Assembly (NCBI RefSeq): GCF_027587205.1
Contig: NZ_JAPDOD010000023.1
Location: 1-64,000 of the forward strand
Direction: 5' to 3'
Source of the DNA: Solirubrobacter ginsenosidimutans
GTDB lineage: Bacteria; Actinomycetota; Thermoleophilia; Solirubrobacterales; Solirubrobacteraceae
DNA: 64,000 bases
Shown: positions 1 to 64,000 of the stretch, in pieces
Layout: every line of letters begins with the position of its first letter
Numbering within the stretch: position 1 is the stretch's first letter
The notes under the pieces: generated by a model
Told to the model about the DNA's origin: nothing
Databases searched by the model: none
What the model saw: the letters and a program-made list of their open reading frames with translations, nothing else
Position numbers and translations under genes: made by a program

Positions 1-72
1 GACGCCGAAATCCCCCCAGCCGACGTTGTCGCACAGCACGAACACGATGTTCGGCTTGGTCGCTGTAGCCAT
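1..72 (-). CDS. Sulfatase family protein, N-terminal fragment (runs off the left edge)
   Basis: The minus strand opens with ATG at 72 after a strong AGGAGG ribosome site and encodes 24 residues before the window ends. They read MATATKPNIVFVLCDNVGWG, which is the start of an arylsulfatase-type hydrolase: a short beta strand followed by the metal-binding acidic pair, here with the second Asp replaced by Asn (CDN instead of the usual ADD). The catalytic Cys/Ser motif is outside the window. The gene is divergent from the DedA-like gene at 382. A second sulfatase lies at 6413, so two paralogues are present on this island. Confidence 0.75.
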   Translation of the reverse strand, partial: MATATKPNIVFVLCDNVGWGDFGV

Positions 73-217
73 CGACGTCCTCCTGCTCGGCGGTTTCACC
101 GCACCGGATCGGCGCGGGGGATGCCGTCAACGCGCCGATCGCGCATCGCCGGCCGTGCCGTCTTCGCTCGTGGTGCTGTTGACGCCACGACCGTATGGGT
201 CCCGGAGCCGTTCCTCA

Positions 218-234
218 TCATCCAGGCGGGATGA
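218..234. promoter_or_regulatory. Palindromic operator-like site, copy 1
   Basis: TCATCC, five bases, then GGATGA: a perfect 6-bp inverted repeat in the gap between the divergent sulfatase and DedA genes. Half-site centres are one helical turn apart, as for a dimeric repressor. An identical copy lies at 339-355 and near copies lie at 4508 and 6266. Confidence 0.5.
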
Positions 235-338
235 AACACCGACGTCTCCGCGACCAGCTTCAAGACCCGATCCCGAGACGCCCGCTGCGGACGACCGAAC
301 GCGTGTTGGAGGCTCGATCTTGCGCCCGGGCGCTGATT

Positions 339-355
339 TCATCCAGGAAGGATGA
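339..355. promoter_or_regulatory. Palindromic operator-like site, copy 2
   Basis: Second perfect TCATCC-N5-GGATGA palindrome, 121 bp from the first and 27 bases before the DedA-like start. Its position suits a site controlling the DedA gene. The regulator is not identified in this window. Confidence 0.5.
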
Positions 356-381
356 CGCGCGGGCAACCCTCAGAGCGTTGA

Positions 382-1185
382 ATGGGCGTTGCGATGGACG
401 GCAATATGCAGTCGAAAACGACGAACGAACAAGCCCATTCGTCCGAGAGTCGGAAGCTGCCGTCCCTGCGCAAACTCATTTACATCGCGCTGGGCGCGCT
501 CGCTCTCCTGTGGGTCGTGCCGGAGATCATCGCGGGGCTCGGCTCGATCGACATCCAAGGCGTCGAGCGCCCTTACCTCCTCACATTCCTGTTCGTCTGG
601 TGGGACGCGGTCATTCCGGTCTTCCCGAGCGAGTCGCTCCTGAACACAGGTGCGACGCTGATCGCATCCGGAGACCTGGACCTCCAGGTCTGGCTGCTGA
701 CCCTCGTGGGCGGACTCGGCGCGGTCATCGGCGACAGCACCCTGTACTGGTTCTCTAGGACGGTCGGTCGCAAGTACGCGGCGGAACAGCTTGAGAAAGC
801 GAAGCAAGACCCCAAGATCGGCGCGGCGTTCGAGGTGCTCGGTGCGAACGCCCCCTTGGTGATCGTCGCCGGTCGGTTCGTGCCCGGCATGCGGTTCGTG
901 ATCGGGGTGACGATGGGCCTCGAACGCTAGCCGTACACCCGGTTTCTCCCGTTCTCGCTGCTCGGTGGCTTCCTCTGGGCGGCCTTCAACTGCGGGTTCT
1001 CCTACCTCATCGGCTCGACCGTGCTCGGCGAATACTCACTGCTCTCGCTTCTCACATCAGCGGTGGTCACAGGGGGCGTTCTCGCCATCCTCTACAAATC
1101 CCTGAAACGCAGCTACGAGGAGCAGCAGGCTCAGACAGCAAGCTCCCAGCCGGAGCCCGCCGAGGTGGCCGACAGCACCGCTTGA
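382..1185 (+). pseudogene. DedA (SNARE-associated/VTT) family membrane protein interrupted by an in-frame TAG
   Basis: The frame from ATG 382 to TGA 1185 would give a 267-residue DedA-type integral membrane protein, but codon 183 (928-930) is TAG. Before the stop lie the hydrophobic segments and the conserved stretch VAGRFVPGMRFVIGVTMGLE. After it the same frame resumes with PYTRFLPFSLLGGFLWAAFN, the usual continuation in this family. No frameshift is needed to restore homology, so a single point change (for example CAG to TAG) is the simplest cause. An annotator calling only the first part would list a 182-residue truncated protein. Translation may instead start at ATG 394. DedA proteins act in membrane lipid or small-molecule transport; function here is probably lost unless amber is suppressed. 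Confidence 0.8.
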
Positions 1186-1730
1186 GCGCAAACGCTTGGA
1201 CTTCCCCGCTCGCGCTGCTCGTTGCCTACATCTAGTTCGTCGACGATCGAAGCGTGTCGGGCGACATCCCGACGAGCGGCCGGTCAGCCGGCGCCCGCAT
1301 GACCCACCGGCCTCCCGCGCTGCCCTCACTCAAACCCGATGCCCCGCGGCCGGCTCCCGGCATGCTCGTGCCGCCACTCACGAGTGGACGGCTTCATAGA
1401 CCGAGCGGCCGCACTGCATCACGGAACACCCGATCACCCATCATGTCGCCGACCCGGAGCCACCCCGGATCGCGGACCGAGATAAGGCTGGGCGTCCGCG
1501 CGCACCGCACCCGCACCACCCACCAGGCTCACGCTCCACCGCCGTCGACGCGGTTGACGGCGAAGACGAGCACAGACAAGGAGCGAGAAGGGAGCGGCGC
1601 AGCCAACCGGCCGCTCGCTAGTCCTTTCGCCTGGTTGGAGCAGCGCTTCGTGACATTCGGGTCGTGCCCATGTTGTGGAACAGCGACACTCAGACGAACG
1701 GGCGCTCGGCAGTCCGGCGATGCGACGGGT
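1186..1730. other. No gene recognised (545 bp)
   Basis: Neither strand gives a product I recognise, and the long open frames are GC-rich read-through. Two short palindromes are visible: GTCGGG-N6-CCCGAC at 1257-1274 and CCACTC-AC-GAGTGG at 1374-1387. The stretch separates the sulfatase/DedA block from the ParB-ArdC block. Confidence 0.4.
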
Positions 1731-1796
1731 GTAGGACCGACCCACCCAGAGGGTGGCACGCCTGGCGGCGTGCGGGTGGGTGGGGATCGGTCCTGC
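1731..1796 (+). promoter_or_regulatory. Long imperfect hairpin ahead of the ParB-like gene
   Basis: GTAGGACCGA at 1731-1740 pairs with TCGGTCCTGC at 1787-1796. CCCACCC pairs with GGGTGGG inside it, and GGCACGCC with GGCGTGC at the tip around a TGGC loop. The stem ends 36 bases before the ATG at 1833. It could be a leader structure, a terminator without a U-run, or a centromere-like site for the ParB-like protein; the sequence does not decide between these. Confidence 0.5.
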
Positions 1797-1832
1797 ACCC
1801 GGCGGGGCCACTGAGATCAGAAAGGCCAGACG

Positions 1833-3521
1833 ATGGCTGAGACGATCACCGCCAGCGGGGTTGCGCGTACGATCGCGTTGAGCGCGATCACGGTGCGCGA
1901 GGGTTTCAATCCGCGCCTTCGCTTCGACAACGTCGAGCTTGAGCGGTTGACGCAGTCGATCCGCGAGACGGGTGTGTTGCAGCCGGTGCTGGTGCAGCCG
2001 GCCGAGTGTGAGGGCGAGTTCGAGCTCGTCGACGGCGAGCGCCGCTACCGCGCGGCACACAAGGCGGGCCTCACTGAGATCCCGGCGTTGATCCGCCCGC
2101 GCGAAGCGGAGACGGGCGGATTGGTCGACGCGCTGGCGGCGAACTTCCACAAGGCTCCGCACACGCCGGTCGAGGAGGCCCGTGCGTTCGCGCGGCTGCT
2201 GGAGGCCGGGCTGACGCGCAAGGGCGTCAGCGAGCGCTTGCAGGTCTCGCGCGAGCTGGTGCGCGAGCGGCTGGAGATCCTCGAGCTCGACGAGGCGCTG
2301 CACGCGAGCGTCGACGACGGGACGATCCCGTTGAAGGCGATCCGCACGCTGTGTGGCCTGGCGAAGATCGATCCGGGCCTGCCGGCGGGTGCGCTGCGGC
2401 GGGTGACGAGCGAGCCGGCGGAGTCCTGGCGGCGGCGGGTGTCGTGGGCGGACGTGATCGCCGATCCGATCGGCGCGGTCACGGCGCAGTACGCCAACGA
2501 GCAGCCGGATCTGCCGGCGGGTCTGTTTGACGCTCACGCGGGTTACCCGCTGTCGGCGTTCGGGCTCGACGAGCGCGGCGAGAAGAACCTAGCCGCTCTC
2601 ACGAAGCTCAACCCGGCGTACGCGAACCGCGATGCGGTCACGGTGCGCTTCGGCCGGGACGCGATCGCGGCGGCGGAGAAGCTCCGCGCCGCACACCTCT
2701 CCGAGCGGGGGCACTCGGCGATCATCGTCGGCCAGGAGGTCGCCGACCAGCTCGTGGCCGACCAGCTCAAGCACGCGCTCAAGGACGAGCGGGCCCGCGC
2801 CCGGGTCCGCCGCGAGCAGACGTCCACGAGCACCGCGGGCAACGACGCCGGCGATACCACGCCGGCGGAGAGCGAGGAGCAGGCGCAGGAGCGCCGGCGC
2901 GTAGAACGCGCCGCGGAGCTCGAGGCGCGCGCGACGGCGGTGGCGTTCAACCTCGAGCTCGGGATCGCGGTCGTGAAGGCCTTCGCGAAGGTCAAGCTCG
3001 ACGCGCGCGTGCTGCAGGTGCTCAGCGCGGTCGACTTCAAGGACGACGTGGAAGCGCTGGCGACGCGCGGTGCGCGCTACGGGTTCCCGGGCTGGCCGGT
3101 CGAGGAGACCAAGGGCGACAAGACCAAGACCGTCTACCTGGAGCGCTACCAGGCCGCGGCGAAGGCGCACGAGTACCTCGACGGCGCCCGTGAGCCCGGC
3201 GAGATCGCCGGCCGCTGCCTGGCGCTGGTCGTGATGGCGGTGTTGGCCGACGAGACCTGCCTCGCGCGGTCGAACCGCTCGATGGTCTCGCTCCACGACT
3301 ACCAGCCCTCGACATACGAGATCCCCGGGGCGACGCCGACGGGGCTGCCGTGGCGACGGCGCGTCGTCGAGCTCGCCGAGGACCTCGCCCTCGAACGGCT
3401 TCCCGAGCACCTCACCCAGGCGCTACGCGACCGCCGCGAGCGGGAAGCCGCGCAGAGGGTCGCCGAGGCGGAGGCGCGCGAGAACGCTGCGCCGGCCGAC
3501 GCCCCGTTGGCCGGCGCCTGA
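1833..3521 (+). CDS. ParB/Spo0J-like nuclease-domain protein of the mobile island
   Basis: 562 residues from ATG 1833, preceded by an AAAGG ribosome site. Residues about 15-90 form a ParB N-terminal domain with the GERRYR signature at 68-73 (box II, CTP/DNA-binding in known ParB proteins). An HTH of KorB/Spo0J type follows near residues 125-155 (TRKGVSERLQVSRELVRERL). The C-terminal 400 residues are not part of the core family and include an Arg/Glu-rich linker near 325-360. It is about twice the length of a chromosomal ParB and has no ParA beside it, which suits a plasmid- or ICE-borne regulator or stabiliser rather than the chromosome segregation gene. It is followed at 3597 by ardC. Confidence 0.75.
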   Translation: MAETITASGVARTIALSAITVREGFNPRLRFDNVELERLTQSIRETGVLQPVLVQPAECEGEFELVDGERRYRAAHKAGLTEIPALIRPREAETGGLVDALAANFHKAPHTPVEEARAFARLLEAGLTRKGVSERLQVSRELVRERLEILELDEALHASVDDGTIPLKAIRTLCGLAKIDPGLPAGALRRVTSEPAESWRRRVSWADVIADPIGAVTAQYANEQPDLPAGLFDAHAGYPLSAFGLDERGEKNLAALTKLNPAYANRDAVTVRFGRDAIAAAEKLRAAHLSERGHSAIIVGQEVADQLVADQLKHALKDERARARVRREQTSTSTAGNDAGDTTPAESEEQAQERRRVERAAELEARATAVAFNLELGIAVVKAFAKVKLDARVLQVLSAVDFKDDVEALATRGARYGFPGWPVEETKGDKTKTVYLERYQAAAKAHEYLDGAREPGEIAGRCLALVVMAVLADETCLARSNRSMVSLHDYQPSTYEIPGATPTGLPWRRRVVELAEDLALERLPEHLTQALRDRREREAAQRVAEAEARENAAPADAPLAGA

Positions 3522-3596
3522 TTGAGCTCTCGGGCGGCGGCGTGGTTGCGCCGCGCCGCCGCCCGGCCGTCTTCGACTTCCGAGAGAGGAGTCCGC

Positions 3597-3983
3597 ATGT
3601 CTACTCCGCGCCGCCGGCTGACCGAGGCCGAGCGCACAGAACAGCGCGCCCGCGATCGCGAGCTGACCGTCCGCGCAGTTGAGCAACTGCGCAGCAGCGC
3701 AGGCTGGCAACGATGGCTGCAAGTGCGCGGGCGCACCGGGCTGCGCCGTTACAGCGTCCGCAACCAGCTGCTGATCGCGCTGCAGGACCCGAACGCGTCG
3801 CGCGTGGCCGGGTTCCGCGCCTGGCTGACGCTCGGTTACTGCGTGCGCAAGGGCGAACACGCGCGGGTCCGTGTGTGGGCGCGTTGCGAGCCGTCGCGCA
3901 AGAAGGTGCAGGCGTGGCGCGACGCCGGTGCCATTCCGTCGGAGAAGCCGCGGGCGTTCTACCGCCTAGAGGCGGTTTTCGAC
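3597..3983 (+). pseudogene. ArdC-like anti-restriction protein, N-terminal half (5' part of the split gene)
   Basis: From ATG 3597, after a GAGAGAGGA ribosome site, 129 codons encode the ArdC N-terminal ssDNA-binding domain (VRNQLLIALQDPNASRVAGF, then WLTLGYCVRKGEHARVRVWA and FYRLEAVFD). Homology stops exactly at codon 129 (GAC, 3981-3983), where the inserted element begins; five alien codons and TGA at 4002-4004 follow. The missing half restarts in register at 8382. Joined, the two parts give a 309-residue ArdC, the normal size. ArdC proteins protect incoming single-stranded DNA from restriction during conjugation, so this island has probably lost that function. Confidence 0.85.
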
Positions 3984-3986
3984 ACG

Positions 3987-4002
3987 TTATCTCGTGATGT
4001 GT
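3987..4002 (+). repeat. Left terminal inverted repeat of the element in ardC
   Basis: TTATCTCGTGATGTGT, matching the inward reading of the right end (TTGTCTCGTGATTTGT) at 14 of 16 positions. An 8-bp inverted repeat TTCGACAC (3978-3985) and GTGTCGAA (4008-4015) straddles this end, half from the target and half from the element, as in a recombinase attachment site. Confidence 0.75.
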
Positions 4003-4015
4003 GAAGAGTGTCGAA

Positions 4016-4618
4016 TGGTGCGCTAGCAGGCCTGAGCAGCGAGCCCGTGCCGTGCGCCGCTTCGCGGCGGGGGTGGTCGGTGGTTGCCGGGTTCCCCCCG
4101 TGCTGGCCTGACCGCCTGATCGTCGCATCCTTCGGGAGCGCATTGCGGGCGCCCGCGGCCCGGAGCAAGCGTGCCGATCTCTGAACGAGTGGTGCTCGAC
4201 GAGCACGACTAGCGTCGCTGGCGGCGAACATGGCGTGTTGATGCCGTCGACCAGTTCGCCAGCGACCGTCGGCGAACTCGGTCGCCGCGTCGGCAGCGCC
4301 ATCTCGGCGGTGCCAGCACGTCGCGACTGCCGGGCCCGGGCGGCCAGCTGGTCCGCGACGCCGTGACGAAAGTGCTCGGAATCCACAATATGGATAACTC
4401 TCGAGCAGGTCGCGCGCTGCTTCGTTCAGGCGCGAGAGCGAGAGTGCCGGGTGGCGCGCCAAGCCGTCATCGTGCCGCTCGCATGCCCCGAGAGCGGAAG
4501 CGACCGATCATCCGCTGTGGGTGATGTGTCGACCGATCCGGCACGGTTAGCTGCGGCGAGATCGGTCATCGCCGGGCGCTTCCCGTCGTATGGCCGAAGT
4601 CGATCCGAAGGAGCTGGC
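4016..4618. other. Left arm of the element, no gene recognised
   Basis: About 600 bp between the left inverted repeat and the HAD gene. No frame gives a convincing protein. It carries an operator-like palindrome at 4508-4524 and the ribosome site for the HAD gene. It may hold decayed recombinase sequence, but I could not show that. Confidence 0.4.
4508..4524. promoter_or_regulatory. Operator-like palindrome, third member of the TCATCC family
   Basis: TCATCC, five bases, GGGTGA: one mismatch from the perfect sites at 218 and 339, with identical spacing. It lies 95 bases before the HAD start and so could control the three-gene cargo operon. Confidence 0.4.
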
Positions 4619-5506
4619 GTGACTGAGTCCGTGCTTGCGAGTTGGAGGGAGGGGCCGGTCAAGCAGGCGATCGTGGACTTTGTCGCGTTGGCGACGACGC
4701 CGGGCCCGGGGTTCGTCGCGGTCGCGGACCGGATCGCGACGTTCGATAACGACGGCACGTTGTGGGTCGAGCAGCCGCTGCCGCCGCAGTTTGACTTCGT
4801 GTTCCGGCGCTGGGCGCAGGAGATCAAGCAGGACCCGTCGCTTGCTGAGCAGCAGCCCTATAAGGCGATCATCGCCAGAGACCCGGCGTTCTTTGCGGGC
4901 GTCGCGACCCAGGACCCGGAGGTCGTCGGGGCGCTGCTGGCGGCGTTCGCTCGCACGTGGAAGGGCACGACTCCGGAGGAGTTCGACGCGCAGGTCCGCG
5001 AGTGGCTACAGACCGTCAAGCAGCCGAAGCTCGGCGTGCCCTACATCGAGCTGGTCTACAAGCCGATGCTCGAGCTGCTCGATTTGCTGCGGGCGCACGA
5101 GTTTCGGGTGTTCGTGTGCTCCGGTGGGGGGCGCGACTTCATGCGCGTGTTCGCCGAGGAGACGTGGGGCATCTTCAAGGAGAACGTGATCGGCACCGCA
5201 GCGGAGTACAGATACGCCGACGGCAGGATCGTCCGCGCCGAACACGCCCTCGGGAGCCTGAACGTCGGGCCGGGCAAGCCTGAGCACATCTTCGCGCAGA
5301 CGGGCCGCCTTCCCGCGCTGGCCGGCGGGAACGCCGACGTCGACATCGAGATGCTTGAGGCCGCCCGGTTCTCCGTGCTCGTCAGCCATGACGACGAGGA
5401 GCGCGAGTTCGCCTACACCAGCGGCGGTGAGGCGTCGCTGGCCCGGGCTAAGGAGCTGGGCTGGACCGTCGTCAGCATGAAGGACGACTGGATCACCGTC
5501 TTCTAA
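4619..5506 (+). CDS. HAD-superfamily hydrolase (phosphatase)
   Basis: I start it at GTG 4619 because an AAGGAG site sits six bases upstream; the frame is open further back but without a ribosome site or homology. The 295-residue protein has HAD motif I FDNDGT with nucleophile Asp43 and Asp45, motif II Ser in VCSGGGRDF near 164, a motif III Lys in GPGKPEHI, and an acidic motif IV (GGNADVDIEM) whose usual Asp pair is spaced unusually. The large cap between motifs I and II resembles phosphoserine-phosphatase-like members. The substrate is unknown. It is the first gene of the element's cargo, 14 bases before the 2H phosphoesterase, so co-transcription is likely. Confidence 0.85.
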   Translation: MTESVLASWREGPVKQAIVDFVALATTPGPGFVAVADRIATFDNDGTLWVEQPLPPQFDFVFRRWAQEIKQDPSLAEQQPYKAIIARDPAFFAGVATQDPEVVGALLAAFARTWKGTTPEEFDAQVREWLQTVKQPKLGVPYIELVYKPMLELLDLLRAHEFRVFVCSGGGRDFMRVFAEETWGIFKENVIGTAAEYRYADGRIVRAEHALGSLNVGPGKPEHIFAQTGRLPALAGGNADVDIEMLEAARFSVLVSHDDEEREFAYTSGGEASLARAKELGWTVVSMKDDWITVF

Positions 5507-5520
5507 AGCAGGGGAGCCGC

Positions 5521-6162
5521 ATGAGTGATCTGACCGCGATCGACGTCCTGATCGACCCCGACGAGGCCGCACTTGCGCGCGCCCGCGAAGTCAACGCCCG
5601 GGTGCTGAAGAGCATGCCGGGGTGGGTACTCGACGACACCCACCAACCGCACATCACGACCCTGCAACGCTACGTGCGCACCGGCGACCTCGATCAGGTC
5701 TACGACGCCATCGAGCAGACCGTCGCGGCGACCGATATCGCCGCGCTCTCCTACCAGGCCGTGAGGATCACGCACGCCGACTGGGGGTTCCCCGGCTATG
5801 GACCGACCGTGCTGCTCGTCGACGTCGACTCGCACGTTCTCGCGTTCCAGGCCGCCCTCGTCGCCGCCGTCGCCCCGTTCGTCGAGGCGGGAGGCACCGC
5901 CGCGGCGTTCGTGACCGACCCCGGTGAGACGATCGAACCGACGATCATCGACTGGGTCGAGGCCTACGTCCCCAACCAGATCGGCGAAGGCAAGTACCTG
6001 CCCCACATCACCGTCGGCGTCGCCAAGTTCGACGACCTCAAGATCATCGAGGCCGAGCCCTTCGACGCCTTCGACGTGCACCCCACCAGCATCTCCGTCT
6101 ACCACCTCGGCAACAACGGCACCGCCCGCAAACTCCTCAAGACCTGGCCGCTGACGACCTAG
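5521..6162 (+). CDS. 2H phosphoesterase (2'-5' RNA ligase/cyclic phosphodiesterase superfamily)
   Basis: 213 residues from ATG 5521 after a GGGGAG ribosome site. The two catalytic HxT motifs of the 2H family are visible: His44-Ile-Thr46 (HQPHITTL) and His162-Ile-Thr164 (LPHITVGV), in a duplicated-fold protein of ordinary size. Family members hydrolyse or ligate 2',3'-cyclic or 2'-5' phosphodiester bonds in RNA, tRNA-splicing intermediates or nucleotide second messengers; the substrate cannot be read from the sequence. It sits between a HAD phosphatase and a sulfatase on a mobile element, so a phosphodiester-sulfate ester scavenging role is possible but unproven. Confidence 0.8.
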   Translation: MSDLTAIDVLIDPDEAALARAREVNARVLKSMPGWVLDDTHQPHITTLQRYVRTGDLDQVYDAIEQTVAATDIAALSYQAVRITHADWGFPGYGPTVLLVDVDSHVLAFQAALVAAVAPFVEAGGTAAAFVTDPGETIEPTIIDWVEAYVPNQIGEGKYLPHITVGVAKFDDLKIIEAEPFDAFDVHPTSISVYHLGNNGTARKLLKTWPLTT

Positions 6163-6265
6163 AGGCGACGCGTCGGACCCACGACGCGCTGCTCTTCGAG
6201 GCAGATGGAGCGGTGTCGGCGGCGCGTGCTTCGAGGCGAACGCGGGAGCGCCCAGGTCGCGCCTG

Positions 6266-6282
6266 TCATCCGTTTCGGGCGA
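6266..6282. promoter_or_regulatory. Operator-like palindrome, weakest member of the TCATCC family
   Basis: TCATCC, five bases, GGGCGA: two mismatches from the perfect sites but the same spacing, about 130 bases before the sulfatase start. Taken alone it would be chance; it is listed because of its context. Confidence 0.3.
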
Positions 6283-6412
6283 TGCGTGGTCGCGTTCGGT
6301 CGCGTTGGCTTGGAGCCATGACCGCAACCTTGGCGGGTTGGCAGGACGGCGCCGCGAGGCAGGCAACCTGGGCGAGTCGGTCGATAACCGCGAAGCCGGA
6401 AGAGGGGTCTCG

Positions 6413-7927
6413 ATGGCCACGGACAAACCCAACGTCCTGCTGATCCTTGCCGACGATGTCGGCTGGTTTGACGTCAGCGCGTATCACCGCGGGATCATGG
6501 GCACCCGAACGCCGAACATCGACCGTGTCGCGGCCGAGGGCGCGATGTTCACCGACGCGTACGCGCAGGCGAGTTGCACGGCGGGGCGGGCCGCGTTCAT
6601 CACCGGTCAGATCCCCCTTCGCACGGGCTTGACGACGGTGGGCATGCCGGGCGCCAAGCAGGGCATCTTCGCGGAGGACCCGACGCTCGCCGATCTACTC
6701 AAGCCCGAGGGCTACATGACGGCCCAGCACGGGAAGAACCATCTGGGCGACCGCAACGAGTACCTCCCGACGGTCCACGGCTTCGACGAGTTCTACGGCA
6801 ACCTCTATCACCTCAACGCCGAGGAGGAGCCTGAGCAGCCCGACTACCCGAAGGAGCGGCCGATCTTCCAGAAGCTGTTCGCCCCGCGCGGGGTACTGGA
6901 CTGCCGCGCGAGCGACGTCGACGACCCCACCGAGGACGAGCGTTTCGGGCGCGTGGGCAAGCAGACCATCACCGACACCGGCCCGCTGACGCGTGAGCGG
7001 ATGGAGACGATCGAGGACGACCTGCTGGCGCGCTCGAGGGACTTCATCGACCGCGCGCAGCAGGCCGGCAAGCCGTTTCTGCTGTGGCACAACACGACGC
7101 GCATGCACGTCTGGACGCGCTTGTCGGAACGCTGGAAGGACAAGACCGGGCTCGGCGTCTACGCCGACGGGATGCAGGAGCTCGACTGGGTCGTGGGCGA
7201 ACTGCTCGCCAAACTCGACGACCTCGGAATCGCCGAGAACACCATCGTGATCTTCGCGACCGACAACGGCGCCGAGAAGTTCACCTGGCCCGACGGCGGG
7301 ACCACGCCGTTTCGCGGCGAGAAGGGCCTCGGCTGGGAGGGCGGCTTCCGCGCGCCGTTCACGATCCGCTGGCCGGCCAAGATCCCGGCCGGACAGGTGC
7401 TCAACGGCATCTTCTCGCTCGAAGACGTGGTTCCGACCGTGATGGCGGCGGCCGGCGTCACCGACGTCAAAGAGCGGCTGCTCGACGGCTACCAGGCGGG
7501 CGAGAAGCACTTCCGCGTCCACCTCGACGGCTACAACCAGCTCGCGTATCTCACTGGCGAGAGCGAGGAGTCAGCTCGCCACGAGTTCTTCTACTACGGC
7601 GAGGGTCAGCTGTTCGCCATCCGCTACAACAACTGGAAGGTCCACTTCCAGACCAAGGACGACTGGTTCGCGGGGGCGCTCGTCCGACCCACGGTGCCGC
7701 AGCCGGTCAACCTGCGCAACGATCCGCTCGAGCAACACATGGACGCGCCCTACTACCCGTTGTATGCCGGCGAGAAGCTCTGGACCGTCCTTCCCGCCGC
7801 CGCGATCGTCCAGCAGCACGTGGCCACGTTCGACGCGTTCCCGCCGCGCCAGCCGCCGGCCGATTTCAACCCGCAAGGACTAGTCGAAGCGGTGCTGGCG
7901 GCCGCGGCTCAGCGCCACGGGAACTAG
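6413..7927 (+). CDS. Arylsulfatase-type hydrolase
   Basis: I use ATG 6413, which follows GGAAGAGGGG; the frame is open 36 codons further upstream but without homology. The 504-residue protein starts with NVLLILADDVGWFD (metal Asp14/Asp15). The modifiable Cys55 lies in SCTAGRAAFITG, with Arg59 in place, and HGKNHLG (Lys108, His110) and ATDNGAE follow. The classical motif is C-x-P-x-R; here the Pro is Ala, seen in some sulfatases. Cys55 would need formylglycine-generating enzyme, not found in this window. No signal peptide is evident, so it is probably cytoplasmic. It is the last cargo gene of the element and a paralogue of the fragment at 1-72. Confidence 0.85.
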   Translation: MATDKPNVLLILADDVGWFDVSAYHRGIMGTRTPNIDRVAAEGAMFTDAYAQASCTAGRAAFITGQIPLRTGLTTVGMPGAKQGIFAEDPTLADLLKPEGYMTAQHGKNHLGDRNEYLPTVHGFDEFYGNLYHLNAEEEPEQPDYPKERPIFQKLFAPRGVLDCRASDVDDPTEDERFGRVGKQTITDTGPLTRERMETIEDDLLARSRDFIDRAQQAGKPFLLWHNTTRMHVWTRLSERWKDKTGLGVYADGMQELDWVVGELLAKLDDLGIAENTIVIFATDNGAEKFTWPDGGTTPFRGEKGLGWEGGFRAPFTIRWPAKIPAGQVLNGIFSLEDVVPTVMAAAGVTDVKERLLDGYQAGEKHFRVHLDGYNQLAYLTGESEESARHEFFYYGEGQLFAIRYNNWKVHFQTKDDWFAGALVRPTVPQPVNLRNDPLEQHMDAPYYPLYAGEKLWTVLPAAAIVQQHVATFDAFPPRQPPADFNPQGLVEAVLAAAAQRHGN

Positions 7928-8047
7928 CAGCCGTGACAGCCCACGACGCAGTGCCGCGAGCCGCACCGGACAGGCGACGAGTACCGCAGTCGATCGACAC
8001 CACCTCAACATCCCGCCTCGGATTCCGCGCGATCATCCGTGGCTGAC

Positions 8048-8332
8048 TCACCACGGCCGTCGATCAGCTAAGCATCGTCCAACCGCGCGTCCAACGCACG
8101 GAGAGTGCCGGAACGCGTCGCTCGTGCGTTCAGAAGCGGTAGCGCGGGACGCCAACACGCCGCCGCGTGACGCCAACCAGGACAAGAAGTGCACGAGCCC
8201 CAGGCCGTAGGTCCGCACCGTGTACGAACTCGACCCGCGCACGACCAGCACCTCAAGAAACGCCACCGCCTGATCGCCGCCGTCCAACCGTTCCAGACGG
8301 CCGATCGCATCGCTCGACAGTCCACCCGCCAT
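8048..8332 (-). pseudogene. Tyrosine recombinase remnant (N-terminal SAM-like domain only)
   Basis: Read on the minus strand from ATG 8332, the first 55-60 residues look like the core-binding N-terminus of a phage-type integrase: SSYTVRTYGLGLVHFLSWLA with flanking helices. Homology fades near 8155 and the frame ends at 8048; no catalytic domain (Arg, His-x-x-Arg, Tyr) follows in any frame. It begins only 31 bases inside the right terminal repeat, the typical place for the recombinase gene of such an element. It is probably the element's own decayed mobility gene. Confidence 0.55.
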
Positions 8333-8362
8333 CAGCGGCACCGACCGTACGTGGCTCACCGG

Positions 8363-8378
8363 ACAAATCACGAGACAA
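8363..8378 (-). repeat. Right terminal inverted repeat of the element in ardC
   Basis: On the minus strand TTGTCTCGTGATTTGT, matching the left repeat at 14 of 16 positions in inverted orientation. Three bases (GAC) separate it from the point where ardC resumes. Confidence 0.75.
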
Positions 8379-8381
8379 GAC

Positions 8382-8924
8382 CGTGCCCAGGTCGATCCGT
8401 TGCCGCCTCCGGCCGAGCCGGCGCCGCTGGACGCGCCGATCGCCCCGATCACGGGTGACACGCTCGCGTGGGCGCTGCCCGAACTCACCACGTTCGCCAC
8501 CGTGCTCAGCGTCGAGGTCCTCTGGGAAGCGATGGTGGCGGGGCACGACGGCTGGTACCGGCCGCGTGAGCAACGGATCGCGATCAACACTGCGATGTCG
8601 GTCGATCAGCAGGCCGCGGCGGTGGTGCACGAGCTCGCGCACGCGCTCGTCGACCTCGACCGCCACGGCGAGGACCCGGCGATGGACTACGCGATGGAGG
8701 AGCTGGTGGCCGAGTCGGTCGCGCACGTGGTGTGCGGGTTCGTTGGCCTCGATACCTCGGGCAACTCGATTCCGTATCTCGCGGCGTGGCGCGAGAGCAC
8801 CGCGGCGGACGCGTTTGAGCGTGTCGCTGGGCTCGTCGATCGCCTCGCACGGCGCCTCGAAGACGCGCTCGACCCGTCCGGCGACGAGGCGGTCGGCACG
8901 GCACCGGTGAGCGCTGCGGGGTAG
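8382..8924 (+). pseudogene. ArdC-like anti-restriction protein, C-terminal half (3' part of the split gene)
   Basis: The ardC frame resumes here with RAQVDPLPPP and runs 180 residues to TAG 8924. It contains the zincin-like metallopeptidase core: HELAHAL with the two His ligands and Glu, then the downstream Glu-rich helix EELVAESVAHVV. Continuing codon 129 at 3983 directly into CGT 8382 restores a single uninterrupted ArdC. A TTG at 8400 could in principle start translation but has no good ribosome site, so this half is most likely not expressed as a functional protein. Confidence 0.85.
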
Positions 8925-9101
8925 GCGCATCCGTCCCGGCGTCGGCGTGGGCCGGGGTGTGGGAGTGGGGACCGGGCTTGCTCGCATGCTGCCTCGTCCG
9001 GGCGCAATCCGCCACGCCACCTGCGCCCTGCGGGTGCCCGCTCACAGGTTCGCGGCGCAGGTGGCGCGTGCGTTCGCGCCCTCCCGGGCTTCGGCATCCG
9101 C

Positions 9102-9668
9102 ATGCCCAGCCCCCACACCACAAACCGCCCCGACAAGCCGACGGCCAACCAGCTGCGCTACCTGCGCCAGCTCGCCAACCGCGCCGGTCAGACCTTCACC
9201 TACCCGACCACCAAGCATCAGGCCTCCGCCGAGATCCGCCGGCTCAAGAAGCTCGCCGAGGACAGCCGGCTCGAGCGCGAGGTCGAACGTGACCGCCTCC
9301 AGCGCGAGGTCGAGCTGCCCGCCGACGCCGCCGCCTACCGCGAGGACGAAGTTACCGGCCACGGCGCGGGCGCGCACTGGACTCACCATCCCGACGAGCG
9401 GCCCGCGCCGACCGCCGGCGCCGAGCGCAAGCTCGCCAGCTACGAGCTCCCCGACGGGACCGAGCGCGCGCTCTTCGCCCAACGCATCCGCGGCCGCGTC
9501 GCCATCAGCGACCGCCCCACCAGCGGCCACGGCCGCGTCTACCTCGTCGAACGCCACGTCCACAGCCAGGACGAGATGGACGCCCTCATCGCCCACTACA
9601 TCGCCGACAGCGTCGACCGCGGCGAACCCGCCGTCCTCGTTCCCACCAACCCGGAGCTCGGACGATGA
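9102..9668 (+). CDS. Conserved hypothetical protein of actinobacterial mobile elements
   Basis: 188 residues starting MPSPHTTNRPDKPTANQLRY. Residues 10-65 form a Lys/Arg-rich helical segment (TANQLRYLRQLANRAGQTF, then AEIRRLKKLAED) resembling small domains often found beside ardC in actinobacterial islands. A more beta-rich part ends with YLVERHVHSQDEMDALIAHY. I do not recognise a catalytic motif. Its stop overlaps the start of the next gene by four bases (ATGA), so the two are translationally coupled. It follows ardC by 177 bp and probably shared its operon before the insertion. Confidence 0.65.
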   Translation: MPSPHTTNRPDKPTANQLRYLRQLANRAGQTFTYPTTKHQASAEIRRLKKLAEDSRLEREVERDRLQREVELPADAAAYREDEVTGHGAGAHWTHHPDERPAPTAGAERKLASYELPDGTERALFAQRIRGRVAISDRPTSGHGRVYLVERHVHSQDEMDALIAHYIADSVDRGEPAVLVPTNPELGR

Positions 9669-10204
9669 CCACCACCGAAGCGACTCGCGAGCGCCGCCAG
9701 GCGCTCGCGGCGTTCTACGACGCCCACCAGCGATCCCTCCAGCGCCTCGTCCATATCAAGGCCGGCGGCGCCGGCGCCGAGGCCGTCCTCGACGCGTGCG
9801 CGTTCGCCTGGCTCACGCTCGTTCGCCGGACCGACGTCACGCTCGACGACCGCGGCTTCGGCTGGCTGGCGACCGTCGCGATGCACGAGGCATGGCGTAC
9901 CAAGCGTGACTGCCGCGAAGTTCCCTGTGGGACGTTCGCCACGAGATGCGAGGACGATCGCGAGCTCACCGATCCACCGAGCCTGGCCAGCGACCCGCTC
10001 GATCGCGTCCTCGCCGCAGAGCTGCACCGAGAACGCGTTGCGCGTTTTGCCGAGCTGATCGCGAGCGAGCGGCGTGATCTCTTGCTCTTGGCGGGCGGCT
10101 ATCGCTACCGCGAGATCGCCACGCTCACCGCGAGCACCTACACCGCAGTCAACCACCGGATCACGCGAGGGCGTGCCCGTCTGCGAGACGCGTCCGCGAG
10201 CTAG
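9665..10204 (+). CDS. Sigma-70-like (ECF-type) regulator of the island
   Basis: 179 residues from ATG 9665. The C-terminus is a region-4-like helix-turn-helix: LLLLAGGYRYREIATLTAST followed by AVNHRITRGRARLRD. The N-terminal 100 residues match the overall helical layout of ECF sigma region 2 only weakly (YDAHQRSLQRLVHIKAG, then DDRGFGWLATVAMHEAWR). It may therefore be a true ECF sigma factor or an HTH regulator derived from one. It overlaps the upstream gene by four bases and the convergent gene by four. Three copies of an exact-spacing 28-bp motif before nearby minus-strand genes are candidate targets. Confidence 0.65.
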   Translation: MTTTEATRERRQALAAFYDAHQRSLQRLVHIKAGGAGAEAVLDACAFAWLTLVRRTDVTLDDRGFGWLATVAMHEAWRTKRDCREVPCGTFATRCEDDRELTDPPSLASDPLDRVLAAELHRERVARFAELIASERRDLLLLAGGYRYREIATLTASTYTAVNHRITRGRARLRDASAS

Positions 10205-10566
10205 GCACGAGGGCCCGCCGCCGGGTTCGTGCTAATCGAGGTCCGCTCGAACGGCGGGATGTCGGCCTGGTCGGCCTCTAGAGCGATCCACAGCGTAACC
10301 GGACCCATCCGCACGACGAGGGTCGCGCGATCGCGCTCATCCCAACCGGCGCCGTCGAGCAACGCCGCGGTGATCAGGAACCCCGCCGTTGCGTCCGCGA
10401 ACGCCACCGCCACCGCGTCCACGCCACCGTCGGACAGCTTCTCGCCGCCGGCGAGCAGGCCGTCGAGGATCGCGATCGTCACCAGCGGCTCGCCCACAAC
10501 GATCGCGACCTGCACGCGCCGCCCCGTCCAACCCAACAGCAGCGTCAGCAGCTCTTCGTAGGTCAC
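10201..10566 (-). CDS. Small conserved hypothetical protein (121 aa)
   Basis: Start chosen at GTG 10566 (VTYEELLTLLLGWTGRRVQV), where protein-like composition begins; the frame is open upstream but becomes Arg-rich noise. The product is acidic and amphipathic, with alternating strands and helices (VVGEPLVTIAILDG, then RATLVVRMGPVTLWIALEAD). This may be a small sensor or binding fold; no named domain is recognised. A motif shared with two other genes lies at 10727-10754, giving a leader of about 150 bases. Confidence 0.6.
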   Translation of the reverse strand: MTYEELLTLLLGWTGRRVQVAIVVGEPLVTIAILDGLLAGGEKLSDGGVDAVAVAFADATAGFLITAALLDGAGWDERDRATLVVRMGPVTLWIALEADQADIPPFERTSISTNPAAGPRA

Positions 10567-10726
10567 TGCCCGCACGCTCGCGCATGCCGCGTCCGTCCGG
10601 TATCCCCTCGTTGCAGGATCGCGTGGGGGATGCCCAACCGCCGAATGCAGGACCCCTTCGGCGGGGGCGCGGCCGTCGGTGTTCGGCGCCGCGCGCCCGC
10701 CCCGGACGGGTAGCCGGTCACCACCT

Positions 10727-10754
10727 ATAGGCGCAAGGATCACATTCTCGCCCC
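10727..10754 (-). promoter_or_regulatory. 28-bp repeated promoter-like motif, copy 1
   Basis: On the minus strand GGGGC, 15 bases, GCGCCTAT. Both boxes and the 15-base spacing are identical to the copies at 11756 and 12547. Here it lies about 160 bases upstream of the GTG at 10566. Confidence 0.55.
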
Positions 10755-10909
10755 TCGGATCTCGCCGCCAGCAGGCCCACGGGGCGGCTCGGGGTCTCGG
10801 TGAGTGCTCGCGTCGCCGACGTGCCGTCCCAACGGGGCCGCAGGGACGGCTACGCCGTTGGCACCAAGTCGGGCCGGTTCGGCAACGGGGCGGTGCGCGG
10901 CAACGGCGA

Positions 10910-11296
10910 CTACGGAAAGCGCCGCCGCCGTGGGTCCTGGCTGCGGCGCGTCGCCGGCGACGGGTCCGCCGCCGGCGACGGCGGCTTGCGGGCGCGGTCG
11001 GCCAACTGGAGAAGCACGCGCTGGGCATGCTCGTCGGGCAGCGCGTGCAGCGACTCCAGGGCGCCGGCGAACTCCGCCAGCTCGAGGTCCGGCACCTCGA
11101 GCGCGAGCCGGCCGGCCCAGCGGATCGCCGAGCGCTCGAAGCGCTTGTCGTCCTTCGCTTCGATCACGAGCAGGATGGCCAGCGCGTCGCGGAGCGCGAC
11201 CCAGCCGAGCTCGGCGGCGGTGGCCTCGATGAGGGGCAGGTTGCCGACTCGGATGGCGCGTGTCAGGCGGGTGTAGGGCGATCCGTCGCTCGTCAT
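10910..11296 (-). CDS. Small helical hypothetical protein with an SOS-type box at its start
   Basis: 128 residues from ATG 11296 (MTSDGSPYTRLTRAIRVGNL). An in-frame ATG also exists at 11308, but it lies inside a palindrome that fits a LexA box, so I prefer 11296. The protein is alpha-helical and resembles repeat-type scaffold proteins (LGWVALRDALAILLVIEAKD, then LEVPDLELAEFAGALESLHA). The last 25 residues are Arg/Pro/Ser-rich and may be low-complexity tail. No function is recognised. Confidence 0.6.
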   Translation of the reverse strand: MTSDGSPYTRLTRAIRVGNLPLIEATAAELGWVALRDALAILLVIEAKDDKRFERSAIRWAGRLALEVPDLELAEFAGALESLHALPDEHAQRVLLQLADRARKPPSPAADPSPATRRSQDPRRRRFP

Positions 11297-11299
11297 ATA

Positions 11300-11313
11300 C
11301 GAACACATGTTCG
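11300..11313. promoter_or_regulatory. LexA/SOS-type box
   Basis: CGAACACATGTTCG, a 12-of-14 palindrome (central CA/TG pair off) that fits the GAAC-N4-GTTC pattern of actinobacterial and Gram-positive LexA operators. It lies four bases before the ATG at 11296, where a repressor would block transcription, suggesting DNA-damage induction of this mobile-element gene. Confidence 0.5.
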
Positions 11314-11381
11314 CATGCGCGGCGACGGATGCGCAGCTGGCCAGCCGCGCAACCGCGCATCCGTGCGGGGCCTGCTCTGCG

Positions 11382-11720
11382 TCAGCCGGCGGTGGAGTAC
11401 GCGGCGATCCGCTTCCCGGGGCGGACGCATCTGGCCAGCCGGGGCAGCTCGGACGCCAGCGCGGTCTGGCACGTCCAGCCAGCGTGCTTGCGCAGGCAGG
11501 AGGAGCCGCCGCAGAGAGCGTGCGAACGGAAGTAGGTGGGCAGGATCGTGCGGGCGGTCGAGCACGGCACCCTGCCGCGTTGGACGATGATGCCGATGCG
11601 CGCGCCGTCGTCGCGGATCAGGCCGCAGGAACGCTCGGCCGCAGGGTGCGCGCCCGAGACGCCGGCCTGCCCGGCGGCCAGGGCGAAGATGAGCACGGCG
11701 AGACGGGTGAGATGCTGCAT
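11382..11720 (-). CDS. Small secreted cysteine-containing protein
   Basis: 112 residues from ATG 11720, with a GGAGG ribosome site ten bases upstream. A Sec signal peptide covers about residues 1-23 (MQHLTRLAVLIFALAAGQAG). The mature part has several Cys (SCGLIRD, GRVPCSTAR, ALCGGSSCLR, WTCQTA, ARCVRPG) and the pattern of a small secreted actinobacterial family: CG, a beta-rich core, a V-x-C-x-x-A-R helix start, then a terminal Cys pair. Function is unknown. The 28-bp motif at 11756-11783 precedes it. Confidence 0.6.
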   Translation of the reverse strand: MQHLTRLAVLIFALAAGQAGVSGAHPAAERSCGLIRDDGARIGIIVQRGRVPCSTARTILPTYFRSHALCGGSSCLRKHAGWTCQTALASELPRLARCVRPGKRIAAYSTAG

Positions 11721-11755
11721 TTGGGAACCTCCGCAGACGTGGGCGTTCGATTCCC

Positions 11756-11783
11756 ATAGGCGCCGCGCGCGAAATCTCGCCCC
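11756..11783 (-). promoter_or_regulatory. 28-bp repeated promoter-like motif, copy 2
   Basis: GGGGC-N15-GCGCCTAT on the minus strand, ending 36 bases before the ATG at 11720. A GCGCCTAT box used as a -10-like element would give a short leader that still contains the GGAGG site. Confidence 0.55.
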
Positions 11784-11822
11784 CTCTACATCACGCGTGC
11801 GTTCACGCGGTGCGAGACGCCG

Positions 11823-12008
11823 TCAGCCGTCGATCCTGCCGTGGTCATCGTCTCGGCCCGTGTCCTCGTCGTCGCCTTCGGCGATAAGGCTCCGCGGCAG
11901 GGGCGCGCACACACCGCAGACGCCGCGCAGGAGGCGGCCGTCAGGGCCATTGACGGGCGGTAGCGGCTGCCCGCGGCACCACGGACATTCGTCGTCTGGC
12001 GAGCTCAT
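11823..12008 (-). CDS. Small zinc-ribbon-like protein (61 aa)
   Basis: ATG 12008 overlaps the stop of the upstream 42-residue gene (ATGA). The product MSSPDDECPWCRGQPLPPVN has one C-x2-C pair near residues 8-11 and a second (CGVC) near 31-34, spaced for a single zinc ribbon. An acidic tail (EGDDEDTGRDDD) follows. It is probably a small DNA- or protein-binding accessory of the island. The coupled zinc-ribbon neighbour supports its being real. Confidence 0.55.
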   Translation of the reverse strand: MSSPDDECPWCRGQPLPPVNGPDGRLLRGVCGVCAPLPRSLIAEGDDEDTGRDDDHGRIDG

Positions 12009-12133
12009 TGCGGTTCGCTCGGCACGTCGATCGGCGTACAGCCCTCGAGTTCCTCGACGCAGCGTTCGCAGATGACCCGTTGCCCGTCGCGGCTGGCGGT
12101 CACATCCCCGCAGCATTCGCAGCGCACCGTCAC
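12005..12133 (-). CDS. Tiny zinc-ribbon protein (42 aa)
   Basis: Reads VTVRCECCGDVTASRDGQRV, then ICERCVEELEGCTP, from GTG 12133 to TGA 12005. Two C-x2-C knuckles (CECC, CERC) 14 residues apart form a classic minimal zinc ribbon. Its stop overlaps the ATG of the next zinc-ribbon gene. The size alone would exclude it from most gene calls; the Cys pattern and coupling are the evidence. Confidence 0.5.
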   Translation of the reverse strand: MTVRCECCGDVTASRDGQRVICERCVEELEGCTPIDVPSEPQ

Positions 12134-12173
12134 GACGGCGAGCGTAGAGCTGGAGGTTCTCGACTGCAGTCAC

Positions 12174-12539
12174 TCATCCGTCCAGCCGCCCTCGGCGGAC
12201 GACGTTTACGAGCGTGATCACGAACCGCAGCAGCGCCCGTGTGGCGATGAAACTGGGTGCACCGCGCGGATCGGTGTCTTTGGACCCGGCGTTCGATGGC
12301 GGCCAATTGACGGCGGGAGCTTTGGCGCCTAGGGGTGCGATGTGTTCGGGCGTGTAGCGAAGCCGCGTGGTCATGACGGCTGCGAGCTCGGCGTCGACGG
12401 CGTTGGCGAGCACGTACGCGTCGTTGCAGAGTGGGGTGTGGCCGGCAGCGAGCATCACCAAGGTCAGCTCCGACGCGGCCTCGGAGAGTGCATCAGCCGC
12501 TCGGTCCATCGCGCGCAGGACAGGATTGTCTTCGGTCAT
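12174..12539 (-). CDS. Hypothetical protein (121 aa)
   Basis: Starts at ATG 12539 after AAGGAG, giving MTEDNPVLRAMDRAADALSE. The first 60 residues are a clear amphipathic helical bundle (AASELTLVMLAAGHTPLCND, then YVLANAVDAELAAVM); the rest is less ordered, with a basic C-terminus. No family is recognised. It is probably the first gene of a run with the two zinc-ribbon genes. The 28-bp motif at 12547-12574 abuts its ribosome site. Confidence 0.6.
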   Translation of the reverse strand: MTEDNPVLRAMDRAADALSEAASELTLVMLAAGHTPLCNDAYVLANAVDAELAAVMTTRLRYTPEHIAPLGAKAPAVNWPPSNAGSKDTDPRGAPSFIATRALLRFVITLVNVVRRGRLDG

Positions 12540-12546
12540 GCTCCTT

Positions 12547-12574
12547 ATAGGCGCGCGAGCAAGAACTTTGCCCC
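12547..12574 (-). promoter_or_regulatory. 28-bp repeated promoter-like motif, copy 3
   Basis: GGGGC-N15-GCGCCTAT on the minus strand. The GCGCCTAT box runs almost into the AAGGAG of the gene at 12539, leaving only seven bases before ATG. If it is a promoter, the transcript would be nearly leaderless. Confidence 0.55.
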
Positions 12575-12845
12575 CGGCGACGTTCTTCGTGTCGGCGTCA
12601 TTCAGGTGCCCTCGTGGCGAGCGCCGCGTCGCTTGTCACGCTTTACGGCGTCCGTCGTCTGCACTGACGTCGTGGGCCCGGCGGACGGTGGAACCGTTCG
12701 CCGGGACCACGTCTAGCGAACGGCTTCCATGCCTACGTCCCCGGTTCCGGCATCAAGCCACAGAGGACCCGGCACCTGAACGGCGGTGCCGCGCGACACC
12801 GCTGAGGCGATGTCGGCGTTGCGTCGGCCGGGCCACACCCCTGGG
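12575..12845. other. Intergenic, no gene recognised
   Basis: About 270 bp of mixed composition between the motif-bearing gene at 12539 and the stop of the regulator-like gene at 12846. Nothing beyond weak, unsupported open frames is visible. Confidence 0.4.
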
Positions 12846-13733
12846 CTATCCGGCCGCGAAGGTGATTCGGGGCGCGGGAACTGCGGCGATGAGCGCTGCC
12901 CGGTCCGGGTGGAGTGCGGCCATCCCCAGTGTGGTGAGCAGGTGACCGCAGGAGTTGGCCAACGCAGTTTCGGCGGTAACGGGCTCGTACATGTCCGGCA
13001 CGGTCGCCGGTGCGTGGGCGGTGAAGGAAGGTTGCTGTAGGGCGTACTCGGCGAAGGTCACCAGATGGGCGTGACGGGCCTGGTGGAGCTCTTCGTCGGT
13101 CACCTTGCCGTCGCGCAGACGGGAGACGGCTTCGAGACGCGCCTTGACTAGGTCGATCATGGAGTCCGTCATCATCGGCGCGGCCGGATGACCGACGGCT
13201 TTGCGGACCTTGCTGTCGCCGGGCTCGAAGACGTCGCGTATAGCCCGTTCGAGGCGTTCGTAGTCCAGGCGGAGGGTGTAAGCCATGTCGGTCACGGCGT
13301 TGAGTAGCTCGCGCCGCGCCGCGATGGAAGCGCCGGGGTTGTCGAGTCGTCGGAGGATCTCCTGCGCGCTGTGCCGGGCCTGCTTCTTACTCACGCGGGG
13401 GTCGCCCAGCCAGGTGATCATCGCGCGTCGTGCCTGGTCCGTCGGTACGAACTGATCTCCCCAATACATCCAGATGCCTACGGGGATGCGAGCCAGACTC
13501 TTGATCTTGTTGTTTGGTCGGTGATGCAGAAGGGTCAGAAACAGCTGCCGCTGGTTGGCTGAGTAGAGAGCCTGGTGGGAACCTCGCCCTTTGCCCGCCG
13601 AACGGCGCTGGGGGTAGTTCAGCAGCCCGAGTTCGGTCCAGTCCCGCACGAGGCGAACCCCGACCTGGTGTCCGCTGCGGGCTGCGTCGTCGACGAGCTG
13701 GTCGATCGTGCCCGGTTCAAGGATGTCCGCCAC
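12846..13733 (-). CDS. MerR-like helix-turn-helix protein, probably leaderless
   Basis: I start at GTG 13733 (VADILEPGTIDQLVDDAARS), giving 295 residues. Residues about 20-75 resemble a MerR-type winged helix: VRLVRDWTELGLLNYP, then GSHQALYSANQRQLFLTLLH and GIWMYWGD. The helical C-terminal 200 residues are of unknown function. A TAATCT -10-like hexamer sits seven bases before the GTG with no Shine-Dalgarno, consistent with a leaderless mRNA. The frame is open upstream to 13802 but that part lacks protein character. It is divergent from the small membrane-protein gene at 13871, so it may control that gene or the restriction block beyond. Confidence 0.6.
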   Translation of the reverse strand: MADILEPGTIDQLVDDAARSGHQVGVRLVRDWTELGLLNYPQRRSAGKGRGSHQALYSANQRQLFLTLLHHRPNNKIKSLARIPVGIWMYWGDQFVPTDQARRAMITWLGDPRVSKKQARHSAQEILRRLDNPGASIAARRELLNAVTDMAYTLRLDYERLERAIRDVFEPGDSKVRKAVGHPAAPMMTDSMIDLVKARLEAVSRLRDGKVTDEELHQARHAHLVTFAEYALQQPSFTAHAPATVPDMYEPVTAETALANSCGHLLTTLGMAALHPDRAALIAAVPAPRITFAAG

Positions 13734-13740
13734 CTTTTGG

Positions 13741-13746
13741 AGATTA
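13741..13746 (-). promoter_or_regulatory. -10-like element for a leaderless start
   Basis: TAATCT on the minus strand, seven bases upstream of the GTG at 13733. Just upstream is an inverted repeat ACACC-N5-GGTGT (about 13745-13759) that could be an operator. No clear -35 is seen. Confidence 0.4.
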
Positions 13747-13854
13747 CACCGGATTGGTGTGCCCGATCGGTGCTTTTGGCACCCGGACCGGGGATAATCC
13801 ATTGGAGAACGAGCAAACGACCGGGCCGCACATGTGGGCGCCCTGGTGCCTAGA

Positions 13855-13867
13855 AAGGAGGTGATTC
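13855..13867 (+). promoter_or_regulatory. Near-perfect Shine-Dalgarno sequence
   Basis: AAAGGAGGTGATT, complementary to essentially the whole anti-SD tail of 16S rRNA and followed three bases later by ATG 13871. Few genes in this window have a site this strong, which argues that the short frame behind it is translated at high level. Confidence 0.7.
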
Positions 13868-13870
13868 ACG

Positions 13871-14023
13871 ATGCCAAGAACATCTGTGGGCCAAGGCCCC
13901 GGCGATGCCGACAAGTGGTTGGCGCTCGCCAGCGCCCTCGCGGCTCTCGGCTTCCTGCCAAAGGGCTGGCAAAAGACCTTCGCTGCCGCTGGTGCAGCGT
14001 ATTTTCTGATCAAGCTGTTGTAG
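13871..14023 (+). CDS. Small membrane-associated protein (50 aa)
   Basis: ATG 13871 to TAG 14023 encodes MPRTSVGQGPGDADKWLALA, then SALAALGFLPKGWQKTFAAA, ending AAYFLIKLL. Two short hydrophobic helices are separated by a Lys/Trp turn, which suits a small membrane-active or membrane-anchored peptide. It was identified from the exceptional Shine-Dalgarno site and its position between the divergent HTH gene and the methyltransferase. No homologue is known to me; a holin-like, toxin or regulatory peptide role are all open. Confidence 0.6.
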   Translation: MPRTSVGQGPGDADKWLALASALAALGFLPKGWQKTFAAAGAAYFLIKLL

Positions 14024-14435
14024 CCCTGGGCCGCCCCGGTCGCCGGTAGGTGGTCGTCGCACATACCGTCGGTGTCGGGTGCGCAACCTGCAAAACCCCG
14101 GCGCCGGCGGGCAGCCCTCGCGGGCGTACCCATCTGCTGGTGGCTGCTCGCCCTTCCGACGCAGCGCCAAGAGGGACGCGTGCTACGCCAAGGTCCACGA
14201 GGCGGCTCCGGACCGCCCGTACCTGGACCTGTCGCGCGGCGCGCCCGCCTCGGCTGGGACGACTGGAGTCATGACTCGCTCGACTGGCACCGGACGTTCC
14301 CCTGCTCCCGGACACCATCGCAGCTCGCGCCTTGCGTGCGCGCAAATTGCGCGTTGCCACCGCGAGGTCGAGCTCGACGCACGGCTTCAGTGCGGTCCTA
14401 CTGACCGGTCCGGTCGGTAGCCTGCAGCCCCGGCA
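14024..14435. other. Intergenic, no gene recognised
   Basis: About 410 bp between the small peptide gene and the methyltransferase. Open frames exist on both strands but have Arg/Pro/Ala-rich shadow composition and no recognisable domain. Confidence 0.4.
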
Positions 14436-16136
14436 ATGGCGTCCATCTCGCGCATCCTTCCAGGCGACAGCCCAGCACTGCGCAAACAGCGTGGCGCGTT
14501 CTTCACCCCGTTCGAAATCGCCGACTTCACCGCTGGCTGGGCCGTCGCCGGCCGCCCGGACGCGAAGGTGCTCGACCCGACGTCAGGCGAGGGCGTGTTC
14601 CTACTAGCAGCCGCCCAGCATCTCGCGCGCGCGGGCGCAGCTCCCGAAGACATGCGCGACCAGCTCTACGGCGTAGACATTCACGCCGACTCGCTACAGG
14701 AGACGCAGGGTTTGCTCCGCGAGGTCGATTCCGAAGCAACACTCATCGATAACGACTTCTTCTCCCTGCCCACACCCGCGCAGCTCGGCTCACCAGTGCC
14801 GTGGGTGGACGCCGTGATCGGCAACCCGCCGTACGTGCGATACCAGGAGCACCGCGGTGAAGCCCGCCGCCGTTCGCTGGCGGCGGCGTTCGCCCAGAAG
14901 GTGCGCCTGTCCGGGCTGGCGTCGTCGTGGGCGGCGTTGCTGGTCCACGCATGCGCCTTCCTCAAGCCTGAAGGCCGGGTGGCGATGGTGCTGCCGGCCG
15001 AACTGCTGACCGTCGGGTACGCCGAGCCGATCCGCCGCTGGCTCGGTGAACGGTTCGCCGCAGTGCACCTCGTGCTGTTTGAGGAACTCCAGTTCGCCGA
15101 CGCCGAAGAGCAGGTCGTCGTCCTCGTCGCGCGCGGCTCCGGGGGATGCAGCGCGCTCGCGCTGCATCAGCTGCGCGACGCTAGCGAACTGGCCACCCAG
15201 CACCTGTTCGACTCCGAGCCGGTCGCCCTGGGCCGGCCGGAGGACAAGTGGACCGACCTGCTGTTGCCCATGCAGCGCCGCAGCCTGTTCCGCAGGATCA
15301 CCGATCGGTCCTTCACCCGCCTCGACAGCTACGGCACACCCGAGCTGGGCACCGTCACCGGCTCGAACGCGTTCTTCACTCTCAACGAAGCCACACGCGC
15401 CGAATATGGTCTGGGCCGCAATCACTTGCAGCGCATCGTGCCCCCAGGCGCACGCCATGTGCCGGGTACCCGGTTCACCGAAGGCCACTGGCAGCAGCTG
15501 CGCGCCGACGGGCAACGGGTCTGGATGCTGCACCCCGCCGCGGACACCCGGCGCCGTGACGGCCTGGCCCGCTACTTGAACGAGGGCGAAGAGCGCCTGG
15601 TTCACGAGGCGTATAAGTGCACGATCCGTGAACCGTGGTGGCGGCCGCCCGCGGTCCGCTCCCCGGACCTGATGTTCACGTACATGAGCCACGTGACGCC
15701 TCGGCTGGTCGCCAACGAGACCGATGCGACGATTGTGAACTCGCTGCATGGCATCACCCTCGGTCCGGATGCCCCAGACATCACCCGTGACGCACTACCG
15801 ATCGTCGCGCTCAACTCGGTAACCATGCTCGGCGCGGAGCTATTTGGCCGGTCCTATGGCGGCGGCATTCTCAAGATGGAGCCGCGGGAGGCCGCCAGCC
15901 TTCCGGTCCCCTCCCCCGACGCGCTTGTCGAGGCGTGGACGCGGCTCGAACCGCACTGGAGCCGCCTCGACGAACTCGTGCGGCACGGCTGCTGGGAGAC
16001 GGCGCTGGCCCACATCGACCGGGCACTGCTGATTGAGACGCTGGAGCTGAGCGCCGCCGAGGTCGCCTCGATGCGGGCCGCCGCGACCCGCCTGCGGGCG
16101 CGGCGCACCCGGACCGCCGCCGCCGACGCGACCTGA
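14436..16136 (+). CDS. N6-adenine DNA methyltransferase of a restriction-modification pair
   Basis: 566 residues from ATG 14436. SAM-binding motif I is DPTSGEGVF (residues 47-55), the acidic motif II region follows at GVDIHADS, and the amino-methyltransferase signature is GNPPYVRY with NPPY at 130-133. This order is that of gamma-type Eco57I/TaqI-like N6-adenine enzymes. The C-terminal half (TGSNAFFTLN, then YKCTIREPWWRPP and LNSVTMLGAELFGRSYGGGI) looks like a target-recognition domain. It ends two bases before the partner gene at 16139, so the two are one operon. It probably methylates the host against the nuclease next door. Confidence 0.85.
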   Translation: MASISRILPGDSPALRKQRGAFFTPFEIADFTAGWAVAGRPDAKVLDPTSGEGVFLLAAAQHLARAGAAPEDMRDQLYGVDIHADSLQETQGLLREVDSEATLIDNDFFSLPTPAQLGSPVPWVDAVIGNPPYVRYQEHRGEARRRSLAAAFAQKVRLSGLASSWAALLVHACAFLKPEGRVAMVLPAELLTVGYAEPIRRWLGERFAAVHLVLFEELQFADAEEQVVVLVARGSGGCSALALHQLRDASELATQHLFDSEPVALGRPEDKWTDLLLPMQRRSLFRRITDRSFTRLDSYGTPELGTVTGSNAFFTLNEATRAEYGLGRNHLQRIVPPGARHVPGTRFTEGHWQQLRADGQRVWMLHPAADTRRRDGLARYLNEGEERLVHEAYKCTIREPWWRPPAVRSPDLMFTYMSHVTPRLVANETDATIVNSLHGITLGPDAPDITRDALPIVALNSVTMLGAELFGRSYGGGILKMEPREAASLPVPSPDALVEAWTRLEPHWSRLDELVRHGCWETALAHIDRALLIETLELSAAEVASMRAAATRLRARRTRTAAADAT

Positions 16137-16138
16137 CG

Positions 16139-17077
16139 ATGGCCGACCAGGACGTCTTCTCCGAGTTCGACGCGTTGCTGCGCTCCGCCGACCTCACCGA
16201 GTCGCCGTGGAAGCAGGGCTCATACATCCCCGAGCTCGACCTGCTGCGCGACCTGCTCAAACTCACCCTCGGCAGCGCTCAACGCTCAGGGCGCATCGCC
16301 AAAGGCCTCGACGCGTGGATCGCGCACGAGCTGCGCCGGGCTGGGTTCCTGCACGACGCGGTCTGGCCCCGTACCCGCCGGCCGCGGATCCTGCCGGCCG
16401 ACCTCGCCGACATCGAAGCGGCGATCGACGAGCTCGTCGCGGCAATGGAAGACGCCGAGGCGACTGGCCCGCGCCTGACACCGGCGCGGGTCCGCCGGGC
16501 GATCCGCAACCTCAACGACAAGCGCCTCGGTGAGAAGGACGCCTACATTCTGGGCGACTTCTACGCCAAGCAAGTCGACGTGGTCATCTCGTCCTGGCGC
16601 CGCGGCCCGGAACTGCTCGTCTCGACCAAGACGATGTTCTCGTCGTACCGCAACAACTTCAAGAACCGCCACGAGGAAGCCGTCGGTGAAGTCAGCACCC
16701 TGCGCCGCAGGCACCCCATGGCCGCCATGGGGTTCGTGTTCCTGGTCCGCAGCAACATCTACGACAACGAAGGCGACTACGGGCTGCTACAGAACATCCT
16801 GACCCGCCTACGGCGGCCCGGCGAGACGTTCGACGCCACGATGCTGCTCGTAGCCGAATGGGACGAAGCCGATCCCGCCGGCACCGTGCGGCCCGTCGAC
16901 CAGCCCGACCCGTCGCTCGACGCCGGCACCTTCTTCGCCGACCTGGTCAAAGCGACCACGGAGCGCACCCCAGCCGGTGAGCACGCCGAAGTCCGCCGCC
17001 GGCGCGAAGGTGAGCCCAAGGGCGGGCTACCCGACATAACTGCCGCCGAGATCGAAGACATCGACGCTGACGACTAA
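16139..17077 (+). CDS. Probable restriction endonuclease partner
   Basis: 312 residues, coupled to the methyltransferase. A helical N-terminus is followed by a stretch compatible with a PD-(D/E)XK core: GDFYAKQVDVVISSWRRGPE, then LLVSTKTMFSSYRNN, with candidate catalytic Asp147 and Lys164 (S-T-K in place of the usual E-x-K). Further strands are at MAAMGFVFLVRS and ATMLLVAEWDEADP. The STK variation makes the assignment structural rather than certain. By position and size it is most likely the cleaving subunit of a type II-like system whose recognition site is unknown. Confidence 0.65.
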   Translation: MADQDVFSEFDALLRSADLTESPWKQGSYIPELDLLRDLLKLTLGSAQRSGRIAKGLDAWIAHELRRAGFLHDAVWPRTRRPRILPADLADIEAAIDELVAAMEDAEATGPRLTPARVRRAIRNLNDKRLGEKDAYILGDFYAKQVDVVISSWRRGPELLVSTKTMFSSYRNNFKNRHEEAVGEVSTLRRRHPMAAMGFVFLVRSNIYDNEGDYGLLQNILTRLRRPGETFDATMLLVAEWDEADPAGTVRPVDQPDPSLDAGTFFADLVKATTERTPAGEHAEVRRRREGEPKGGLPDITAAEIEDIDADD

Positions 17078-17161
17078 GCCGCCGGCCACCCGTTCCGGCA
17101 CTCGGAGCCCGGCGTTCCGCGTCGAGTCTAGTGGTCGGCGACCCGGCTCGCTGGCGTCGGC

Positions 17162-18898
17162 CTAGCCGCGCTCACGCAGGCGCTGACGCGGCGCAGGCCC
17201 TGGTTTGAGCGTGAAGAGAATGTCGCTATTCGGGCGGCGCGCGAGGGCTTTGACGGCCTGCACCACCTGGCGCTCGAGTGGCCGTACGCCCGTGCTTGCT
17301 TTGAAGATGGTCTTTGGATCAAACGGCGCCGCATCGGGGTCGCTCTGCCGCGCTTCCTCGCGGTCGGCGACGTAGAAATTCATCTCGTCGACCACGTAGC
17401 TCACGTAGAACTTGAGCTGCTCGGTGATCTCCTTGGTCTTGCCTGGCAACCAACGCTCCGGGCTCTCAAACAAGAGTTCCCCGACCTCGCTCTGACGGAT
17501 CACGACGGCGGCTAGGTAAGCGAGCGTGAAACGGACGGATGCGAAGCTCGTCTGGAGCTCTGCGCGCAGGTCCCCCCGAGCATTCTCGACTGCTCGGTTG
17601 AGCAGGTACGCCAGGAACAGATTCTCAGCCGTGGCGCGTTTGAAGATCCGGTGGTAGTCCTGATCGAAGAGCTTCAACTTGCGAACTGCCGCCCAGGGCT
17701 CCTTGAGCCAGACTGCGAGAAGCATCTGGGCCGCGAGCTGATTGTCAAGAACAGCCTCTGCGCCGTCCGTTGGCTGTCCGCGGCGGATGTCGTAGAACAG
17801 GTCGTCGCCGAACTTGTCCTTGATCTGTTGCTGCAGATCTCGCTGGACTCGATCATTCGATCGCAGGTCCCGGGTGTTGACCGGGTTCTGGTTGTTGCTT
17901 CGATACGTGATTCGGTCAGCCAGGGCCGCGCGCCCGCCGGTCTCGACGACCTTCACGACGATGTTCAGCGCCGGCGTAATGCTGTCGCGCTCCCGCCAGA
18001 GCGACAGCAGCGACTGGCAACCATTGACGACTCCGACCCCTTCGAGATTTACACCCTCGTCATCGACGATGAGGCGATCGGTCAGCAGCGTTAGCCCATT
18101 GTGGTAGGCCGGGAATGAGGCGTGCTCGTCCGCGCTCTTGATTGTGGCTCTCAACTCGCGGTTGATCTTCGTATTGCCGAGGCCGAGACGGACGTTGAGA
18201 TCGAAGATCGTCAGATTCTCAATTCCCGGCAACCGCACCAGTTCCGTAGCGGGAACCAGCGCGAGCGCCATGCTTGCGGCGCTCGCGAGGGAGGTCTCGA
18301 TTACGCCGCCAACCGGATGAAAGGTCAAATCTGCCGATAGAAGGCCGCTGCGCTGTGTTCGGCGCGCGACGTCAACAAGTCGAGGCCGATCCCAGAGGTC
18401 GATTGTCGGCTGCTTGCCACGAATCGCCTTGAGGTAGTCCTTGGCTGAGGAGTCCCGCGCTGCGTTCGTGACGAACACGAGCCGGACGGTCGGCTCCGCC
18501 GTCTCGAACTTCGCACGCAGGTCGAGACGCGCGATGAGGTTCGCAAGTTCCTCGTTGGGCGACGAGGCGAGCAAGCGATCAATCCCTACCGGTCCGTCGA
18601 AGTACGCCGCGACGCCCATGAAGGACTTGAGGTCAGCGTCTCCCTGCGTCGGCTTCGCCGCCTTTCGATGCTTCGACTGCAGTACGAACAGCTCGTTCGC
18701 GTCCTCGTCGAAGACGATGGCATCGACGCCCTTGTCTCCTCCGCCGTCACAGATTGCGTCCTCGACCTGATCCGGTTCCTCGCGCATCACGTTCTCCAGA
18801 AACCACGCCAGGAGTGCGGTCGACTCCGTCCGGTTGCCGATGTGATGTGGCGCGAGTTGATTCTGGAGAAGCGCGTGGTTGTCGGCTCCGGTCGGCAT
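17162..18898 (-). CDS. AIPR-family phage-resistance protein with an Mrr-like nuclease N-terminus
   Basis: 578 residues from ATG 18898; the frame is open further to 19132 but without homology or ribosome site. Residues 50-80 carry a restriction-like core: GGGDKGVDAIVF with Asp59, then LFVLQSKH with Gln74-x-Lys76. The remainder matches the AIPR (abortive infection phage resistance) domain: NLTIFDLNVRLGLGNTKIN, then VVNGCQSLLSLWRE, ITYRSNNQNPVNTRDLRSND and QAVKALARRPNS. Characterised AIPR proteins give abortive infection, but the trigger is not predictable here. It is transcribed toward the restriction pair and away from the TIR gene, with a 454-bp gap between the two divergent starts. Confidence 0.85.
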   Translation of the reverse strand: MPTGADNHALLQNQLAPHHIGNRTESTALLAWFLENVMREEPDQVEDAICDGGGDKGVDAIVFDEDANELFVLQSKHRKAAKPTQGDADLKSFMGVAAYFDGPVGIDRLLASSPNEELANLIARLDLRAKFETAEPTVRLVFVTNAARDSSAKDYLKAIRGKQPTIDLWDRPRLVDVARRTQRSGLLSADLTFHPVGGVIETSLASAASMALALVPATELVRLPGIENLTIFDLNVRLGLGNTKINRELRATIKSADEHASFPAYHNGLTLLTDRLIVDDEGVNLEGVGVVNGCQSLLSLWRERDSITPALNIVVKVVETGGRAALADRITYRSNNQNPVNTRDLRSNDRVQRDLQQQIKDKFGDDLFYDIRRGQPTDGAEAVLDNQLAAQMLLAVWLKEPWAAVRKLKLFDQDYHRIFKRATAENLFLAYLLNRAVENARGDLRAELQTSFASVRFTLAYLAAVVIRQSEVGELLFESPERWLPGKTKEITEQLKFYVSYVVDEMNFYVADREEARQSDPDAAPFDPKTIFKASTGVRPLERQVVQAVKALARRPNSDILFTLKPGPAPRQRLRERG

Positions 18899-19352
18899 GC
18901 GTTTGAGAGTACTTCGATCACGTCCCCGGGTTCGAACCGCAGGCGGCCAACAAACCGAGGGCGGCGAGCAGCATCCAGCGGTCGCGTTGCAGCGCTGCCA
19001 AAGCTGCGCATGCGCCTTGTGGCATTGACTGTCGGCTCTAAGCCGGGCTCGAGGCGTCTCGAAGCGAGCCGCCTCTGTCAGCCGGCAGGTGTGTTTCGAC
19101 AAGCCGCCATGGGCGTCCCGAGGCTCCGACAAGGCGCCCTTGCGCGACGTTCGCCGCGGCTGGGGCGCGTGACAACGGCTTCGGTAGCCGACCGAGTCGG
19201 TCCTCAGGCGGTTCCGACAAGATCCCGCAGGGCGCTCCCGCCCGAGTGCTCTGCGACAGCCATCCAGCGCTACGCGTTGCGCGCAGGGTTCGCAGTCGCG
19301 GTTCCCTCAGCGTAAGCGCAAGGATCAGGCATGGGCTCTAACGTCAGGTCCT
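18899..19352. other. Divergent control region between the AIPR and TIR genes
   Basis: 454 bp without a recognised gene. Near the AIPR start the minus strand has TACTCT seven bases before ATG 18898 and no Shine-Dalgarno, which would fit a leaderless transcript. The TIR gene also lacks a strong ribosome site. The length leaves room for regulation common to both defence genes. Confidence 0.4.
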
Positions 19353-20921
19353 ATGGCCGAGCCGCTGCTCGAGGAAGTGTTCAAGACGTCAGGGGTTCCG
19401 ACGCACACGTTCGTCGCGCCGAGCGAGTTCCCGCGGCTGCGGGTGGCGTTGCGCACCGCCGGACGAGGCGTGGTCATCGAAGGCCCGTCGGGCATTGGCA
19501 AGACGACTGCGGTGACGCGGGCGCTGGACGAGATCGGCATGACAGGAAGCGCTCAGATCCTCTCGGCTCGCGTGCCGGACAACGTCGAGTACATCGCGGA
19601 GCTACCGCATACGACGGGGTTCGGGGTGGTTGTGGTCGACGACTTCCACGTTCTGCCCCTCGACGTAAAGAAGGCTCTTGCCGACCACTTGAAGGTCCTT
19701 GCTGACGCGGAGGACCCAAGGAGCAAGCTTGTGATCGTCGGGATCAACCGGGCAGGCGATGCGCTCGTCCGCCACGCGCCTGACCTCGCGGCGCGCCTGG
19801 ACGTCCTGCGCTTTGAGGTCGAGCCGCCCGAGAAGCTCGAGCAGGTTGTCCGCCTGGGAGAGACGGCGCTCAACGTCAAGCTGTCCGCCGCAGCACAGAT
19901 CGTCACTGCCGCGCAGGGAAGTTTCTACCTCGTGCAGATGCTTAGCCGCGAGCTGTGCTTGGCCGAAGAACTCACCGAGCGCCAGGACGATCACGTCAAC
20001 GTTACGGCGTCGTACAGCAGCGTCAAGCACCGCGTCATGGAGCAGCAGGAGAGTCGATTCGGCCCCGTCGTCCGCAAGTTCGCGCGCGGACCCCGGTTCC
20101 GGCCCAGCGGTCGCGCGAACTACCTCCTGCTCCTCAAATGGCTCGCCGAGTCCGATCGTTGGGACATTGTGCTGCGCGAAGAGATCGCCCGGCATCCTGA
20201 ACACCGCCGTTCCGTTGGTCAGGTCGTCGACAAGGGCTGGCTGGCCGGGCATGCCGCCGCCGACGACATCGCCGAGATCCTGCACTATGACCCCGATGGC
20301 AACGTCCTCTCGGTCGAGGACCCCCAGCTGGTTTTCTACCTGCGCAACCTTGACTGGCAGCGCTTCCCGCGCGCCCTCGGATTCGAGAACGTCGAGCTCG
20401 AGCACGAGTACGACTTCGCGTTGTCCTTCGCTGGCGAGGACCGGCCGGTGGCCGATGCGCTGCACGAGCTGCTTGACGCGGACGACTACGTAGTTTTCTA
20501 CGACCTCAACGAGCAGGCCCGGATCGTCGGGGAGGACGTCGAGGCGTTTCTGGCACCGATCTATGCCTCTGATAGCCGCTTCGTCATCGCCGTGCTCGGG
20601 CGGAGGTACGGGGAGAAACGCTGGACGATCTTCGAAAGCGAGCAGTTCAAGGAGCGCTTCGACGACGGACATGTCATCCCGATCTGGGACAAGGACGCTC
20701 GGCCAACACGGTTCGACGGGACTCGCAACATTGGCTACCTGACCTTCGACTCGGCCGCCGACCCTCACGATGAAGCGTTGCGCCTGGTGACGGTCATTAA
20801 AGAGAAGCACTCGCAAGCAATGCGCGACACGACCGGCACTCCTCAGATTCAGCTTGATATCGACAGCGCGATCGTGGCCGACGACCCGCCGCCGTCCGCA
20901 CCGGCGCCGGGCGTCGTGTAA
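19353..20921 (+). CDS. P-loop ATPase with C-terminal TIR domain (probable antiphage sensor-effector)
   Basis: 522 residues. The N-terminal half is a STAND/AAA-like ATPase: Walker A GPSGIGKTT at about 44-52 and Walker B VVVVDDFH at about 91-98, then sensor-type helices. A winged-helix-like middle (FGPVVRKFARGPRFRPSGRA) follows. From about 352 a TIR domain begins (EYDFALSFAGEDRPVADALH, then YVVFYDLNEQARIVGEDVEA and RWTIFESEQFKERF); the Glu after WTIF is the likely NADase residue. The TIR is at the C-terminus, unlike plant TIR-NLR receptors. NAD+ depletion on phage sensing is the expected action by analogy. The gene lies divergent from the AIPR gene. Confidence 0.85.
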   Translation: MAEPLLEEVFKTSGVPTHTFVAPSEFPRLRVALRTAGRGVVIEGPSGIGKTTAVTRALDEIGMTGSAQILSARVPDNVEYIAELPHTTGFGVVVVDDFHVLPLDVKKALADHLKVLADAEDPRSKLVIVGINRAGDALVRHAPDLAARLDVLRFEVEPPEKLEQVVRLGETALNVKLSAAAQIVTAAQGSFYLVQMLSRELCLAEELTERQDDHVNVTASYSSVKHRVMEQQESRFGPVVRKFARGPRFRPSGRANYLLLLKWLAESDRWDIVLREEIARHPEHRRSVGQVVDKGWLAGHAAADDIAEILHYDPDGNVLSVEDPQLVFYLRNLDWQRFPRALGFENVELEHEYDFALSFAGEDRPVADALHELLDADDYVVFYDLNEQARIVGEDVEAFLAPIYASDSRFVIAVLGRRYGEKRWTIFESEQFKERFDDGHVIPIWDKDARPTRFDGTRNIGYLTFDSAADPHDEALRLVTVIKEKHSQAMRDTTGTPQIQLDIDSAIVADDPPPSAPAPGVV

Positions 20922-21016
20922 CGAGCGCCGTCGCCGCTGAGGGCACGAGGGGACCGTGGCGCTGGCCGGCCGCGGTGGACGTCGCGAGCGCTCGCGGAAC
21001 CCACCGGGCCGCCTCT

Positions 21017-21051
21017 CCGACTCCCGATAACTTCCCCATATCGGGAGTCGG
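21017..21051. repeat. 13-bp perfect inverted repeat with a 9-bp centre beside the recombinase gene
   Basis: CCGACTCCCGATA at 21017-21029 and its exact complement TATCGGGAGTCGG at 21039-21051 flank the 9-base centre ACTTCCCCA. Arms of 11-13 bp around a 6-9 bp centre are the usual layout of a tyrosine-recombinase core site. It lies 32 bp before the recombinase start, so it could be the crossover site, an operator for that gene, or both. Without a U-run it is a poor terminator. Confidence 0.6.
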
Positions 21052-21083
21052 TTCCGTCCTCTCCGCGGCCTAGGGTGGCGGCC

Positions 21084-22097
21084 ATGACGACCGAGCTCGA
21101 TGTCGCGGCCGCGCTCGGCGACGAGCCCGGGGTCCTGCCGGCGGTCGCGGTCGATGCTGATGGGGGAGCCCTCGCGCCGCTGGCGGAGTTGGCCGAGCGC
21201 GCGCGCAGCTATGCCCGCGGCTCGAAGGCGGCCAACACGCTGCGGGCCTACGAGTCCGATCTCCGCCACTTCGGCGCCTGGTGCGATGCCCGAGCGCTCA
21301 CGGCCTTCCCGGCAGAGCCTGAGACCGTGGCGCTGTACCTCGTCGACCACGCCGAGCGCCTGGCCGTCTCCACGTTGCGCCGGCGCCTGGCAGCCATCTC
21401 CGAAGCCCACCAGGCGGCTCGATTTTCGAACCCGACCGTGGACTCCGCTGTGCGCGTCACATGGGCCGGCATCCGCCGAGCGCACGGCACGGCGCCCGAC
21501 GCCAAAGAGGCGGCCGTGACCGAGGTCGTGGCGGCAATGGTCGCGCCGTTGGGCGAGCGTCTTATCGACGTGCGAGACCGAGCCGTGCTGCTCGTGGGCT
21601 TCGCCGGCGCCCTGCGCCGTTCGGAACTTTCCGGGCTCGACGTCGGCGACGTCGTCGAGACCGGGGAGGGCCTGAAGATCACCGTCGCTCGCTCCAAGAC
21701 CGACCAGGAGGCCGAGGGCCACACGATCGGGATCACCTACGGCTCCAACCCGCCAACGTGTCCGGTCCGCGCGTGGCGCGCGTGGCTCGAGGCCGCCGAG
21801 ATCGAAGATGGCCCGGCCTTCCGTCGCCTTCCGCATGGCCGGACGACGCCTGACCGCATCGCCGGCGACGGGATCGCCCGCATGGTCAAGCGCCGAGCCG
21901 TGGCAGCTGGCTATGCACCCGAGCTGTTCAGCGGGCACTCGTTGCGCTCGGGCTTTGCCACCACGGCGGCCCGCGCTGGCGTAGCGGAGCATCGGATCAT
22001 GCGCCAGGGCCGCTGGACCACGAGCCAGGCCATGCGGGGATATATCCATGAGGGCGAGCTGTTCGTAGACAACCCTTCGGCGAAGCTCGGGCTCTGA
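21084..22097 (+). CDS. Tyrosine recombinase (second recombinase of the island)
   Basis: 337 residues from ATG 21084; an in-frame GTG at 21075 is also possible. The core-binding domain includes KAANTLRAYESDLRHFGAWC. The catalytic set is complete: Arg178 in GALRRSELSG, a Lys in ARSKTDQE, His285-x-x-Arg288 in GHSLRSGFATTAA, Trp in GRWTT and nucleophile Tyr320 in MRGYIHEG. It differs from the integrase at 26410 (different N-terminus, HSLRSG versus HECRHTF). It lies between the TIR gene and the ImmA pair, and may have brought in the defence block as a nested unit. Confidence 0.85.
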   Translation: MTTELDVAAALGDEPGVLPAVAVDADGGALAPLAELAERARSYARGSKAANTLRAYESDLRHFGAWCDARALTAFPAEPETVALYLVDHAERLAVSTLRRRLAAISEAHQAARFSNPTVDSAVRVTWAGIRRAHGTAPDAKEAAVTEVVAAMVAPLGERLIDVRDRAVLLVGFAGALRRSELSGLDVGDVVETGEGLKITVARSKTDQEAEGHTIGITYGSNPPTCPVRAWRAWLEAAEIEDGPAFRRLPHGRTTPDRIAGDGIARMVKRRAVAAGYAPELFSGHSLRSGFATTAARAGVAEHRIMRQGRWTTSQAMRGYIHEGELFVDNPSAKLGL

Positions 22098-22115
22098 AAG
22101 GCGTCACTTAAGTTT

Positions 22116-22144
22116 TTGACACGGATGCGCGTGTCTGTTAAATC
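22116..22144 (+). promoter_or_regulatory. Sigma-70-type promoter for a leaderless transcript
   Basis: TTGACA at 22116-22121, a 17-base spacer, then TAAATC at 22139-22144. Transcription would start about seven bases later, at or next to the GTG at 22152; there is no Shine-Dalgarno. This is the clearest consensus -35 in the island. Confidence 0.65.
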
Positions 22145-22151
22145 TGTCGGC

Positions 22152-22895
22152 GTGGAATTCGTACCTGAGCCGCTCGCGCGGCGCGTCGGCCCGGAGCAGG
22201 CCGAGATGCTCGAGCAGGCCGTCGGTGTGGTCTGCCGGGAGCTCGCCGCCGCTTACGAGCGCAACGCACGGGAGTTCGATCCGTCCGTCGGCGACAACGC
22301 GTACACCTTCGCGACGAACGTGCTGCATCACTCGCGCTATGGCGTCGCCCAGCAGCTCGGCGACCGCGTCGAGATCGAGGTGTTGGAGAGTGGCCTGGCG
22401 TGGCGGCTGCAGGTCGGTGAGACCACGCTGCGTGTCTACAAGATGGGCCGCGTTGCTCCGTCTGACATCCGCCGGCATCGGCTGGACCCGTGCAGCACGG
22501 TCAAGCGGCAGATGGGCGAGGACAACTCCGCGGACATGCAGCAGGTGCTCGATCTCGCGGCGGCGTTGCCGCCGCAGACGGCCGCGCAGCTGGAGGCCGG
22601 CTTCGCGCCGAACGAGTTGGCGATCGTGCATTTCGGCACCGACAAGGGTCTCGCGGCGCTGTTCTGGGGCGCGCCGCTGGAAGTTGAGCGCGACGGATCC
22701 TTCTGGGCGTGGGTCCAGGAGGTCGAACTCCCCGTGATCGCCGCCACCGCTAACTTCGGCGTGGTTCGCTCAGACACGGACCCGGTCGCGGCCGAGGACG
22801 ACGAGCGCGACCTGTCGTTCGACGAGCGCGAAGAGCCCGAGCTGGATCTCGACGTCCGCGACGAACCGGACGTCGACCAGCGCGAAGAAGAATGA
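22152..22895 (+). CDS. Hypothetical partner of the XRE-ImmA protein (leaderless)
   Basis: 247 residues from GTG 22152, chosen because the promoter at 22116 places the transcript start there; the frame extends upstream only through the promoter itself. The first 190 residues are a mixed alpha/beta domain I do not recognise (RVGPEQAEMLEQAVGVVCRE, then WRLQVGETTLRVYKMG and FAPNELAIVHFGTDKG). The final 40 are strongly acidic (EDDERDLSFDEREEPELDLD). It overlaps the next gene by four bases (ATGA). An acidic-tailed protein coupled to an ImmA-type protease could be its substrate or inhibitor. Confidence 0.6.
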   Translation: MEFVPEPLARRVGPEQAEMLEQAVGVVCRELAAAYERNAREFDPSVGDNAYTFATNVLHHSRYGVAQQLGDRVEIEVLESGLAWRLQVGETTLRVYKMGRVAPSDIRRHRLDPCSTVKRQMGEDNSADMQQVLDLAAALPPQTAAQLEAGFAPNELAIVHFGTDKGLAALFWGAPLEVERDGSFWAWVQEVELPVIAATANFGVVRSDTDPVAAEDDERDLSFDEREEPELDLDVRDEPDVDQREEE

Positions 22896-24331
22896 GCGGC
22901 TCGGCCTCACGTGAGGCAGCTGCGCTGTTTGATCCATCGCGGTTGCGACTGGCGCGCGAGCTATGCGGGCTGCGCAAAGTCGAGCTCGCGCGCTTGGCCG
23001 AGGTGACGCCGGCGGCGATCACGCAGTACGAGGGCGGCCAGAACCGTCCGAGCCCGGCCACCCTGGCGCGGCTCGCGCTGGCGCTCGGTCAGCCGGCGTC
23101 GTTCTTCGTGCAGGACGGGCGCCCGCAGATGCAGCCGGACGCCGCGGCGGCGTTCTTTCGCAGTCTGCGCGCGACGCCCCAGCTCGAGCGCCAGCGCGCC
23201 GTCGCGTGGGCCGAGCTGACCTGGGAGCTCGTGGCGGTCCTGGAGCGTCGCGTACGCTTCCCGAAACTCGACCTGCCCGATGATCTTCACCTCGGCGAGC
23301 ATGCCGACCCTGACGCGATCGAGGCGGCCGCGGACGCCGTTCGAAGTCGGTGGGCGATTCCCCCGGGCCCGATCGCGCACGTCGTGCGACTGATCGAAGC
23401 CCACGGCGGTGTCATCGCACGCCTACCGGGCGGTGACGATCGGCTCTCGGCCTTTTCGCAGTGGATCGCCGGCCGACCGATCGTGATGCTCTCGCCCGAT
23501 CGCGACGATCGCGCGCGGCTGCGCTTCGATTCCGCGCACGAGCTCGGGCATCTGGTGCTGCACGCCGATCCCGAGCCGGGCAACCGGACGCTTGAGCGCC
23601 AAGCCGACGCGTTCGCTGGCGCCCTGCTGATGCCGCGCGACGAGATCCTCGAGGAGCTCCCGAAGCGCTGGGACTTCCGCACGTTCGCCGCGCTCAAGCG
23701 GCGCTGGGGAGTCTCGCTGGCCGCGCTGCTCTATCGCGCCCGCGAGCTCGGACGCCTGACTGAGAACAGCTACCGCTGGGCCGTGACGACCCTCTCGCGA
23801 CAGTATGGCCGGCGCAAGGAGCCGATCCATCTCGGGCCAGTCGAGCAGCCCAAGCTGCTCTCCCGAGCGGCCGAGCTCGCCTTCGGCCCTCACTACCACC
23901 ACGCCCTCGCCGCCGAGCTGCATCTCTCGCTGGAGACGATCGAGCGGCTCGTCGACGACACCGGGCCGCCCAAGCCGGCCTTGACCGCCGAAGCGCTCCT
24001 CGCCGAGGAGCAAGACAACCCGCGTCGGCCGAGAGCGGTCGCGCCCACCATGCCCTCGTCCGGATCCGAAGGAGCGTCACCCGTGAGTAATCCCAACCGC
24101 CGCCATGTGACCAAGCGGCCCGACGGCCAATGGCAGGACAAGCCGGAAGGCGCGACCCGCGCCGCCTCCGTGCACCCCACGCAGGCCGCAGCGGAGGCCG
24201 CCGCCAAGCAGGTCGCCCGCAACCAGCCGGGCGGCGCTGAGGTCGTGACCCACCGTCCCGACGGTCGCATCCGTGACTCCGACACGATCAACCGCCGCGA
24301 CCCCAACCCGCCGAGGGACACCAAGCACTAG
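22892..24331 (+). CDS. XRE regulator-ImmA/IrrE (M78) metallopeptidase-DUF2188 fusion
   Basis: 479 residues. Residues 16-70 are an XRE helix-turn-helix (RLARELCGLRKVELARLAEV, then PAAITQYEGGQNRPSPATLA). A peptidase M78 domain centres on His216-Glu-Leu-Gly-His220 (SAHELGHLVLH), with the downstream ligand in LERQADAFAGALLMP. From about residue 398 there is a DUF2188-type domain (RRHVTKRPDGQWQDKPEGA). Known ImmA/IrrE proteins cleave a repressor to switch on mobile-element or stress genes. Gene order suggests that role here, with the coupled upstream protein as partner. The DUF2188 part is normally a separate small protein. Confidence 0.85.
   Translation: MSGSASREAAALFDPSRLRLARELCGLRKVELARLAEVTPAAITQYEGGQNRPSPATLARLALALGQPASFFVQDGRPQMQPDAAAAFFRSLRATPQLERQRAVAWAELTWELVAVLERRVRFPKLDLPDDLHLGEHADPDAIEAAADAVRSRWAIPPGPIAHVVRLIEAHGGVIARLPGGDDRLSAFSQWIAGRPIVMLSPDRDDRARLRFDSAHELGHLVLHADPEPGNRTLERQADAFAGALLMPRDEILEELPKRWDFRTFAALKRRWGVSLAALLYRARELGRLTENSYRWAVTTLSRQYGRRKEPIHLGPVEQPKLLSRAAELAFGPHYHHALAAELHLSLETIERLVDDTGPPKPALTAEALLAEEQDNPRRPRAVAPTMPSSGSEGASPVSNPNRRHVTKRPDGQWQDKPEGATRAASVHPTQAAAEAAAKQVARNQPGGAEVVTHRPDGRIRDSDTINRRDPNPPRDTKH
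24083..24331 (+). CDS. Possible internally initiated DUF2188 protein (82 aa)
   Basis: In frame inside the fusion gene, GTG 24083 is preceded by GAAGGAG nine bases upstream. It would yield MSNPNRRHVTKRPDGQWQDK and onward as a stand-alone DUF2188 protein of typical size. The preceding 60 residues are a disordered linker. Either an old stop codon was lost, fusing two genes, or both forms are made. Listed separately because the ribosome site is better than most in the region. Confidence 0.45.
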   Translation: MSNPNRRHVTKRPDGQWQDKPEGATRAASVHPTQAAAEAAAKQVARNQPGGAEVVTHRPDGRIRDSDTINRRDPNPPRDTKH

Positions 24332-24523
24332 CGTCGGCTTGCTCCATCCGAGGCTTGAGGTCTCTGCCCCTTGTGCCCGCAAGCGCTCGAGGGCGGCGAG
24401 CAACCTCCGACGTCACCCGAGGGGCGAGACATGCGGCGCGCCCGGACCTTCAGGCGCGAGTCGGCCGGCGTGTGCCGATCGGATCGGGAGGGCATCGACG
24501 TGCACGCGGTTGCCCGTTCGACC

Positions 24524-24784
24524 TCACCTACCCGCCGCTCCGGTGGTGCCTGTCGTGTCTGGGGCAGGCGGAATGATGGGTCTTGGGTCGCGGGCGTGCA
24601 TCACGGCGGCCGTCACGATGCACCCGAGGACGAACATCCCGATCATGGCGACGGGCACCACGCCGATCGTCTTGGTGCCCCACTGGACGGCCTGCACGCA
24701 GCCTGAGGCGGTGGCCATGAGGACGCAAAGGGCGGTGACGTAGGTGACGATCTTCTTGGCGAAGGTCAGGATGGTGGAGGTCAT
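24524..24784 (-). CDS. Small two-helix membrane protein
   Basis: 86 residues from ATG 24784 (MTSTILTFAKKIVTYVTALC). Two hydrophobic helices at about 12-30 and 40-61 (IGVVPVAMIGMFVLGCIVTA) flank a short loop, followed by a Pro/Thr/Gly-rich tail. Its start overlaps the stop of the winged-helix gene, so it is translated from the same message. It may be a conjugation or maintenance accessory; no family is recognised. Confidence 0.6.
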   Translation of the reverse strand: MTSTILTFAKKIVTYVTALCVLMATASGCVQAVQWGTKTIGVVPVAMIGMFVLGCIVTAAVMHARDPRPIIPPAPDTTGTTGAAGR

Positions 24785-25548
24785 GTGGCGGCCTCCAGCT
24801 CGATCGGGTTGTCCGAGGGGGGCTCGGGCTTCGTAAACGGGGCCAGGAGCCGGTACTCGTTGACCATCGTCCAGCCCTGGCGTGTCCGAGGTGCGGCGAT
24901 TCGCTTCGGTGTGATGCTGAGAAGTCCGTGGTCGCGGAGCTCATCGATCCCCCGCTGCAGGGTGTCGGCGCTCACGCCGTACCAGCCCGAGGCGTGTTCC
25001 TTGCGCAGCTGGAACGGAACTTGAAGGTCCCGAGCGATCAGCAGCACGACAGTGCCCGAGAGCGAGAGCTTCTGGTGCCACTCGTCGAGGAAGTAGGCGA
25101 GCGGCAGCGTGAAGTAGTTGCCGGTAGGGCGGGTGTACTCCGTGCCCGAGCCGTCTTCGCGAAGCAAGAAGACACGGCGCAGACGCTTGTAGCGGTCCGA
25201 GCGGATCAGGCGCTCGGACTCCAGCCAGCTCCAGTTTCGGGAGATGGTCGCCTCCGCTCCTGGCTGCGTCTTGTCGAGCGCCCGGGCCCAAGCCATCGCG
25301 GGAAGCCACCCGTGCCAGGGGTCAGCGCGGGCCACGCAGTGCAACAGCAGGTAGAGCTGCAGGGCCAGTGGTCGTCGTTCCACCACGAATCGATGCAGTG
25401 GCCCTGGAGCACGGTCACCGCCTCGCTGCTGGAGGAACGAGGACCGGATGGGGGTACCCCGGCGCTGCTGGCCGGCCATAAGGTCTTCGCGGGTGCTTTG
25501 CGGCGTCGCGACTTCGCTCGAGGCGGGATCTGTGTTTGAGTTCGTCAT
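24781..25548 (-). CDS. Winged-helix protein, possibly a replication-initiator-like protein
   Basis: 255 residues from ATG 25548. The centre and C-terminus look like tandem winged helices (EATISRNWSWLESERLIRSD, then KLSLSGTVVLLIARDLQVPF and VSADTLQRGIDELRDHGLLS). This architecture is common in plasmid and ICE replication or partition regulators. A Shine-Dalgarno is not obvious, and TAGGTT six bases before ATG could again give a leaderless start. The gene precedes the membrane protein and lies near the Xis-Int module. The replication role is an inference from fold and place, not a family match. Confidence 0.6.
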   Translation of the reverse strand: MTNSNTDPASSEVATPQSTREDLMAGQQRRGTPIRSSFLQQRGGDRAPGPLHRFVVERRPLALQLYLLLHCVARADPWHGWLPAMAWARALDKTQPGAEATISRNWSWLESERLIRSDRYKRLRRVFLLREDGSGTEYTRPTGNYFTLPLAYFLDEWHQKLSLSGTVVLLIARDLQVPFQLRKEHASGWYGVSADTLQRGIDELRDHGLLSITPKRIAAPRTRQGWTMVNEYRLLAPFTKPEPPSDNPIELEAAT

Positions 25549-26200
25549 GCCACAAACCTAGCGATGCCAGCGACGGTTACTACCGTGGCTGGACCGCCGA
25601 CGTTTGCGCTACCAGCGGTAGTGGTTTTCAACGAGAGACAAGGCTGAGTAAATGCGTAGACAAAGCAAGACAATGCGAAGGAGGGCTGACATGTCGTGCC
25701 AGCGGCTGTTGGGCGCGCTCAGCGTGTCCGCGGGCATGAGGCCAATCGGGCTTCCATTGCGATCGCGTCATATGCGCGGCAACGGCCGTGCGAACGCCAC
25801 CAGCACCGCCCGCAGGTCGGCGATCCGCTCGGCCAGCCCTTAGAGCAACGGCCGAGCGGCGACTGCAAGGACCTCGATCATCTGCCGGTTGGTCTTGATG
25901 TCCGTGAAGTGAAAGATCCGCGGCATCCGTGAGGTCGCGAGGCTAGCCACAGCTAGCCGCGTGTGTCGCGTCCGCGTTCGCCCAGAGGCCAGGACCTTCA
26001 CCCGAGACGTCTCGTCCTGTGAAACCCCGCCCACCAATCGCGTGTGTGCGGGCCGGCGCCAACCCGCCCGTCCGCCCTCGCCGGAGCGGGGTGATTCCGT
26101 TCCAGACGCCGCCGGGCGTATTCCGTCGCCGCGGAACTGCGGATGATCACGCCGTGCGCATTCGTTTGTCCCGTCGTCCCCGTCGGCGGGCTTAAGCGGT
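25549..26200. other. Region with lower GC at its left end, between the winged-helix gene and xis
   Basis: About 650 bp; its first 150 bases have clearly lower GC than the genes around it. Visible: a CTACC-N3-GGTAG palindrome near 25610 with a related ACTACCG upstream, probably controlling the minus-strand gene; a GAAGGAGGG ribosome-like site leading to a 50-codon frame at 25691-25843; and, on the minus strand at 25840-25930, two short similar peptides (EVLAVAARPLL and AVLVAFARPLP) separated by a stop. It may be the origin, transfer or regulatory region of the island, but no origin signature is provable. Confidence 0.4.
25691..25843 (+). CDS. Doubtful short gene with a strong ribosome site (50 aa)
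   Basis: ATG 25691 follows GAAGGAGGG at good spacing and gives MSCQRLLGALSVSAGMRPIG, then a Ser/Arg-rich tail to TAG 25843. The ribosome site is the only support. Composition is that of non-coding GC-rich sequence, so it may be a leader peptide or nothing. Confidence 0.25.
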   Translation: MSCQRLLGALSVSAGMRPIGLPLRSRHMRGNGRANATSTARRSAIRSASP

Positions 26201-26413
26201 ATGGAACCCACTGCTCACCCTCAGCAGCCGCGGACCCGGCTCGCGCTTACCAAGGCCGAGGCGGCTCACGCGCTCGGCGTCAGCGTTGACTTCTTCGAGC
26301 AGCACGTGATGCACGAGTTGCGCATCGTGCGTCGCGGCCGCCGGCGCCTGATCCCGGTCGCCGAACTCACGAACTGGCTCGACAAGAGTGCCGAGAGGAC
26401 TCTCGGGCGATGA
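26201..26413 (+). CDS. xis: Excisionase-like small HTH protein
   Basis: 70 residues from ATG 26201. It is a MerR/Xis-type helix-turn-helix: LTKAEAAHALGVSVDFFEQH, then RGRRRLIPVAELTNWLDK, the pattern of recombination directionality factors and HTH_17 proteins. It overlaps the integrase start by four bases (ATGA), as in many actinomycete integrative elements where Xis and Int are co-translated. It probably bends attachment DNA to favour excision. Confidence 0.8.
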   Translation: MEPTAHPQQPRTRLALTKAEAAHALGVSVDFFEQHVMHELRIVRRGRRRLIPVAELTNWLDKSAERTLGR

Positions 26414-27606
26414 CGGCCACGAACCAGCCGGACATGACGGGAATCGAAGTCCGTCATGCGCGGCGCTGCAAGGCACGGCGCGGCGGGTCTTGTGACTGCT
26501 CGCCCTCGTACCGCGCGGCGGTGTGGAGCCAGCGCGACAAGCGCAAGATCCAGAGGACCTTCTCCACGCCTCGCGCGGCCAGGACCTGGCGAGAAGACGC
26601 CAAGACAGATCTGCGCCGAGGCGTGTTGCGAGTGCCGAGACCGACAACCGTGCGGGAGGTCGGCGATAAGTGGATCCGCGATGCGAAGGCCGGGACCGTC
26701 CGCAACCGCTCGGGCGACCAGTACAAGCCTTCGGTATTGCGTGGGTACGAGCAAGCGCTGCGTGATCGCATCTATCCGGACCTTGGCGGCGCGAAGCTCA
26801 GCGAGATCACCCGCCAGGACGTCCAGACGGTGGTTGACAGCCTGGACGAAACGGGTCTCAGCGCGTCGACGGTTCGCAACGCTCTGCTTCCGCTACGCGC
26901 TATCTGCCGGCGCGCACTCGCACGCGGCCAAATCACAGCCAACCCCACGACCGGACTCGAACTGCGCGCCGTCCGGTCATCACGCGACCGCGTCGCAGAT
27001 CCGATCGAGGCAGCCGCTCTGATCGCCGCCCTTGACCTAGACCGCGCCCTGTGGGCGACCGCGATGTACGCCGGCCTCCGGCGCGGCGAACTGCGCGCCC
27101 TGCGTTGGTCCGACGTCGACCTCGCGAGTGGCGTCATCCACGTGCGACGTGGCTGGGACGCAGTCGAGGGCGAACTTGAGCCGAAGTCGCGCGCCGGCGT
27201 GCGCAAGGTTCCGATCGCCACGGCCCTCCGTCGCCACCTAGTCGAAGTCCACGAAGACACCACGGCCCTCGCATTCGGCATCGATCCCGAGCGACCGTTC
27301 GAGCCCTGGTCCGTCGCCGATCGCGCGACCAAGGCCTGGAAGCAGGCGGAGTTGACAAGGATCACGCTCCACGAGTGCCGTCACACGTTCGCGAGCCTGA
27401 TGATCGCCGCCGGCGTCAACGCCAAGGCACTCCAGGTGTTCATGGGGCACGCCTCGGTCAGCATCACACTCGACCGATACGGGCACCTCTTCCCCGGCTC
27501 TGAGCAGCAGGCTGGCGTCCTGCTCGACCAGTACCTTGAACGCACGCAGATCAAGTCACACGTACCCACGGATCCCGATCGCGGGGAAACCGCGGGGAAG
27601 TCTTGA
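26410..27606 (+). CDS. int: Tyrosine integrase of the selC-integrated island
   Basis: 398 residues. An N-terminal arm-binding part with Cys/His (HARRCKARRGGSCDCSP) is followed by the core-binding domain (SVLRGYEQALRDRIYPDLGG). The catalytic domain has Arg in AGLRRGELRALRW, Lys near KSRAGVRKVPI, His-x-x-Arg in LHECRHTFASLM, His in GHASVSITLDRYGHLF and nucleophile Tyr in DRYGH. The gene ends 107 bases before the tRNA-Sec 3' end and reads toward it, the usual layout for an integrase using a tRNA gene as its site. Together with xis it forms the mobility module of bases 1-27,710. Confidence 0.9.
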   Translation: MTATNQPDMTGIEVRHARRCKARRGGSCDCSPSYRAAVWSQRDKRKIQRTFSTPRAARTWREDAKTDLRRGVLRVPRPTTVREVGDKWIRDAKAGTVRNRSGDQYKPSVLRGYEQALRDRIYPDLGGAKLSEITRQDVQTVVDSLDETGLSASTVRNALLPLRAICRRALARGQITANPTTGLELRAVRSSRDRVADPIEAAALIAALDLDRALWATAMYAGLRRGELRALRWSDVDLASGVIHVRRGWDAVEGELEPKSRAGVRKVPIATALRRHLVEVHEDTTALAFGIDPERPFEPWSVADRATKAWKQAELTRITLHECRHTFASLMIAAGVNAKALQVFMGHASVSITLDRYGHLFPGSEQQAGVLLDQYLERTQIKSHVPTDPDRGETAGKS

Positions 27607-27681
27607 CCCCCCTGGAGCGGTTTCCAACGGCCCCAGGCGGCACTCACGCATGATGATGAATTATCCCTCTGACCCTCTGAA

Positions 27682-27697
27682 AAGCCCTGGTGGGCTT
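27682..27697. terminator. Short hairpin between integrase and tRNA-Sec
   Basis: AAGCCC-TGGT-GGGCTT, a 6-bp stem with a 4-base loop. On the minus strand four U residues span the end of the stem and the next two bases, fitting termination of the tRNA-Sec transcript; on the plus strand CGGTTT follows, a weak terminator for the integrase. Confidence 0.5.
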
Positions 27698-27712
27698 CGG
27701 TTTCTCGCGAAG

Positions 27713-27804
27713 CGGAGCGGCGCAGGAATCGAACCTACCCACCGCCGGGCTACGACGGCTCACCGGTTTTGAAGACCGGCTGGGGCACCAGCCCCGGCCA
27801 CTCC
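27713..27804 (-). tRNA. selC: tRNA-Sec (anticodon UCA)
   Basis: 92-nt gene on the minus strand. The 8-bp acceptor stem GGAGTGGC pairs with GCCGCTCC with one G-U. The anticodon loop CTTCAAA gives UCA. A long variable arm and the T-loop GGTTCGATTCC are present, as is typical of the oversized selenocysteine tRNA. CCA is not encoded. The mobile island's integrase lies at its 3' side, so the 3' end is the attachment site. The host should therefore be able to make selenoproteins, though none is seen in this window. Confidence 0.9.
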
Positions 27805-27879
27805 GCGAAGGAGGCTAACCCGGGTCGCCAAGGTCCGGGCAAGGAAGCGCCAAAGCGGGTCGGACAGGCTGCTCGGTAT

Positions 27880-28719
27880 ATGGAGCCCATCCTCGACATC
27901 GCCGACCTGGCCCAGCGACGGGAGGCCGCCGAGGCCACCGCCGCCGGTGCCGCGCTCTTCTACGCGTTCGGCAACTTCTGTGCGCTGGCGGCGAAGCCCG
28001 ATCTGGCCTCACTGCAGGCGATGAACCGCCTGAAGGGGCGGCCGCTGGATCAGGTGGGCAGCGTCACGACGACGCCGGAGCGGACGAAGCTCGCGTTCGA
28101 CTGGGACGCGATCGCGCTGCCGTGGAGCGCGCTCGTGGCCGTGATGGGCGACCTGCACACGCTCGGGCCGATCGGGTTCAGAGGGCCGGCGGCCGAGATG
28201 ATCCCCGACCATCTGACCGTCACGGACGACGGCATCCGCACCGTCCAGGTGATCTCTCCCGGCGACGTGTGCCCGAGCAATGCGCTCGTCGCCGAGATCC
28301 TCGACCTGATCGGAGAGGACATCCTCTACATCACGTCGGCGAACACGTCGAGCCACGTCTCCAAGCAGATCGAGGCGGCGCACTTCGAGATCCGGGAGAT
28401 CCAGCGCGAGTTCGGGCACCGCGACGACGTCGTGCTGATCGGCCATCGCAACGAGCGGCAGGTCCGCCGCCAGTACCCGCGCCACCTGCCGTGCAGCACG
28501 TCGATCGTCGCGTTCCACACGGGCCGGCTCGTGCTCGAGCGCCTCGGCTCGCTCGACGCCCACATCATCGAGCAGGTCGCCAACCGCCACGGCCTCGAAC
28601 TCGAGATCGGCCCCAAGGCCCAAGAGCGCGTCCCGGTTCGCAAGCCGGCGCGGCCCGCGCTGCCGCTCCGCCGCACGCGCGCGCCCCGCGCCCGGCGAGC
28701 ACACCGAATTCACGCGTAA
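27880..28719 (+). CDS. YrdC/Sua5-like domain protein
   Basis: 279 residues from ATG 27880; the frame runs further upstream into the tRNA gene, which is not coding. It has YrdC-type landmarks: ATAAGAALFYAFGNFCALAA, the basic MNRLKGRPLDQVG, and ITSANTSSHVSKQI, equivalent to the TSAN signature that binds ATP/threonylcarbamoyl-AMP in Sua5/TsaC. The family makes threonylcarbamoyladenylate for tRNA t6A. The divergence and Arg-rich tail mean it may be a paralogue rather than the housekeeping enzyme. It is the first chromosomal gene beyond the island. Confidence 0.65.
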   Translation: MEPILDIADLAQRREAAEATAAGAALFYAFGNFCALAAKPDLASLQAMNRLKGRPLDQVGSVTTTPERTKLAFDWDAIALPWSALVAVMGDLHTLGPIGFRGPAAEMIPDHLTVTDDGIRTVQVISPGDVCPSNALVAEILDLIGEDILYITSANTSSHVSKQIEAAHFEIREIQREFGHRDDVVLIGHRNERQVRRQYPRHLPCSTSIVAFHTGRLVLERLGSLDAHIIEQVANRHGLELEIGPKAQERVPVRKPARPALPLRRTRAPRARRAHRIHA

Positions 28720-28791
28720 CACACGACTCCGTCACATCCCGGCGCCAAGCCGGTCATAGCGTCGCCGCCCTACCGACTGAAAGGACGACGC

Positions 28792-31275
28792 ATGACCCGT
28801 TTCGTGCGCGCCGGGGTGGCGATGGGCTTCGTGCTCGCGCTCCTCGTCGCCGCTGTGGTGCGAGCGAGCGATGCCCCCACGGGCGCGCCCAGCTTCGACG
28901 CGAAGAGCAACCGCTTCACCCTCGCGGTGATCCCGGACACGCAGTACCTGTTCGACAACGAGGCCGGGGACTCCGAGCCGGTCACGGACGCCCTGAAGTG
29001 GATGGTCGACAACCGCGCCGACCAGAACATCGCGTTCGCCGCCGGCCTCGGCGACGTGACGCAGGACGGGCTCGAGAACGAGGTCGCGCGCGCCGACGAC
29101 GCGTTCAAGATCCTCGACCGCGGCAAGTTGCCGTACAGCGTGCTGGCCGGCAACCACGACATCCCCGGCTCCAACGACAACCGCCCGGCGACGCCGTACA
29201 GCAAGTACTTCGGCCCGGCGCGTTACGCGAACGACCCGACGTTCGTCGGCGCGTACGGCACCAACGGCTACGACACCGCCCACAAGTTCACGGCCGCCGG
29301 CCGTGAGTGGCTGGTGCTCTCGATGGACTGGGTCTCGAGCGACCAGGGCATCGCGTGGGCGCAGTCGATCCTCGATGCGAACAAGAAGGTGCCGACGATC
29401 CTGACGACGCACGACCTGCTCGGCGGCGCGAACGCGAGCGGCGTCTCCAGCCTCAGCGGCAACGGCAACAACCTGTGGACCAAGCTGGTCAAGAAGAACG
29501 ATCAGATCATCCTCGGCATCGGCGGCCACAACTGGCCGGTGGGCCGCACGACGATGACCAACGACTTCGGTCACACGGTCTACCTCAACCTCGCCGACTA
29601 CCAGGACATGTACTACGGCGGCGCCGGCATCATCCGCACGTACGCGTTCGACATCGACCGCAACACGATCGACGTGTCGACCTTCTCGCCGTGGATCCAG
29701 AACCAGCCGGAGTCCGATCGCAACGCCTACGAGCGCGAGATGCTGGAGAAGACCGGCCCCGAGTCGCGCTTCAACCTCTCCGTCGACTTCAAGGCGCTCG
29801 CGCAGCGCCTGGACCCGAAGCCGGCCCCGACCGAGGTCGCCACCGACGCGCTCAAGGTCCCGGGCACGGTCGCCCTGTGGCGCCCGTCCGGCACCGGCAA
29901 CGTCACCAAGCTCGACGACCTCAGCGGCAACGGCAACGACCTGACGCCCGCCACGCTCAACGGCTCGACCGGCGAGCAGACGCAGGTCTCCCTCCAGGAC
30001 GACCACGGGGACACGCAGCCGTCGGCGAAGTCGCTGAAGTTCACCTCGAACAAGAGCCAGCACCGCGGCACGTACCTGCGCACCGCCGACAACGCCCCGC
30101 TGAACGCGAACCAGTTCAAGTCGGGCTACACGATCGAGGCCTACATCAAGGTCCCGGCGGGCTGCTGCTCCGGCCACGACTGGATGGGCATCCTCGGCCA
30201 GCAGGGCACCGGCGCCGACATCGGCCGCACGCAGAGCGACCCGGGTGAGGGCACGATCGAGCTCGCGCTGTCCGGCGGCCCGGAGCTGCAGTGGGCGGTC
30301 TGGCCGACCAACCGCGGCGATATCACCACCGCCTGGGGCCACAGCATGGCGACCAACCGCTGGACGCACATCGCCGTCACCAACGACGGCCGCTACACGG
30401 ACCTCTACATCGACGGCGCGCTGATGGGCCGCAACCCGATGGTCCCGGCGATCGGCCTCGGCAACTCCGGCAAGTACTGGATGCTCGGTGCGATCGACTA
30501 CGCCAACGTCGTCGAGCAGACGTTCGACGGGCTGATCGGCGACGTCCGCATCGTCGACCACGCACTGCCGGCGTCGCAGTTCATGAACGCCGCCCGCGCG
30601 CCCAAGCCGGCCGCGACGCCCACCCGCGTCGACCTCGTGAACAAGACCGTCGAGGTCGCCGTCGACGGCACCGCGACCAGCGCCCGCGCCGAAGTCATCG
30701 AGGGCCACACCGGCGAGCGCTACAAGCTCGGCAGCGTCGCGGTCTCCAGCGGCAAGGCCACGTTCGCGCTCAGCGACGTCCAGTACGCCGGCGTGGGCGA
30801 CGGCGCCCGCGTCGAGATCACGCTCGACAACGGCCCGCTGACCACGCTGCACCTGCGTGCCGGCGACAAGCAGTTTCAGCCCACGCTCCAGACGCCGGCC
30901 GACGCCAACACCGGCGGCACCGTTCCCGCCGTCCTCTCCCTGACGCTCGGCAACGCGGCGAGCTTCGGCGCGTTCATCCCTGGCGTCGCCAAGGAGTACT
31001 CGGCGACGACGGTCGCCAACGTCGTCAGCACGGCCGCCGACGCGGCGCTCACGGTCGCCGACCCGAGCACCGACCACACCGGCTACCTGGTCAACGGCAC
31101 GTTCGCGCTCGCCTCGCCGATCCAGGGCCTCGGCACGATCAAGTCGTACTCCGGCCCGGTCTCCAACGACGCGGTGCCGGTCACGTTCAAGCAGGCCGTA
31201 GGCGCCAACGAGGCACTGCGCACCGGTGCGTACAGCAAGACGCTGACGTTCACGCTCTCGACGACCAACCCGTAG
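28792..31275 (+). CDS. Secreted metallophosphoesterase with LamG-like domain
   Basis: 827 residues after a GAAAGGA ribosome site. A signal peptide covers about 1-25. A calcineurin-like phosphoesterase domain follows: FTLAVIPDTQYL, AAGLGDVTQDG, LAGNHDIPG, ILTTHDLLGG and ILGIGGHNWPVG supply the metal-binding Asp/Asn/His. Residues about 350-600 form a concanavalin/LamG-like fold (GYTIEAYIKVPA, then NRWTHIAVTNDGRYTDLYID). A C-terminal Ala/Thr-rich beta domain closes the protein (LSLTLGNAASFGAFIPGVAK), of a kind repeated in secreted proteins of this group. It probably acts outside the cell on phosphate esters; the substrate is unknown. A hairpin at 31284-31307 may end its transcript. Confidence 0.85.
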   Translation: MTRFVRAGVAMGFVLALLVAAVVRASDAPTGAPSFDAKSNRFTLAVIPDTQYLFDNEAGDSEPVTDALKWMVDNRADQNIAFAAGLGDVTQDGLENEVARADDAFKILDRGKLPYSVLAGNHDIPGSNDNRPATPYSKYFGPARYANDPTFVGAYGTNGYDTAHKFTAAGREWLVLSMDWVSSDQGIAWAQSILDANKKVPTILTTHDLLGGANASGVSSLSGNGNNLWTKLVKKNDQIILGIGGHNWPVGRTTMTNDFGHTVYLNLADYQDMYYGGAGIIRTYAFDIDRNTIDVSTFSPWIQNQPESDRNAYEREMLEKTGPESRFNLSVDFKALAQRLDPKPAPTEVATDALKVPGTVALWRPSGTGNVTKLDDLSGNGNDLTPATLNGSTGEQTQVSLQDDHGDTQPSAKSLKFTSNKSQHRGTYLRTADNAPLNANQFKSGYTIEAYIKVPAGCCSGHDWMGILGQQGTGADIGRTQSDPGEGTIELALSGGPELQWAVWPTNRGDITTAWGHSMATNRWTHIAVTNDGRYTDLYIDGALMGRNPMVPAIGLGNSGKYWMLGAIDYANVVEQTFDGLIGDVRIVDHALPASQFMNAARAPKPAATPTRVDLVNKTVEVAVDGTATSARAEVIEGHTGERYKLGSVAVSSGKATFALSDVQYAGVGDGARVEITLDNGPLTTLHLRAGDKQFQPTLQTPADANTGGTVPAVLSLTLGNAASFGAFIPGVAKEYSATTVANVVSTAADAALTVADPSTDHTGYLVNGTFALASPIQGLGTIKSYSGPVSNDAVPVTFKQAVGANEALRTGAYSKTLTFTLSTTNP

Positions 31276-31283
31276 TCGTCGGT

Positions 31284-31307
31284 TCTCCGCCACCCGGCGT
31301 GCGGAGA
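31284..31307 (+). terminator. Terminator-like hairpin after the metallophosphoesterase gene
   Basis: TCTCCGC, ten bases, GCGGAGA: a 7-bp stem nine bases after the stop codon. There is no U-run, so termination efficiency is uncertain. Confidence 0.45.
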
Positions 31308-31319
31308 TCCACATAGGCC

Positions 31320-31350
31320 GGTGCGGGAGCCGCTGGAAGGCTCCCGCACC
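31320..31350 (+). promoter_or_regulatory. Hairpin with the ribosome site in its loop, ending at the ATG
   Basis: GGTGCGGGAGC (31320-31330) pairs perfectly over 11 bp with GCTCCCGCACC (31340-31350). The 9-base loop CGCTGGAAG holds most of the GGAAGG ribosome site, and ATG 31351 follows the stem directly. Such a structure could hold or expose the ribosome site and control translation. Confidence 0.55.
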
Positions 31351-32829
31351 ATGCCCATGAGATTGCTGTTCGTCGCCTCCGCGCTGGCGACGTTCGTCCT
31401 GATTCCGAGCGCGCAAGCCGCGACGTACTGCGTCGGCGACCCGACCTGCCAAGGCGTCGCCGAGCCGACGCTGACCGCCGCGCTGACCGCCGCGGACCAG
31501 ACGCCCGAGCTCGACGCGATCGAGCTCGGGATCGGCGAGTACACCGGCCACTTCAAGAACGCGGCCGGGCGGCCCGTGCGGATCTCGGGCATGGGTCCGT
31601 TGACGACGATCGCCCCGGACGTCAACAACGCCCCCGCCCTGACGATCACCGGCTCCTCGTCCACCGTCTCGAACGTCGGCGTCGAGCTCGGCCACTCGAC
31701 CGTCCTCGGGATGGGCATGCGGCTGGACGGCGGCGCGAGCGGCGACGGGATCACCGTCACGGCGGCGTCCGGAGCCATCAACGACACCGGGATCGAGCTC
31801 GGCGCGGGCGCGAGCCTGACGCGGACCGACATCCGCCTCGGCGGCCTTCTGCTCGGGATGATCGGCGTCAAGATCAGCGGCGACGGTGTCACGGTCTCCG
31901 ATCTCGACATCAATGCCGCGATCGGCGTGTATGGGCTCGGCGACGCGGTCGTGCGCCGAACGCGGATCGCCTCGGCCGCGACCGGCATGAACCTCTCCGG
32001 CGGGAACACGCGCGTGTCGAGCACGCTGCTCGACGTCCGCGAAGGCGGGCACGGCATCGACGCGTCGGCGCGCGCCGACGTCGCGCAGGTGACGATCGTC
32101 GGTGCGGACACGCCGGGCCGCATCGGCCTGCGGGCGACCGGCTCCGGCGCGCTGAAGGTCCGCGACTCGATCGTGGCCGGGATGCAGACCGCCTACAGCG
32201 CGGGCGCGCCCGCCACCATCAGCCTCGACCACGTCGTCCGTGACCCCGCGGCGAAGGAGATCGGCGCCGTGGTCGACGCGAACCCGATCACGATCGCGCC
32301 GCAGTTCGCCGGTCTCGGGACCGCGCCGTTCGCGCTCGCCCCGGGATCGGCGCTCGTCGACACGGGTTCCGACGCGCCGCTCGCGGCCGACGAGTCCGCG
32401 TGGGACCTCAGCGGCGACCCGCGGATCTCCGACGGGACCGGGGACTGCGTCGCCCGCCGCGACCCCGGCGCCTACGAGACGGCGGCCGCCCCCTGCGTCC
32501 CGGTCGCGCCCGCCGCCACGCCGGCGCCGGTCGCGACCCCCGCCCCGCCGACGGCGCCGCCCGCCAACACCGACCGCACCGCGCCCAAGCTCACCAAGCT
32601 CAAGCTCACGCGCGCGAAGCTCACCTTCACGCTCAGCGAGGCCGCGACCGCCAAGGTCACCGTCCAGCGCAAGCGCGGCAAGCGCTACGTCATCGCGCGC
32701 AAGCTCACCAAGACGAGCCGCGCCGGGGCCAACTCAGTCGCGCTGCGCCTCCGCACCGGCCACTACCGCGTCCTCGTCGACGTCGTCGACCTCGCCGGCA
32801 ACCGCGTCAGCGCCCACCGGAGTCTCTGA
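31351..32829 (+). CDS. Secreted beta-helix-like surface protein
   Basis: 492 residues from ATG 31351 (or 31357). A signal peptide runs to about residue 23 (MPMRLLFVASALATFVLIPS, then AQA). The next 340 residues have short repeating strands with Gly/Val/Thr turns (GITVTAASGAINDTGIELGA, then GVTVSDLDINAAIG), suggesting a right-handed parallel beta-helix of pectate-lyase-like type. A Pro/Ala linker (about 395-420) leads to a basic beta domain (KLTKLKLTRAKLTFTLSEAA) found at the end of several secreted proteins in this group. No catalytic site is evident. Its last 96 coding bases overlap the end of the convergent efeU-like gene. Confidence 0.65.
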   Translation: MPMRLLFVASALATFVLIPSAQAATYCVGDPTCQGVAEPTLTAALTAADQTPELDAIELGIGEYTGHFKNAAGRPVRISGMGPLTTIAPDVNNAPALTITGSSSTVSNVGVELGHSTVLGMGMRLDGGASGDGITVTAASGAINDTGIELGAGASLTRTDIRLGGLLLGMIGVKISGDGVTVSDLDINAAIGVYGLGDAVVRRTRIASAATGMNLSGGNTRVSSTLLDVREGGHGIDASARADVAQVTIVGADTPGRIGLRATGSGALKVRDSIVAGMQTAYSAGAPATISLDHVVRDPAAKEIGAVVDANPITIAPQFAGLGTAPFALAPGSALVDTGSDAPLAADESAWDLSGDPRISDGTGDCVARRDPGAYETAAAPCVPVAPAATPAPVATPAPPTAPPANTDRTAPKLTKLKLTRAKLTFTLSEAATAKVTVQRKRGKRYVIARKLTKTSRAGANSVALRLRTGHYRVLVDVVDLAGNRVSAHRSL

Positions 32830-35157
32830 CGAGGCGGCACGGGCCCGCTTGCGCCGCGGGCCCTTGACCTTCATCTCCTGCGCGAGGAAGTAGGAGCCGA
32901 TGACGAAGACCGCGGCGGCGAGCTGCGCGCCGATCGTCTCGATCGTCGGGTAGACGCCGAGCCACAGCCCGGGCCAGTAGGGCAGGTCGATCTCCAAGGG
33001 CGTGATCGGCACCCAGCCCGTGCCCTGCATGGTCCGGACGGTCTGCCCGACCATCACCACGAGCACGAAGCCGATGAAGACGCCGGTGACGATCAGCATC
33101 TTCTTGTAGGGCAGCTTGCGCTGGAAGTAGAACGTGACGGCGCCGACGGCGAACGTCATCGCCAGGCCGAGGCCGGCGCCTTCCAGAACGGTCGCGGTAC
33201 CGGCGCTGAGCTGCAGCGACTGCAGGAAGAGCACGGTCTCGAAGCCCTCGCGGTACACGCTCGTGAGACCGAGCACGAACAGGCCGAACGCCTGCGCGGA
33301 GACGAAGCCCCGCTTCTCGAGCTGCTCGTAGCGCTTGCGCTGGCGGTGGAACTTGGCGATCCACTCCGACCAATAGACCTTGTGGAAGAACCAGTTGGTG
33401 ATCAGCAACAGCACGGCGATCGCCACTAGGCCCACCACCGCCTCGAGCTTCTCGCCGTACTGGTCGAGCGAGTGCAGCAGCGTCTGGGCCAACACCCAGG
33501 TGAAGATCGAGACGCCGAGGCCTGCCAGCGCGCCGACGAAGACCGGGCGCCGCAGCCGGCGGCGCAGGCCGACCATCGAGGCGGTGATGGCGGCGAGGAT
33601 CAGCACGCCCTCCAGGCCTTCGCGGAAGACGATGATCGCCGAGTTGGTGATCACCGTCGTCTTGTTCGCCGAGTCGCCGAGCGTCGCCGCCGCGTCGGCC
33701 AGCTTCTGGTCGAGCACGAGCCGCGTCTCGCGGATGTCGCGCCGCGCCGCGCGCTTGGCGATCTGCTTGGCGAGACCGTCCTGATCGCCGGTGCCGAACC
33801 AGATCAGACCCTCGATGTCGAGCGCGAGGCCCGGGTCGAACGAGCGCAGCCGGCGCTCCGGGCCGAACTCGAAGAACGCGTACGCCTCCAGCCGCGCGCC
33901 CTCGGCCTGGCGATACTGCCCGGCGCCGGCGGCGGCCTCCATGCGGTCCAGCGTCAGCCCGATCAGGTCGTAGTCGGACTCGTCGGTCTTCTCGGTCCAC
34001 GGCTTCGGCATCGCGGCGCGCAGCGCCGTGTCGACCTGGGCGGTGACCTTCTCGACCTGGGCGTGCTCGGGCACGCCCTCCTTCTGCTTGGCGGCGATCG
34101 TGACCAGCCGGCCCAGCTCGGTGAGTGCCGCGGCCGCGGCCTCGGTCCGCGCGCGGTCGCGCTTGGCGAGCTGGTCGCGGAGGTCGCCGAACGCGCCAAC
34201 GGCGGCGGTGCGGAAGGCGACGGCCTCGGTGATCTCGAAGTCGCGCGTGACGCGGTCGCCCTTGGTCCCGCGGCCGTACTCGACCGGGACGAGCGAGAGG
34301 AACTGCAGGAGCTGCTGCGCGCGCCGGGCGGCCTCCTCGGGCGTGAAGGGCGCGGCGGTGAAGCCTTCGAGCGACTTCTCGGCCGCGTCGAGTGCGGGGC
34401 CGAGGCCATCGCCCGCGGTGGGAAGCGCCGCGAACGCGGCCGACGCCTGCTCCTCGGCGGCCTTGCCCCGATCCTCGGCGTAGCGCGGGGCGAGGATCGT
34501 GAAGTAGCCCGCGGCCTGCGCGGCGGCTTCCGCGCGGCGCACGGGGAAGTCCTGCTCGATGCCGTGGCGAGCGTCGTTGATCAGGTCGCGCAGCCGGGCC
34601 TGGTAGGCATCCAGCAGGTCCTTGTTGACGGCCTGGGTTGCCGCCTCGGCGGTGATCTTGCCGCGGGCGAGCTGGTCGAGCGCGAGCGTCCCCTGCGCGC
34701 CCGGGCGGGTGAAGCGCGTGGAGGTCCGGTACTCGCGCAACAGCAGCCAGCGCTTGGCGGTCGCGGCGTCTCCGCGCCGGGTGGCGTCGGTGATGACGGC
34801 GTAGGCGCCGCGGAAGAGCCCGGCGCGGGTCGCTCCGCGGGCGGAGGCGAGCGCGGTCTGATCGTCCGCGCGCACGGCCTTGGCCGCGGCGCTCAGCCCG
34901 TCCTCGATCGCCTGGTCGGCGGCCGGATCGGCCTTGCGGATCGTGCTGCGCAGGCCACCGTCATAGGCGCCCACTGCCCGCGCGACGTCCTTGGTCGCCG
35001 CGCCCTGGCCGTCGAGCACCAGCTCGGTCTGGGCATCGAACAGGCCATCGGTGACGCGGCCCGCGTCCTGCCACGGCGCGTCGGCGGCGTGCGCCGCCGA
35101 CGGAGCGAGCAGGAAGGCGGCGGCCGCCGCGAAGGAGACGAGACGGCGACCGCGCAC
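32734..35157 (-). CDS. efeU: FTR1/EfeU-type iron permease with a large extracytoplasmic domain
   Basis: 807 residues from GTG 35157, after GGAGG. A signal peptide (1-24) and about 500 residues of helical, charged extracytoplasmic domain precede seven membrane helices. The two iron-transport motifs are FREGLEGVLI near 510 and YREGFETVLF near 645, the paired REGLE-type motifs of FTR1/EfeU. Typical EfeU is only the membrane part (about 280 residues), so this is a fused or extended form. It lies five bases after efeO in one operon. No EfeB peroxidase is adjacent. The last 96 bases overlap, antisense, the end of the gene at 31351. Confidence 0.85.
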   Translation of the reverse strand: MRGRRLVSFAAAAAFLLAPSAAHAADAPWQDAGRVTDGLFDAQTELVLDGQGAATKDVARAVGAYDGGLRSTIRKADPAADQAIEDGLSAAAKAVRADDQTALASARGATRAGLFRGAYAVITDATRRGDAATAKRWLLLREYRTSTRFTRPGAQGTLALDQLARGKITAEAATQAVNKDLLDAYQARLRDLINDARHGIEQDFPVRRAEAAAQAAGYFTILAPRYAEDRGKAAEEQASAAFAALPTAGDGLGPALDAAEKSLEGFTAAPFTPEEAARRAQQLLQFLSLVPVEYGRGTKGDRVTRDFEITEAVAFRTAAVGAFGDLRDQLAKRDRARTEAAAAALTELGRLVTIAAKQKEGVPEHAQVEKVTAQVDTALRAAMPKPWTEKTDESDYDLIGLTLDRMEAAAGAGQYRQAEGARLEAYAFFEFGPERRLRSFDPGLALDIEGLIWFGTGDQDGLAKQIAKRAARRDIRETRLVLDQKLADAAATLGDSANKTTVITNSAIIVFREGLEGVLILAAITASMVGLRRRLRRPVFVGALAGLGVSIFTWVLAQTLLHSLDQYGEKLEAVVGLVAIAVLLLITNWFFHKVYWSEWIAKFHRQRKRYEQLEKRGFVSAQAFGLFVLGLTSVYREGFETVLFLQSLQLSAGTATVLEGAGLGLAMTFAVGAVTFYFQRKLPYKKMLIVTGVFIGFVLVVMVGQTVRTMQGTGWVPITPLEIDLPYWPGLWLGVYPTIETIGAQLAAAVFVIGSYFLAQEMKVKGPRRKRARAASSETPVGADAVAGEVDDVDEDAVVAGAEAQRD

Positions 35158-35161
35158 CGGG

Positions 35162-36250
35162 TCAGTCCTCCAGCTTGAGCCCGAGCTGGCCCGCGGCCTG
35201 GGAGACCTGGCCGGCGATGGCCTCGGCGTTGCGCTGGGCCTCGGTGCCGAGCGTGTCGGCGTCGGAGGCGGTGAACTTCTTGCCGCCCTCCTCCTCGCTC
35301 AGCAGGCGCCCGGCGAACTCGTGCAGCTTGGCCAGGTCGGTCTTGGTCTGCGCGGCCTGGTCGGCGTTGACCTTCTCGACGCTCGGCTGGATCGAGTCGT
35401 AGATCAGGACGATGCCGCCGAGGATGTCGCGGATGTCGCTCAGGCGCGAGGTGGCGACGAAGCCCTTCTCCTCGGCCTTGCCGCCGGCGATGAAGCGGGA
35501 GTTCTTCCACGCGTCGAAGTACTCGGACATCGTCGGGGTCATCACGACCACCGCGGTGTAGGCGTCCTCGAGCGTCGGCTGCCACTCCTTCGCCTTGGTG
35601 TCGAGCTCCTTGGCGTACTTGAGGAAATCCGTCGTCGCGGCGAGCAGGAAGTCCGCGTCCGGGAGCGCCTCGGGGAACGTGACCTTGCCGTCGCCGTCGA
35701 GGTCGGGCGTCACGCCCTTGACCTGGAACTTCGGCTCCGTGCCGAAGACGGAGGTCTCGACGAGCGCGAAGAAGTTGCCGGGCTGCTTGTACTCCTTGCC
35801 GGCCTTCGTGGTCAGGCTGAACGGCACCGCGCTCTCCGGGTCCGAACCGTCGGAGCCGGCGTCGATGATCACGTCGTAGTCCGCGAGCGACGGGACGCCG
35901 GCGACGACGCCCTCCATCTCCTCGTAGGCCGGGTTTGCCTGGATGTGGGCGCCCTGGAGCTCCTTGAGCGCCGTCTGGACCTCCGCGCGGTTGTCCTTGA
36001 GCAGCTTCGCGTAGTCGAAGTCCGCCGCCTCGGCGAGGTTGTAGTACTCCTGCGCGTCGCGGTTGAGCAGCTCGACGGAGGTGACCAGGCGATCGGTGTG
36101 CTCGAGCAAGTAGTCCTTGATCGGGGCGAGATCGACGTTGGCGGCCGCGGCCGGAGTGGCCTTGGGCGTGGTTTCGTTCGACGTGTCATCGCCGCCGCAG
36201 CCAACGAGGGCGAGGCAGCCGACGACCAGGAGAGTGAAGAAGCGGCGCAT
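35162..36250 (-). CDS. efeO: EfeO/EfeM-type (imelysin family) iron-binding lipoprotein
   Basis: 362 residues from ATG 36250. The lipoprotein signal is MRRFFTLLVVGCLALVGCGG with lipobox Leu15-Val-Gly-Cys18. The imelysin/EfeO-like helical domain follows (AAANVDLAPIKDYLLEHTDR, then ADFDYAKLLKDNRAEVQTAL and SDIRDILGGIVLIYDSIQPS). It should capture periplasmic iron and pass it to the permease encoded just downstream. An upstream in-frame start at 36280 would spoil the signal peptide. The palindrome at 36286-36299 sits 36 bases upstream and is a candidate iron-responsive operator. Confidence 0.85.
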   Translation of the reverse strand: MRRFFTLLVVGCLALVGCGGDDTSNETTPKATPAAAANVDLAPIKDYLLEHTDRLVTSVELLNRDAQEYYNLAEAADFDYAKLLKDNRAEVQTALKELQGAHIQANPAYEEMEGVVAGVPSLADYDVIIDAGSDGSDPESAVPFSLTTKAGKEYKQPGNFFALVETSVFGTEPKFQVKGVTPDLDGDGKVTFPEALPDADFLLAATTDFLKYAKELDTKAKEWQPTLEDAYTAVVVMTPTMSEYFDAWKNSRFIAGGKAEEKGFVATSRLSDIRDILGGIVLIYDSIQPSVEKVNADQAAQTKTDLAKLHEFAGRLLSEEEGGKKFTASDADTLGTEAQRNAEAIAGQVSQAAGQLGLKLED

Positions 36251-36285
36251 GACTCCAGTGCGGGTTGTTAGGGCACCCAAACGCG

Positions 36286-36299
36286 TTAGGCGCGCCTAA
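36286..36299. promoter_or_regulatory. Iron-box-like palindrome before efeO
   Basis: TTAGGCGCGCCTAA, perfect over 14 bp (TTAGG-N4-CCTAA). The half-site TTAGG resembles DtxR/IdeR operators, though those usually have a wider gap. The same architecture occurs before the heme transporter gene at 61429. Confidence 0.55.
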
Positions 36300-36302
36300 T
36301 TC

Positions 36303-37241
36303 CTAGCACAGAAGTCGGGATAGTGCAGCCTCGCGCTCCGGGCTCATCTTCCCTGGACGATGCTCGGATCGCCACTCATCCAGCTCCGCTTCACCGCCGT
36401 TTTCCAGCCACGTTGCAATGTCGGCGACGGTCTCGCCGACCGGTCTCGTCCGCAGCCCGGCCGCCTGCGCTTTCTCGGTGCCGATGTGCCAGGTCCCCTC
36501 GAAGCGCTCGGGCAGCCAGAGCGGGAACTCCATCCACGGCTCGACGCCCGCCTCCTCGAGCTTGTCCTCGGGGATCCAGCGCAGATCGGCGTCGGGATCG
36601 GCGGCGCGCAGCAGCTCCTCCATCGTCGTCTGCCCGATCGGCGCGGTGCCGTTGAAGGCGCCGGCGATCCGAAGCTCTGCGAGATCGAGCATCCAGCTCG
36701 CGAGATCGCGGGCGTCGATGATCTGCAGCGGCCGGTCGGGGCGTCCCGGCGCCGGGACGGCTCCGCCTTCGCGGACCCGCCGCACCCACCACGGCAGCCG
36801 GAAGATGTTGTCGTGCGGGCCGACGATCAACCCGGCGCGCACGACGGCGCCGCCGCGCGCGAGCACGAACCGCTCCGCCGCGGCCTTGTCGGGTCCGTAG
36901 CCCTCGCCGTCCTCCCAGGTGGGCGAGTCCTCGTCGACGGGCTTGTCGGGCCAGTCCGGGTAGGCGTTGCAGGAGGACACGAACACGTAGTGGCCGATGT
37001 CGAGCGCGCTCGAGGCGTCGACCTGCGCCGGGTCGTAGCCGGAGGTGTCGATCGCGGCGTCCCAGGCGCGACCTTGCAACGGCGTGACGTCGGCGCGGTC
37101 GCCGATCACGTGCTCGACGCCGTGCGGAGCCGTTCCGTGCCGGCCGCGCGTGAAGATCGTGACCTCGTGTCCGCGGGCGAGCGCCGCGTCGACGACGTGA
37201 CGGCCGAGGAAGACCGTTCCGCCGAGAATAAGCAACCGCAT
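36303..37241 (-). CDS. NAD-dependent epimerase/dehydratase (extended SDR family)
   Basis: 312 residues from ATG 37241. The Rossmann start is MRLLILGGTVFLGRHVVDAA, with the nucleotide motif GGTxFLG. VFVSSCNAYPDWPDKP holds the Ser/Tyr region, and GYGPDKAAAERFVL carries the Lys. The order of motifs matches NDP-sugar epimerase-like proteins, but the catalytic YxxxK is altered (YGPDK). Substrate unknown. It is separate from the efe operon, whose control region lies just right of its stop only by convergence of reading direction. Probably a monocistronic gene. Confidence 0.8.
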   Translation of the reverse strand: MRLLILGGTVFLGRHVVDAALARGHEVTIFTRGRHGTAPHGVEHVIGDRADVTPLQGRAWDAAIDTSGYDPAQVDASSALDIGHYVFVSSCNAYPDWPDKPVDEDSPTWEDGEGYGPDKAAAERFVLARGGAVVRAGLIVGPHDNIFRLPWWVRRVREGGAVPAPGRPDRPLQIIDARDLASWMLDLAELRIAGAFNGTAPIGQTTMEELLRAADPDADLRWIPEDKLEEAGVEPWMEFPLWLPERFEGTWHIGTEKAQAAGLRTRPVGETVADIATWLENGGEAELDEWRSEHRPGKMSPEREAALSRLLC

Positions 37242-37247
37242 GGTTGC

Positions 37248-38126
37248 CTATGGTAGCCCGTGTTCCAGTGCTCCCTTGACCGAGGCGTCGAGCGCGTTCA
37301 AGCGGTACAGCGCGAGCGCCTCGGCGGAGCCGAACCGGCCGCCGGGCGCGTTCTGCGGCCCGTGGTGGGTGAGCACGCAGTGGGCGAGGGCGAGCCGGCG
37401 GTCGTCGGGCAGCTCGAACGCGTCGAGGATGCGCTGCCCGAGGACGACGTGGCCGAGCAGCCGCCCTTCGTCGGTCAGGCCGATCTCGGCGCCGTAGGTG
37501 AACTCGCGCGTCTTGCCGAGGTCGTGCACGAGCGCGGCGGTGAGCAGCAGGTCCGGATTCAGACGCGGGTGCAGCTGGGCGCACTCCAAGGCCAGGGTGC
37601 CGACCGCGACGGTGTGTTCCAGCAACCCGCCGAGGTAGGCGTGATGGCCGCCGCGGGTGCACGGGGCGCGACGCCACTCCGCGCGCAGCCCGTCGTCGGC
37701 GAGCAGGCGCTGGAGCAGTTGGGCATAGGCCGGGTCATGCACCTCCCGCGCGAGGTGCTCGAGGAAGCCCTCGAGCTCGTCGACGTTGCGGTACGCGACG
37801 GGCAGGAACGCCGCGGGATCGGCCTGCTCGGCCCGGATGATGTTGCGGATCTCCAGCTGCAGCTCGTCCCGGAAGCGGTCCACCCGCCCGGCGACGCGGA
37901 CGAGGTCGCCGCGGTCGAAGCGCCCGGACAACACGTCGGCGTCCTTGAACGCGCGGGCCTGGATCGCCCCGGTCTTGTCGCGCAGCTCGAGCGCGAGGTA
38001 CGGCGACCCCGAACGCGCCGTCAGCCGGTCCTTACGCGAACACGCGAAGACGGCGTCGACCATGTCGCCGGCGCGCAGGCCGGCGATCGTGACCTCCGCT
38101 GAGGGCGGTGTGGACATCCCATCCAT
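37248..38126 (-). CDS. YhaM-like 3'-5' exoribonuclease (OB fold + HD domain)
   Basis: 292 residues from ATG 38126; an ATG at 38117 is a close alternative. Residues 15-100 are an OB-type nucleic-acid-binding fold (AGDMVDAVFACSRKDRLTAR, then DLVRVAGRVDRFRDELQLEI). Then comes an HD phosphohydrolase domain with HHAYLGGLLEHTVAV, TAALVHDLGKTREF and HCVLTHHG, supplying the metal-binding His and Asp residues. YhaM degrades RNA from the 3' end. The frame is open beyond 38126 antisense to the PAC2 gene, but that extension has no homology. It is divergent from the PAC2 gene. Confidence 0.8.
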   Translation of the reverse strand: MDGMSTPPSAEVTIAGLRAGDMVDAVFACSRKDRLTARSGSPYLALELRDKTGAIQARAFKDADVLSGRFDRGDLVRVAGRVDRFRDELQLEIRNIIRAEQADPAAFLPVAYRNVDELEGFLEHLAREVHDPAYAQLLQRLLADDGLRAEWRRAPCTRGGHHAYLGGLLEHTVAVGTLALECAQLHPRLNPDLLLTAALVHDLGKTREFTYGAEIGLTDEGRLLGHVVLGQRILDAFELPDDRRLALAHCVLTHHGPQNAPGGRFGSAEALALYRLNALDASVKGALEHGLP

Positions 38127-38162
38127 GGTGGCCGACGCAGCGGACGCGGTACCGTGGATCTG

Positions 38163-39032
38163 ATGCAGCCCTTGCGTTGGGAACGCCGTCCTGACGGGCT
38201 TCGCGCCCCGGCGATGGTCTGCGCGTTCAAGGGCTGGAACGACGCGGGCGAGTCCGCGACCTCCGCCCTGACCTTCATCGCCGGGAGCCTGGGTGCCGAG
38301 GCCTTCGCCCGGATCGACCCCGAGGACTTCGTCGATTTCCAGGCCACACGGCCGATGGTGCGGTTGGAGGACGGCGTCTCGCGGACGATCGACTGGCCCG
38401 AGTTCGAGGTCCACGCCGTCCGCATCCCGCGCGCCCCGCGCGACCTCGTCCTCCTTTCGGGCCCGGAGCCGGCGTTCCGCTGGCGCACGTTCACCAAGAT
38501 CGTCGTCGACCTCGCCGAAGCGCTCAACGTCCAGATGGCCGTGCTGCTCGGCGCGCTGCTGGCCGACGTGCCGCACTCGCGACCGGTCAGCGTCTCCGCC
38601 CATGCGACCGATCCGGGGCTGATCCAGCGGCTCGCGCTGCAGCCGCCGAGCTACGAAGGCCCGACGGGCATCGTCGGCGTGCTCCACCAGGCGTTCCAGG
38701 ACGCGGGCCTGCCCGCGGCCTCGCTGTGGGCGGCGGTGCCGCACTACGTCGCGGTCGCGCCGAACCCGAAGGGCGCTTTGGCGCTCCTGCGGCGCTTGGA
38801 GTCCCTCGTGGGTGTGACGGTCGACGCGACCGACCTCGAGGACGCCGCCAACGACTACGAGCAGCAGGTCTCGCGTGCGGTCGAGCTGGACCCGGACGTG
38901 CAGGCGTTCGTCGAGCGCCTCGAGCGCGCGGCCGACGAGGAGTCAGGCCGCCCGGACCCGGGCTCCCTGCCCTCCGGCGACGTCCTCGCGCGCGAGTTCC
39001 AGCGCTTCCTCAGGCAGCGCGGCGAGCAGTAA
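38163..39032 (+). CDS. PAC2 family protein (DUF75)
   Basis: 289 residues from ATG 38163; a GTG at 38154 is also in frame. The PAC2 features are PAMVCAFKGWNDAGESATSA, RTFTKIVVDLAEALNVQMAV, LGALLADVPHSRPVSVSAHA and SYEGPTGIVGVLHQAFQDAG. Archaeal and eukaryotic relatives assist proteasome assembly; in actinobacteria the role is unclear but the family is nearly universal. It is convergent with the helicase gene, whose stop abuts it. Confidence 0.85.
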   Translation: MQPLRWERRPDGLRAPAMVCAFKGWNDAGESATSALTFIAGSLGAEAFARIDPEDFVDFQATRPMVRLEDGVSRTIDWPEFEVHAVRIPRAPRDLVLLSGPEPAFRWRTFTKIVVDLAEALNVQMAVLLGALLADVPHSRPVSVSAHATDPGLIQRLALQPPSYEGPTGIVGVLHQAFQDAGLPAASLWAAVPHYVAVAPNPKGALALLRRLESLVGVTVDATDLEDAANDYEQQVSRAVELDPDVQAFVERLERAADEESGRPDPGSLPSGDVLAREFQRFLRQRGEQ

Positions 39033-42000
39033 TCACCTTTCGGCAGCCGGACACGCGATCCGGTAGTCGCACATCGAGCAGGCCGACCAGCTCGGTGTCG
39101 GCTCGAAGCCCTGGGAGAGGATGCCGTCGGCGACGGTGTTGACGGTCTCGGTGATCCAGTCGCGGTCGTGCTCGGAGCGCTCGACCGGCACCTTCTCGTC
39201 GTCGAGGACGTAGTAGTAGGACTGCGACGCGGCCTCGAGCTCCCACGACTCGCGCGCGCCGACCGCGTAGAGCGAGAGCTGGACGTCCTCGCGCAGCTGG
39301 GCGGCGGTCTTGGGCCGGCCGGTCTTGTAGTCGATCAGCTCGTAGCCGCCGTCGGGCAGGCGATCGACGCGATCGACGCGTCCCCGGAGCAGGTGCGGGC
39401 CGAGCCGGAACTGGAAGGCGCGCTCGAACCACACCGGCTCGCCGTCCTCCTCCTTGAAGCGATCGTGGTAGCGGACGAGCGCCTGCGTCGCCTTGGCGCG
39501 GAACTGCCGCTCCTCCTCGGAGTCGCCGAACCCGCCGCGCCGCCAGCCGGCCTCGAGGAGACCGAGCATCTCCGGCAGGCCCGCCTCGTTCGCGCCGCCG
39601 TGGAAGCGCTCCAGGACCTGGTGGACGAGGATGCCGAAGCGCTGGTTCATCGTCGGCTCGTTCGGGATCCGGAAGACGCGCGCGAACTTGTACTTCAGCG
39701 GGCAGGTCCGGTAGGTCTCGATGTCGGTGGCGGAGAGCAGCAGGCCGCCGCCGCGCTTGGGCAGGAACGGCTCCAGCGACGGCTCGTTGCGGGCGGCGAC
39801 GGCCCGGGCGCGCAGGCGTTCGTCGCGCTCGGCGTCCAGCAGGTACTCGTCCAGGGAGGACGTCTCGAAGATCTCGCGCTGTTCGGAGGTGGAGGACTGC
39901 AGCAGGCGCAGGTTGATCTCCGGCAGCGCCTCCTCGACCGACTGCTCGCCCGTGCGGGTGCGCTCGAGCAGGGCGGAGAGCTTGATCAGCTCGAGGTAGC
40001 GGACGACCGCGTGGGAGACGTCGAGGTCGGTGTCGAAGCGCAGCTCGCCGAGCCGGCCGCCCACCTGCTGCACCGTCGTCAACAGCTCGTCGCGCAGGAG
40101 CCGGAACGTCGACTGCAGCGTCTCAGCAGGCCCGAAGAGCTCCTCTTCGCGGGGCTCCCACTCGCCCGCGACGGCCGCGCGCGCCTCCTCGGCGAACGGT
40201 GACGGCTGCTGCGCCGCGCCGCGGTCGGTCTTCTCCGGGTAGGCGAGGACGAGCCGCTTGCGGGCGCGGGTCATCGCCACATGGAGGAGCCGGCGCATCT
40301 CGGCGGCGTGGGCGGCGCGCGAGAGCGGCGGGACGGTCTCCTTGATCAGCGCGTCCGGGATCGGCTCCAGCGATTGCCGGCGGGGACCGGGCATGCGCGC
40401 GCTCATCAGGCCGAGCACGTAGACGTGATCGAACTCGTGGCCCTTGGCGTCGTGCATCGTCATCACCCGCACGCCGCGGGCGCGTTCGTCGTCGGTGGCC
40501 TCTTCCTCTCTGAGGCCCGCCTCGGCGACCGCGGCGATCGAGCGGGCGAACTCGCGCGCGGTGGCCTGCGGCGCGCGGCGCACGTAGGCGGCGGCGAGCT
40601 CCGCGAAGCGGGCGAGGTTGCGCAGCCGCTCCACGACCTCGGTCGTCGCCGCGAACAGCAGCTGCCGCCGCAGCCCGAGCCGCTCGATCAGCCGGTGCAC
40701 GTAGAGATCGGGGCGCGACGAGTCCAGCGCGGCCGCCGCGCTGCGGTAGAGCTTGAGGAAGATGACGATCCGCTCGCGCGCCTCGGGCGGGATCTGCGGC
40801 GACTCCAGCGCGGCGGAGAGCGCCGCGACCATGTCGAGCTTGCGCCGGCGGGCGATCTGCGTCACGCGGGCGAGGTCGATCGCCCGCAGCTCGACCGGCG
40901 GGCGGGCGAGGGCGCGCACGACCGCGCCCGCGTCGCCCGGGTCCACCAGCAGCCGCAGCCAGGCGAGCAGGTCGCGCACCTCGGCGCGCTGGAAGAACGC
41001 CGCCGCGCCGGACAGGTGGTACGGCACCGCGCGCTCCTCGAAGGCGACCGCGATCGCCTGGCCCTCCGCGCGGACGGACCGCACGAGCACGCACACGTCC
41101 TCGGGTGCCACGTCCTCGCGTGAGACGAGCCGCTCGACCTCCGCCGCCACGGCCTGCGCCTGCGCGCGCTCGGAGGCGCAGCGCCAGAACGCGACCTCGC
41201 CGCCGGGAGCGCCCGGCGTCGCGCCGAGCGTCTTGTCGAGCCGGTCGTCGATCGGCTCGACCACGGCGCCGGAGGCGGCCAGCAAGCGGGCGCCGCTTCG
41301 GTGGGACTCGTTCAGGCGCGCGACCGTCGCCAGCGGCCACTCGGCCCGGAAGTCGCGGATGTTCTTCGTCGCCGCTCCTCGGAAGCGGTGGATCGCCTGG
41401 TCGTCGTCGGCGAAGGCGGTGATCCCGCCGTGCTCGGCGACGAGCAGCCGCAGCAGCAGGCCCTGGGCGAAGCTGGCGTCCTGCAACTCGTCGATGAGCA
41501 CGTGGGTGTAGCGCGCGGACAGGCGCGAGCGCACGTGCGGCTTCTCCCGCAGCAGGCGGAACGCGTGCAGGACGAGGTCGCCGACGTCGAGCGCGCCCGC
41601 CTCGCCCAGCAGCCGGTCGTGGGCGGCGAACAGCTCCGCGAACTCGCGCTCGCGCGCACCGCGCGCGTCATCGGGCAGCGACGCCGCCCAGGCGCGGTAG
41701 TCGGCGGCGCTGATCAGCTCGTCCTTGAGCCGGTCGACGCGGCGGACGATCGCGCCCAGCGTCGCGCTCGGGTTGCCGCGCAGGTCGTGATGGCGCAGCG
41801 GCAGGTCGTCGATGCGCTCGAGCAGCATCGCGAGGCGGTCGGCGGCGGCGACCGGCGTCGCGAACGGGTCCAGGCCGGCCTCCAGCGCCTCGTCGCGCAG
41901 CAGCCGCGCGCACAGGCCCGGGAACGTCGTGACCGAGAGCTCCTCGTACGGGACGGTCATCCGGTCCTCGACGCGCTCGCGCAGGCGGTCCGCGGCGTTC

Positions 42001-42185
42001 TCGCCCAGCGTCAGCCCGAGAACCGATTCGGGCCCACCACCCACCCCCGCCGACGAGCGCTCGGCGAGCCAGGCGAAGCGTTCGACGAAGACCGTCGTCT
42101 TGCCGCTGCCGGCACCGCCGAGGACGAGCAGCGGGCCGCCGGCGTGCTCGACGGCCTCGCGCTGGGCGGAGGTCAGCACAGGCAC
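39033..42185 (-). CDS. UvrD/AddAB-like DNA helicase-nuclease with Cys cluster
   Basis: 1050 residues from GTG 42185 (VPVLTSAQREAVEHAGGPLL). Superfamily-1 motifs: Walker A GGAGSGKTT at 23-31, motif II LIDELQDASF, and AFADDDQAIHRFRGA; motifs V-VI lie at VRVMTMHDAKGHEFDHVYVL and LLHVAMTRARKRLV. The C-terminus is a RecB-type nuclease: GRVDRVDRLPDGG with Asp938, then ELIDYKTG with Asp952 and Lys954. A Cys near 845 (YRTCPLKYKF) with Cys1036, 1039 and 1045 forms the four-Cys iron-sulfur staple seen in AddB and Cas4. It probably acts in double-strand break repair, as AdnAB does in mycobacteria. Only one subunit is present here. Confidence 0.85.
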   Translation of the reverse strand: MPVLTSAQREAVEHAGGPLLVLGGAGSGKTTVFVERFAWLAERSSAGVGGGPESVLGLTLGENAADRLRERVEDRMTVPYEELSVTTFPGLCARLLRDEALEAGLDPFATPVAAADRLAMLLERIDDLPLRHHDLRGNPSATLGAIVRRVDRLKDELISAADYRAWAASLPDDARGAREREFAELFAAHDRLLGEAGALDVGDLVLHAFRLLREKPHVRSRLSARYTHVLIDELQDASFAQGLLLRLLVAEHGGITAFADDDQAIHRFRGAATKNIRDFRAEWPLATVARLNESHRSGARLLAASGAVVEPIDDRLDKTLGATPGAPGGEVAFWRCASERAQAQAVAAEVERLVSREDVAPEDVCVLVRSVRAEGQAIAVAFEERAVPYHLSGAAAFFQRAEVRDLLAWLRLLVDPGDAGAVVRALARPPVELRAIDLARVTQIARRRKLDMVAALSAALESPQIPPEARERIVIFLKLYRSAAAALDSSRPDLYVHRLIERLGLRRQLLFAATTEVVERLRNLARFAELAAAYVRRAPQATAREFARSIAAVAEAGLREEEATDDERARGVRVMTMHDAKGHEFDHVYVLGLMSARMPGPRRQSLEPIPDALIKETVPPLSRAAHAAEMRRLLHVAMTRARKRLVLAYPEKTDRGAAQQPSPFAEEARAAVAGEWEPREEELFGPAETLQSTFRLLRDELLTTVQQVGGRLGELRFDTDLDVSHAVVRYLELIKLSALLERTRTGEQSVEEALPEINLRLLQSSTSEQREIFETSSLDEYLLDAERDERLRARAVAARNEPSLEPFLPKRGGGLLLSATDIETYRTCPLKYKFARVFRIPNEPTMNQRFGILVHQVLERFHGGANEAGLPEMLGLLEAGWRRGGFGDSEEERQFRAKATQALVRYHDRFKEEDGEPVWFERAFQFRLGPHLLRGRVDRVDRLPDGGYELIDYKTGRPKTAAQLREDVQLSLYAVGARESWELEAASQSYYYVLDDEKVPVERSEHDRDWITETVNTVADGILSQGFEPTPSWSACSMCDYRIACPAAER

Positions 42186-42205
42186 CGCCGTAGGATAGGC
42201 CTCAG

Positions 42206-43084
42206 ATGGCCGCTCAATCCCCCGCTGACGCACCCGACTGGCTCGGTGCGTGCCGGCGGTCGGTGGCCGCGATCCGCACGATGCTCTCCGACAAGCCGAC
42301 GATCGCCGAGCGGGTGATCGAGACCGGCACACGCGGCGAGGGCGGCGACCGCACGCTCGAGATCGACCAGGCGGCCGAGGACGTCGTCTTTGGCGAGCTG
42401 CAACGGCTCTACGACGCGGGTGCGCGGTTCACCGCGGTGAGCGAGGAGCGCGGGGTGGTCTCCTTCGGCTCGGACGAGCTCCTCGTGGTCATCGATCCCA
42501 TCGACGGCTCGCTGAACGCCAAGCGCGGGCTGCCGCACTTCGCGCTCTCGGTCGCGGTCGCCGACGGGCCGACGATGGCGGACGTGTTCTTCGGCTTCGT
42601 GCAGGACTTCGGGCCGCGCGAGGAGTGGCTGGCGATGCGCGGCGAAGGTGCCTGGCTTGACGGGGTGGTCCTGGATCCGACGCTGGTGGAGCGGCGCAAC
42701 CGGCTCGGCAAGCTCGAGGTCGTGGGCGTGGAGTCGGCCGATCCCCGCTGGGTCGTGCAGTCGGTCGACGCGCTGGAGGAGACCACCCACCGGATCCGCG
42801 CGATCGGGGCGATCGCGGTGTCCTTGTGCCAGGTCGCCGCCGCCCGCTTCGACGCGATGGCGTCTTTGAAGCGCTGCCGCGCCGTCGACGCCGCCGCCGC
42901 GCAGCTGATCGTGCGTGAGGCCGGCGGCCTCGTGTCCTTCATCGCGTTCGAGGACCCGCTGGCCGCGCCGCTGGACCTCGAGGGTCACTCGCCGGTGATC
43001 GCCGCGCGGACCGCGGCGGGGCTCGCCGACGTCGCCAAGGTGCCGGTGTGGCCGCAGGCCGAGCGCGGGCCCCTGCCACACTGA
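42206..43084 (+). CDS. Inositol monophosphatase family protein
   Basis: 292 residues from ATG 42206, head to head with the helicase across 20 bases. Metal-binding motifs: Glu in AVSEERGVVSF, DPIDGSLNAKRGLPHFALSV (Asp-Pro-x-Asp-Gly-Ser), and a late Asp in LKRCRAVDAAAAQLIVREAG. The family hydrolyses inositol phosphates, fructose-1,6-bisphosphate or PAP; the substrate cannot be assigned. It is followed five bases later by the metalloprotease gene, so they are probably co-transcribed. Confidence 0.85.
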   Translation: MAAQSPADAPDWLGACRRSVAAIRTMLSDKPTIAERVIETGTRGEGGDRTLEIDQAAEDVVFGELQRLYDAGARFTAVSEERGVVSFGSDELLVVIDPIDGSLNAKRGLPHFALSVAVADGPTMADVFFGFVQDFGPREEWLAMRGEGAWLDGVVLDPTLVERRNRLGKLEVVGVESADPRWVVQSVDALEETTHRIRAIGAIAVSLCQVAAARFDAMASLKRCRAVDAAAAQLIVREAGGLVSFIAFEDPLAAPLDLEGHSPVIAARTAAGLADVAKVPVWPQAERGPLPH

Positions 43085-43089
43085 AGTAA

Positions 43090-44124
43090 GTGATCGATTG
43101 GAAGCTCGCCGGGACTGTGGCTCGCGGTGTCGCGAACCTGCAACCCGCCGGCGACCCAACCCCGTTCGAGCAGCTCGCGGGGCCCGCGGAAGAGGCTGAA
43201 CGGCTCGTTTCGGCCTACACCGGCCTGGTGCCGGTGAAGTCGGTGCCCGTCGCGGAAGCCGTCGATCGGGCGGGCTGGATCGAGGCCAACCTGACCGGGT
43301 TGGCGGCGGTGCTGGAGCCCGCTGCGGTGCGGATCGCGGGCAACGCAGGGCCGCTGGGCACGCTCGCCGGCGGCGTGGTCGCCATCGAGGCGGGCGCGGT
43401 CTCCGGGTTCCTCGCGGGGCGCGTGCTGGGGCAGTACGAGTTCCCGGTGCTGGAGCCGGACGCGCCCGCGCGGCTGCTGTTCGTCGCGCCCAACCTCGCG
43501 CACGCCGCGAAGGGCCTGGAAGCGGCCGATGAGCAGCTGCTGCGGTGGGTCGCCCTGCACGAGATGACGCACGCGCTCCAGTTCGGCGGCGTCCCGTGGC
43601 TGCGCCCGCACCTGAAGGAGATGCTCACGGAGCTGCTCGGCGCGCTGGAGTTCAACCCGCGCAGCCTGTTCCGTGTGCCCGATGTCACAGATCTCAAGAA
43701 CCTCGTCGAGCGGGTGCGCGAGGACGGGCTGGCGACGATGATGATCGGCGGCGACCGCCGCGAGTCGCTGGACCGCGTGCAGGCCTTCATGGCCGTGCTC
43801 GAGGGCTACGCCGAGCACGTGATGGACGCCGCCGGCGCCGCGATCCTCGACGACCTCCCGGGCCTGCGCTCCTCGCTGGGCAAGCGCCGCCGCGACCGCT
43901 CCGGGCTGCTGAAGCTGCTCGATCGCCTGCTGGGGATGGACCTCAAGCTGCGCCAGTACGAGCAGGGCAAGAGCTTCTGCGACGGCGTCGTCGCGCGTGC
44001 GGGCATCGAAGGCCTCAACCGGGTCTGGATCGGGCCTGAGGCGATGCCCACCGTGGCCGAGCTGAGCGACCCGCTCGGCTGGCTCGCCCGCACCGAGCCG
44101 TTCCGGCTCGACCCCGCCGCCTGA
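43090..44124 (+). CDS. Zincin-like metalloprotease family protein (DUF2342 type)
   Basis: 344 residues from GTG 43090. The zinc motif is HEMTHAL (LLRWVALHEMTHALQFGGVP), with a downstream Glu helix in FMAVLEGYAEHVMDAAG. It belongs to a family annotated as zinc-dependent metalloprotease or coenzyme F420 biosynthesis-associated protein, widespread in actinobacteria and of unknown substrate. No signal peptide, so cytoplasmic. Likely in an operon with the inositol-phosphatase gene. Confidence 0.8.
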   Translation: MIDWKLAGTVARGVANLQPAGDPTPFEQLAGPAEEAERLVSAYTGLVPVKSVPVAEAVDRAGWIEANLTGLAAVLEPAAVRIAGNAGPLGTLAGGVVAIEAGAVSGFLAGRVLGQYEFPVLEPDAPARLLFVAPNLAHAAKGLEAADEQLLRWVALHEMTHALQFGGVPWLRPHLKEMLTELLGALEFNPRSLFRVPDVTDLKNLVERVREDGLATMMIGGDRRESLDRVQAFMAVLEGYAEHVMDAAGAAILDDLPGLRSSLGKRRRDRSGLLKLLDRLLGMDLKLRQYEQGKSFCDGVVARAGIEGLNRVWIGPEAMPTVAELSDPLGWLARTEPFRLDPAA

Positions 44125-44125
44125 A

Positions 44126-44139
44126 CGAACCTGCGTTCC
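44126..44139. promoter_or_regulatory. SOS-box-like sequence
   Basis: CGAACCTGCGTTCC contains GAAC-N4-GTTC, the LexA half-site pair, just after the metalloprotease stop and about 180 bases before the H1-like gene. The distance makes function uncertain. Confidence 0.3.
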
Positions 44140-44322
44140 TATACGCACAAAGTATCGCCCGGTTTACGGCTGGTTCACGTGCCGATCGGACCGGCGTGAT
44201 ACAAAGTAGGCAGATCGCTGTAACCCGTCCAGGACTTCGGTTTACGTACATATGTTCGCTGGGAACACATAGGGCGAACACAGATTCGAAACCAAACCTC
44301 AGGGCAGGGGGAAAGAGCCACC

Positions 44323-44976
44323 ATGGCCGAGAACGACACGAACACCACCACCACGCCGACCACGACCGCGCCCGCCGCTGCGAAGCCGGCCGCCGCCAAG
44401 AAGCCGGCGGCTGCTCGTAAGCGCAAGCCGGCCGCGCGCAAGCGCCCGGCCGCCCGCTCGGCGACGGCGACCACGCCGTCGAAGTCGACCGGCCGCCGCG
44501 TCCGCACGCAGGCCCGCAACGAGACCCGCGACGCCGCCAAGGCCAACGTCCGCGCCGCCCGCACCACGGCGGAGCAGGGCAAGTCGCTCGTCGAGCGCGC
44601 CGCGCTGACCTACGTCGGCGCCACGCTGGAGGCGCGCGACCGCGTCATCGACGCCGCGACGACGGTGACCGACACCTTCGGCACCCGCGCGAAGGCCGAG
44701 CGCGAGCTCAAGAAGCTCCAGGCCCGCTACGAGCGTCGCGGCACCACCTCGCGCAACCAGCTCGAGCGCGACGTGAAGAAGACCCGCACCCGCCTCGAGC
44801 GCGTCGTGCGCCGCAACCGCAACGCCGTCGAGCGTGACGCGGCGCGTCGCCCGAACCCCGTCACCGGCCAGCTCGCCGGTGTCTCCGGCCGCATCGAGGA
44901 CGCCGCCCAGGTGGGCGTCGCCACCGCGCAGCGCGTCGGCACCCTCGCCAAGGACCGAATCGCGGCCATCGCGTAA
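44323..44976 (+). CDS. Histone H1-like Lys/Ala/Pro-rich nucleoid protein
   Basis: 217 residues after GGGGGAAAGAG. The first 70 are Thr/Ala/Pro/Lys-rich repeats of the AAKPAAAKKPAAARKRKPAA type, as in histone H1 and actinobacterial HU/Lsr2-associated tails. The rest is an Ala/Arg/Glu-rich coiled helix (AERELKKLQARYERRGTTSR). It probably binds DNA without sequence specificity. The 200-base leader has a TGTTC-N5-GAACA palindrome (44250-44264) and CGTACAT. A terminator hairpin follows at 45113. Confidence 0.65.
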   Translation: MAENDTNTTTTPTTTAPAAAKPAAAKKPAAARKRKPAARKRPAARSATATTPSKSTGRRVRTQARNETRDAAKANVRAARTTAEQGKSLVERAALTYVGATLEARDRVIDAATTVTDTFGTRAKAERELKKLQARYERRGTTSRNQLERDVKKTRTRLERVVRRNRNAVERDAARRPNPVTGQLAGVSGRIEDAAQVGVATAQRVGTLAKDRIAAIA

Positions 44977-45035
44977 GCACCACCCGATTTCCCCCGCGTG
45001 CCGACCTGGAGAGGCGGCGTTCGCGGGTACGCCTC

Positions 45036-45055
45036 CCGGCCTCATATCTCGCCGG
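45036..45055. repeat. 20-bp tandem palindromic repeat, copy 1
   Basis: CCGGCCTCATATCTCGCCGG. CCGGC and GCCGG ends pair around an AT-rich CTCATATCTC centre, which stands out in this GC-rich DNA. A near-identical copy begins 30 bases downstream. Confidence 0.55.
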
Positions 45056-45065
45056 TAGGACTCGT

Positions 45066-45085
45066 CCGGCCTCATATCTTGCCGG
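45066..45085. repeat. 20-bp tandem palindromic repeat, copy 2
   Basis: CCGGCCTCATATCTTGCCGG, one base different from copy 1 and offset by exactly 30 bases, or nearly three helical turns, as for cooperative binding of a regulator. It lies after the H1-like gene and 295 bases before the kinase gene. Confidence 0.55.
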
Positions 45086-45112
45086 GCGGGTGTAGCACCC
45101 TCTCCTCCCTCA

Positions 45113-45152
45113 ACCGCCGCCGTGCCCGTCCAGGGCGCGGCGGTGGTCTTTA
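45113..45152 (+). terminator. Terminator after the H1-like gene
   Basis: A GC-rich stem pairs ACCGCCGC and GCCC with GGGC and GCGGCGGT (one internal bulge), followed by GGTCTTT. It fits intrinsic termination of the transcript from 44323. Confidence 0.6.
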
Positions 45153-45379
45153 AACGCCGTGTTCCGACGTTCGATTAGGACTCCCCCCACTCTCATATAC
45201 GGGTTTCCCCCTATGGGCACGGGCTATCGCGAGCGGCATTCTTCTCCTTGCGACATGGACGTAGGGCCCACCGGCATCGCCGACCGTCTCACTGGCGGCG
45301 TGCTCGCGGCCAGACCCCCTCGAGCACGCTTCGGTTGGCGTGCCGGTGGAGCCCGAATCCAACGGTCACACTGAGGTCC

Positions 45380-46348
45380 GTGCTCGCACCTTCACGCGGA
45401 CCCGCGCTCTTCTGGCGCCTGGCGATCGGCAATGCCGCCGTGCTCGCGGCCGCCTGCACCATCACGGCGCTCGTGTTCAGCCCCAAAGCACAGGACGTCG
45501 CGCTGCGCGAGCTGTCGATCTTCATCGGTGGCCTCGCGCTGATGCTGGCCGTCAACCTGCTGCTGCTGCGCCGCGCGCTCGCGCCGCTGCGGCAATTGAC
45601 CGCGTTCGCGCGCCGGATCGACCCGCTCGAGCCCGGGCATCGGCTCGACGTGGCCGGCGGCGACTCCGACGCCGCCGAGCTGGCGGCGGCGTTCAACGAG
45701 ATGCTCGAGCGCCTCGAGGTCGAGCGCCGCGACAGCGTCGCCCGCGCCCTCGCCGCGCAGGAGGGCGAGCGCCTGCGAGTCGCCCAGGAGCTCCACGACG
45801 GTGTCGGGCAGTCGCTCACCGGCGTGGTCCTGCAGCTCGGGCGCGCCGCGCGCGACATGCCAGAACCCGACCGCGAGCGGGTGCTCGAAGCGCAGGAGAC
45901 GGCCCGCGACAGCCTCGAGGAGGTCCGCCGGATCGCCCGCATGCTCCGCCCGGAGGCGCTCGACGACCTCGGGCTGGCGAGCGCGCTGCACGTGCTCGGC
46001 GAGCGGGTCGCCGAGCACTCCGAGCTCGACGTCGACGTGCACGTCCAGCCCGGCCTCCCGGACTTCGGGGAGGACGCCGAGCTCGTCGTCTACCGCGTCG
46101 CGCAGGAGGCGCTGACCAACGTCGCCCGCCACGCGCACGCCAACCGCGCCCAGGTCAGGCTCGAGCTCTCCGGCGGCCGCCCGCTGCTGGAGATCGAGGA
46201 CGACGGCCGCGGCTTCGCCCGCAACGGCAGCGAGGGCGGCGGCGTGCGCGGAATGCGCGAGCGGGCGGTCCTGATCGGCGCCACGTTGCGCCTCAGTCGC
46301 AGCGACCTCGGCGGCGCACGTGTCACCCTCGAGCTGCCCGCCACGTGA
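45380..46348 (+). CDS. Sensor histidine kinase (NarX/LiaS type)
   Basis: 322 residues from GTG 45380, with GAGG upstream. Two membrane helices (about 10-30 and 45-62) flank a very short external loop. A HAMP domain follows (LRRALAPLRQLTAFARRIDP). The HisKA_3 site is AQELHDGVGQSLTGVVLQLG, and the ATPase has LEIEDDGRGFARNG. The tiny sensing region suggests detection of membrane state rather than a soluble ligand. It overlaps the response regulator by GTGA. Confidence 0.85.
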   Translation: MLAPSRGPALFWRLAIGNAAVLAAACTITALVFSPKAQDVALRELSIFIGGLALMLAVNLLLLRRALAPLRQLTAFARRIDPLEPGHRLDVAGGDSDAAELAAAFNEMLERLEVERRDSVARALAAQEGERLRVAQELHDGVGQSLTGVVLQLGRAARDMPEPDRERVLEAQETARDSLEEVRRIARMLRPEALDDLGLASALHVLGERVAEHSELDVDVHVQPGLPDFGEDAELVVYRVAQEALTNVARHAHANRAQVRLELSGGRPLLEIEDDGRGFARNGSEGGGVRGMRERAVLIGATLRLSRSDLGGARVTLELPAT

Positions 46349-47004
46349 ACCAACGCCTCCATACCCGCATCCTGCTCGCCGATGACCACGCGGTCGTCCG
46401 TCGCGGCCTGAGGCTCGTGCTCGAGGGTGAGCCTGACCTGCGTGTCGTCGCCGAGGTGGGCGATGGGGCGGAGGCGGTCGAGCGCGGGCTGCACGACGAC
46501 GTCGACCTCGCCGTCCTGGACATCTCGATGCCGCGGATGACCGGCCTGCAGGCCGCGCGCGAGCTCACGAGCCGCCGCGACGACCTGCGCGTGCTGATCC
46601 TGAGCATGCACGACAACGAGCAGTACCTGTTCGAGGCGCTGCGGGCGGGCGCCTCGGGCTACGTGCTCAAGAGCGTCGCCGACCGCGACCTCGTCGAGGC
46701 GTGCCGGGCGACGATGCGCGGCGAGCCGTTCCTGTACCCGGGCGCGGTGCGCAGCCTGATGCGCGACTTCGTCGAGCGCGCCCGCCGCGGCGAGACGCCG
46801 TCGGATGACCCGCTCACGCCGCGCGAGGTCGAGATCGTGAAGCTGATCGCCGAGGCGCGCACCACGCGCGAGATCGCGGCCGACCTGGTGCTCAGCGAGA
46901 AGACCGTCGAGCGCCACCGCACGAACATCCTCGCCAAGCTCGGCATGCGCGATCGCGTCGAGCTCGTCCGCTACGCCATCCGGCGCGGGCTCGTCGAACC
47001 GTAG
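46345..47004 (+). CDS. NarL/LuxR-family response regulator
   Basis: 219 residues from GTG 46345. The receiver has Asp13/Asp14, phospho-acceptor Asp59 (LAVLDISMP) and Lys near 109 (YVLKSVAD). The LuxR-type HTH is LTPREVEIVKLIAEARTTRE followed by KTVERHRTNILAKLGMRDRV. It is the partner of the kinase encoded just upstream. Confidence 0.9.
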   Translation: MNQRLHTRILLADDHAVVRRGLRLVLEGEPDLRVVAEVGDGAEAVERGLHDDVDLAVLDISMPRMTGLQAARELTSRRDDLRVLILSMHDNEQYLFEALRAGASGYVLKSVADRDLVEACRATMRGEPFLYPGAVRSLMRDFVERARRGETPSDDPLTPREVEIVKLIAEARTTREIAADLVLSEKTVERHRTNILAKLGMRDRVELVRYAIRRGLVEP

Positions 47005-47098
47005 GGGTCACCGGCTGGTGGGGGTGGTGGGTGGGACCACGCCCATTTGGGGGTTCTCCCGGATGGACCGGAACCCCGCACGTCAGGACCATGTCCTG

Positions 47099-47665
47099 AT
47101 GGACATTGTGCTCGTCGACGATCACCCCGCCGTGCGGGCGGGGCTGCGCGGGCTGGTCGAGGACGAGGACGGGCTCCGCGTCGCCGCCACCGCGGCGACC
47201 GCGCGCGAAGGCTTCGAGGCGATCGCCGACACCCAGCCCGAGGTCGCGCTCGTCGACCTCCACCTGCCCGACGATGACGGCCTGTCGCTCTGCCTGCGCA
47301 CCCGCAGCCTGCCGAGCCCGCCGCGGGTGATCATCTACTCCGCCTTCGCCGACGCCGGTTTGGCCGTGCGAGGGGTGATCGCCGGCGCCGAGGGCGTGCT
47401 GCCGAAGGCCACCGCGCCCCGCCTGCTGCTCGACGCACTGCTGTTCGGAGCGAAGACCCAGCTGGACACCCGCGCGCTGCGGGCGATCGGCGAACGCCTC
47501 GACGCCGCCGACCTGCCGATCCTCGGCATGCTCTCGCATGGGGTCGGTCCGGAGGAGATCGCGGTCACGCTCGGGCTGGAGCCGGAGTGGCTCGAGGCGC
47601 GTCGTTGGGCGATGCTCTCGCGCCTCACGGCGTCCGCGCGACGGCATCCCCTCGCGGCCGCGTAG
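47099..47665 (+). CDS. Stand-alone response regulator with degenerate output domain
   Basis: 188 residues from ATG 47099. The receiver has Asp7/Asp8, acceptor Asp53 (VALVDLHLP) and Lys near 106 (GVLPKATAP). The C-terminus (LPILGMLSHGVGPEEIAVTL) keeps the start of a LuxR-like helix but lacks the T-x-R-E-x-E and recognition-helix signature, so DNA binding is doubtful. It may tap or buffer the phosphorelay of the adjacent kinase. Confidence 0.8.
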   Translation: MDIVLVDDHPAVRAGLRGLVEDEDGLRVAATAATAREGFEAIADTQPEVALVDLHLPDDDGLSLCLRTRSLPSPPRVIIYSAFADAGLAVRGVIAGAEGVLPKATAPRLLLDALLFGAKTQLDTRALRAIGERLDAADLPILGMLSHGVGPEEIAVTLGLEPEWLEARRWAMLSRLTASARRHPLAAA

Positions 47666-47687
47666 CCCAGGCTGCGACAATGACGGC

Positions 47688-48833
47688 ATGCCCACGAGAG
47701 ATCAGATTCTCGAGGCGCTGAAGGTCGTCATCGATCCCGAGCTGCATCGGAACATCGTGGAGCTCGGCATGGTCCGCTCCGTTGAGATCTCCGAGCAGGG
47801 GGCCGTCAATGTCACGGTCTCGCTGACGACCCCCGGCTGCCCGATCAAAGGCCATTTCCAGACCGGCGTGACCAGCGCCGTGAAGTCTGTTGAAGGCGTC
47901 ACCGCCGTCGGCGTCGGCTTCGACGTCCTCTCCGACGTCGAGAAGCAGGGCCTGCAGAAGACGCTCGGCCGCCCGAACGGGCTGCCCGCCGGCGCGCTGG
48001 CGCAGGTCGCCAACGTCGTCTGCATCGGCTCCGGCAAGGGCGGCGTGGGCAAGTCCACGCTGACCGTCAACCTCGCCGCGGCCCTGCAGGCCGAGGGCAA
48101 GACCGTCGGCGTGCTCGACGCCGACGTGTGGGGCTACTCGATCCCGCGCATGCTCGGCCTCGGCGGCCAGCGCCCGAAGGTCTCGCCGGAGAAGAAGATC
48201 CTCCCGCTCGAGGCCCACGGCCTGAAGGTCATCTCGATCGGCTTCTTCCTCAAGGAGGACGAGGCGGTCGTGTGGCGCGGGCCGATGCTGCACAAGGCGC
48301 TCACGCAGTTCCTCGAGGACGTCGCGTGGGGCGAGCTGGACTACCTGCTGATCGACCTGCCGCCGGGCACGGGCGACGTCTCGATGACGCTCTCCCAGCT
48401 CCTGCCGCAGGCGACCTTCATGATCGTCACCACGCCGCAGGACGCCGCGCAGAAGGTCGCGCGCCGCGCCGCGCAGATGGCGGACAAGGTCAACCTCGAG
48501 ATCTCGAGCGTGATCGAGAACATGTCCGGCTTCACCACGCCGAGCGGGGAGCGCTTCCCGATCTTCGGCGAGGGCGGCGGTCAGCGCCTGGCCGACGAGC
48601 TCGACGTGCCGCTGGTGGGCCAGGTCCCGCTGACGATGCCGCTGCGCGCCCACGCGGACGCCGGCATTCCCCTCGTGGCCGTCGATCCGGACGATCCGGC
48701 CTCCCAGGCGATCCGCCACGCCGCGCGTGGCCTGATCGCCCTCACACCGGCCGCGCCGATCGCGCTGCCGGTCCTCGACGTGGTGCAGGCAGGTCCCCCG
48801 CAGCCCGTCGGCATGTCCCTTCCGATGGCTTAG
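47688..48833 (+). CDS. apbC: Mrp/ApbC/NBP35-type iron-sulfur carrier ATPase
   Basis: 381 residues from ATG 47688. An N-terminal MIP18/FeS-assembly domain (1-80; SLTTPGCPIKGHFQTG with Cys51) is followed by a deviant Walker A GSGKGGVGKST at 114-124 and a Walker B-like DADVWGYSIP. DYLLIDLPPGTGDVSMTLSQ contains the conserved switch. The usual C-terminal CxxC that bridges the cluster is missing here, as in some actinobacterial members. It carries and inserts iron-sulfur clusters. Convergent with the ferredoxin gene. Confidence 0.85.
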   Translation: MPTRDQILEALKVVIDPELHRNIVELGMVRSVEISEQGAVNVTVSLTTPGCPIKGHFQTGVTSAVKSVEGVTAVGVGFDVLSDVEKQGLQKTLGRPNGLPAGALAQVANVVCIGSGKGGVGKSTLTVNLAAALQAEGKTVGVLDADVWGYSIPRMLGLGGQRPKVSPEKKILPLEAHGLKVISIGFFLKEDEAVVWRGPMLHKALTQFLEDVAWGELDYLLIDLPPGTGDVSMTLSQLLPQATFMIVTTPQDAAQKVARRAAQMADKVNLEISSVIENMSGFTTPSGERFPIFGEGGGQRLADELDVPLVGQVPLTMPLRAHADAGIPLVAVDPDDPASQAIRHAARGLIALTPAAPIALPVLDVVQAGPPQPVGMSLPMA

Positions 48834-48848
48834 AGCAACCGCGTGCTG

Positions 48849-48875
48849 CTACGCCGGCCTTAGCGGCCGGCGTAG
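48849..48875. terminator. Bidirectional hairpin between apbC and ferredoxin genes
   Basis: CTACGCCGGCC-TTAGC-GGCCGGCGTAG, a perfect 11-bp stem with a 5-base loop, serving both convergent genes. Its right arm forms the last codons (YAGR) and stop of the ferredoxin. Confidence 0.65.
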
Positions 48876-49123
48876 TACGCGGCGTTGCGCTCGGCGAAGT
48901 TCGCCCACTCCTCGGGGAGCTGGTCCTCCGCGAAGCACGCGTCCACGGGGCACGCCTCGACGCACGCGTCGCAGTCGATGCACTCCTCAGGATCGATGAA
49001 GAGCATCTCGACCTTGTCGTAGTCGGGCTCGTCGGGCGTCGGATGGATGCAGTCGACAGGGCAGACTTCGACGCAGGAATTGTCCTTGGTTCCGATGCAG
49101 GGCTCGGCGATGACGTAGGCCAT
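48860..49123 (-). CDS. fdxA: 7Fe ferredoxin
   Basis: 87 residues from ATG 49123 ([20 protein letters not shown]). Cysteines follow the 3Fe-4S plus 4Fe-4S pattern: C-x7-C-x3-C-P in [17 protein letters not shown] and C-x2-C-x2-C-x3-C-P in [16 protein letters not shown]. Small soluble electron carrier, typical of actinobacteria. A longer frame upstream (to 49153) has no homology. Confidence 0.9.
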
Positions 49124-49155
49124 GGCGCTAATCCTCGCATAGGCTGGTGCCAAGC

Positions 49156-50031
49156 ATGCTTTTGCTGACCGGCGCCACAGGACTACTCGGCCATGCCGTG
49201 GTCCGACGGCTTACTGCGAACGGGATCCCGGTGCGCTGCCTCGTGCGCGACCCGCGCCGCCTCGGGCCCGAGCGCGTACGCGTGCAGCTGGCGATCGGGG
49301 ATCTCGCCGACCCCGCAAGTTGGAGGAACGCGCTGCGGGGCGTCGACACCGTCGTCCACCTCGCCGGCGGCTCCCGCGATCAGCCGCGGGCCACGGTCGA
49401 GGAGCTCAACGGCTTGGCCGCGTGGCGGCTCCTGCGCGCTGCCGAGCGAGTGCGTGCGCGCCACTTCGTCTGGATCTCCCCGCTTGGCGCGACCCCGCAC
49501 CACCCGATGCGCATGCAGCGGGCCAAGGCCCTGGCCGCCGCGGCGCTGGAGGAGTCGACCATCCCGACCACGACGCTCGCCCACTCGCTCATCTACGCCC
49601 CCGGCGACCGCCATCTGCGCTGGCTGGAGCGCCTCGGCTATCTGCCCGCGGTGCCGCTGGTGGGTCGCGGGATCGCCCGCACGCAGCCGCTCTGGGCCGA
49701 GGACGCCGCGGACTGCGTCATCGCGGCCCTCGACGGGCGGGCTCCCGATCACCACGTGCGCTACGAGCTGGCCGGCCCGGAGACGCTTACCCAGCGCGAG
49801 TTCGTGCGCACCGTCCTGGCGGCGAGCGGGCGGCGCCGGCGAACGGTTCCGCTGCCGCTCGTCGGCTTGCGGGCGGCGCTGCAGGCGGAGGAGACGCTGG
49901 CCGGTCCCGCCGCGCTGGTCACGTGGGACGACGCCCAGATGCTGGCCGTGGAGATGCTCTCCGCCCGCGGGACGCGCGACGCCGAGACGCTAGGCGTCCG
50001 GCCCCGCCGCGTCGCCGACGTCCTCGGTTGA
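49156..50031 (+). CDS. NAD(P)-binding SDR/NmrA-like protein
   Basis: 291 residues from ATG 49156. Rossmann start [20 protein letters not shown] with G-A-T-G-x-L-G, then [10 protein letters not shown] and [12 protein letters not shown]. It resembles complex I NDUFA9-like and NmrA-type atypical dehydrogenases that bind but may not oxidise. Its stop overlaps the end of the convergent amidase gene by 42 bases. Confidence 0.75.
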
Positions 50032-51450
50032 GGGCCGCTGGTGCGCCCACGGGTGGGCGGACTCCATCTGCAGCGCGACCTGCAAAAGCCGGTCCTCGTT
50101 GAGCGGCTTGCCGACGAGCTGCACGTTGGTCGGCAGGCCGTCGGCGCCGAACCCGACGGGGATCGAGATCGCGGGCTGGCCGGTGACGTTGAACAGCGAG
50201 TTGTAGGGCGTGAAGTAGCCGGAGCGCTCGAGGTCGGCCATCGGGTCCTCGCCGAGCCCGTTGCACTCGCCGATCTTCAGCGGCCGCTCCGCCAGTCCCG
50301 GCGTCATCAGCAGGTCGTAGTCGGCGAAGAACGCGACGAGCCCGCGCGCGATCGCCTGCATCTGCGCGACCGCGCCGAGGTAGCTGACCGACGGCGTCTG
50401 CTTCGCGCGCTCGTAGACCGCCCGTGAGAGCGGCTCGATCTCGTCCTCGCCCGGCTCGCGACCCGCCCGCCGCGTCGCGGCGTCGATCCCGAGCGCGATG
50501 CCCGGGCCGAACACGCTGATGAACACGCGCAGGGACTCGGGCGTCGGCCAAGCGGGGGCGGCCTCGACGACCTCGTGCCCGAGCGCCTGCAGCAGCTCCG
50601 CGCCGACGCGCAGGCCCTGGATCGCCTCCTCGTCCACGGGCGCGTCGAACGGGTTCGTCGCCGTCAGCGCCACCCGCAGCTTGCCGGGGGACCGGCGCAT
50701 CGACGTCACGTACGGCTCCGGCGGGCGCGGGGCCCAGTTCGCGTCGCCGACCTCGTAGCCGCCGAGCACGTCGAGCGCGATCGCCGTGTCGGCCACCGTG
50801 CGGGTGAGCACGCCGTTGGCGGCGAGCCAGGACTCGCCCAGATCCGGCCCGCTCGACACCCGCCCGCGACTGGGCTTGAGCCCCACGAGCCCGCACGCCG
50901 AGGCGGGGGTGCGGATCGAGCCGCCGCCGTCGTTGCCGTGGGCGATCGGGACCATCCCCGCGGCCACGGCGGCCGCGGAGCCCCCGCTCGACCCTCCCGG
51001 CGTGCGGGTGAGGTCCCAGGGGTTGCGGGTCGGGCCGTTGTGGCGCGGCTCGGTGGTCGGCAGGATCGCGAACTCCGGCAGGTTGGTGATCCCCACGATC
51101 ACGAAGCCCGCTTCGCGCAGCCGGCGGACGAGGTAAGCGGAGTGATCGGGCCGGTAGCCGGCCAGGAACCGCGAGCCGGCGCTGATCTCGTAGCCCTCGA
51201 CCGGAACGTTGCCCTTGATCGCGATCGGCACGCCGGCGAACGGCGCGCCGTCGCCGGGCACGAGGGCGTCGGCGGCGGCGAGCGCCCGCTCGGCGTCAAC
51301 CTCGGTAAACGCGTTGATCGGGCCGTCGAGCGCTTCGATGCGCCGCAGCGCGGCCTCGACGACCTCGCGCGCGCTCGCTCCGCCGGTCCGCACGAGGGCG
51401 GCGGTCTCTGCGGCCGAGACGAACCCCAAATCGTCCACGAGGACCGGCAC
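49990..51450 (-). CDS. Amidase signature-family hydrolase
   Basis: 486 residues from ATG 51450. The Ser-cisSer-Lys triad is evident: Lys79 in IAIKGN, cis-Ser154 in [11 protein letters not shown] and nucleophile Ser178 in [14 protein letters not shown]. It hydrolyses a C-N amide bond in an unknown substrate (GatA relatives act on tRNA, but no GatB/C is nearby). It is divergent from the aldolase-like gene. Confidence 0.85.
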
Positions 51451-51476
51451 CCTACCTACTAGGGTCCATCGCGCAT

Positions 51477-52508
51477 ATGGGAATCGAACGGTTGCTCGGA
51501 GCTACCGCCGGTCTGGCGACGCCGGCGCTCGTCGTCGACCTCGTCGCCGCCGACCGCAACATCGCCGCGGCGGGCGTCCGGCTCCGGCCGCACTTCAAGG
51601 CCCATAAGTGCCCGGAGCTGATGCGCCGGCAGCTGGCGGGCGGGGACTGCACGGGCGTCACGTGCGCGACCGCGTGGGAGGCCGAGGTGGCCGCGCGCGA
51701 GGGCCTGCACGACGACATCCTCGTCGCCAACGAGGTCGCGGACCCAGGCGGGCTCGCGTCGCTGCGCCGCGCTGCCGAGCACGCGCGGATCACTGTCGCG
51801 ATCGACAGCCCGCGCCACCTCGAGCTCCTGCAGGGCATCGATTGCGACGTCCTGATCGAGATCAACGTCGGCCAGGACCGCTGTGGGCTCGATCCGGCAG
51901 ACGTTGCCGCGATCGTCGCGCTGGCCGAGCGCGCCGGCGAACGCTTCCGCGGCCTGCAGGGCTATGAGGGCCACGCGGTCCTGCTGCCGGAGCGGGTGTC
52001 GCGGGAGGAGCAGGTCGAGCGCGCGGCCACGATCCTGAACCGCCTCCGCTCGGTGCTCGACTGCGAGCTCGTCTCCGGCGGCGGCACCGGAACCTACGAC
52101 CTCTCGACCCACCTCGACGAGATCCAGGCCGGCTCCTACGTCCTGATGGACGCGAGCTACGCCAAGGTCGACCTGCCGTTCGAGCTCGCGCTCGCGTGCC
52201 GGACGACGATCGTCTCGCGCAACGGCACCCGCGCCGTCTGCGACGCGGGCCTGAAGGCGCTCTCGGCCGAGTACGGCCTGCCACTCGCGGTCGACCCGGC
52301 GATCGAGGTCGTCGGGCTGGCCGACGAGCACGCGACGCTGACGGTTTCCGCGGAGAGCGAGCTGGCGGTCGGGGACGCGATCCTGCTCATCCCCGCCCAC
52401 GTCGACCCGACCGTCAACCTCCACGCGGCGCTGCACGCCGTCGAGGCCGACGGCACGGTGCACCGCTGGCCGGTCGCCGCGGCTAGAACGGCAGCCCGGG
52501 AACCCTGA
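51477..52508 (+). CDS. D-threonine aldolase/D-serine dehydratase-like PLP enzyme
   Basis: 343 residues from ATG 51477, with no obvious ribosome site. Fold type III: PLP Lys41 in RPHFKAHK, EINVGQDRCG and the metal-binding end PAHVDPTVNLHA (His and Asp/His). It probably cleaves or dehydrates a D-amino acid. Its tail overlaps the convergent acetyltransferase by 26 bases. Confidence 0.8.
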   Translation: MGIERLLGATAGLATPALVVDLVAADRNIAAAGVRLRPHFKAHKCPELMRRQLAGGDCTGVTCATAWEAEVAAREGLHDDILVANEVADPGGLASLRRAAEHARITVAIDSPRHLELLQGIDCDVLIEINVGQDRCGLDPADVAAIVALAERAGERFRGLQGYEGHAVLLPERVSREEQVERAATILNRLRSVLDCELVSGGGTGTYDLSTHLDEIQAGSYVLMDASYAKVDLPFELALACRTTIVSRNGTRAVCDAGLKALSAEYGLPLAVDPAIEVVGLADEHATLTVSAESELAVGDAILLIPAHVDPTVNLHAALHAVEADGTVHRWPVAAARTAAREP

Positions 52509-52977
52509 CCTCGCCGGCGGGCCAGGTCGCTCCGTGGCGCAGCGGCTTCCACATCGTCGGCATCGGCATCACATATTGGCCCGCGGCCTGTTCGACGGTC
52601 ACCGGCGCGGTGATGTGCTCGAAGCCGAGGCGCGCGTAGATCCCGGCGTTCGCGGCCGTGCACCACAGCATCGCCCGCTCCGGTCCGAGGTCGCGGCTCA
52701 GCGCCGCTTCCAGCAGTGGCCGGAGCAGGCCCTTCCCGCGCTGTGAGTGGGTGACGATCACGCCGCCGACGCCCACGACCTCGATCGTCTGCTCGCCGAC
52801 CGCGACCTCGGCCACCAGCAGGCCGACGTGGGCGATCGGCCGCCCGGCGGCGTCGCGCTGGACCGTGTGGTGCGTCTTCGTGCGCCACTCGATCGCCACG
52901 TCGTCGAGCCCGAACGGATCGACCTCGTCGTCGATGATCGCGGCGAAGTCGGCGAAGCCGTCCTCGTGCTCGATCAC
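52483..52977 (-). CDS. GNAT-type N-acetyltransferase
   Basis: 164 residues from GTG 52977. Acetyl-CoA binding is in VGVGGVIVTHSQRGKGLLRP (Q/R-x-x-G-x-G/A core as QRGKGL), then LWCTAANAGIYARLGFEHIT. The start overlaps the stop of the cupin gene. Last gene of the minus-strand operon beginning at the TetR gene. Confidence 0.75.
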   Translation of the reverse strand: MIEHEDGFADFAAIIDDEVDPFGLDDVAIEWRTKTHHTVQRDAAGRPIAHVGLLVAEVAVGEQTIEVVGVGGVIVTHSQRGKGLLRPLLEAALSRDLGPERAMLWCTAANAGIYARLGFEHITAPVTVEQAAGQYVMPMPTMWKPLRHGATWPAGEVRVPGLPF

Positions 52978-53396
52978 TGCTGCACGGGCTCGTCGGGCGG
53001 CAGCGGGAGCTCCTGCGGCGAGGTCGGCTCGGTGTCCTCCCAGGTCGCGAACGCCTCCCCGTCGCGACCCACGTGCTCGAGCGCGCCGCCGAGCGCGATC
53101 AGCAGCACGTCCTCGGGGTGACGGTTGGCGATGTAGCGGCGGACCTCCGGCCCCACGCGTGCGATCTCGCCCTGCCCGAGCGCCTTGACCTCGTCCTCGT
53201 AGACGATCGTCAACGTGCCGGAGAGGACGATGTAGACCTCTTCCTGGGTCTTGTGGCGGTGGATGCGGCCGCGTTGACCGGGGCGCAGGATGATCTGGTT
53301 GATGCCGAAGGTCGAGACGCCCAGCTCTCGGCGGAGCGAGGTGAAGCGCTCCTCGGTGTCGGGCTGCAGGGACGTGTAGCTGACGCCGGAGTTCAT
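52974..53396 (-). CDS. Cupin domain protein
   Basis: 140 residues from ATG 53396, chosen because it overlaps the phosphatase stop (ATGA). Single cupin: RPGQRGRIHRHKTQEEVYIV carries the His pair and Glu, and VGPEVRRYIANRHPEDVLLI the second motif. Probable metal-dependent small enzyme or sensor. Confidence 0.8.
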   Translation of the reverse strand: MNSGVSYTSLQPDTEERFTSLRRELGVSTFGINQIILRPGQRGRIHRHKTQEEVYIVLSGTLTIVYEDEVKALGQGEIARVGPEVRRYIANRHPEDVLLIALGGALEHVGRDGEAFATWEDTEPTSPQELPLPPDEPVQQ

Positions 53397-54403
53397 GCCT
53401 GCATGATGCCGATCCACGTCTGCGACTCCTCGGGCGTGAGGCCGCCGTGGTGGCCCTTGAAGCGCAGCTGGCGGGACGGGTAGGCCTCCAGCCAGGCCAT
53501 GCGGCCCGGCGCGGGCAGGACGCAGACGTCGGCGAGGCGCGCTCGCAATCTCGGACCTGGGTCATCGAACAGCTCGGAGGCGAGACGGACCTCGGCCCGC
53601 TCGCCGAGGGCGTTCGCCAGCTCACCCACGACCGTCTCCGGGTCGTTGACGTGCAGGAAGCAGTCGCGCGCCGAGCCGGCCGGCCCGTGCCGGAGGTGCT
53701 CGGTGAGCGGCGGCCAGAGCGCGTCGAGGTAGTCGATCTCGCCGACGTCGAGCTGCCCGTGGTCGGCCGTGACCGCGATCACCGTGTCGCGGACTTCGTC
53801 GAGTGCGTCGAGGGCATGGAGCGCCGCCGCGTCGAATTCGGCGCTCGACGGGCCGAACCGGTGACCCGCCGCGTCGATCGCGTCCCAGTACACGTACGTC
53901 AGGCCGTCGCGGGTCCCGAGCTGCGCCGCCGCTTCCTCGAAGGTCGCGAACGGCACGACCGACGCTCCCGCGAGCGCGGCCGAGCTGTACGTCGACGGCC
54001 AGATCGCCTGTGGCTGCAGCGCCGTCGCGGGCACCTCGAGCTGCTCGAAGAACGTCGGGCTCGGCACGAACGTCTTCGGGTCGAGCGTCAACGGCTCGCC
54101 CTGCTGGTCCACGAACGGCAGCGGCAGCACGATCCCGTCGACCGCCGGCTCATAGATCTGCCACTCGTAGAGCCCGTGCTCGCCGACCGGGAGCCCGCTG
54201 TAGAGCGTGGTCAGGTGCGCCGTGGTCGTCGAGGGAAACTGCGAGGCGACGGGCTCGATCGCCAGCCGCTGCAGGAACGGGTGGTCGGCGTGGCGCTGGA
54301 CGAACTTCCACCCGAACGCGTCGAGCAGGACGACCGCGACCCGCTCGTGCTCGCGCGTGAGCGCCGCGAACCGCTGCGGCAGCTCAGCGAAGCCTGTCGC
54401 CAT
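53393..54403 (-). CDS. Alkaline phosphatase/nucleotide pyrophosphatase superfamily protein
   Basis: 336 residues from ATG 54403. Metal sites: VAVVLLDAFGWKF, nucleophile Thr in FPSTTTAHLTTLYSGLPVGE, YVYWDAIDAAGHRFGP, VTADHGQLDVGEID and GHHGGLTPEE. Cytoplasmic, with a type I phosphodiesterase-like site; substrate unknown. Overlaps both neighbours, so part of the TetR operon. Confidence 0.8.
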   Translation of the reverse strand: MATGFAELPQRFAALTREHERVAVVLLDAFGWKFVQRHADHPFLQRLAIEPVASQFPSTTTAHLTTLYSGLPVGEHGLYEWQIYEPAVDGIVLPLPFVDQQGEPLTLDPKTFVPSPTFFEQLEVPATALQPQAIWPSTYSSAALAGASVVPFATFEEAAAQLGTRDGLTYVYWDAIDAAGHRFGPSSAEFDAAALHALDALDEVRDTVIAVTADHGQLDVGEIDYLDALWPPLTEHLRHGPAGSARDCFLHVNDPETVVGELANALGERAEVRLASELFDDPGPRLRARLADVCVLPAPGRMAWLEAYPSRQLRFKGHHGGLTPEESQTWIGIMQA

Positions 54404-54725
54404 GGCGCACCTCGAACATCTCGCAGCCCTCCTCGGACGTCCACGGCCCGTGCTCCATCCCGGGCGGCCGGCAGGCGTAGTCACCCGCCCGGAACGTCCG
54501 GTCCAGCGTCAGGTCGCGCATCGAGCCGGAGAGGATCAGGATCTCTTCGACGTAGTCGTGGACCGCGACGCCCTGCGGCGACGTGTCGGTCCCGGGGGCC
54601 CAGCGGAGCATCCGCGTGAGCGTCTGCCCGGCGTCATCGCGCGCCAGAACCCGTTCGGAGACCCCGGGCGAGACCTCGACCCACTCGATCGAGGCGACCG
54701 GGAAGAACTCGAGCGCCGGCTTCAC
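54384..54725 (-). CDS. Cupin-type protein (ChrR-like)
   Basis: 113 residues from GTG 54725, which overlaps the TetR stop (GTGA). VHDYVEEILILSGSMRDLTL and YACRPPGMEHGPWTSEEGCE hold the cupin His and Glu set. Its last 20 bases overlap the phosphatase start. A second cupin lies two genes downstream. Confidence 0.75.
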   Translation of the reverse strand: MKPALEFFPVASIEWVEVSPGVSERVLARDDAGQTLTRMLRWAPGTDTSPQGVAVHDYVEEILILSGSMRDLTLDRTFRAGDYACRPPGMEHGPWTSEEGCEMFEVRHGDRLR

Positions 54726-55297
54726 CGCGCGCGGGAGCGGACGAGGGTCTGGGCGAGCGTGACGGTCAGCGGCTCGACCTCTTCGAGCGTCCCCGCGCCG
54801 TGCAGCAGCCGCACACCCGCATTGACGACGCCCTGCACGAGCTGCGCCACCAGCTTCGGGTCCTCCGCGCCCAGCTCGGGCTCCAGCAGCGCGGCGGGGC
54901 GGTAGGCGAGCGCATTGATGCGGGCGCGCACCGCGGGACCCAGGGGCGCGTCGCCGAGCAGCTGCGCCATCCGGTGGCTCCCGTGCGCGACGAGCCGCAG
55001 CTGCGTCGACACAAACGCCGCCACCCGGGCATCGGGCCCGTCGGCCGCGGCCATCGCCGCCTCCAGCTCCTCAAGCCACCGCGGCATGTCGCGCTCGCAC
55101 AGCGCCGCGATCAGGTCGTCGCGCGACGAGAAGTACCGGTAGATCGAGTTGCGCGCCAGCCCCGTCCGCTCCCCGAGCGCCCGGAACGACAAGGCGGCAT
55201 GCCCGTCCTCGAGCAGGATCGCCTCAGCGGCATCCAGCAGCGCCTCACGCTGCTGCGCGCGATGCTCGGCGACCGTCGGGGCGTCAATCTGCGGCAT
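54722..55297 (-). CDS. TetR-family transcriptional regulator
   Basis: 191 residues from ATG 55297. HTH near 30-60: ALLDAAEAILLEDGHAALSF, then TGLARNSIYRYFSSRDDLIA. The variable ligand domain follows. It heads a five-gene operon (TetR, cupin, phosphatase, cupin, acetyltransferase), presumably self-regulated. No palindrome is obvious in the 50 bases before it. Confidence 0.85.
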   Translation of the reverse strand: MPQIDAPTVAEHRAQQREALLDAAEAILLEDGHAALSFRALGERTGLARNSIYRYFSSRDDLIAALCERDMPRWLEELEAAMAAADGPDARVAAFVSTQLRLVAHGSHRMAQLLGDAPLGPAVRARINALAYRPAALLEPELGAEDPKLVAQLVQGVVNAGVRLLHGAGTLEEVEPLTVTLAQTLVRSRAR

Positions 55298-55349
55298 CCG
55301 GCCGCCGATCCTAGGCTGTCGGGGAGGACGCCGCGACCAACCGCGACAG

Positions 55350-56967
<1,618 letters not shown>

Positions 56968-56978
<11 letters not shown>

Positions 56979-57783
56979 CGCCGCGCGCGCGGCGCGCGAG
57001 TTCGACCGTGGCGGCCCGGAGGTCGCCCGGTCGGTTCGCCGGCTCGGCGAACGCGATCCGCGTCTCGGCGATGCCGCGCGGGGTCTTGACCGTCAGGTCG
57101 AGGCCGTAGCGGTCGATCCGGACGCAGGTCGCCTCGGTCGCGTCCGGGTGGCCGCCGAGGGCGCGGGCCATGTCGAGCAGGGCGTCGGCGTGGTCGGCAT
57201 TGAGGTGCTCGATGGCGTAGGCGGCGCCGCTTGCGACCGGGTCGGGCTCGGCGGCGTGATAGGCGTCGGCGTCGGTGGAGTCCATGCGGCCATAGCCTCC
57301 CACCCAGCGCACGCGCTCGACGCGCAGCACGTAGTACGTGAAGTCGCCGAACCCGCCGTAGAGGCCGGAGGCGGGCGAAGCGTCCTTGTACGCGGCCCGC
57401 GCGACGTCGAGCTCCTCGCCGCCGGGCGTCTCGAGGTGGCCCGCCAGCGTCACCCGCCCGCTGTCGAGTGGGTCGCCCTTCACGTCGGGCTCGCCCACGA
57501 CCAGGCTGGCCCGCGCATCGCCCACGACGTTGCGGCCGTGCTCGGCCAGCGTCGACAGGCACAGCACCGGCGTGCCGTCGGCCAGGGCCGCGTAGAGCAC
57601 GAGCGATCCCCACGGTGATCCGTCGGCGCTGACCGTCGCCAGTGCGCCCATCCGGTTGCGCGCGATCAACGTCCGCGCCTCCTCGGCCGGCGTGCGGCGC
57701 GGGGCGGGGCCGACGTCCGCGAGCGGCGCGGCGCCGCTCAGGACCTCGGCGGGGGCGAGGTGATCGGTGGGGAAGGCGGTCAC
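56968..57783 (-). CDS. hugZ: HugZ-like heme-associated FMN-binding split-barrel protein
   Basis: 271 residues from GTG 57783. Pyridoxamine-oxidase-like barrel (TLIARNRMGALATVSADGSP, then VVGDARASLVVGEP) plus a C-terminal DUF2470 (AIEHLNADHADALLDMARAL), the layout of HugZ/HutZ heme oxygenases. Lies at the end of the HtaA run, so it likely degrades imported heme. The end overlaps the propeller gene by 11 bases. Confidence 0.75.
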
Positions 57784-57792
57784 GGGCGGAAC

Positions 57793-57835
57793 CTTAGCGA
57801 CAGGTGTCCCCAAGATCAAGACACCTGTCGCTAAG
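57793..57835. terminator. 16-bp perfect inverted repeat between htaA-like and hugZ-like genes
   Basis: CTTAGCGACAGGTGTC (57793-57808) and its exact complement (57820-57835) around an 11-base loop. It lies between the stop at 57844 and the GTG at 57783. It may be a processing or partial termination structure that lowers hugZ expression; no U-run follows. Confidence 0.55.
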
Positions 57836-57843
57836 TCGTCAAC

Positions 57844-58884
57844 CTACTTGAGCGTCACCGTCGCCCGGCGCGTGCCGTGGGCGAGCTTCACGACGAAACT
57901 GCCCTTGAGCTTCGTCCCCTCCAGCGCGGCGAGGCGCAGCTTGCGACGCTGCAGCGTGCCGGTCGCGAGGACCTTGCCCGTCTTGCGCTGCAGCAGCTTC
58001 ACGGACCGCTTGGCGCTCCCCGCGAACGGCGCCTTCTTGAGCGTGAACGTGCTGATCTTCGCGCTCTTGCCCGCCGGGCCACGCGGTCCGGCGGGACCGG
58101 CCGGACCCTGCGGACCAGCCGCGCCGGGGGAGCCGAGGACGGCCGTCCCGGGCTCACCCGCGTCGCCCTTCTCGCCGGCGGGCCCGGTCCCGGGCTCGGG
58201 GTAGCTCAGACCGAGCGTCAGCTTCATCGTCCCGTACCGGCGGGCGTTCGGCCCGAACCCGTCGAGCACCGAACCGGGCTCGTTGGACGGGACGATCCCG
58301 TCGATCATGCGCGAGCCGTCGGCGCGCAAGGTCACCGTGGCGGCCGAGAGATCGAGATTGAGCTGTGTCTTGGAGCGGTCGTAGGTCGACGTCTGCCCCA
58401 GCTGGTTCGCGGTGACGCCCGAGGCCTTCAGCGTCCCCGTAAGCCCGTTGAGCGTGATCAGCGGGTTGACCACCGTGATCGGCGAGCCGTGCACGGTGAA
58501 CGTGACCGTGCCCGTGGTCTCGATGCTCCCGACGCCGTTCTCGGTGTACGTCCCACTCGCCGCGGGATAACCGAAGGTGTACTTCTGGTCCGCGCCACGC
58601 GCGGAGTCAGGCGTCACCGAGGCGGCAGAATTCCCGTCGGGACCGGTCAACGTCGCGGGAGCGGTGGCCGCGGCGGTGCCGTTGGACGAGCCGGGGTTGC
58701 CGACCTGATTGAACGTCACGTAACCGAGCCACGTTGCAGTGGGATCAGCGAACGAGGACAGCTGATTCGGGATCGTCCATTCGAGCTTGCCGCCCGTGAC
58801 CGTCAGCGTCGCGGCCTGGGCCGCGGGCGCCGCGACCGCCATGGCTGCGGTTGCCGCGAGGGCCGCTGTGAGGAGCTTGCGCAT
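57844..58884 (-). CDS. HtaA-domain secreted protein with collagen-like segment
   Basis: 346 residues from ATG 58884. Signal peptide 1-25 (MRKLLTAALAATAAMAVAAP). HtaA-type heme-binding domain to about 235 (GGKLEWTIPNQLSS, then GSPITVVNPLITLNGLTGTL and DGSRMIDGIVPSNEP). A collagen-like Gly-x-y run follows (GPQGPAGPAGPRGPAGKS), then a basic beta domain. In corynebacteria HtaA captures heme at the cell surface. No LPxTG or membrane anchor. Confidence 0.8.
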   Translation of the reverse strand: MRKLLTAALAATAAMAVAAPAAQAATLTVTGGKLEWTIPNQLSSFADPTATWLGYVTFNQVGNPGSSNGTAAATAPATLTGPDGNSAASVTPDSARGADQKYTFGYPAASGTYTENGVGSIETTGTVTFTVHGSPITVVNPLITLNGLTGTLKASGVTANQLGQTSTYDRSKTQLNLDLSAATVTLRADGSRMIDGIVPSNEPGSVLDGFGPNARRYGTMKLTLGLSYPEPGTGPAGEKGDAGEPGTAVLGSPGAAGPQGPAGPAGPRGPAGKSAKISTFTLKKAPFAGSAKRSVKLLQRKTGKVLATGTLQRRKLRLAALEGTKLKGSFVVKLAHGTRRATVTLK

Positions 58885-58900
58885 ATCCGTCCGTGGTTCC

Positions 58901-60085
58901 TTATTCCGTGGTGAACGAGATGGAGACCCACCCGAACGGATCGCCCGGGAGGTAGTAGCCGGCGAAGACCGAGGTCGCGGCGCCAGGCGGCACGGCTGCC
59001 GGGATGCGCTCGTAGGCGAACGACTTGGCGTCGGCGCCCGTGAACACGCCGCCCGCCTTGGAGACGTCGAGCGTCTCGACGACCGCCCGCGCGTTTGCAC
59101 CGTCCGTGCTGCCTGAGCCGGTCATGCGGAAGATCACCCGCGAGGACGTGCCGTCGAGCTCGACCTCGGGATCGTTGGCGCGCAGGTCGATCTCGTGGTC
59201 GGCGTACCTGAAGCCGACGGTGCCCGTGAACGCGATCCGCGCGGCGCCGGACGCGGGGTCGCACCAGCCCTCGGCGAACGGGAAGTGGAAGGAGTAGACG
59301 AGCGGCGCCTCGCTGCCGCCGGCGACCTCGGGCGGCTCACCGCTCGCCCCGCGGGCCGTCGAGGTGCCCTCGCCCGACGCGATGTACTGGATGAACGACT
59401 CGCGCACGCGCCACGTGACCGTCGCCGAGGTGATGGTCCGCGCGCCCGCGGGCCGTGCCTTCACCGGCGGCTCGCCCGCGCCCGGCTCGACCGCCGCGCC
59501 ACCGGTTGTCGTGCGGCACGGCCCGTTCGGCGCCACTCCCGGTTGCTGGACCGGGGGCGGAGCGGCCGCACCGCTGAAGCTCGCCGTCGCGGCGACCGTG
59601 ACGAAGGACGTCCGCGGCAGCTTCGAGACCCGCAGGCGGCCGGCGATCGTCTTCGCCGCGGCGGCGGTCAGCGTCGCCGAGGTGCGCGGCAGCTGGACGC
59701 CCGAGGCGCTCACGTCCGGCGCGACCGCCAGCGTCAGCAGCGTCGTCCGGCGCCCGCCGAGCAGTGCGGTCACCCGCGGGTTCGAGCCGAGCTCGAGCCG
59801 CGGCGAGCCGAGCGACACGGTCCGGTGCTTGGTCCGCAGGCGAAGCGAGCCGGTCGTCCGCAGCGCCTTCGCGTCACCCGCCGCGAGCGCGAGCGTGACG
59901 CTGCGTCCCGACCGTGACGCCCCACCGCTCGTTCGGACGGTCACGCCGCGCGCCTTGAGCGCCTGCTCGGTGCGCGCGGTCAACGTCACGTTCAGCGAGC
60001 CGCTGGTCGCGGCGCCGGCCGTCCCCGGAGCGCCCAGCGCCAGCGCCAGCGCCAGAAGGACGCCGGCGACGCGCGCACCGTTCAT
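58901..60085 (-). CDS. HtaA-domain-like secreted protein
   Basis: 394 residues from ATG 60085, which overlaps the stop of the upstream gene. Signal peptide to about 26. An N-terminal repeat of Ala/Thr/Arg-rich strands is followed by a HtaA-like domain (TITSATVTWRVRESFIQYIA, then LVYSFHFPFAEGWCDPASGA and HEIDLRANDPEVELDGTSSR). Probably a second heme-handling surface protein of this operon. Confidence 0.7.
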   Translation of the reverse strand: MNGARVAGVLLALALALGAPGTAGAATSGSLNVTLTARTEQALKARGVTVRTSGGASRSGRSVTLALAAGDAKALRTTGSLRLRTKHRTVSLGSPRLELGSNPRVTALLGGRRTTLLTLAVAPDVSASGVQLPRTSATLTAAAAKTIAGRLRVSKLPRTSFVTVAATASFSGAAAPPPVQQPGVAPNGPCRTTTGGAAVEPGAGEPPVKARPAGARTITSATVTWRVRESFIQYIASGEGTSTARGASGEPPEVAGGSEAPLVYSFHFPFAEGWCDPASGAARIAFTGTVGFRYADHEIDLRANDPEVELDGTSSRVIFRMTGSGSTDGANARAVVETLDVSKAGGVFTGADAKSFAYERIPAAVPPGAATSVFAGYYLPGDPFGWVSISFTTE

Positions 60086-61356
60086 GTCGCGGGAACGGCG
60101 ATCGTGAACGAGCCCCACGCGCTGCCTGCCGTGTACGCGCCGCCGCCGATCCGCTCGCCCGCGGTCGCCGCGATCTTCGCCGGCACGTGGACCCAGCGCC
60201 TCACCCCATCCGCGGTCACGGGCGCGATCCCGGTCAGGTCGAGCGTGAGCACCGCGACGCCCGCGTAGTTCTGCGGCGCGGTCGTGCAGACGTCGCCGCC
60301 CATCTCGAACGGCTTGTAGCGCCCGTCGGCGTAGACCGTCCCGGACTGCCCGCCCGCGACGATCTCGATCCGGAACGCGCCGATCGACTCGTCGATCCCG
60401 TGCACCGCCATCGTGTAGGTGACGTTCCCGTTCACGGTGATCGTCGCCGACCCGTCGGCCCGGACCTCGCTCGAGGCGATCGGGAACCGATGGTCGTACG
60501 CCGTGCCGGCGACGACCCGCGCGGCACCGCCGCCCGCGACGACGGTCCCGCCCGGCGTGCCCGCGCAGGGAACGGCCGGGAACGCCCGCTGCACGTAATT
60601 GGTCCAGCTCTTGAGCGTCCCGCTGTCGCCGAGGTCGCATGAGAACCAGTCGACGCTGCTCGCCGGTGTCGCGGTGAACCGATCCGCGCACGCGGGCTCG
60701 GGAACGGGCGTCGCGGTGGCGGTGGGTGCCGGCGTCGCGGTCGCGGTCGGCGTGGGTGCCGGCAGCGCCGAGTCGGTCGGCACGGGCGGAGCAGGCGCCG
60801 GGAGCGTCACCGATGGCTGCGTCAGCTCGGCCGCGACACCCACGGTGAGCTTGCCGAGCGTCGTCGTCGAGGGTGCGCGGCGCAGTCGCAGGCCCGCCTT
60901 CAGGCGGGTCGTCGCCGCGCGCGTGAGCGCCACCCGCGCCCCGACCAAGGACACATGCTGCTGCGCGGCGTCGAGCACCGCGGGCTTGGTCGGCGTCAGC
61001 GTGAACAGCCGCACGCTCGAGCCGCCCAGCCGCGCCGTCACGTAGGACGAGGTCCGCGAGATCGTCACGGAGAGGCCGGTGGCGCTCACGTTGCGCTTGC
61101 CGGAGCGGAAGCGCAGCACACCGTTGAGGCTGATCTTCGCCGACGATCCGATCGTCCACCCACCGATCGCGAACGTCGGGTACTTGGCGGGCCCGCGCGG
61201 CGCTGAGGTGACGGAGAGCGAGCGTGCGGACAGCGCACGCTTGCCGGACGCCGAGAGCTCGAACGCGGCGAGCGACGGCGTGGCGAAGGCGTCAGCGGGG
61301 GCGGCGAGAAGGCCGCACACACACAGCACAGCGAGGGCGAAGCGACGGAGAGTCAT
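60082..61356 (-). CDS. HtaA-domain-like secreted protein, first in the operon
   Basis: 424 residues from ATG 61356. Signal peptide to about 26. Repeat-like N-terminus, a Pro/Thr-Ala linker (PTPTATATPAPTATATPVPE), then a HtaA-like domain (SSVDWFSCDLGDSGTLKSWT, then DGSATITVNGNVTYTMAVHG and GVAVLTLDLTG). Divergent from hmuT with 72 bases and the iron-box-like site between. Confidence 0.7.
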   Translation of the reverse strand: MTLRRFALAVLCVCGLLAAPADAFATPSLAAFELSASGKRALSARSLSVTSAPRGPAKYPTFAIGGWTIGSSAKISLNGVLRFRSGKRNVSATGLSVTISRTSSYVTARLGGSSVRLFTLTPTKPAVLDAAQQHVSLVGARVALTRAATTRLKAGLRLRRAPSTTTLGKLTVGVAAELTQPSVTLPAPAPPVPTDSALPAPTPTATATPAPTATATPVPEPACADRFTATPASSVDWFSCDLGDSGTLKSWTNYVQRAFPAVPCAGTPGGTVVAGGGAARVVAGTAYDHRFPIASSEVRADGSATITVNGNVTYTMAVHGIDESIGAFRIEIVAGGQSGTVYADGRYKPFEMGGDVCTTAPQNYAGVAVLTLDLTGIAPVTADGVRRWVHVPAKIAATAGERIGGGAYTAGSAWGSFTIAVPAT

Positions 61357-61406
61357 AAGGCAAACCCGACCGCCGTGGCCGGGAATGCGGACCCTAACAC
61401 AGGTTC

Positions 61407-61420
61407 TTAGGGTAGCCTAA
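61407..61420. promoter_or_regulatory. Iron-box-like palindrome between htaA-type operon and hmuTUV
   Basis: TTAGGGTAGCCTAA, TTAGG-N4-CCTAA, nine bases before ATG 61429 and 50 bases before the divergent ATG 61356. It has the same half-sites and spacing as the site before efeO, so one DtxR/IdeR-like repressor could control both iron loci. Confidence 0.6.
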
Positions 61421-61428
61421 CGCCCGCC

Positions 61429-62274
61429 ATGAAGCTCCTTGCTGCGCTGACCATCGCCCTCTCCACGGCCGTCCTCGCCGCGCCCGCCCAGGCGGCGCCG
61501 CGCGTGGCCGCTCTGACGCCGTTCTCCGCCTCCACGATCACCCGCCTCGGCGTCCGCCCGGTCGTCCTCGGCCAGACGCTCGGCGGCTCGGACCAGTACA
61601 TCGCCTCGCTCAAGGGCGTTCCCGTGCTGACCCTCACGCACCCGCTCGGCCCCAACCTCGAGCAGCTCGCGACCTACAACCCGAGCATCGTCCTCTCGAG
61701 CAAGACCTGGCAGCGCGGCACGCCCGCGATGCGCAAGCTGGGCATGAAGGTCTACGAGAGCGACCCGAACAGCGTCGCGGCCGTGGGGACCGAGACGCGC
61801 AACATCGGCAAGGTCCTCGGCCGCACCCGCGCCGCCGACGACCTCGCCAACAAGATCGCCAATGACGTCGCCGCGGCCAAGCGCAACATCCGCAGCCGCC
61901 CGCGCGTGCTGGTCATCCTCGGCGTCGGTCGCACCCCCTACGCGATGCTCGCGAACTCCTGGGGCGGCGACGTCGTCGCCCAGGCGGGCGGGACGCTCCT
62001 CACCCAGGGGCTGACTTCGCCGAGCGGAACCGCGAGGATCTCCGACGAGATCGTGGTCAAGCGCAACCCGGACATCATCATCGCCGTCCCGCACGGCAGC
62101 CCGGGCAACATCCCGCGGCTCGCCGCGTATTACCGGAACAACCCGAACTGGCGCAACACGAAGGCGGTCAAGAACAAGCGCGTCTACGTCGCCACCGGGA
62201 ACTCGCTGCTGCAGCCGTATCCGGGCGTCGCCTCGACGATTCGCGACGTCCGCAGCAAGTTCCTCAAGAATTGA
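61429..62274 (+). CDS. hmuT: Heme ABC transporter substrate-binding protein
   Basis: 281 residues from ATG 61429. Sec signal MKLLAALTIALSTAVLAAPA ending AQA, with no lipobox Cys. Periplasmic-binding fold for hemin/B12/siderophore: RVAALTPFSASTITRLGVRP, then NPSIVLSSKTWQRGTPAMRK and ARISDEIVVKRNPDIIIAVP. The absence of a lipid anchor is unusual for a monoderm. Overlaps the permease by TTGA. Confidence 0.85.
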   Translation: MKLLAALTIALSTAVLAAPAQAAPRVAALTPFSASTITRLGVRPVVLGQTLGGSDQYIASLKGVPVLTLTHPLGPNLEQLATYNPSIVLSSKTWQRGTPAMRKLGMKVYESDPNSVAAVGTETRNIGKVLGRTRAADDLANKIANDVAAAKRNIRSRPRVLVILGVGRTPYAMLANSWGGDVVAQAGGTLLTQGLTSPSGTARISDEIVVKRNPDIIIAVPHGSPGNIPRLAAYYRNNPNWRNTKAVKNKRVYVATGNSLLQPYPGVASTIRDVRSKFLKN

Positions 62275-63253
62275 ACCGGCGCCGCCTCACGGTCGTCCTC
62301 GCCGGAGCGGCCGCGCTGGTCATCGCGGCGGCGGCCTCGATGGCGTTCGGCGCCGTCCACGTCCCGCTGCACGACATCTGGCTGTCGCTCACCGGCCAGG
62401 CGCCGGACGGGCCGCTGAAGCAGATCATCACCGAGCTGCGGCTGCCGCGGACGGTCAGCGCCGCGATCGTCGGCGCGGCGCTCGGCGTCGCGGGCGCGCT
62501 GCTGCAGGGCGCGCTGGCGAACCCACTCGCCTCGCCGGACGTGATCGGCGTGACGGGCGGCGCGGGCTTCGGGGCGATGCTCACGCTGCTCGTCTGGCCG
62601 AGCGCAATCGCGCTGCTCCCTGTCGGCGCGCTGTTCTTCGGCGTCCTCGCGGCGGGCATCGTGTTCGTGATCGGGTGGTCGGGCCCGCACGGCGGGGCGA
62701 TCGGGCGGGTGATCCTCGCCGGCATCGCGATCAGCGCGCTCTTCGGCGCGGCCACGACGTCGCTGATGGTCGCCTACAGCGATCGCGTCCAGTCGGCGGT
62801 CTTCTGGCTCGCCGGTGGCCTCTCGAGCGAAGGCTGGTCCTCGCTCGCGGTCGTCTGGCCGTACTTCGCGGTCGGGTTCATCCTGTCGGTCTTCCTCGCG
62901 CGGCCGCTCGATCGCCTCGCGCTCGGCGATGACGTCGCCGCCTCGCTCGGCGGCCGCCCGCGCCTCGTCCGCCTGCTCGCCGCGGGCGCCGCGGCCCTCC
63001 TCGCCTCCTCCGCCGCCGCCCTCGCCGGCCTGCTCGGCTTCCTCGGCCTCGTCATCCCGCACCTCGTCCGGCTCGCAGCCGGGACCGCCTCCAATCGCTT
63101 CGTCATCCCCGCCAGCGCGCTCAGCGGAGCGGCGCTGCTGACCGGCGCGGACACCCTCGCCCGCACCGTGCTGGCGCCGATCGAGCTGCCCGTCGGCCCG
63201 CTGATGGTCGTCCTCGGCGTGCCGCTCTTCCTCTGGCTCTTGCGAGAAGCCGT

Positions 63254-63257
<4 letters not shown>
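62271..63257 (+). CDS. hmuU: Heme/iron ABC transporter permease (FecCD family)
   Basis: 328 residues from TTG 62271. About nine membrane helices; family landmarks LRLPRTVSAAIVGAALGVAG, ANPLASPDVIGVTGGAGFG and GFLGLVIPHLVRL (with the EAA-like loop contact region). Translationally coupled to hmuT and hmuV. Confidence 0.9.

Positions 63258-64000
<743 letters not shown>

What the first reader, a model, noticed from the sequence alone, without database searches (positions are those of the whole stretch)
3984..8381. A cargo-bearing element has split ardC exactly in frame
The two halves of an ArdC gene lie 4.4 kb apart and rejoin codon to codon (GAC 3981-3983 to CGT 8382). The insert has 16-bp terminal inverted repeats, a GAC at both junctions, an unusual cargo (HAD phosphatase, 2H phosphoesterase, sulfatase) and a recombinase remnant at one end. 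A TTCGACAC/GTGTCGAA repeat straddles the left junction, so the target may have resembled the element's own end. I do not recognise this element family.
Basis: seen in the sequence. Interest (0 to 1): 0.75.

Follow-up and report, generated by a model that had tools for sequence, protein, structure and literature searches.

The report
Tn554-type cargo transposon inside ardC
A jumping gene of a known class (two cooperating recombinases, as in the transposon Tn554) has cut an anti-restriction gene of a soil bacterium's mobile island exactly in two, has lost its own recombinases and carries three cargo genes; relatives elsewhere sit in the same gene at the same point, so that gene looks like their favoured landing site.

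Summary
In all 106 relatives that align to both ArdC halves (of 120 listed) the halves abut with no residue gained or lost; the 4.4-kb insert has real 16-bp inverted repeats. The unrecognised family can be named. The right-end remnant is the first ~60 codons of a short tyrosine recombinase, 83% identical to full-length P0123. A relative in a Solirubrobacterales-like genome (L170) has that recombinase plus a long one, the same repeat core, and sits in a different ardC at the same position; a plasmid relative (L171) shows both ends and only these two genes. Both recombinases are homologous to Tn554 TnpA and TnpB. Six of seven read-through recombinases have ardC-like flanks, three of them strongly. 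'GAC at both junctions' is probably not a duplication but part of a ~6-bp overlap in which element and target agree; whether the strict Tn554 hexanucleotide rule applies is unsettled, because L170 and L171 fit it imperfectly. The window copy is a non-autonomous derivative carrying HAD, 2H and sulfatase genes. The TTCGACAC/GTGTCGAA repeat is at chance level and absent from four other ends. New variant of a known kind.

The parts
3597..3983 (+). ardC, N-terminal half (ArdcN domain), interrupted after the D codon
   Evidence: Pfam PF08401 E 1.8e-9; 106 of 106 scorable homologues continue directly with the right half
3981..3986 (+). six bases outside the distal TIR, GACACG: GAC is ardC's D codon, ACG is not ardC (D-T in none of 104 readable homologues)
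3987..4002 (+). distal terminal inverted repeat TTATCTCGTGATGTGT
4619..5506 (+). cargo: HAD-superfamily hydrolase (GTG start)
   Evidence: PF12710 E 1.5e-11; 77.6% DNA identity with a Streptomyces plasmid over HAD+2H
5521..6162 (+). cargo: 2H / 2'-5' RNA ligase-like phosphoesterase
   Evidence: PF13563 E 3.6e-4, under the curated cut-off; paired with HAD in L144 and L145
6413..7927 (+). cargo: arylsulfatase-like sulfatase
   Evidence: PF00884 E 1.4e-49; start checked
8162..8341 (-). remnant of tnpA-like short tyrosine recombinase (first ~60 codons; fainter, gapped similarity on to about 8066)
   Evidence: 83% identity over 60 aa to P0123, E 4e-26 in the insert; 60% over 107 aa to P0124, gapped; PF02899 E 0.018
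8363..8378 (-). recombinase-end terminal inverted repeat TTGTCTCGTGATTTGT
8379..8384 (+). six bases outside the recombinase-end TIR, GACCGT: CGT is ardC's R codon; GAC reads as ardC's D codon but may be the element's own
8382..8924 (+). ardC, C-terminal half (zincin-like metallopeptidase domain)
   Evidence: PF18818 E 1.1e-6

Best explanation
The insert is a non-autonomous, cargo-bearing derivative of a Tn554-type site-specific transposon. Its relatives encode, at one end and reading inward, a short tyrosine recombinase (TnpA-like, about 380-420 aa) and then a long one (TnpB-like, 661-750 aa), between inverted repeats with the core TTATCTCGTG. One clade, in Solirubrobacterales-like bacteria, lands in ardC, an anti-restriction gene of mobile islands, at the F-D|R position. 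Mechanism: the two recombinases join the element's circularised ends to the target across a ~6-bp overlap, without deleting target bases, so the gene is split cleanly; the bases next to the TIRs are then partly the target's and partly brought along. The window copy has lost the 3' part of tnpA and all of tnpB, keeps both ends, and could move only if recombinases were supplied from elsewhere. Shown by calls: exact split, TIRs, recombinase homology, same position in another ardC, two-recombinase anatomy of relatives. Inferred: circular intermediate, overlap exchange, loss of tnpB, mobility in trans.
For: Exact split in 106 of 106 scorable homologues. Remnant 83% identical to P0123 over 60 aa, full-length relatives. 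L170: short plus long recombinase, TIR core, and ardC right half directly after the TIR at the same position as in the window. L171: two overlapping recombinase genes between inverted ends 3,610 bp apart, inside a thermonuclease gene whose intact paralogue is L173. Homology to annotated Tn554 TnpA (E 6e-22 and 1e-25) and TnpB (E 5e-15 and 3e-14), with a matching C-terminal cysteine-rich stretch; L170 and L171 TnpB 47% identical over 671 columns. ardC-like flanks in 6 of 7 read-through recombinases. Two separate changes of the 'split' label in the ArdC tree.
Against: The window itself holds only ~60 codons of one recombinase and no trace of a second. No TnpC-like gene was found by tblastn in L170 or L171 (best E 4); Tn554 has one. 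DNA with both ends is in hand for only the window and L171; the other end of L170 is off its contig. Flank matches of P0133, P0124 and P0131 (3e-5 to 8e-4) are not far from the best reversed control (2e-3). Yardstick: unrelated-looking tyrosine integrases also match Tn554 TnpA (the window's own 26410-27606 integrase at 1e-9), so TnpA similarity alone is weak evidence for the family; the long TnpB partner carries the argument.
Confidence: 0.8

Rival explanations
1. Strict Tn554/SE hexanucleotide rule at the junctions: GACCGT at the recombinase end is wholly the current target's, and GACACG at the distal end is wholly a tag from the former site (possibly another ardC).
For: The rule is described for Tn554 and SEs (PMC10214605 sections 3 and 13; PMC3261861 passages). 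In the window GACCGT fits D-R (22 of 104 homologues) and D-T fits none of 104.
Against: L170's five nearest intact relatives have A, not D, at the first codon (VFADDQV or VFAQDQV), while L170 has GACCAA; in P0133 the flank back-translates by hand to x-A-T-Q with GA at x, and none of 37 homologues with A in second place has D there. In L171 the paralogue L173 has GGC-ATC, matching distal GGC and recombinase-end ATC but not recombinase-end GGG. These fit better if the three bases beside the recombinase-end TIR are the element's own and the exchange point is mid-overlap. In the window itself the two readings cannot be told apart.
Confidence: 0.35
2. A member of another tyrosine-recombinase element class (RIT, SE or GInt) rather than Tn554-type.
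For: Those classes also use several tyrosine recombinases; SEs have 13-19-bp imperfect inverted repeats and a 6-bp spacer; RITs have TIRs.
Against: L171 has exactly two recombinase genes between its ends; RIT needs three and SE and GInt four genes. Sequence comparison with RIT, SE or GInt proteins was not done.
Confidence: 0.1
3. A conventional DDE transposon or IS-bounded cargo unit with 16-bp TIRs and a 3-bp target duplication (GAC); the recombinase piece is incidental.
For: GAC at both junctions of the window.
Against: No transposase domain among the three intact cargo genes or the remnant scanned with Pfam (other small frames of the insert were not scanned); the same TIR core bounds tyrosine recombinase genes in L170 and L171; in L171 the corresponding triplets differ (GGC and GGG).
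Confidence: 0.04
4. One ancient ardC insertion inherited and decaying in all these lineages, not recurrent targeting.
For: TnpA and ardC both diverge among the cases; the ardC-flanked TnpAs lie within one clade (support 80/99).
Against: In the ArdC tree of 109 rows the window's and L170's split genes lie in different starred groups with intact neighbours (100/98 with P0002; 100/97 with five intact rows), two changes at least (L170's branch is long). Both window halves are open with host-like third-position GC.
Confidence: 0.06

Closest known systems
Tn554 and relatives (Tn558, Tn6188) of Firmicutes
   Same: short TnpA plus long TnpB tyrosine recombinase, read inward from one end; insertion at one position of one gene (radC for Tn554, ardC here); cargo behind the recombinases; no clean target duplication
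   Different: no TnpC found; clear 16-bp TIRs (PMC3261861 and PMC3788773 passages say Tn554 and Tn6188 have no terminal repeats, while PMC10214605 calls Tn554's ends imperfect inverted repeats); target is a gene of mobile islands; only 23-26% identity
Actinobacterial Tn554-like pairs without TnpC (PMC3414803 Table 2, e.g. Arthrobacter sp. FB24 plasmid 1, L187)
   Same: two overlapping recombinase genes, short then long, no TnpC listed
   Different: 27-31% (TnpA) and 24-28% (TnpB) identity; separate in the TnpA tree, though long branches make deep placement unsure; no 14-bp TIR with at most 1 mismatch found around L187, L188 or L190
Strand-biased circularising integrative elements (SEs)
   Same: imperfect inverted repeats of 13-19 bp and a 6-bp spacer between the ends in the circle
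   Different: four conserved genes; L171 has two; no protein comparison done
RIT elements
   Same: tyrosine recombinases between terminal inverted repeats
   Different: three recombinases of 315-410 aa and 34-bp repeats; here two, one of them long

Membership tests
Tn554-type transposons | short TnpA-type tyrosine recombinase at one end, reading inward | tested here: met
   relatives P0123 and L170, L171; homologous to Tn554 TnpA; in the window only the first ~60 codons remain
Tn554-type transposons | long TnpB-type tyrosine recombinase next to it | tested here: inconclusive
   met in L170 and L171; no trace in the window's insert
Tn554-type transposons | TnpC | tested here: not met
   tblastn of Tn554 TnpC against L170 and L171: best E 4; PMC3414803 notes Tn554-like pairs without TnpC, so it is not required by that usage
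Tn554-type transposons | site-specific insertion | tested here: met
   same ardC position in the window and L170 at DNA level; 6 of 7 read-through flanks; inferred from sequence, not from transposition
Tn554-type transposons | hexanucleotide rule (target 6 bp at one end, former-site 6 bp at the other) | tested here: inconclusive
   window fits; L170 relatives and L171's paralogue L173 fit imperfectly
SE | four genes intA, tfp, intB, srap | tested here: not met
   two annotated genes between the ends of L171; no search with SE proteins
RIT | three tyrosine recombinases in a row | tested here: not met
   two in L171
GInt | four genes ginA-ginD | tested here: not met
   two annotated genes between the ends of L171; no search with GInt proteins
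DDE transposon with target duplication | DDE transposase and exact short duplication | tested here: not met
   none among the scanned genes; triplets GGC/GGG differ in L171
Tn554-type transposons | transposition through recombinase action | not testable with these tools
   needs experiment

The most novel reading that the evidence does not exclude
A clade of TIR-bearing, TnpC-less Tn554-type transposons uses ardC, an anti-restriction gene of mobile islands, as its dedicated docking site: it rides islands between cells while switching off the island's own anti-restriction gene. Some members may bring a replacement ardC (an intact divergent ardC lies beside the recombinases in L170, 417-1367), others, like this one, are recombinase-less cargo carriers. 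Their exchange point lies in the middle of a 6-bp overlap instead of following the strict Tn554 hexanucleotide rule.
Probability: 0.5. Interest if true: 0.65.

Novelty: new variant of a known kind. Interest (0 to 1): 0.5.

Why it matters
Tn554's dedicated site is radC; here a related machine appears to have a dedicated site in a gene of horizontally moving islands, a different dispersal strategy with a cost to its vehicle. It also offers a two-gene system (L171, 3,610 bp with both ends and an intact paralogue of its target) in which the unresolved transposition route of Tn554-type elements could be tested without TnpC. PMC10214605 Table 1 lists only Staphylococcus and Enterococcus as hosts of Tn554-related elements, while PMC3414803 had already tabulated actinobacterial ones.

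Tried and rejected
That spent the only genome-contig scan. The remnant alone found little: no plasmid, no viral locus, weak hits in 16 of 396 and 4 of 151 genomes, of which I looked only at the start of L147. Viral scans with recombinase alignments: none for A1, 7 distant matches for A2, not examined, none for A3. No match at E 1e-40 with A2 in 152 genomes drawn from the class of G788 or 161 from the phylum of G789 (no positive control in either draw). The left end of L170's element was not found. The Streptomyces integrase next to HAD+2H is not a clear relative of the remnant (E 0.057), and TIR-like matches there are below chance (2 seen, 4.3 expected). The TTCGACAC/GTGTCGAA repeat was rejected. 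One search fetched a stretch that proved unrelated; one search repeated in another mode with the same two records. In one search a BLAST of the DUF3072-like neighbours used a wrong frame for L170, so that comparison rests on reading the translations by eye.
Full report
OBSERVATION. Positions 3597-3983 and 8382-8924 are the N-terminal (ArdcN) and metallopeptidase halves of one ArdC. With the right half as query, 332 relatives were found and 120 listed. Of these 120, 106 aligned to both halves, and in all 106 the halves abut without gain or loss of a residue; the other 14 gave no left-half hit. The nearest relative, P0002 (80% identical), is intact at the junction and reads VFDRAQVDAL; the window's halves read ...VFD and RAQVDPL.... 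The inverted repeats 3987-4002 and 8363-8378 match at 14 of 16 positions, reached by 8 of 20,000 random pairs.

THE REMNANT. Inside the right TIR, on the minus strand, lie the first ~60 codons of a tyrosine recombinase. Pfam alone is weak (Phage_int_SAM_1, E 0.018). Reading the stretch through its stops and scoring residues 1-90 gave six proteins, 65-86% identical. P0123, 397 aa with integrase and SAM-like domains, is 83% identical over 60 residues. P0123 has 474 relatives at E<=1e-20 among 7,996 scored candidates, 120 listed. No second recombinase was recognisable in the insert.

COMPLETE RELATIVES. One of 232 genomes in the order searched carries a close relative; the same genome, G576, was the only hit among 299 of its class and 396 of its phylum (draws overlap). 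On this contig (L170) a short recombinase (3568-4824, minus) is followed by a long one (1376-3361, minus; its open frame lacks a counterpart of the first 80 residues of L171's). The upstream end carries TTATCTCGTGTTTCGA, directly followed by GACCAAGACCAGGTC..., an ardC right half. The window has ...ACAA|GACCGTGCCCAGGTC... at the same point of an ardC that is 47% identical. In a tree of 109 ArdC right halves the two split genes lie in different starred groups with intact neighbours and need two changes (L170's branch is long). An intact, divergent ardC (417-1367) converges on the long recombinase gene; since the other end is not on the contig, it is open whether it is cargo.

A more distant relative on a Geminicoccaceae plasmid (L171) shows both ends: 5383-5398 and 8977-8992, 3,610 bp, enclosing only two annotated recombinase genes, overlapping by 8 bp. 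It splits a thermonuclease (SNase) gene; an intact paralogue on another plasmid of the strain (L173) shows the undisturbed site.

READ-THROUGH EVIDENCE. Because the recombinase frame is open through the TIR, some predicted proteins extend into the flanking gene. Of 122 proteins (P0121-P0242), 7 had long N-terminal extensions by the script's threshold; 6 match the antisense translation of the ardC right halves of the window or L170: P0203 8e-17, P0121 5e-12, P0196 2e-7 (strong), P0133 3e-5, P0124 9e-5 (moderate), P0131 8e-4 (weak). The best match of the same flanks reversed was 2e-3. The seventh, P0190, begins inside the TIR. P0131 and P0133 match about two residues out of register, which a shorter linker in their ardC would explain (inference). 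All 8 proteins in which the TIR-encoded CLV[IF] can be read have serine before it, that is, GA as the two bases beside the TIR; three of the 8 (P0126, P0183, P0184) have flanks too short to name the gene. P0021, an ArdC fragment beginning just beyond the junction, and P0123 share the longest-contig length 22,127, which suggests, without proving, a further split ardC beside a full recombinase.

FAMILY. The recombinases match Tn554 TnpA and TnpB as annotated in OL539428.1: TnpA 24-26% identity, E 6e-22 (P0123) and 1e-25 (L171); TnpB 24%, E 5e-15 (L170) and 3e-14 (L171). As a yardstick, the window's unrelated integrase at 26410-27606 matches Tn554 TnpA at 1e-9, so the long partner and the layout weigh more than TnpA alone. 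Actinobacterial Tn554-like pairs without TnpC are tabulated in PMC3414803 (section 10 read); one of them, from Arthrobacter sp. FB24 (L187), is 27-31% (TnpA) and 24-28% (TnpB) identical. No TnpC-like stretch was found in L170 or L171 (best E 4).

MECHANISM. For Tn554 and SEs a 6-bp exchange is described: the target's 6 bp stay at the intA-side end and 6 bp of the former site go to the other end (PMC10214605 sections 3 and 13 read). PMC3261861 (passages) reports for Tn554 one hexanucleotide from the former site and one from radC; it calls the former-site end 'left' with the figure reversed, so I take no polarity from it. The window fits: GACCGT (D-R) at the recombinase end, GACACG (D-T, in none of 104 readable homologues) at the other. 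Against the strict rule: L170's five nearest relatives read A-D or A-Q where L170 has GACCAA, D-Q; P0133's flank back-translates by hand to GA-A-T-Q, while none of 37 homologues with A in second place has D before it (SA 35, AA 1, TA 1); and L171's recombinase end has GGGATC where paralogue L173 has GGCATC, its distal end GGCAAG. These fit better if the three bases beside the recombinase-end TIR belong to the element and the target resumes at the fourth. In the window element and target agree on GAC, so it cannot decide. I hold the recombinase-mediated, non-duplicating insertion as likely, and the exact exchange point as open. Circle formation and mobility were not testable here.

THIS COPY. 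The window element keeps both TIRs and ~60 codons of tnpA, and carries HAD, 2H and sulfatase genes with third-position GC of 0.91-0.92, as against 0.84 and 0.88 in the ardC halves. The HAD+2H pair also occurs on two Streptomyces plasmids. What the cargo does for the host is unknown; hydrolysis of phosphorylated and sulfated substrates is the plain guess. The split ardC lies between a ParB-like gene upstream and a DUF3072-like gene downstream (E 5.7e-5, under the cut-off); a similar gene follows the split ardC in L170 by eye. Further on lie defence-type genes and an integrase beside tRNA-Sec.

LITERATURE. Full-text searches: ardC with Tn554, no paper; ardC with tyrosine recombinase and insertion, four papers, none on this by title; a broader search, two papers, neither on this by title. 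The library holds open-licence papers only. PMC3788773, PMC5385486 and PMC8407400: passages only. PMC8138268 and the rest: listings only.

VERDICT. A real, well-formed insertion; a new variant of the Tn554 kind, with ardC as a recurrent target on present evidence.

Noticed in passing
window 26410-27804: Tyrosine integrase gene (26410-27606) beside tRNA-Sec (27712-27804): the left part of the window looks like an island integrated at tRNA-Sec. No second copy of the tRNA 3' end (18-30 nt, exact) was found in the window.
   Followed up: partly
window 14436-24331: Defence-like block: Type II methyltransferase, AbiU/AIPR-like, a PDC-S59-like ATPase with TIR domain, a tyrosine recombinase, RmrT- and RmrA-like pair.
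   Followed up: partly
L170 417-1367: Intact divergent ardC convergent with the long recombinase gene of an ardC-inserted element; possible replacement copy carried as cargo.
   Followed up: partly
window 6413-7927: Sulfatase active-site stretch reads C-T-A-G-R rather than the CxPxR consensus that I recall for sulfatases matured by FGE (the consensus is recalled, not from a call).
   Followed up: no
L144 6911-9563; L145 7978-9064: HAD plus 2H gene pair on Streptomyces plasmids, in L144 behind an unrelated integrase and in L145 behind an IS630 transposase: the pair seems to travel with mobile elements.
   Followed up: partly
L171 and L173: Thermonuclease (SNase) genes occur in several copies on plasmids of one Geminicoccaceae strain (4 places for one flank in CP122394.1, 1 in CP122395.1), one of them split by a minimal two-recombinase element.
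   Followed up: partly
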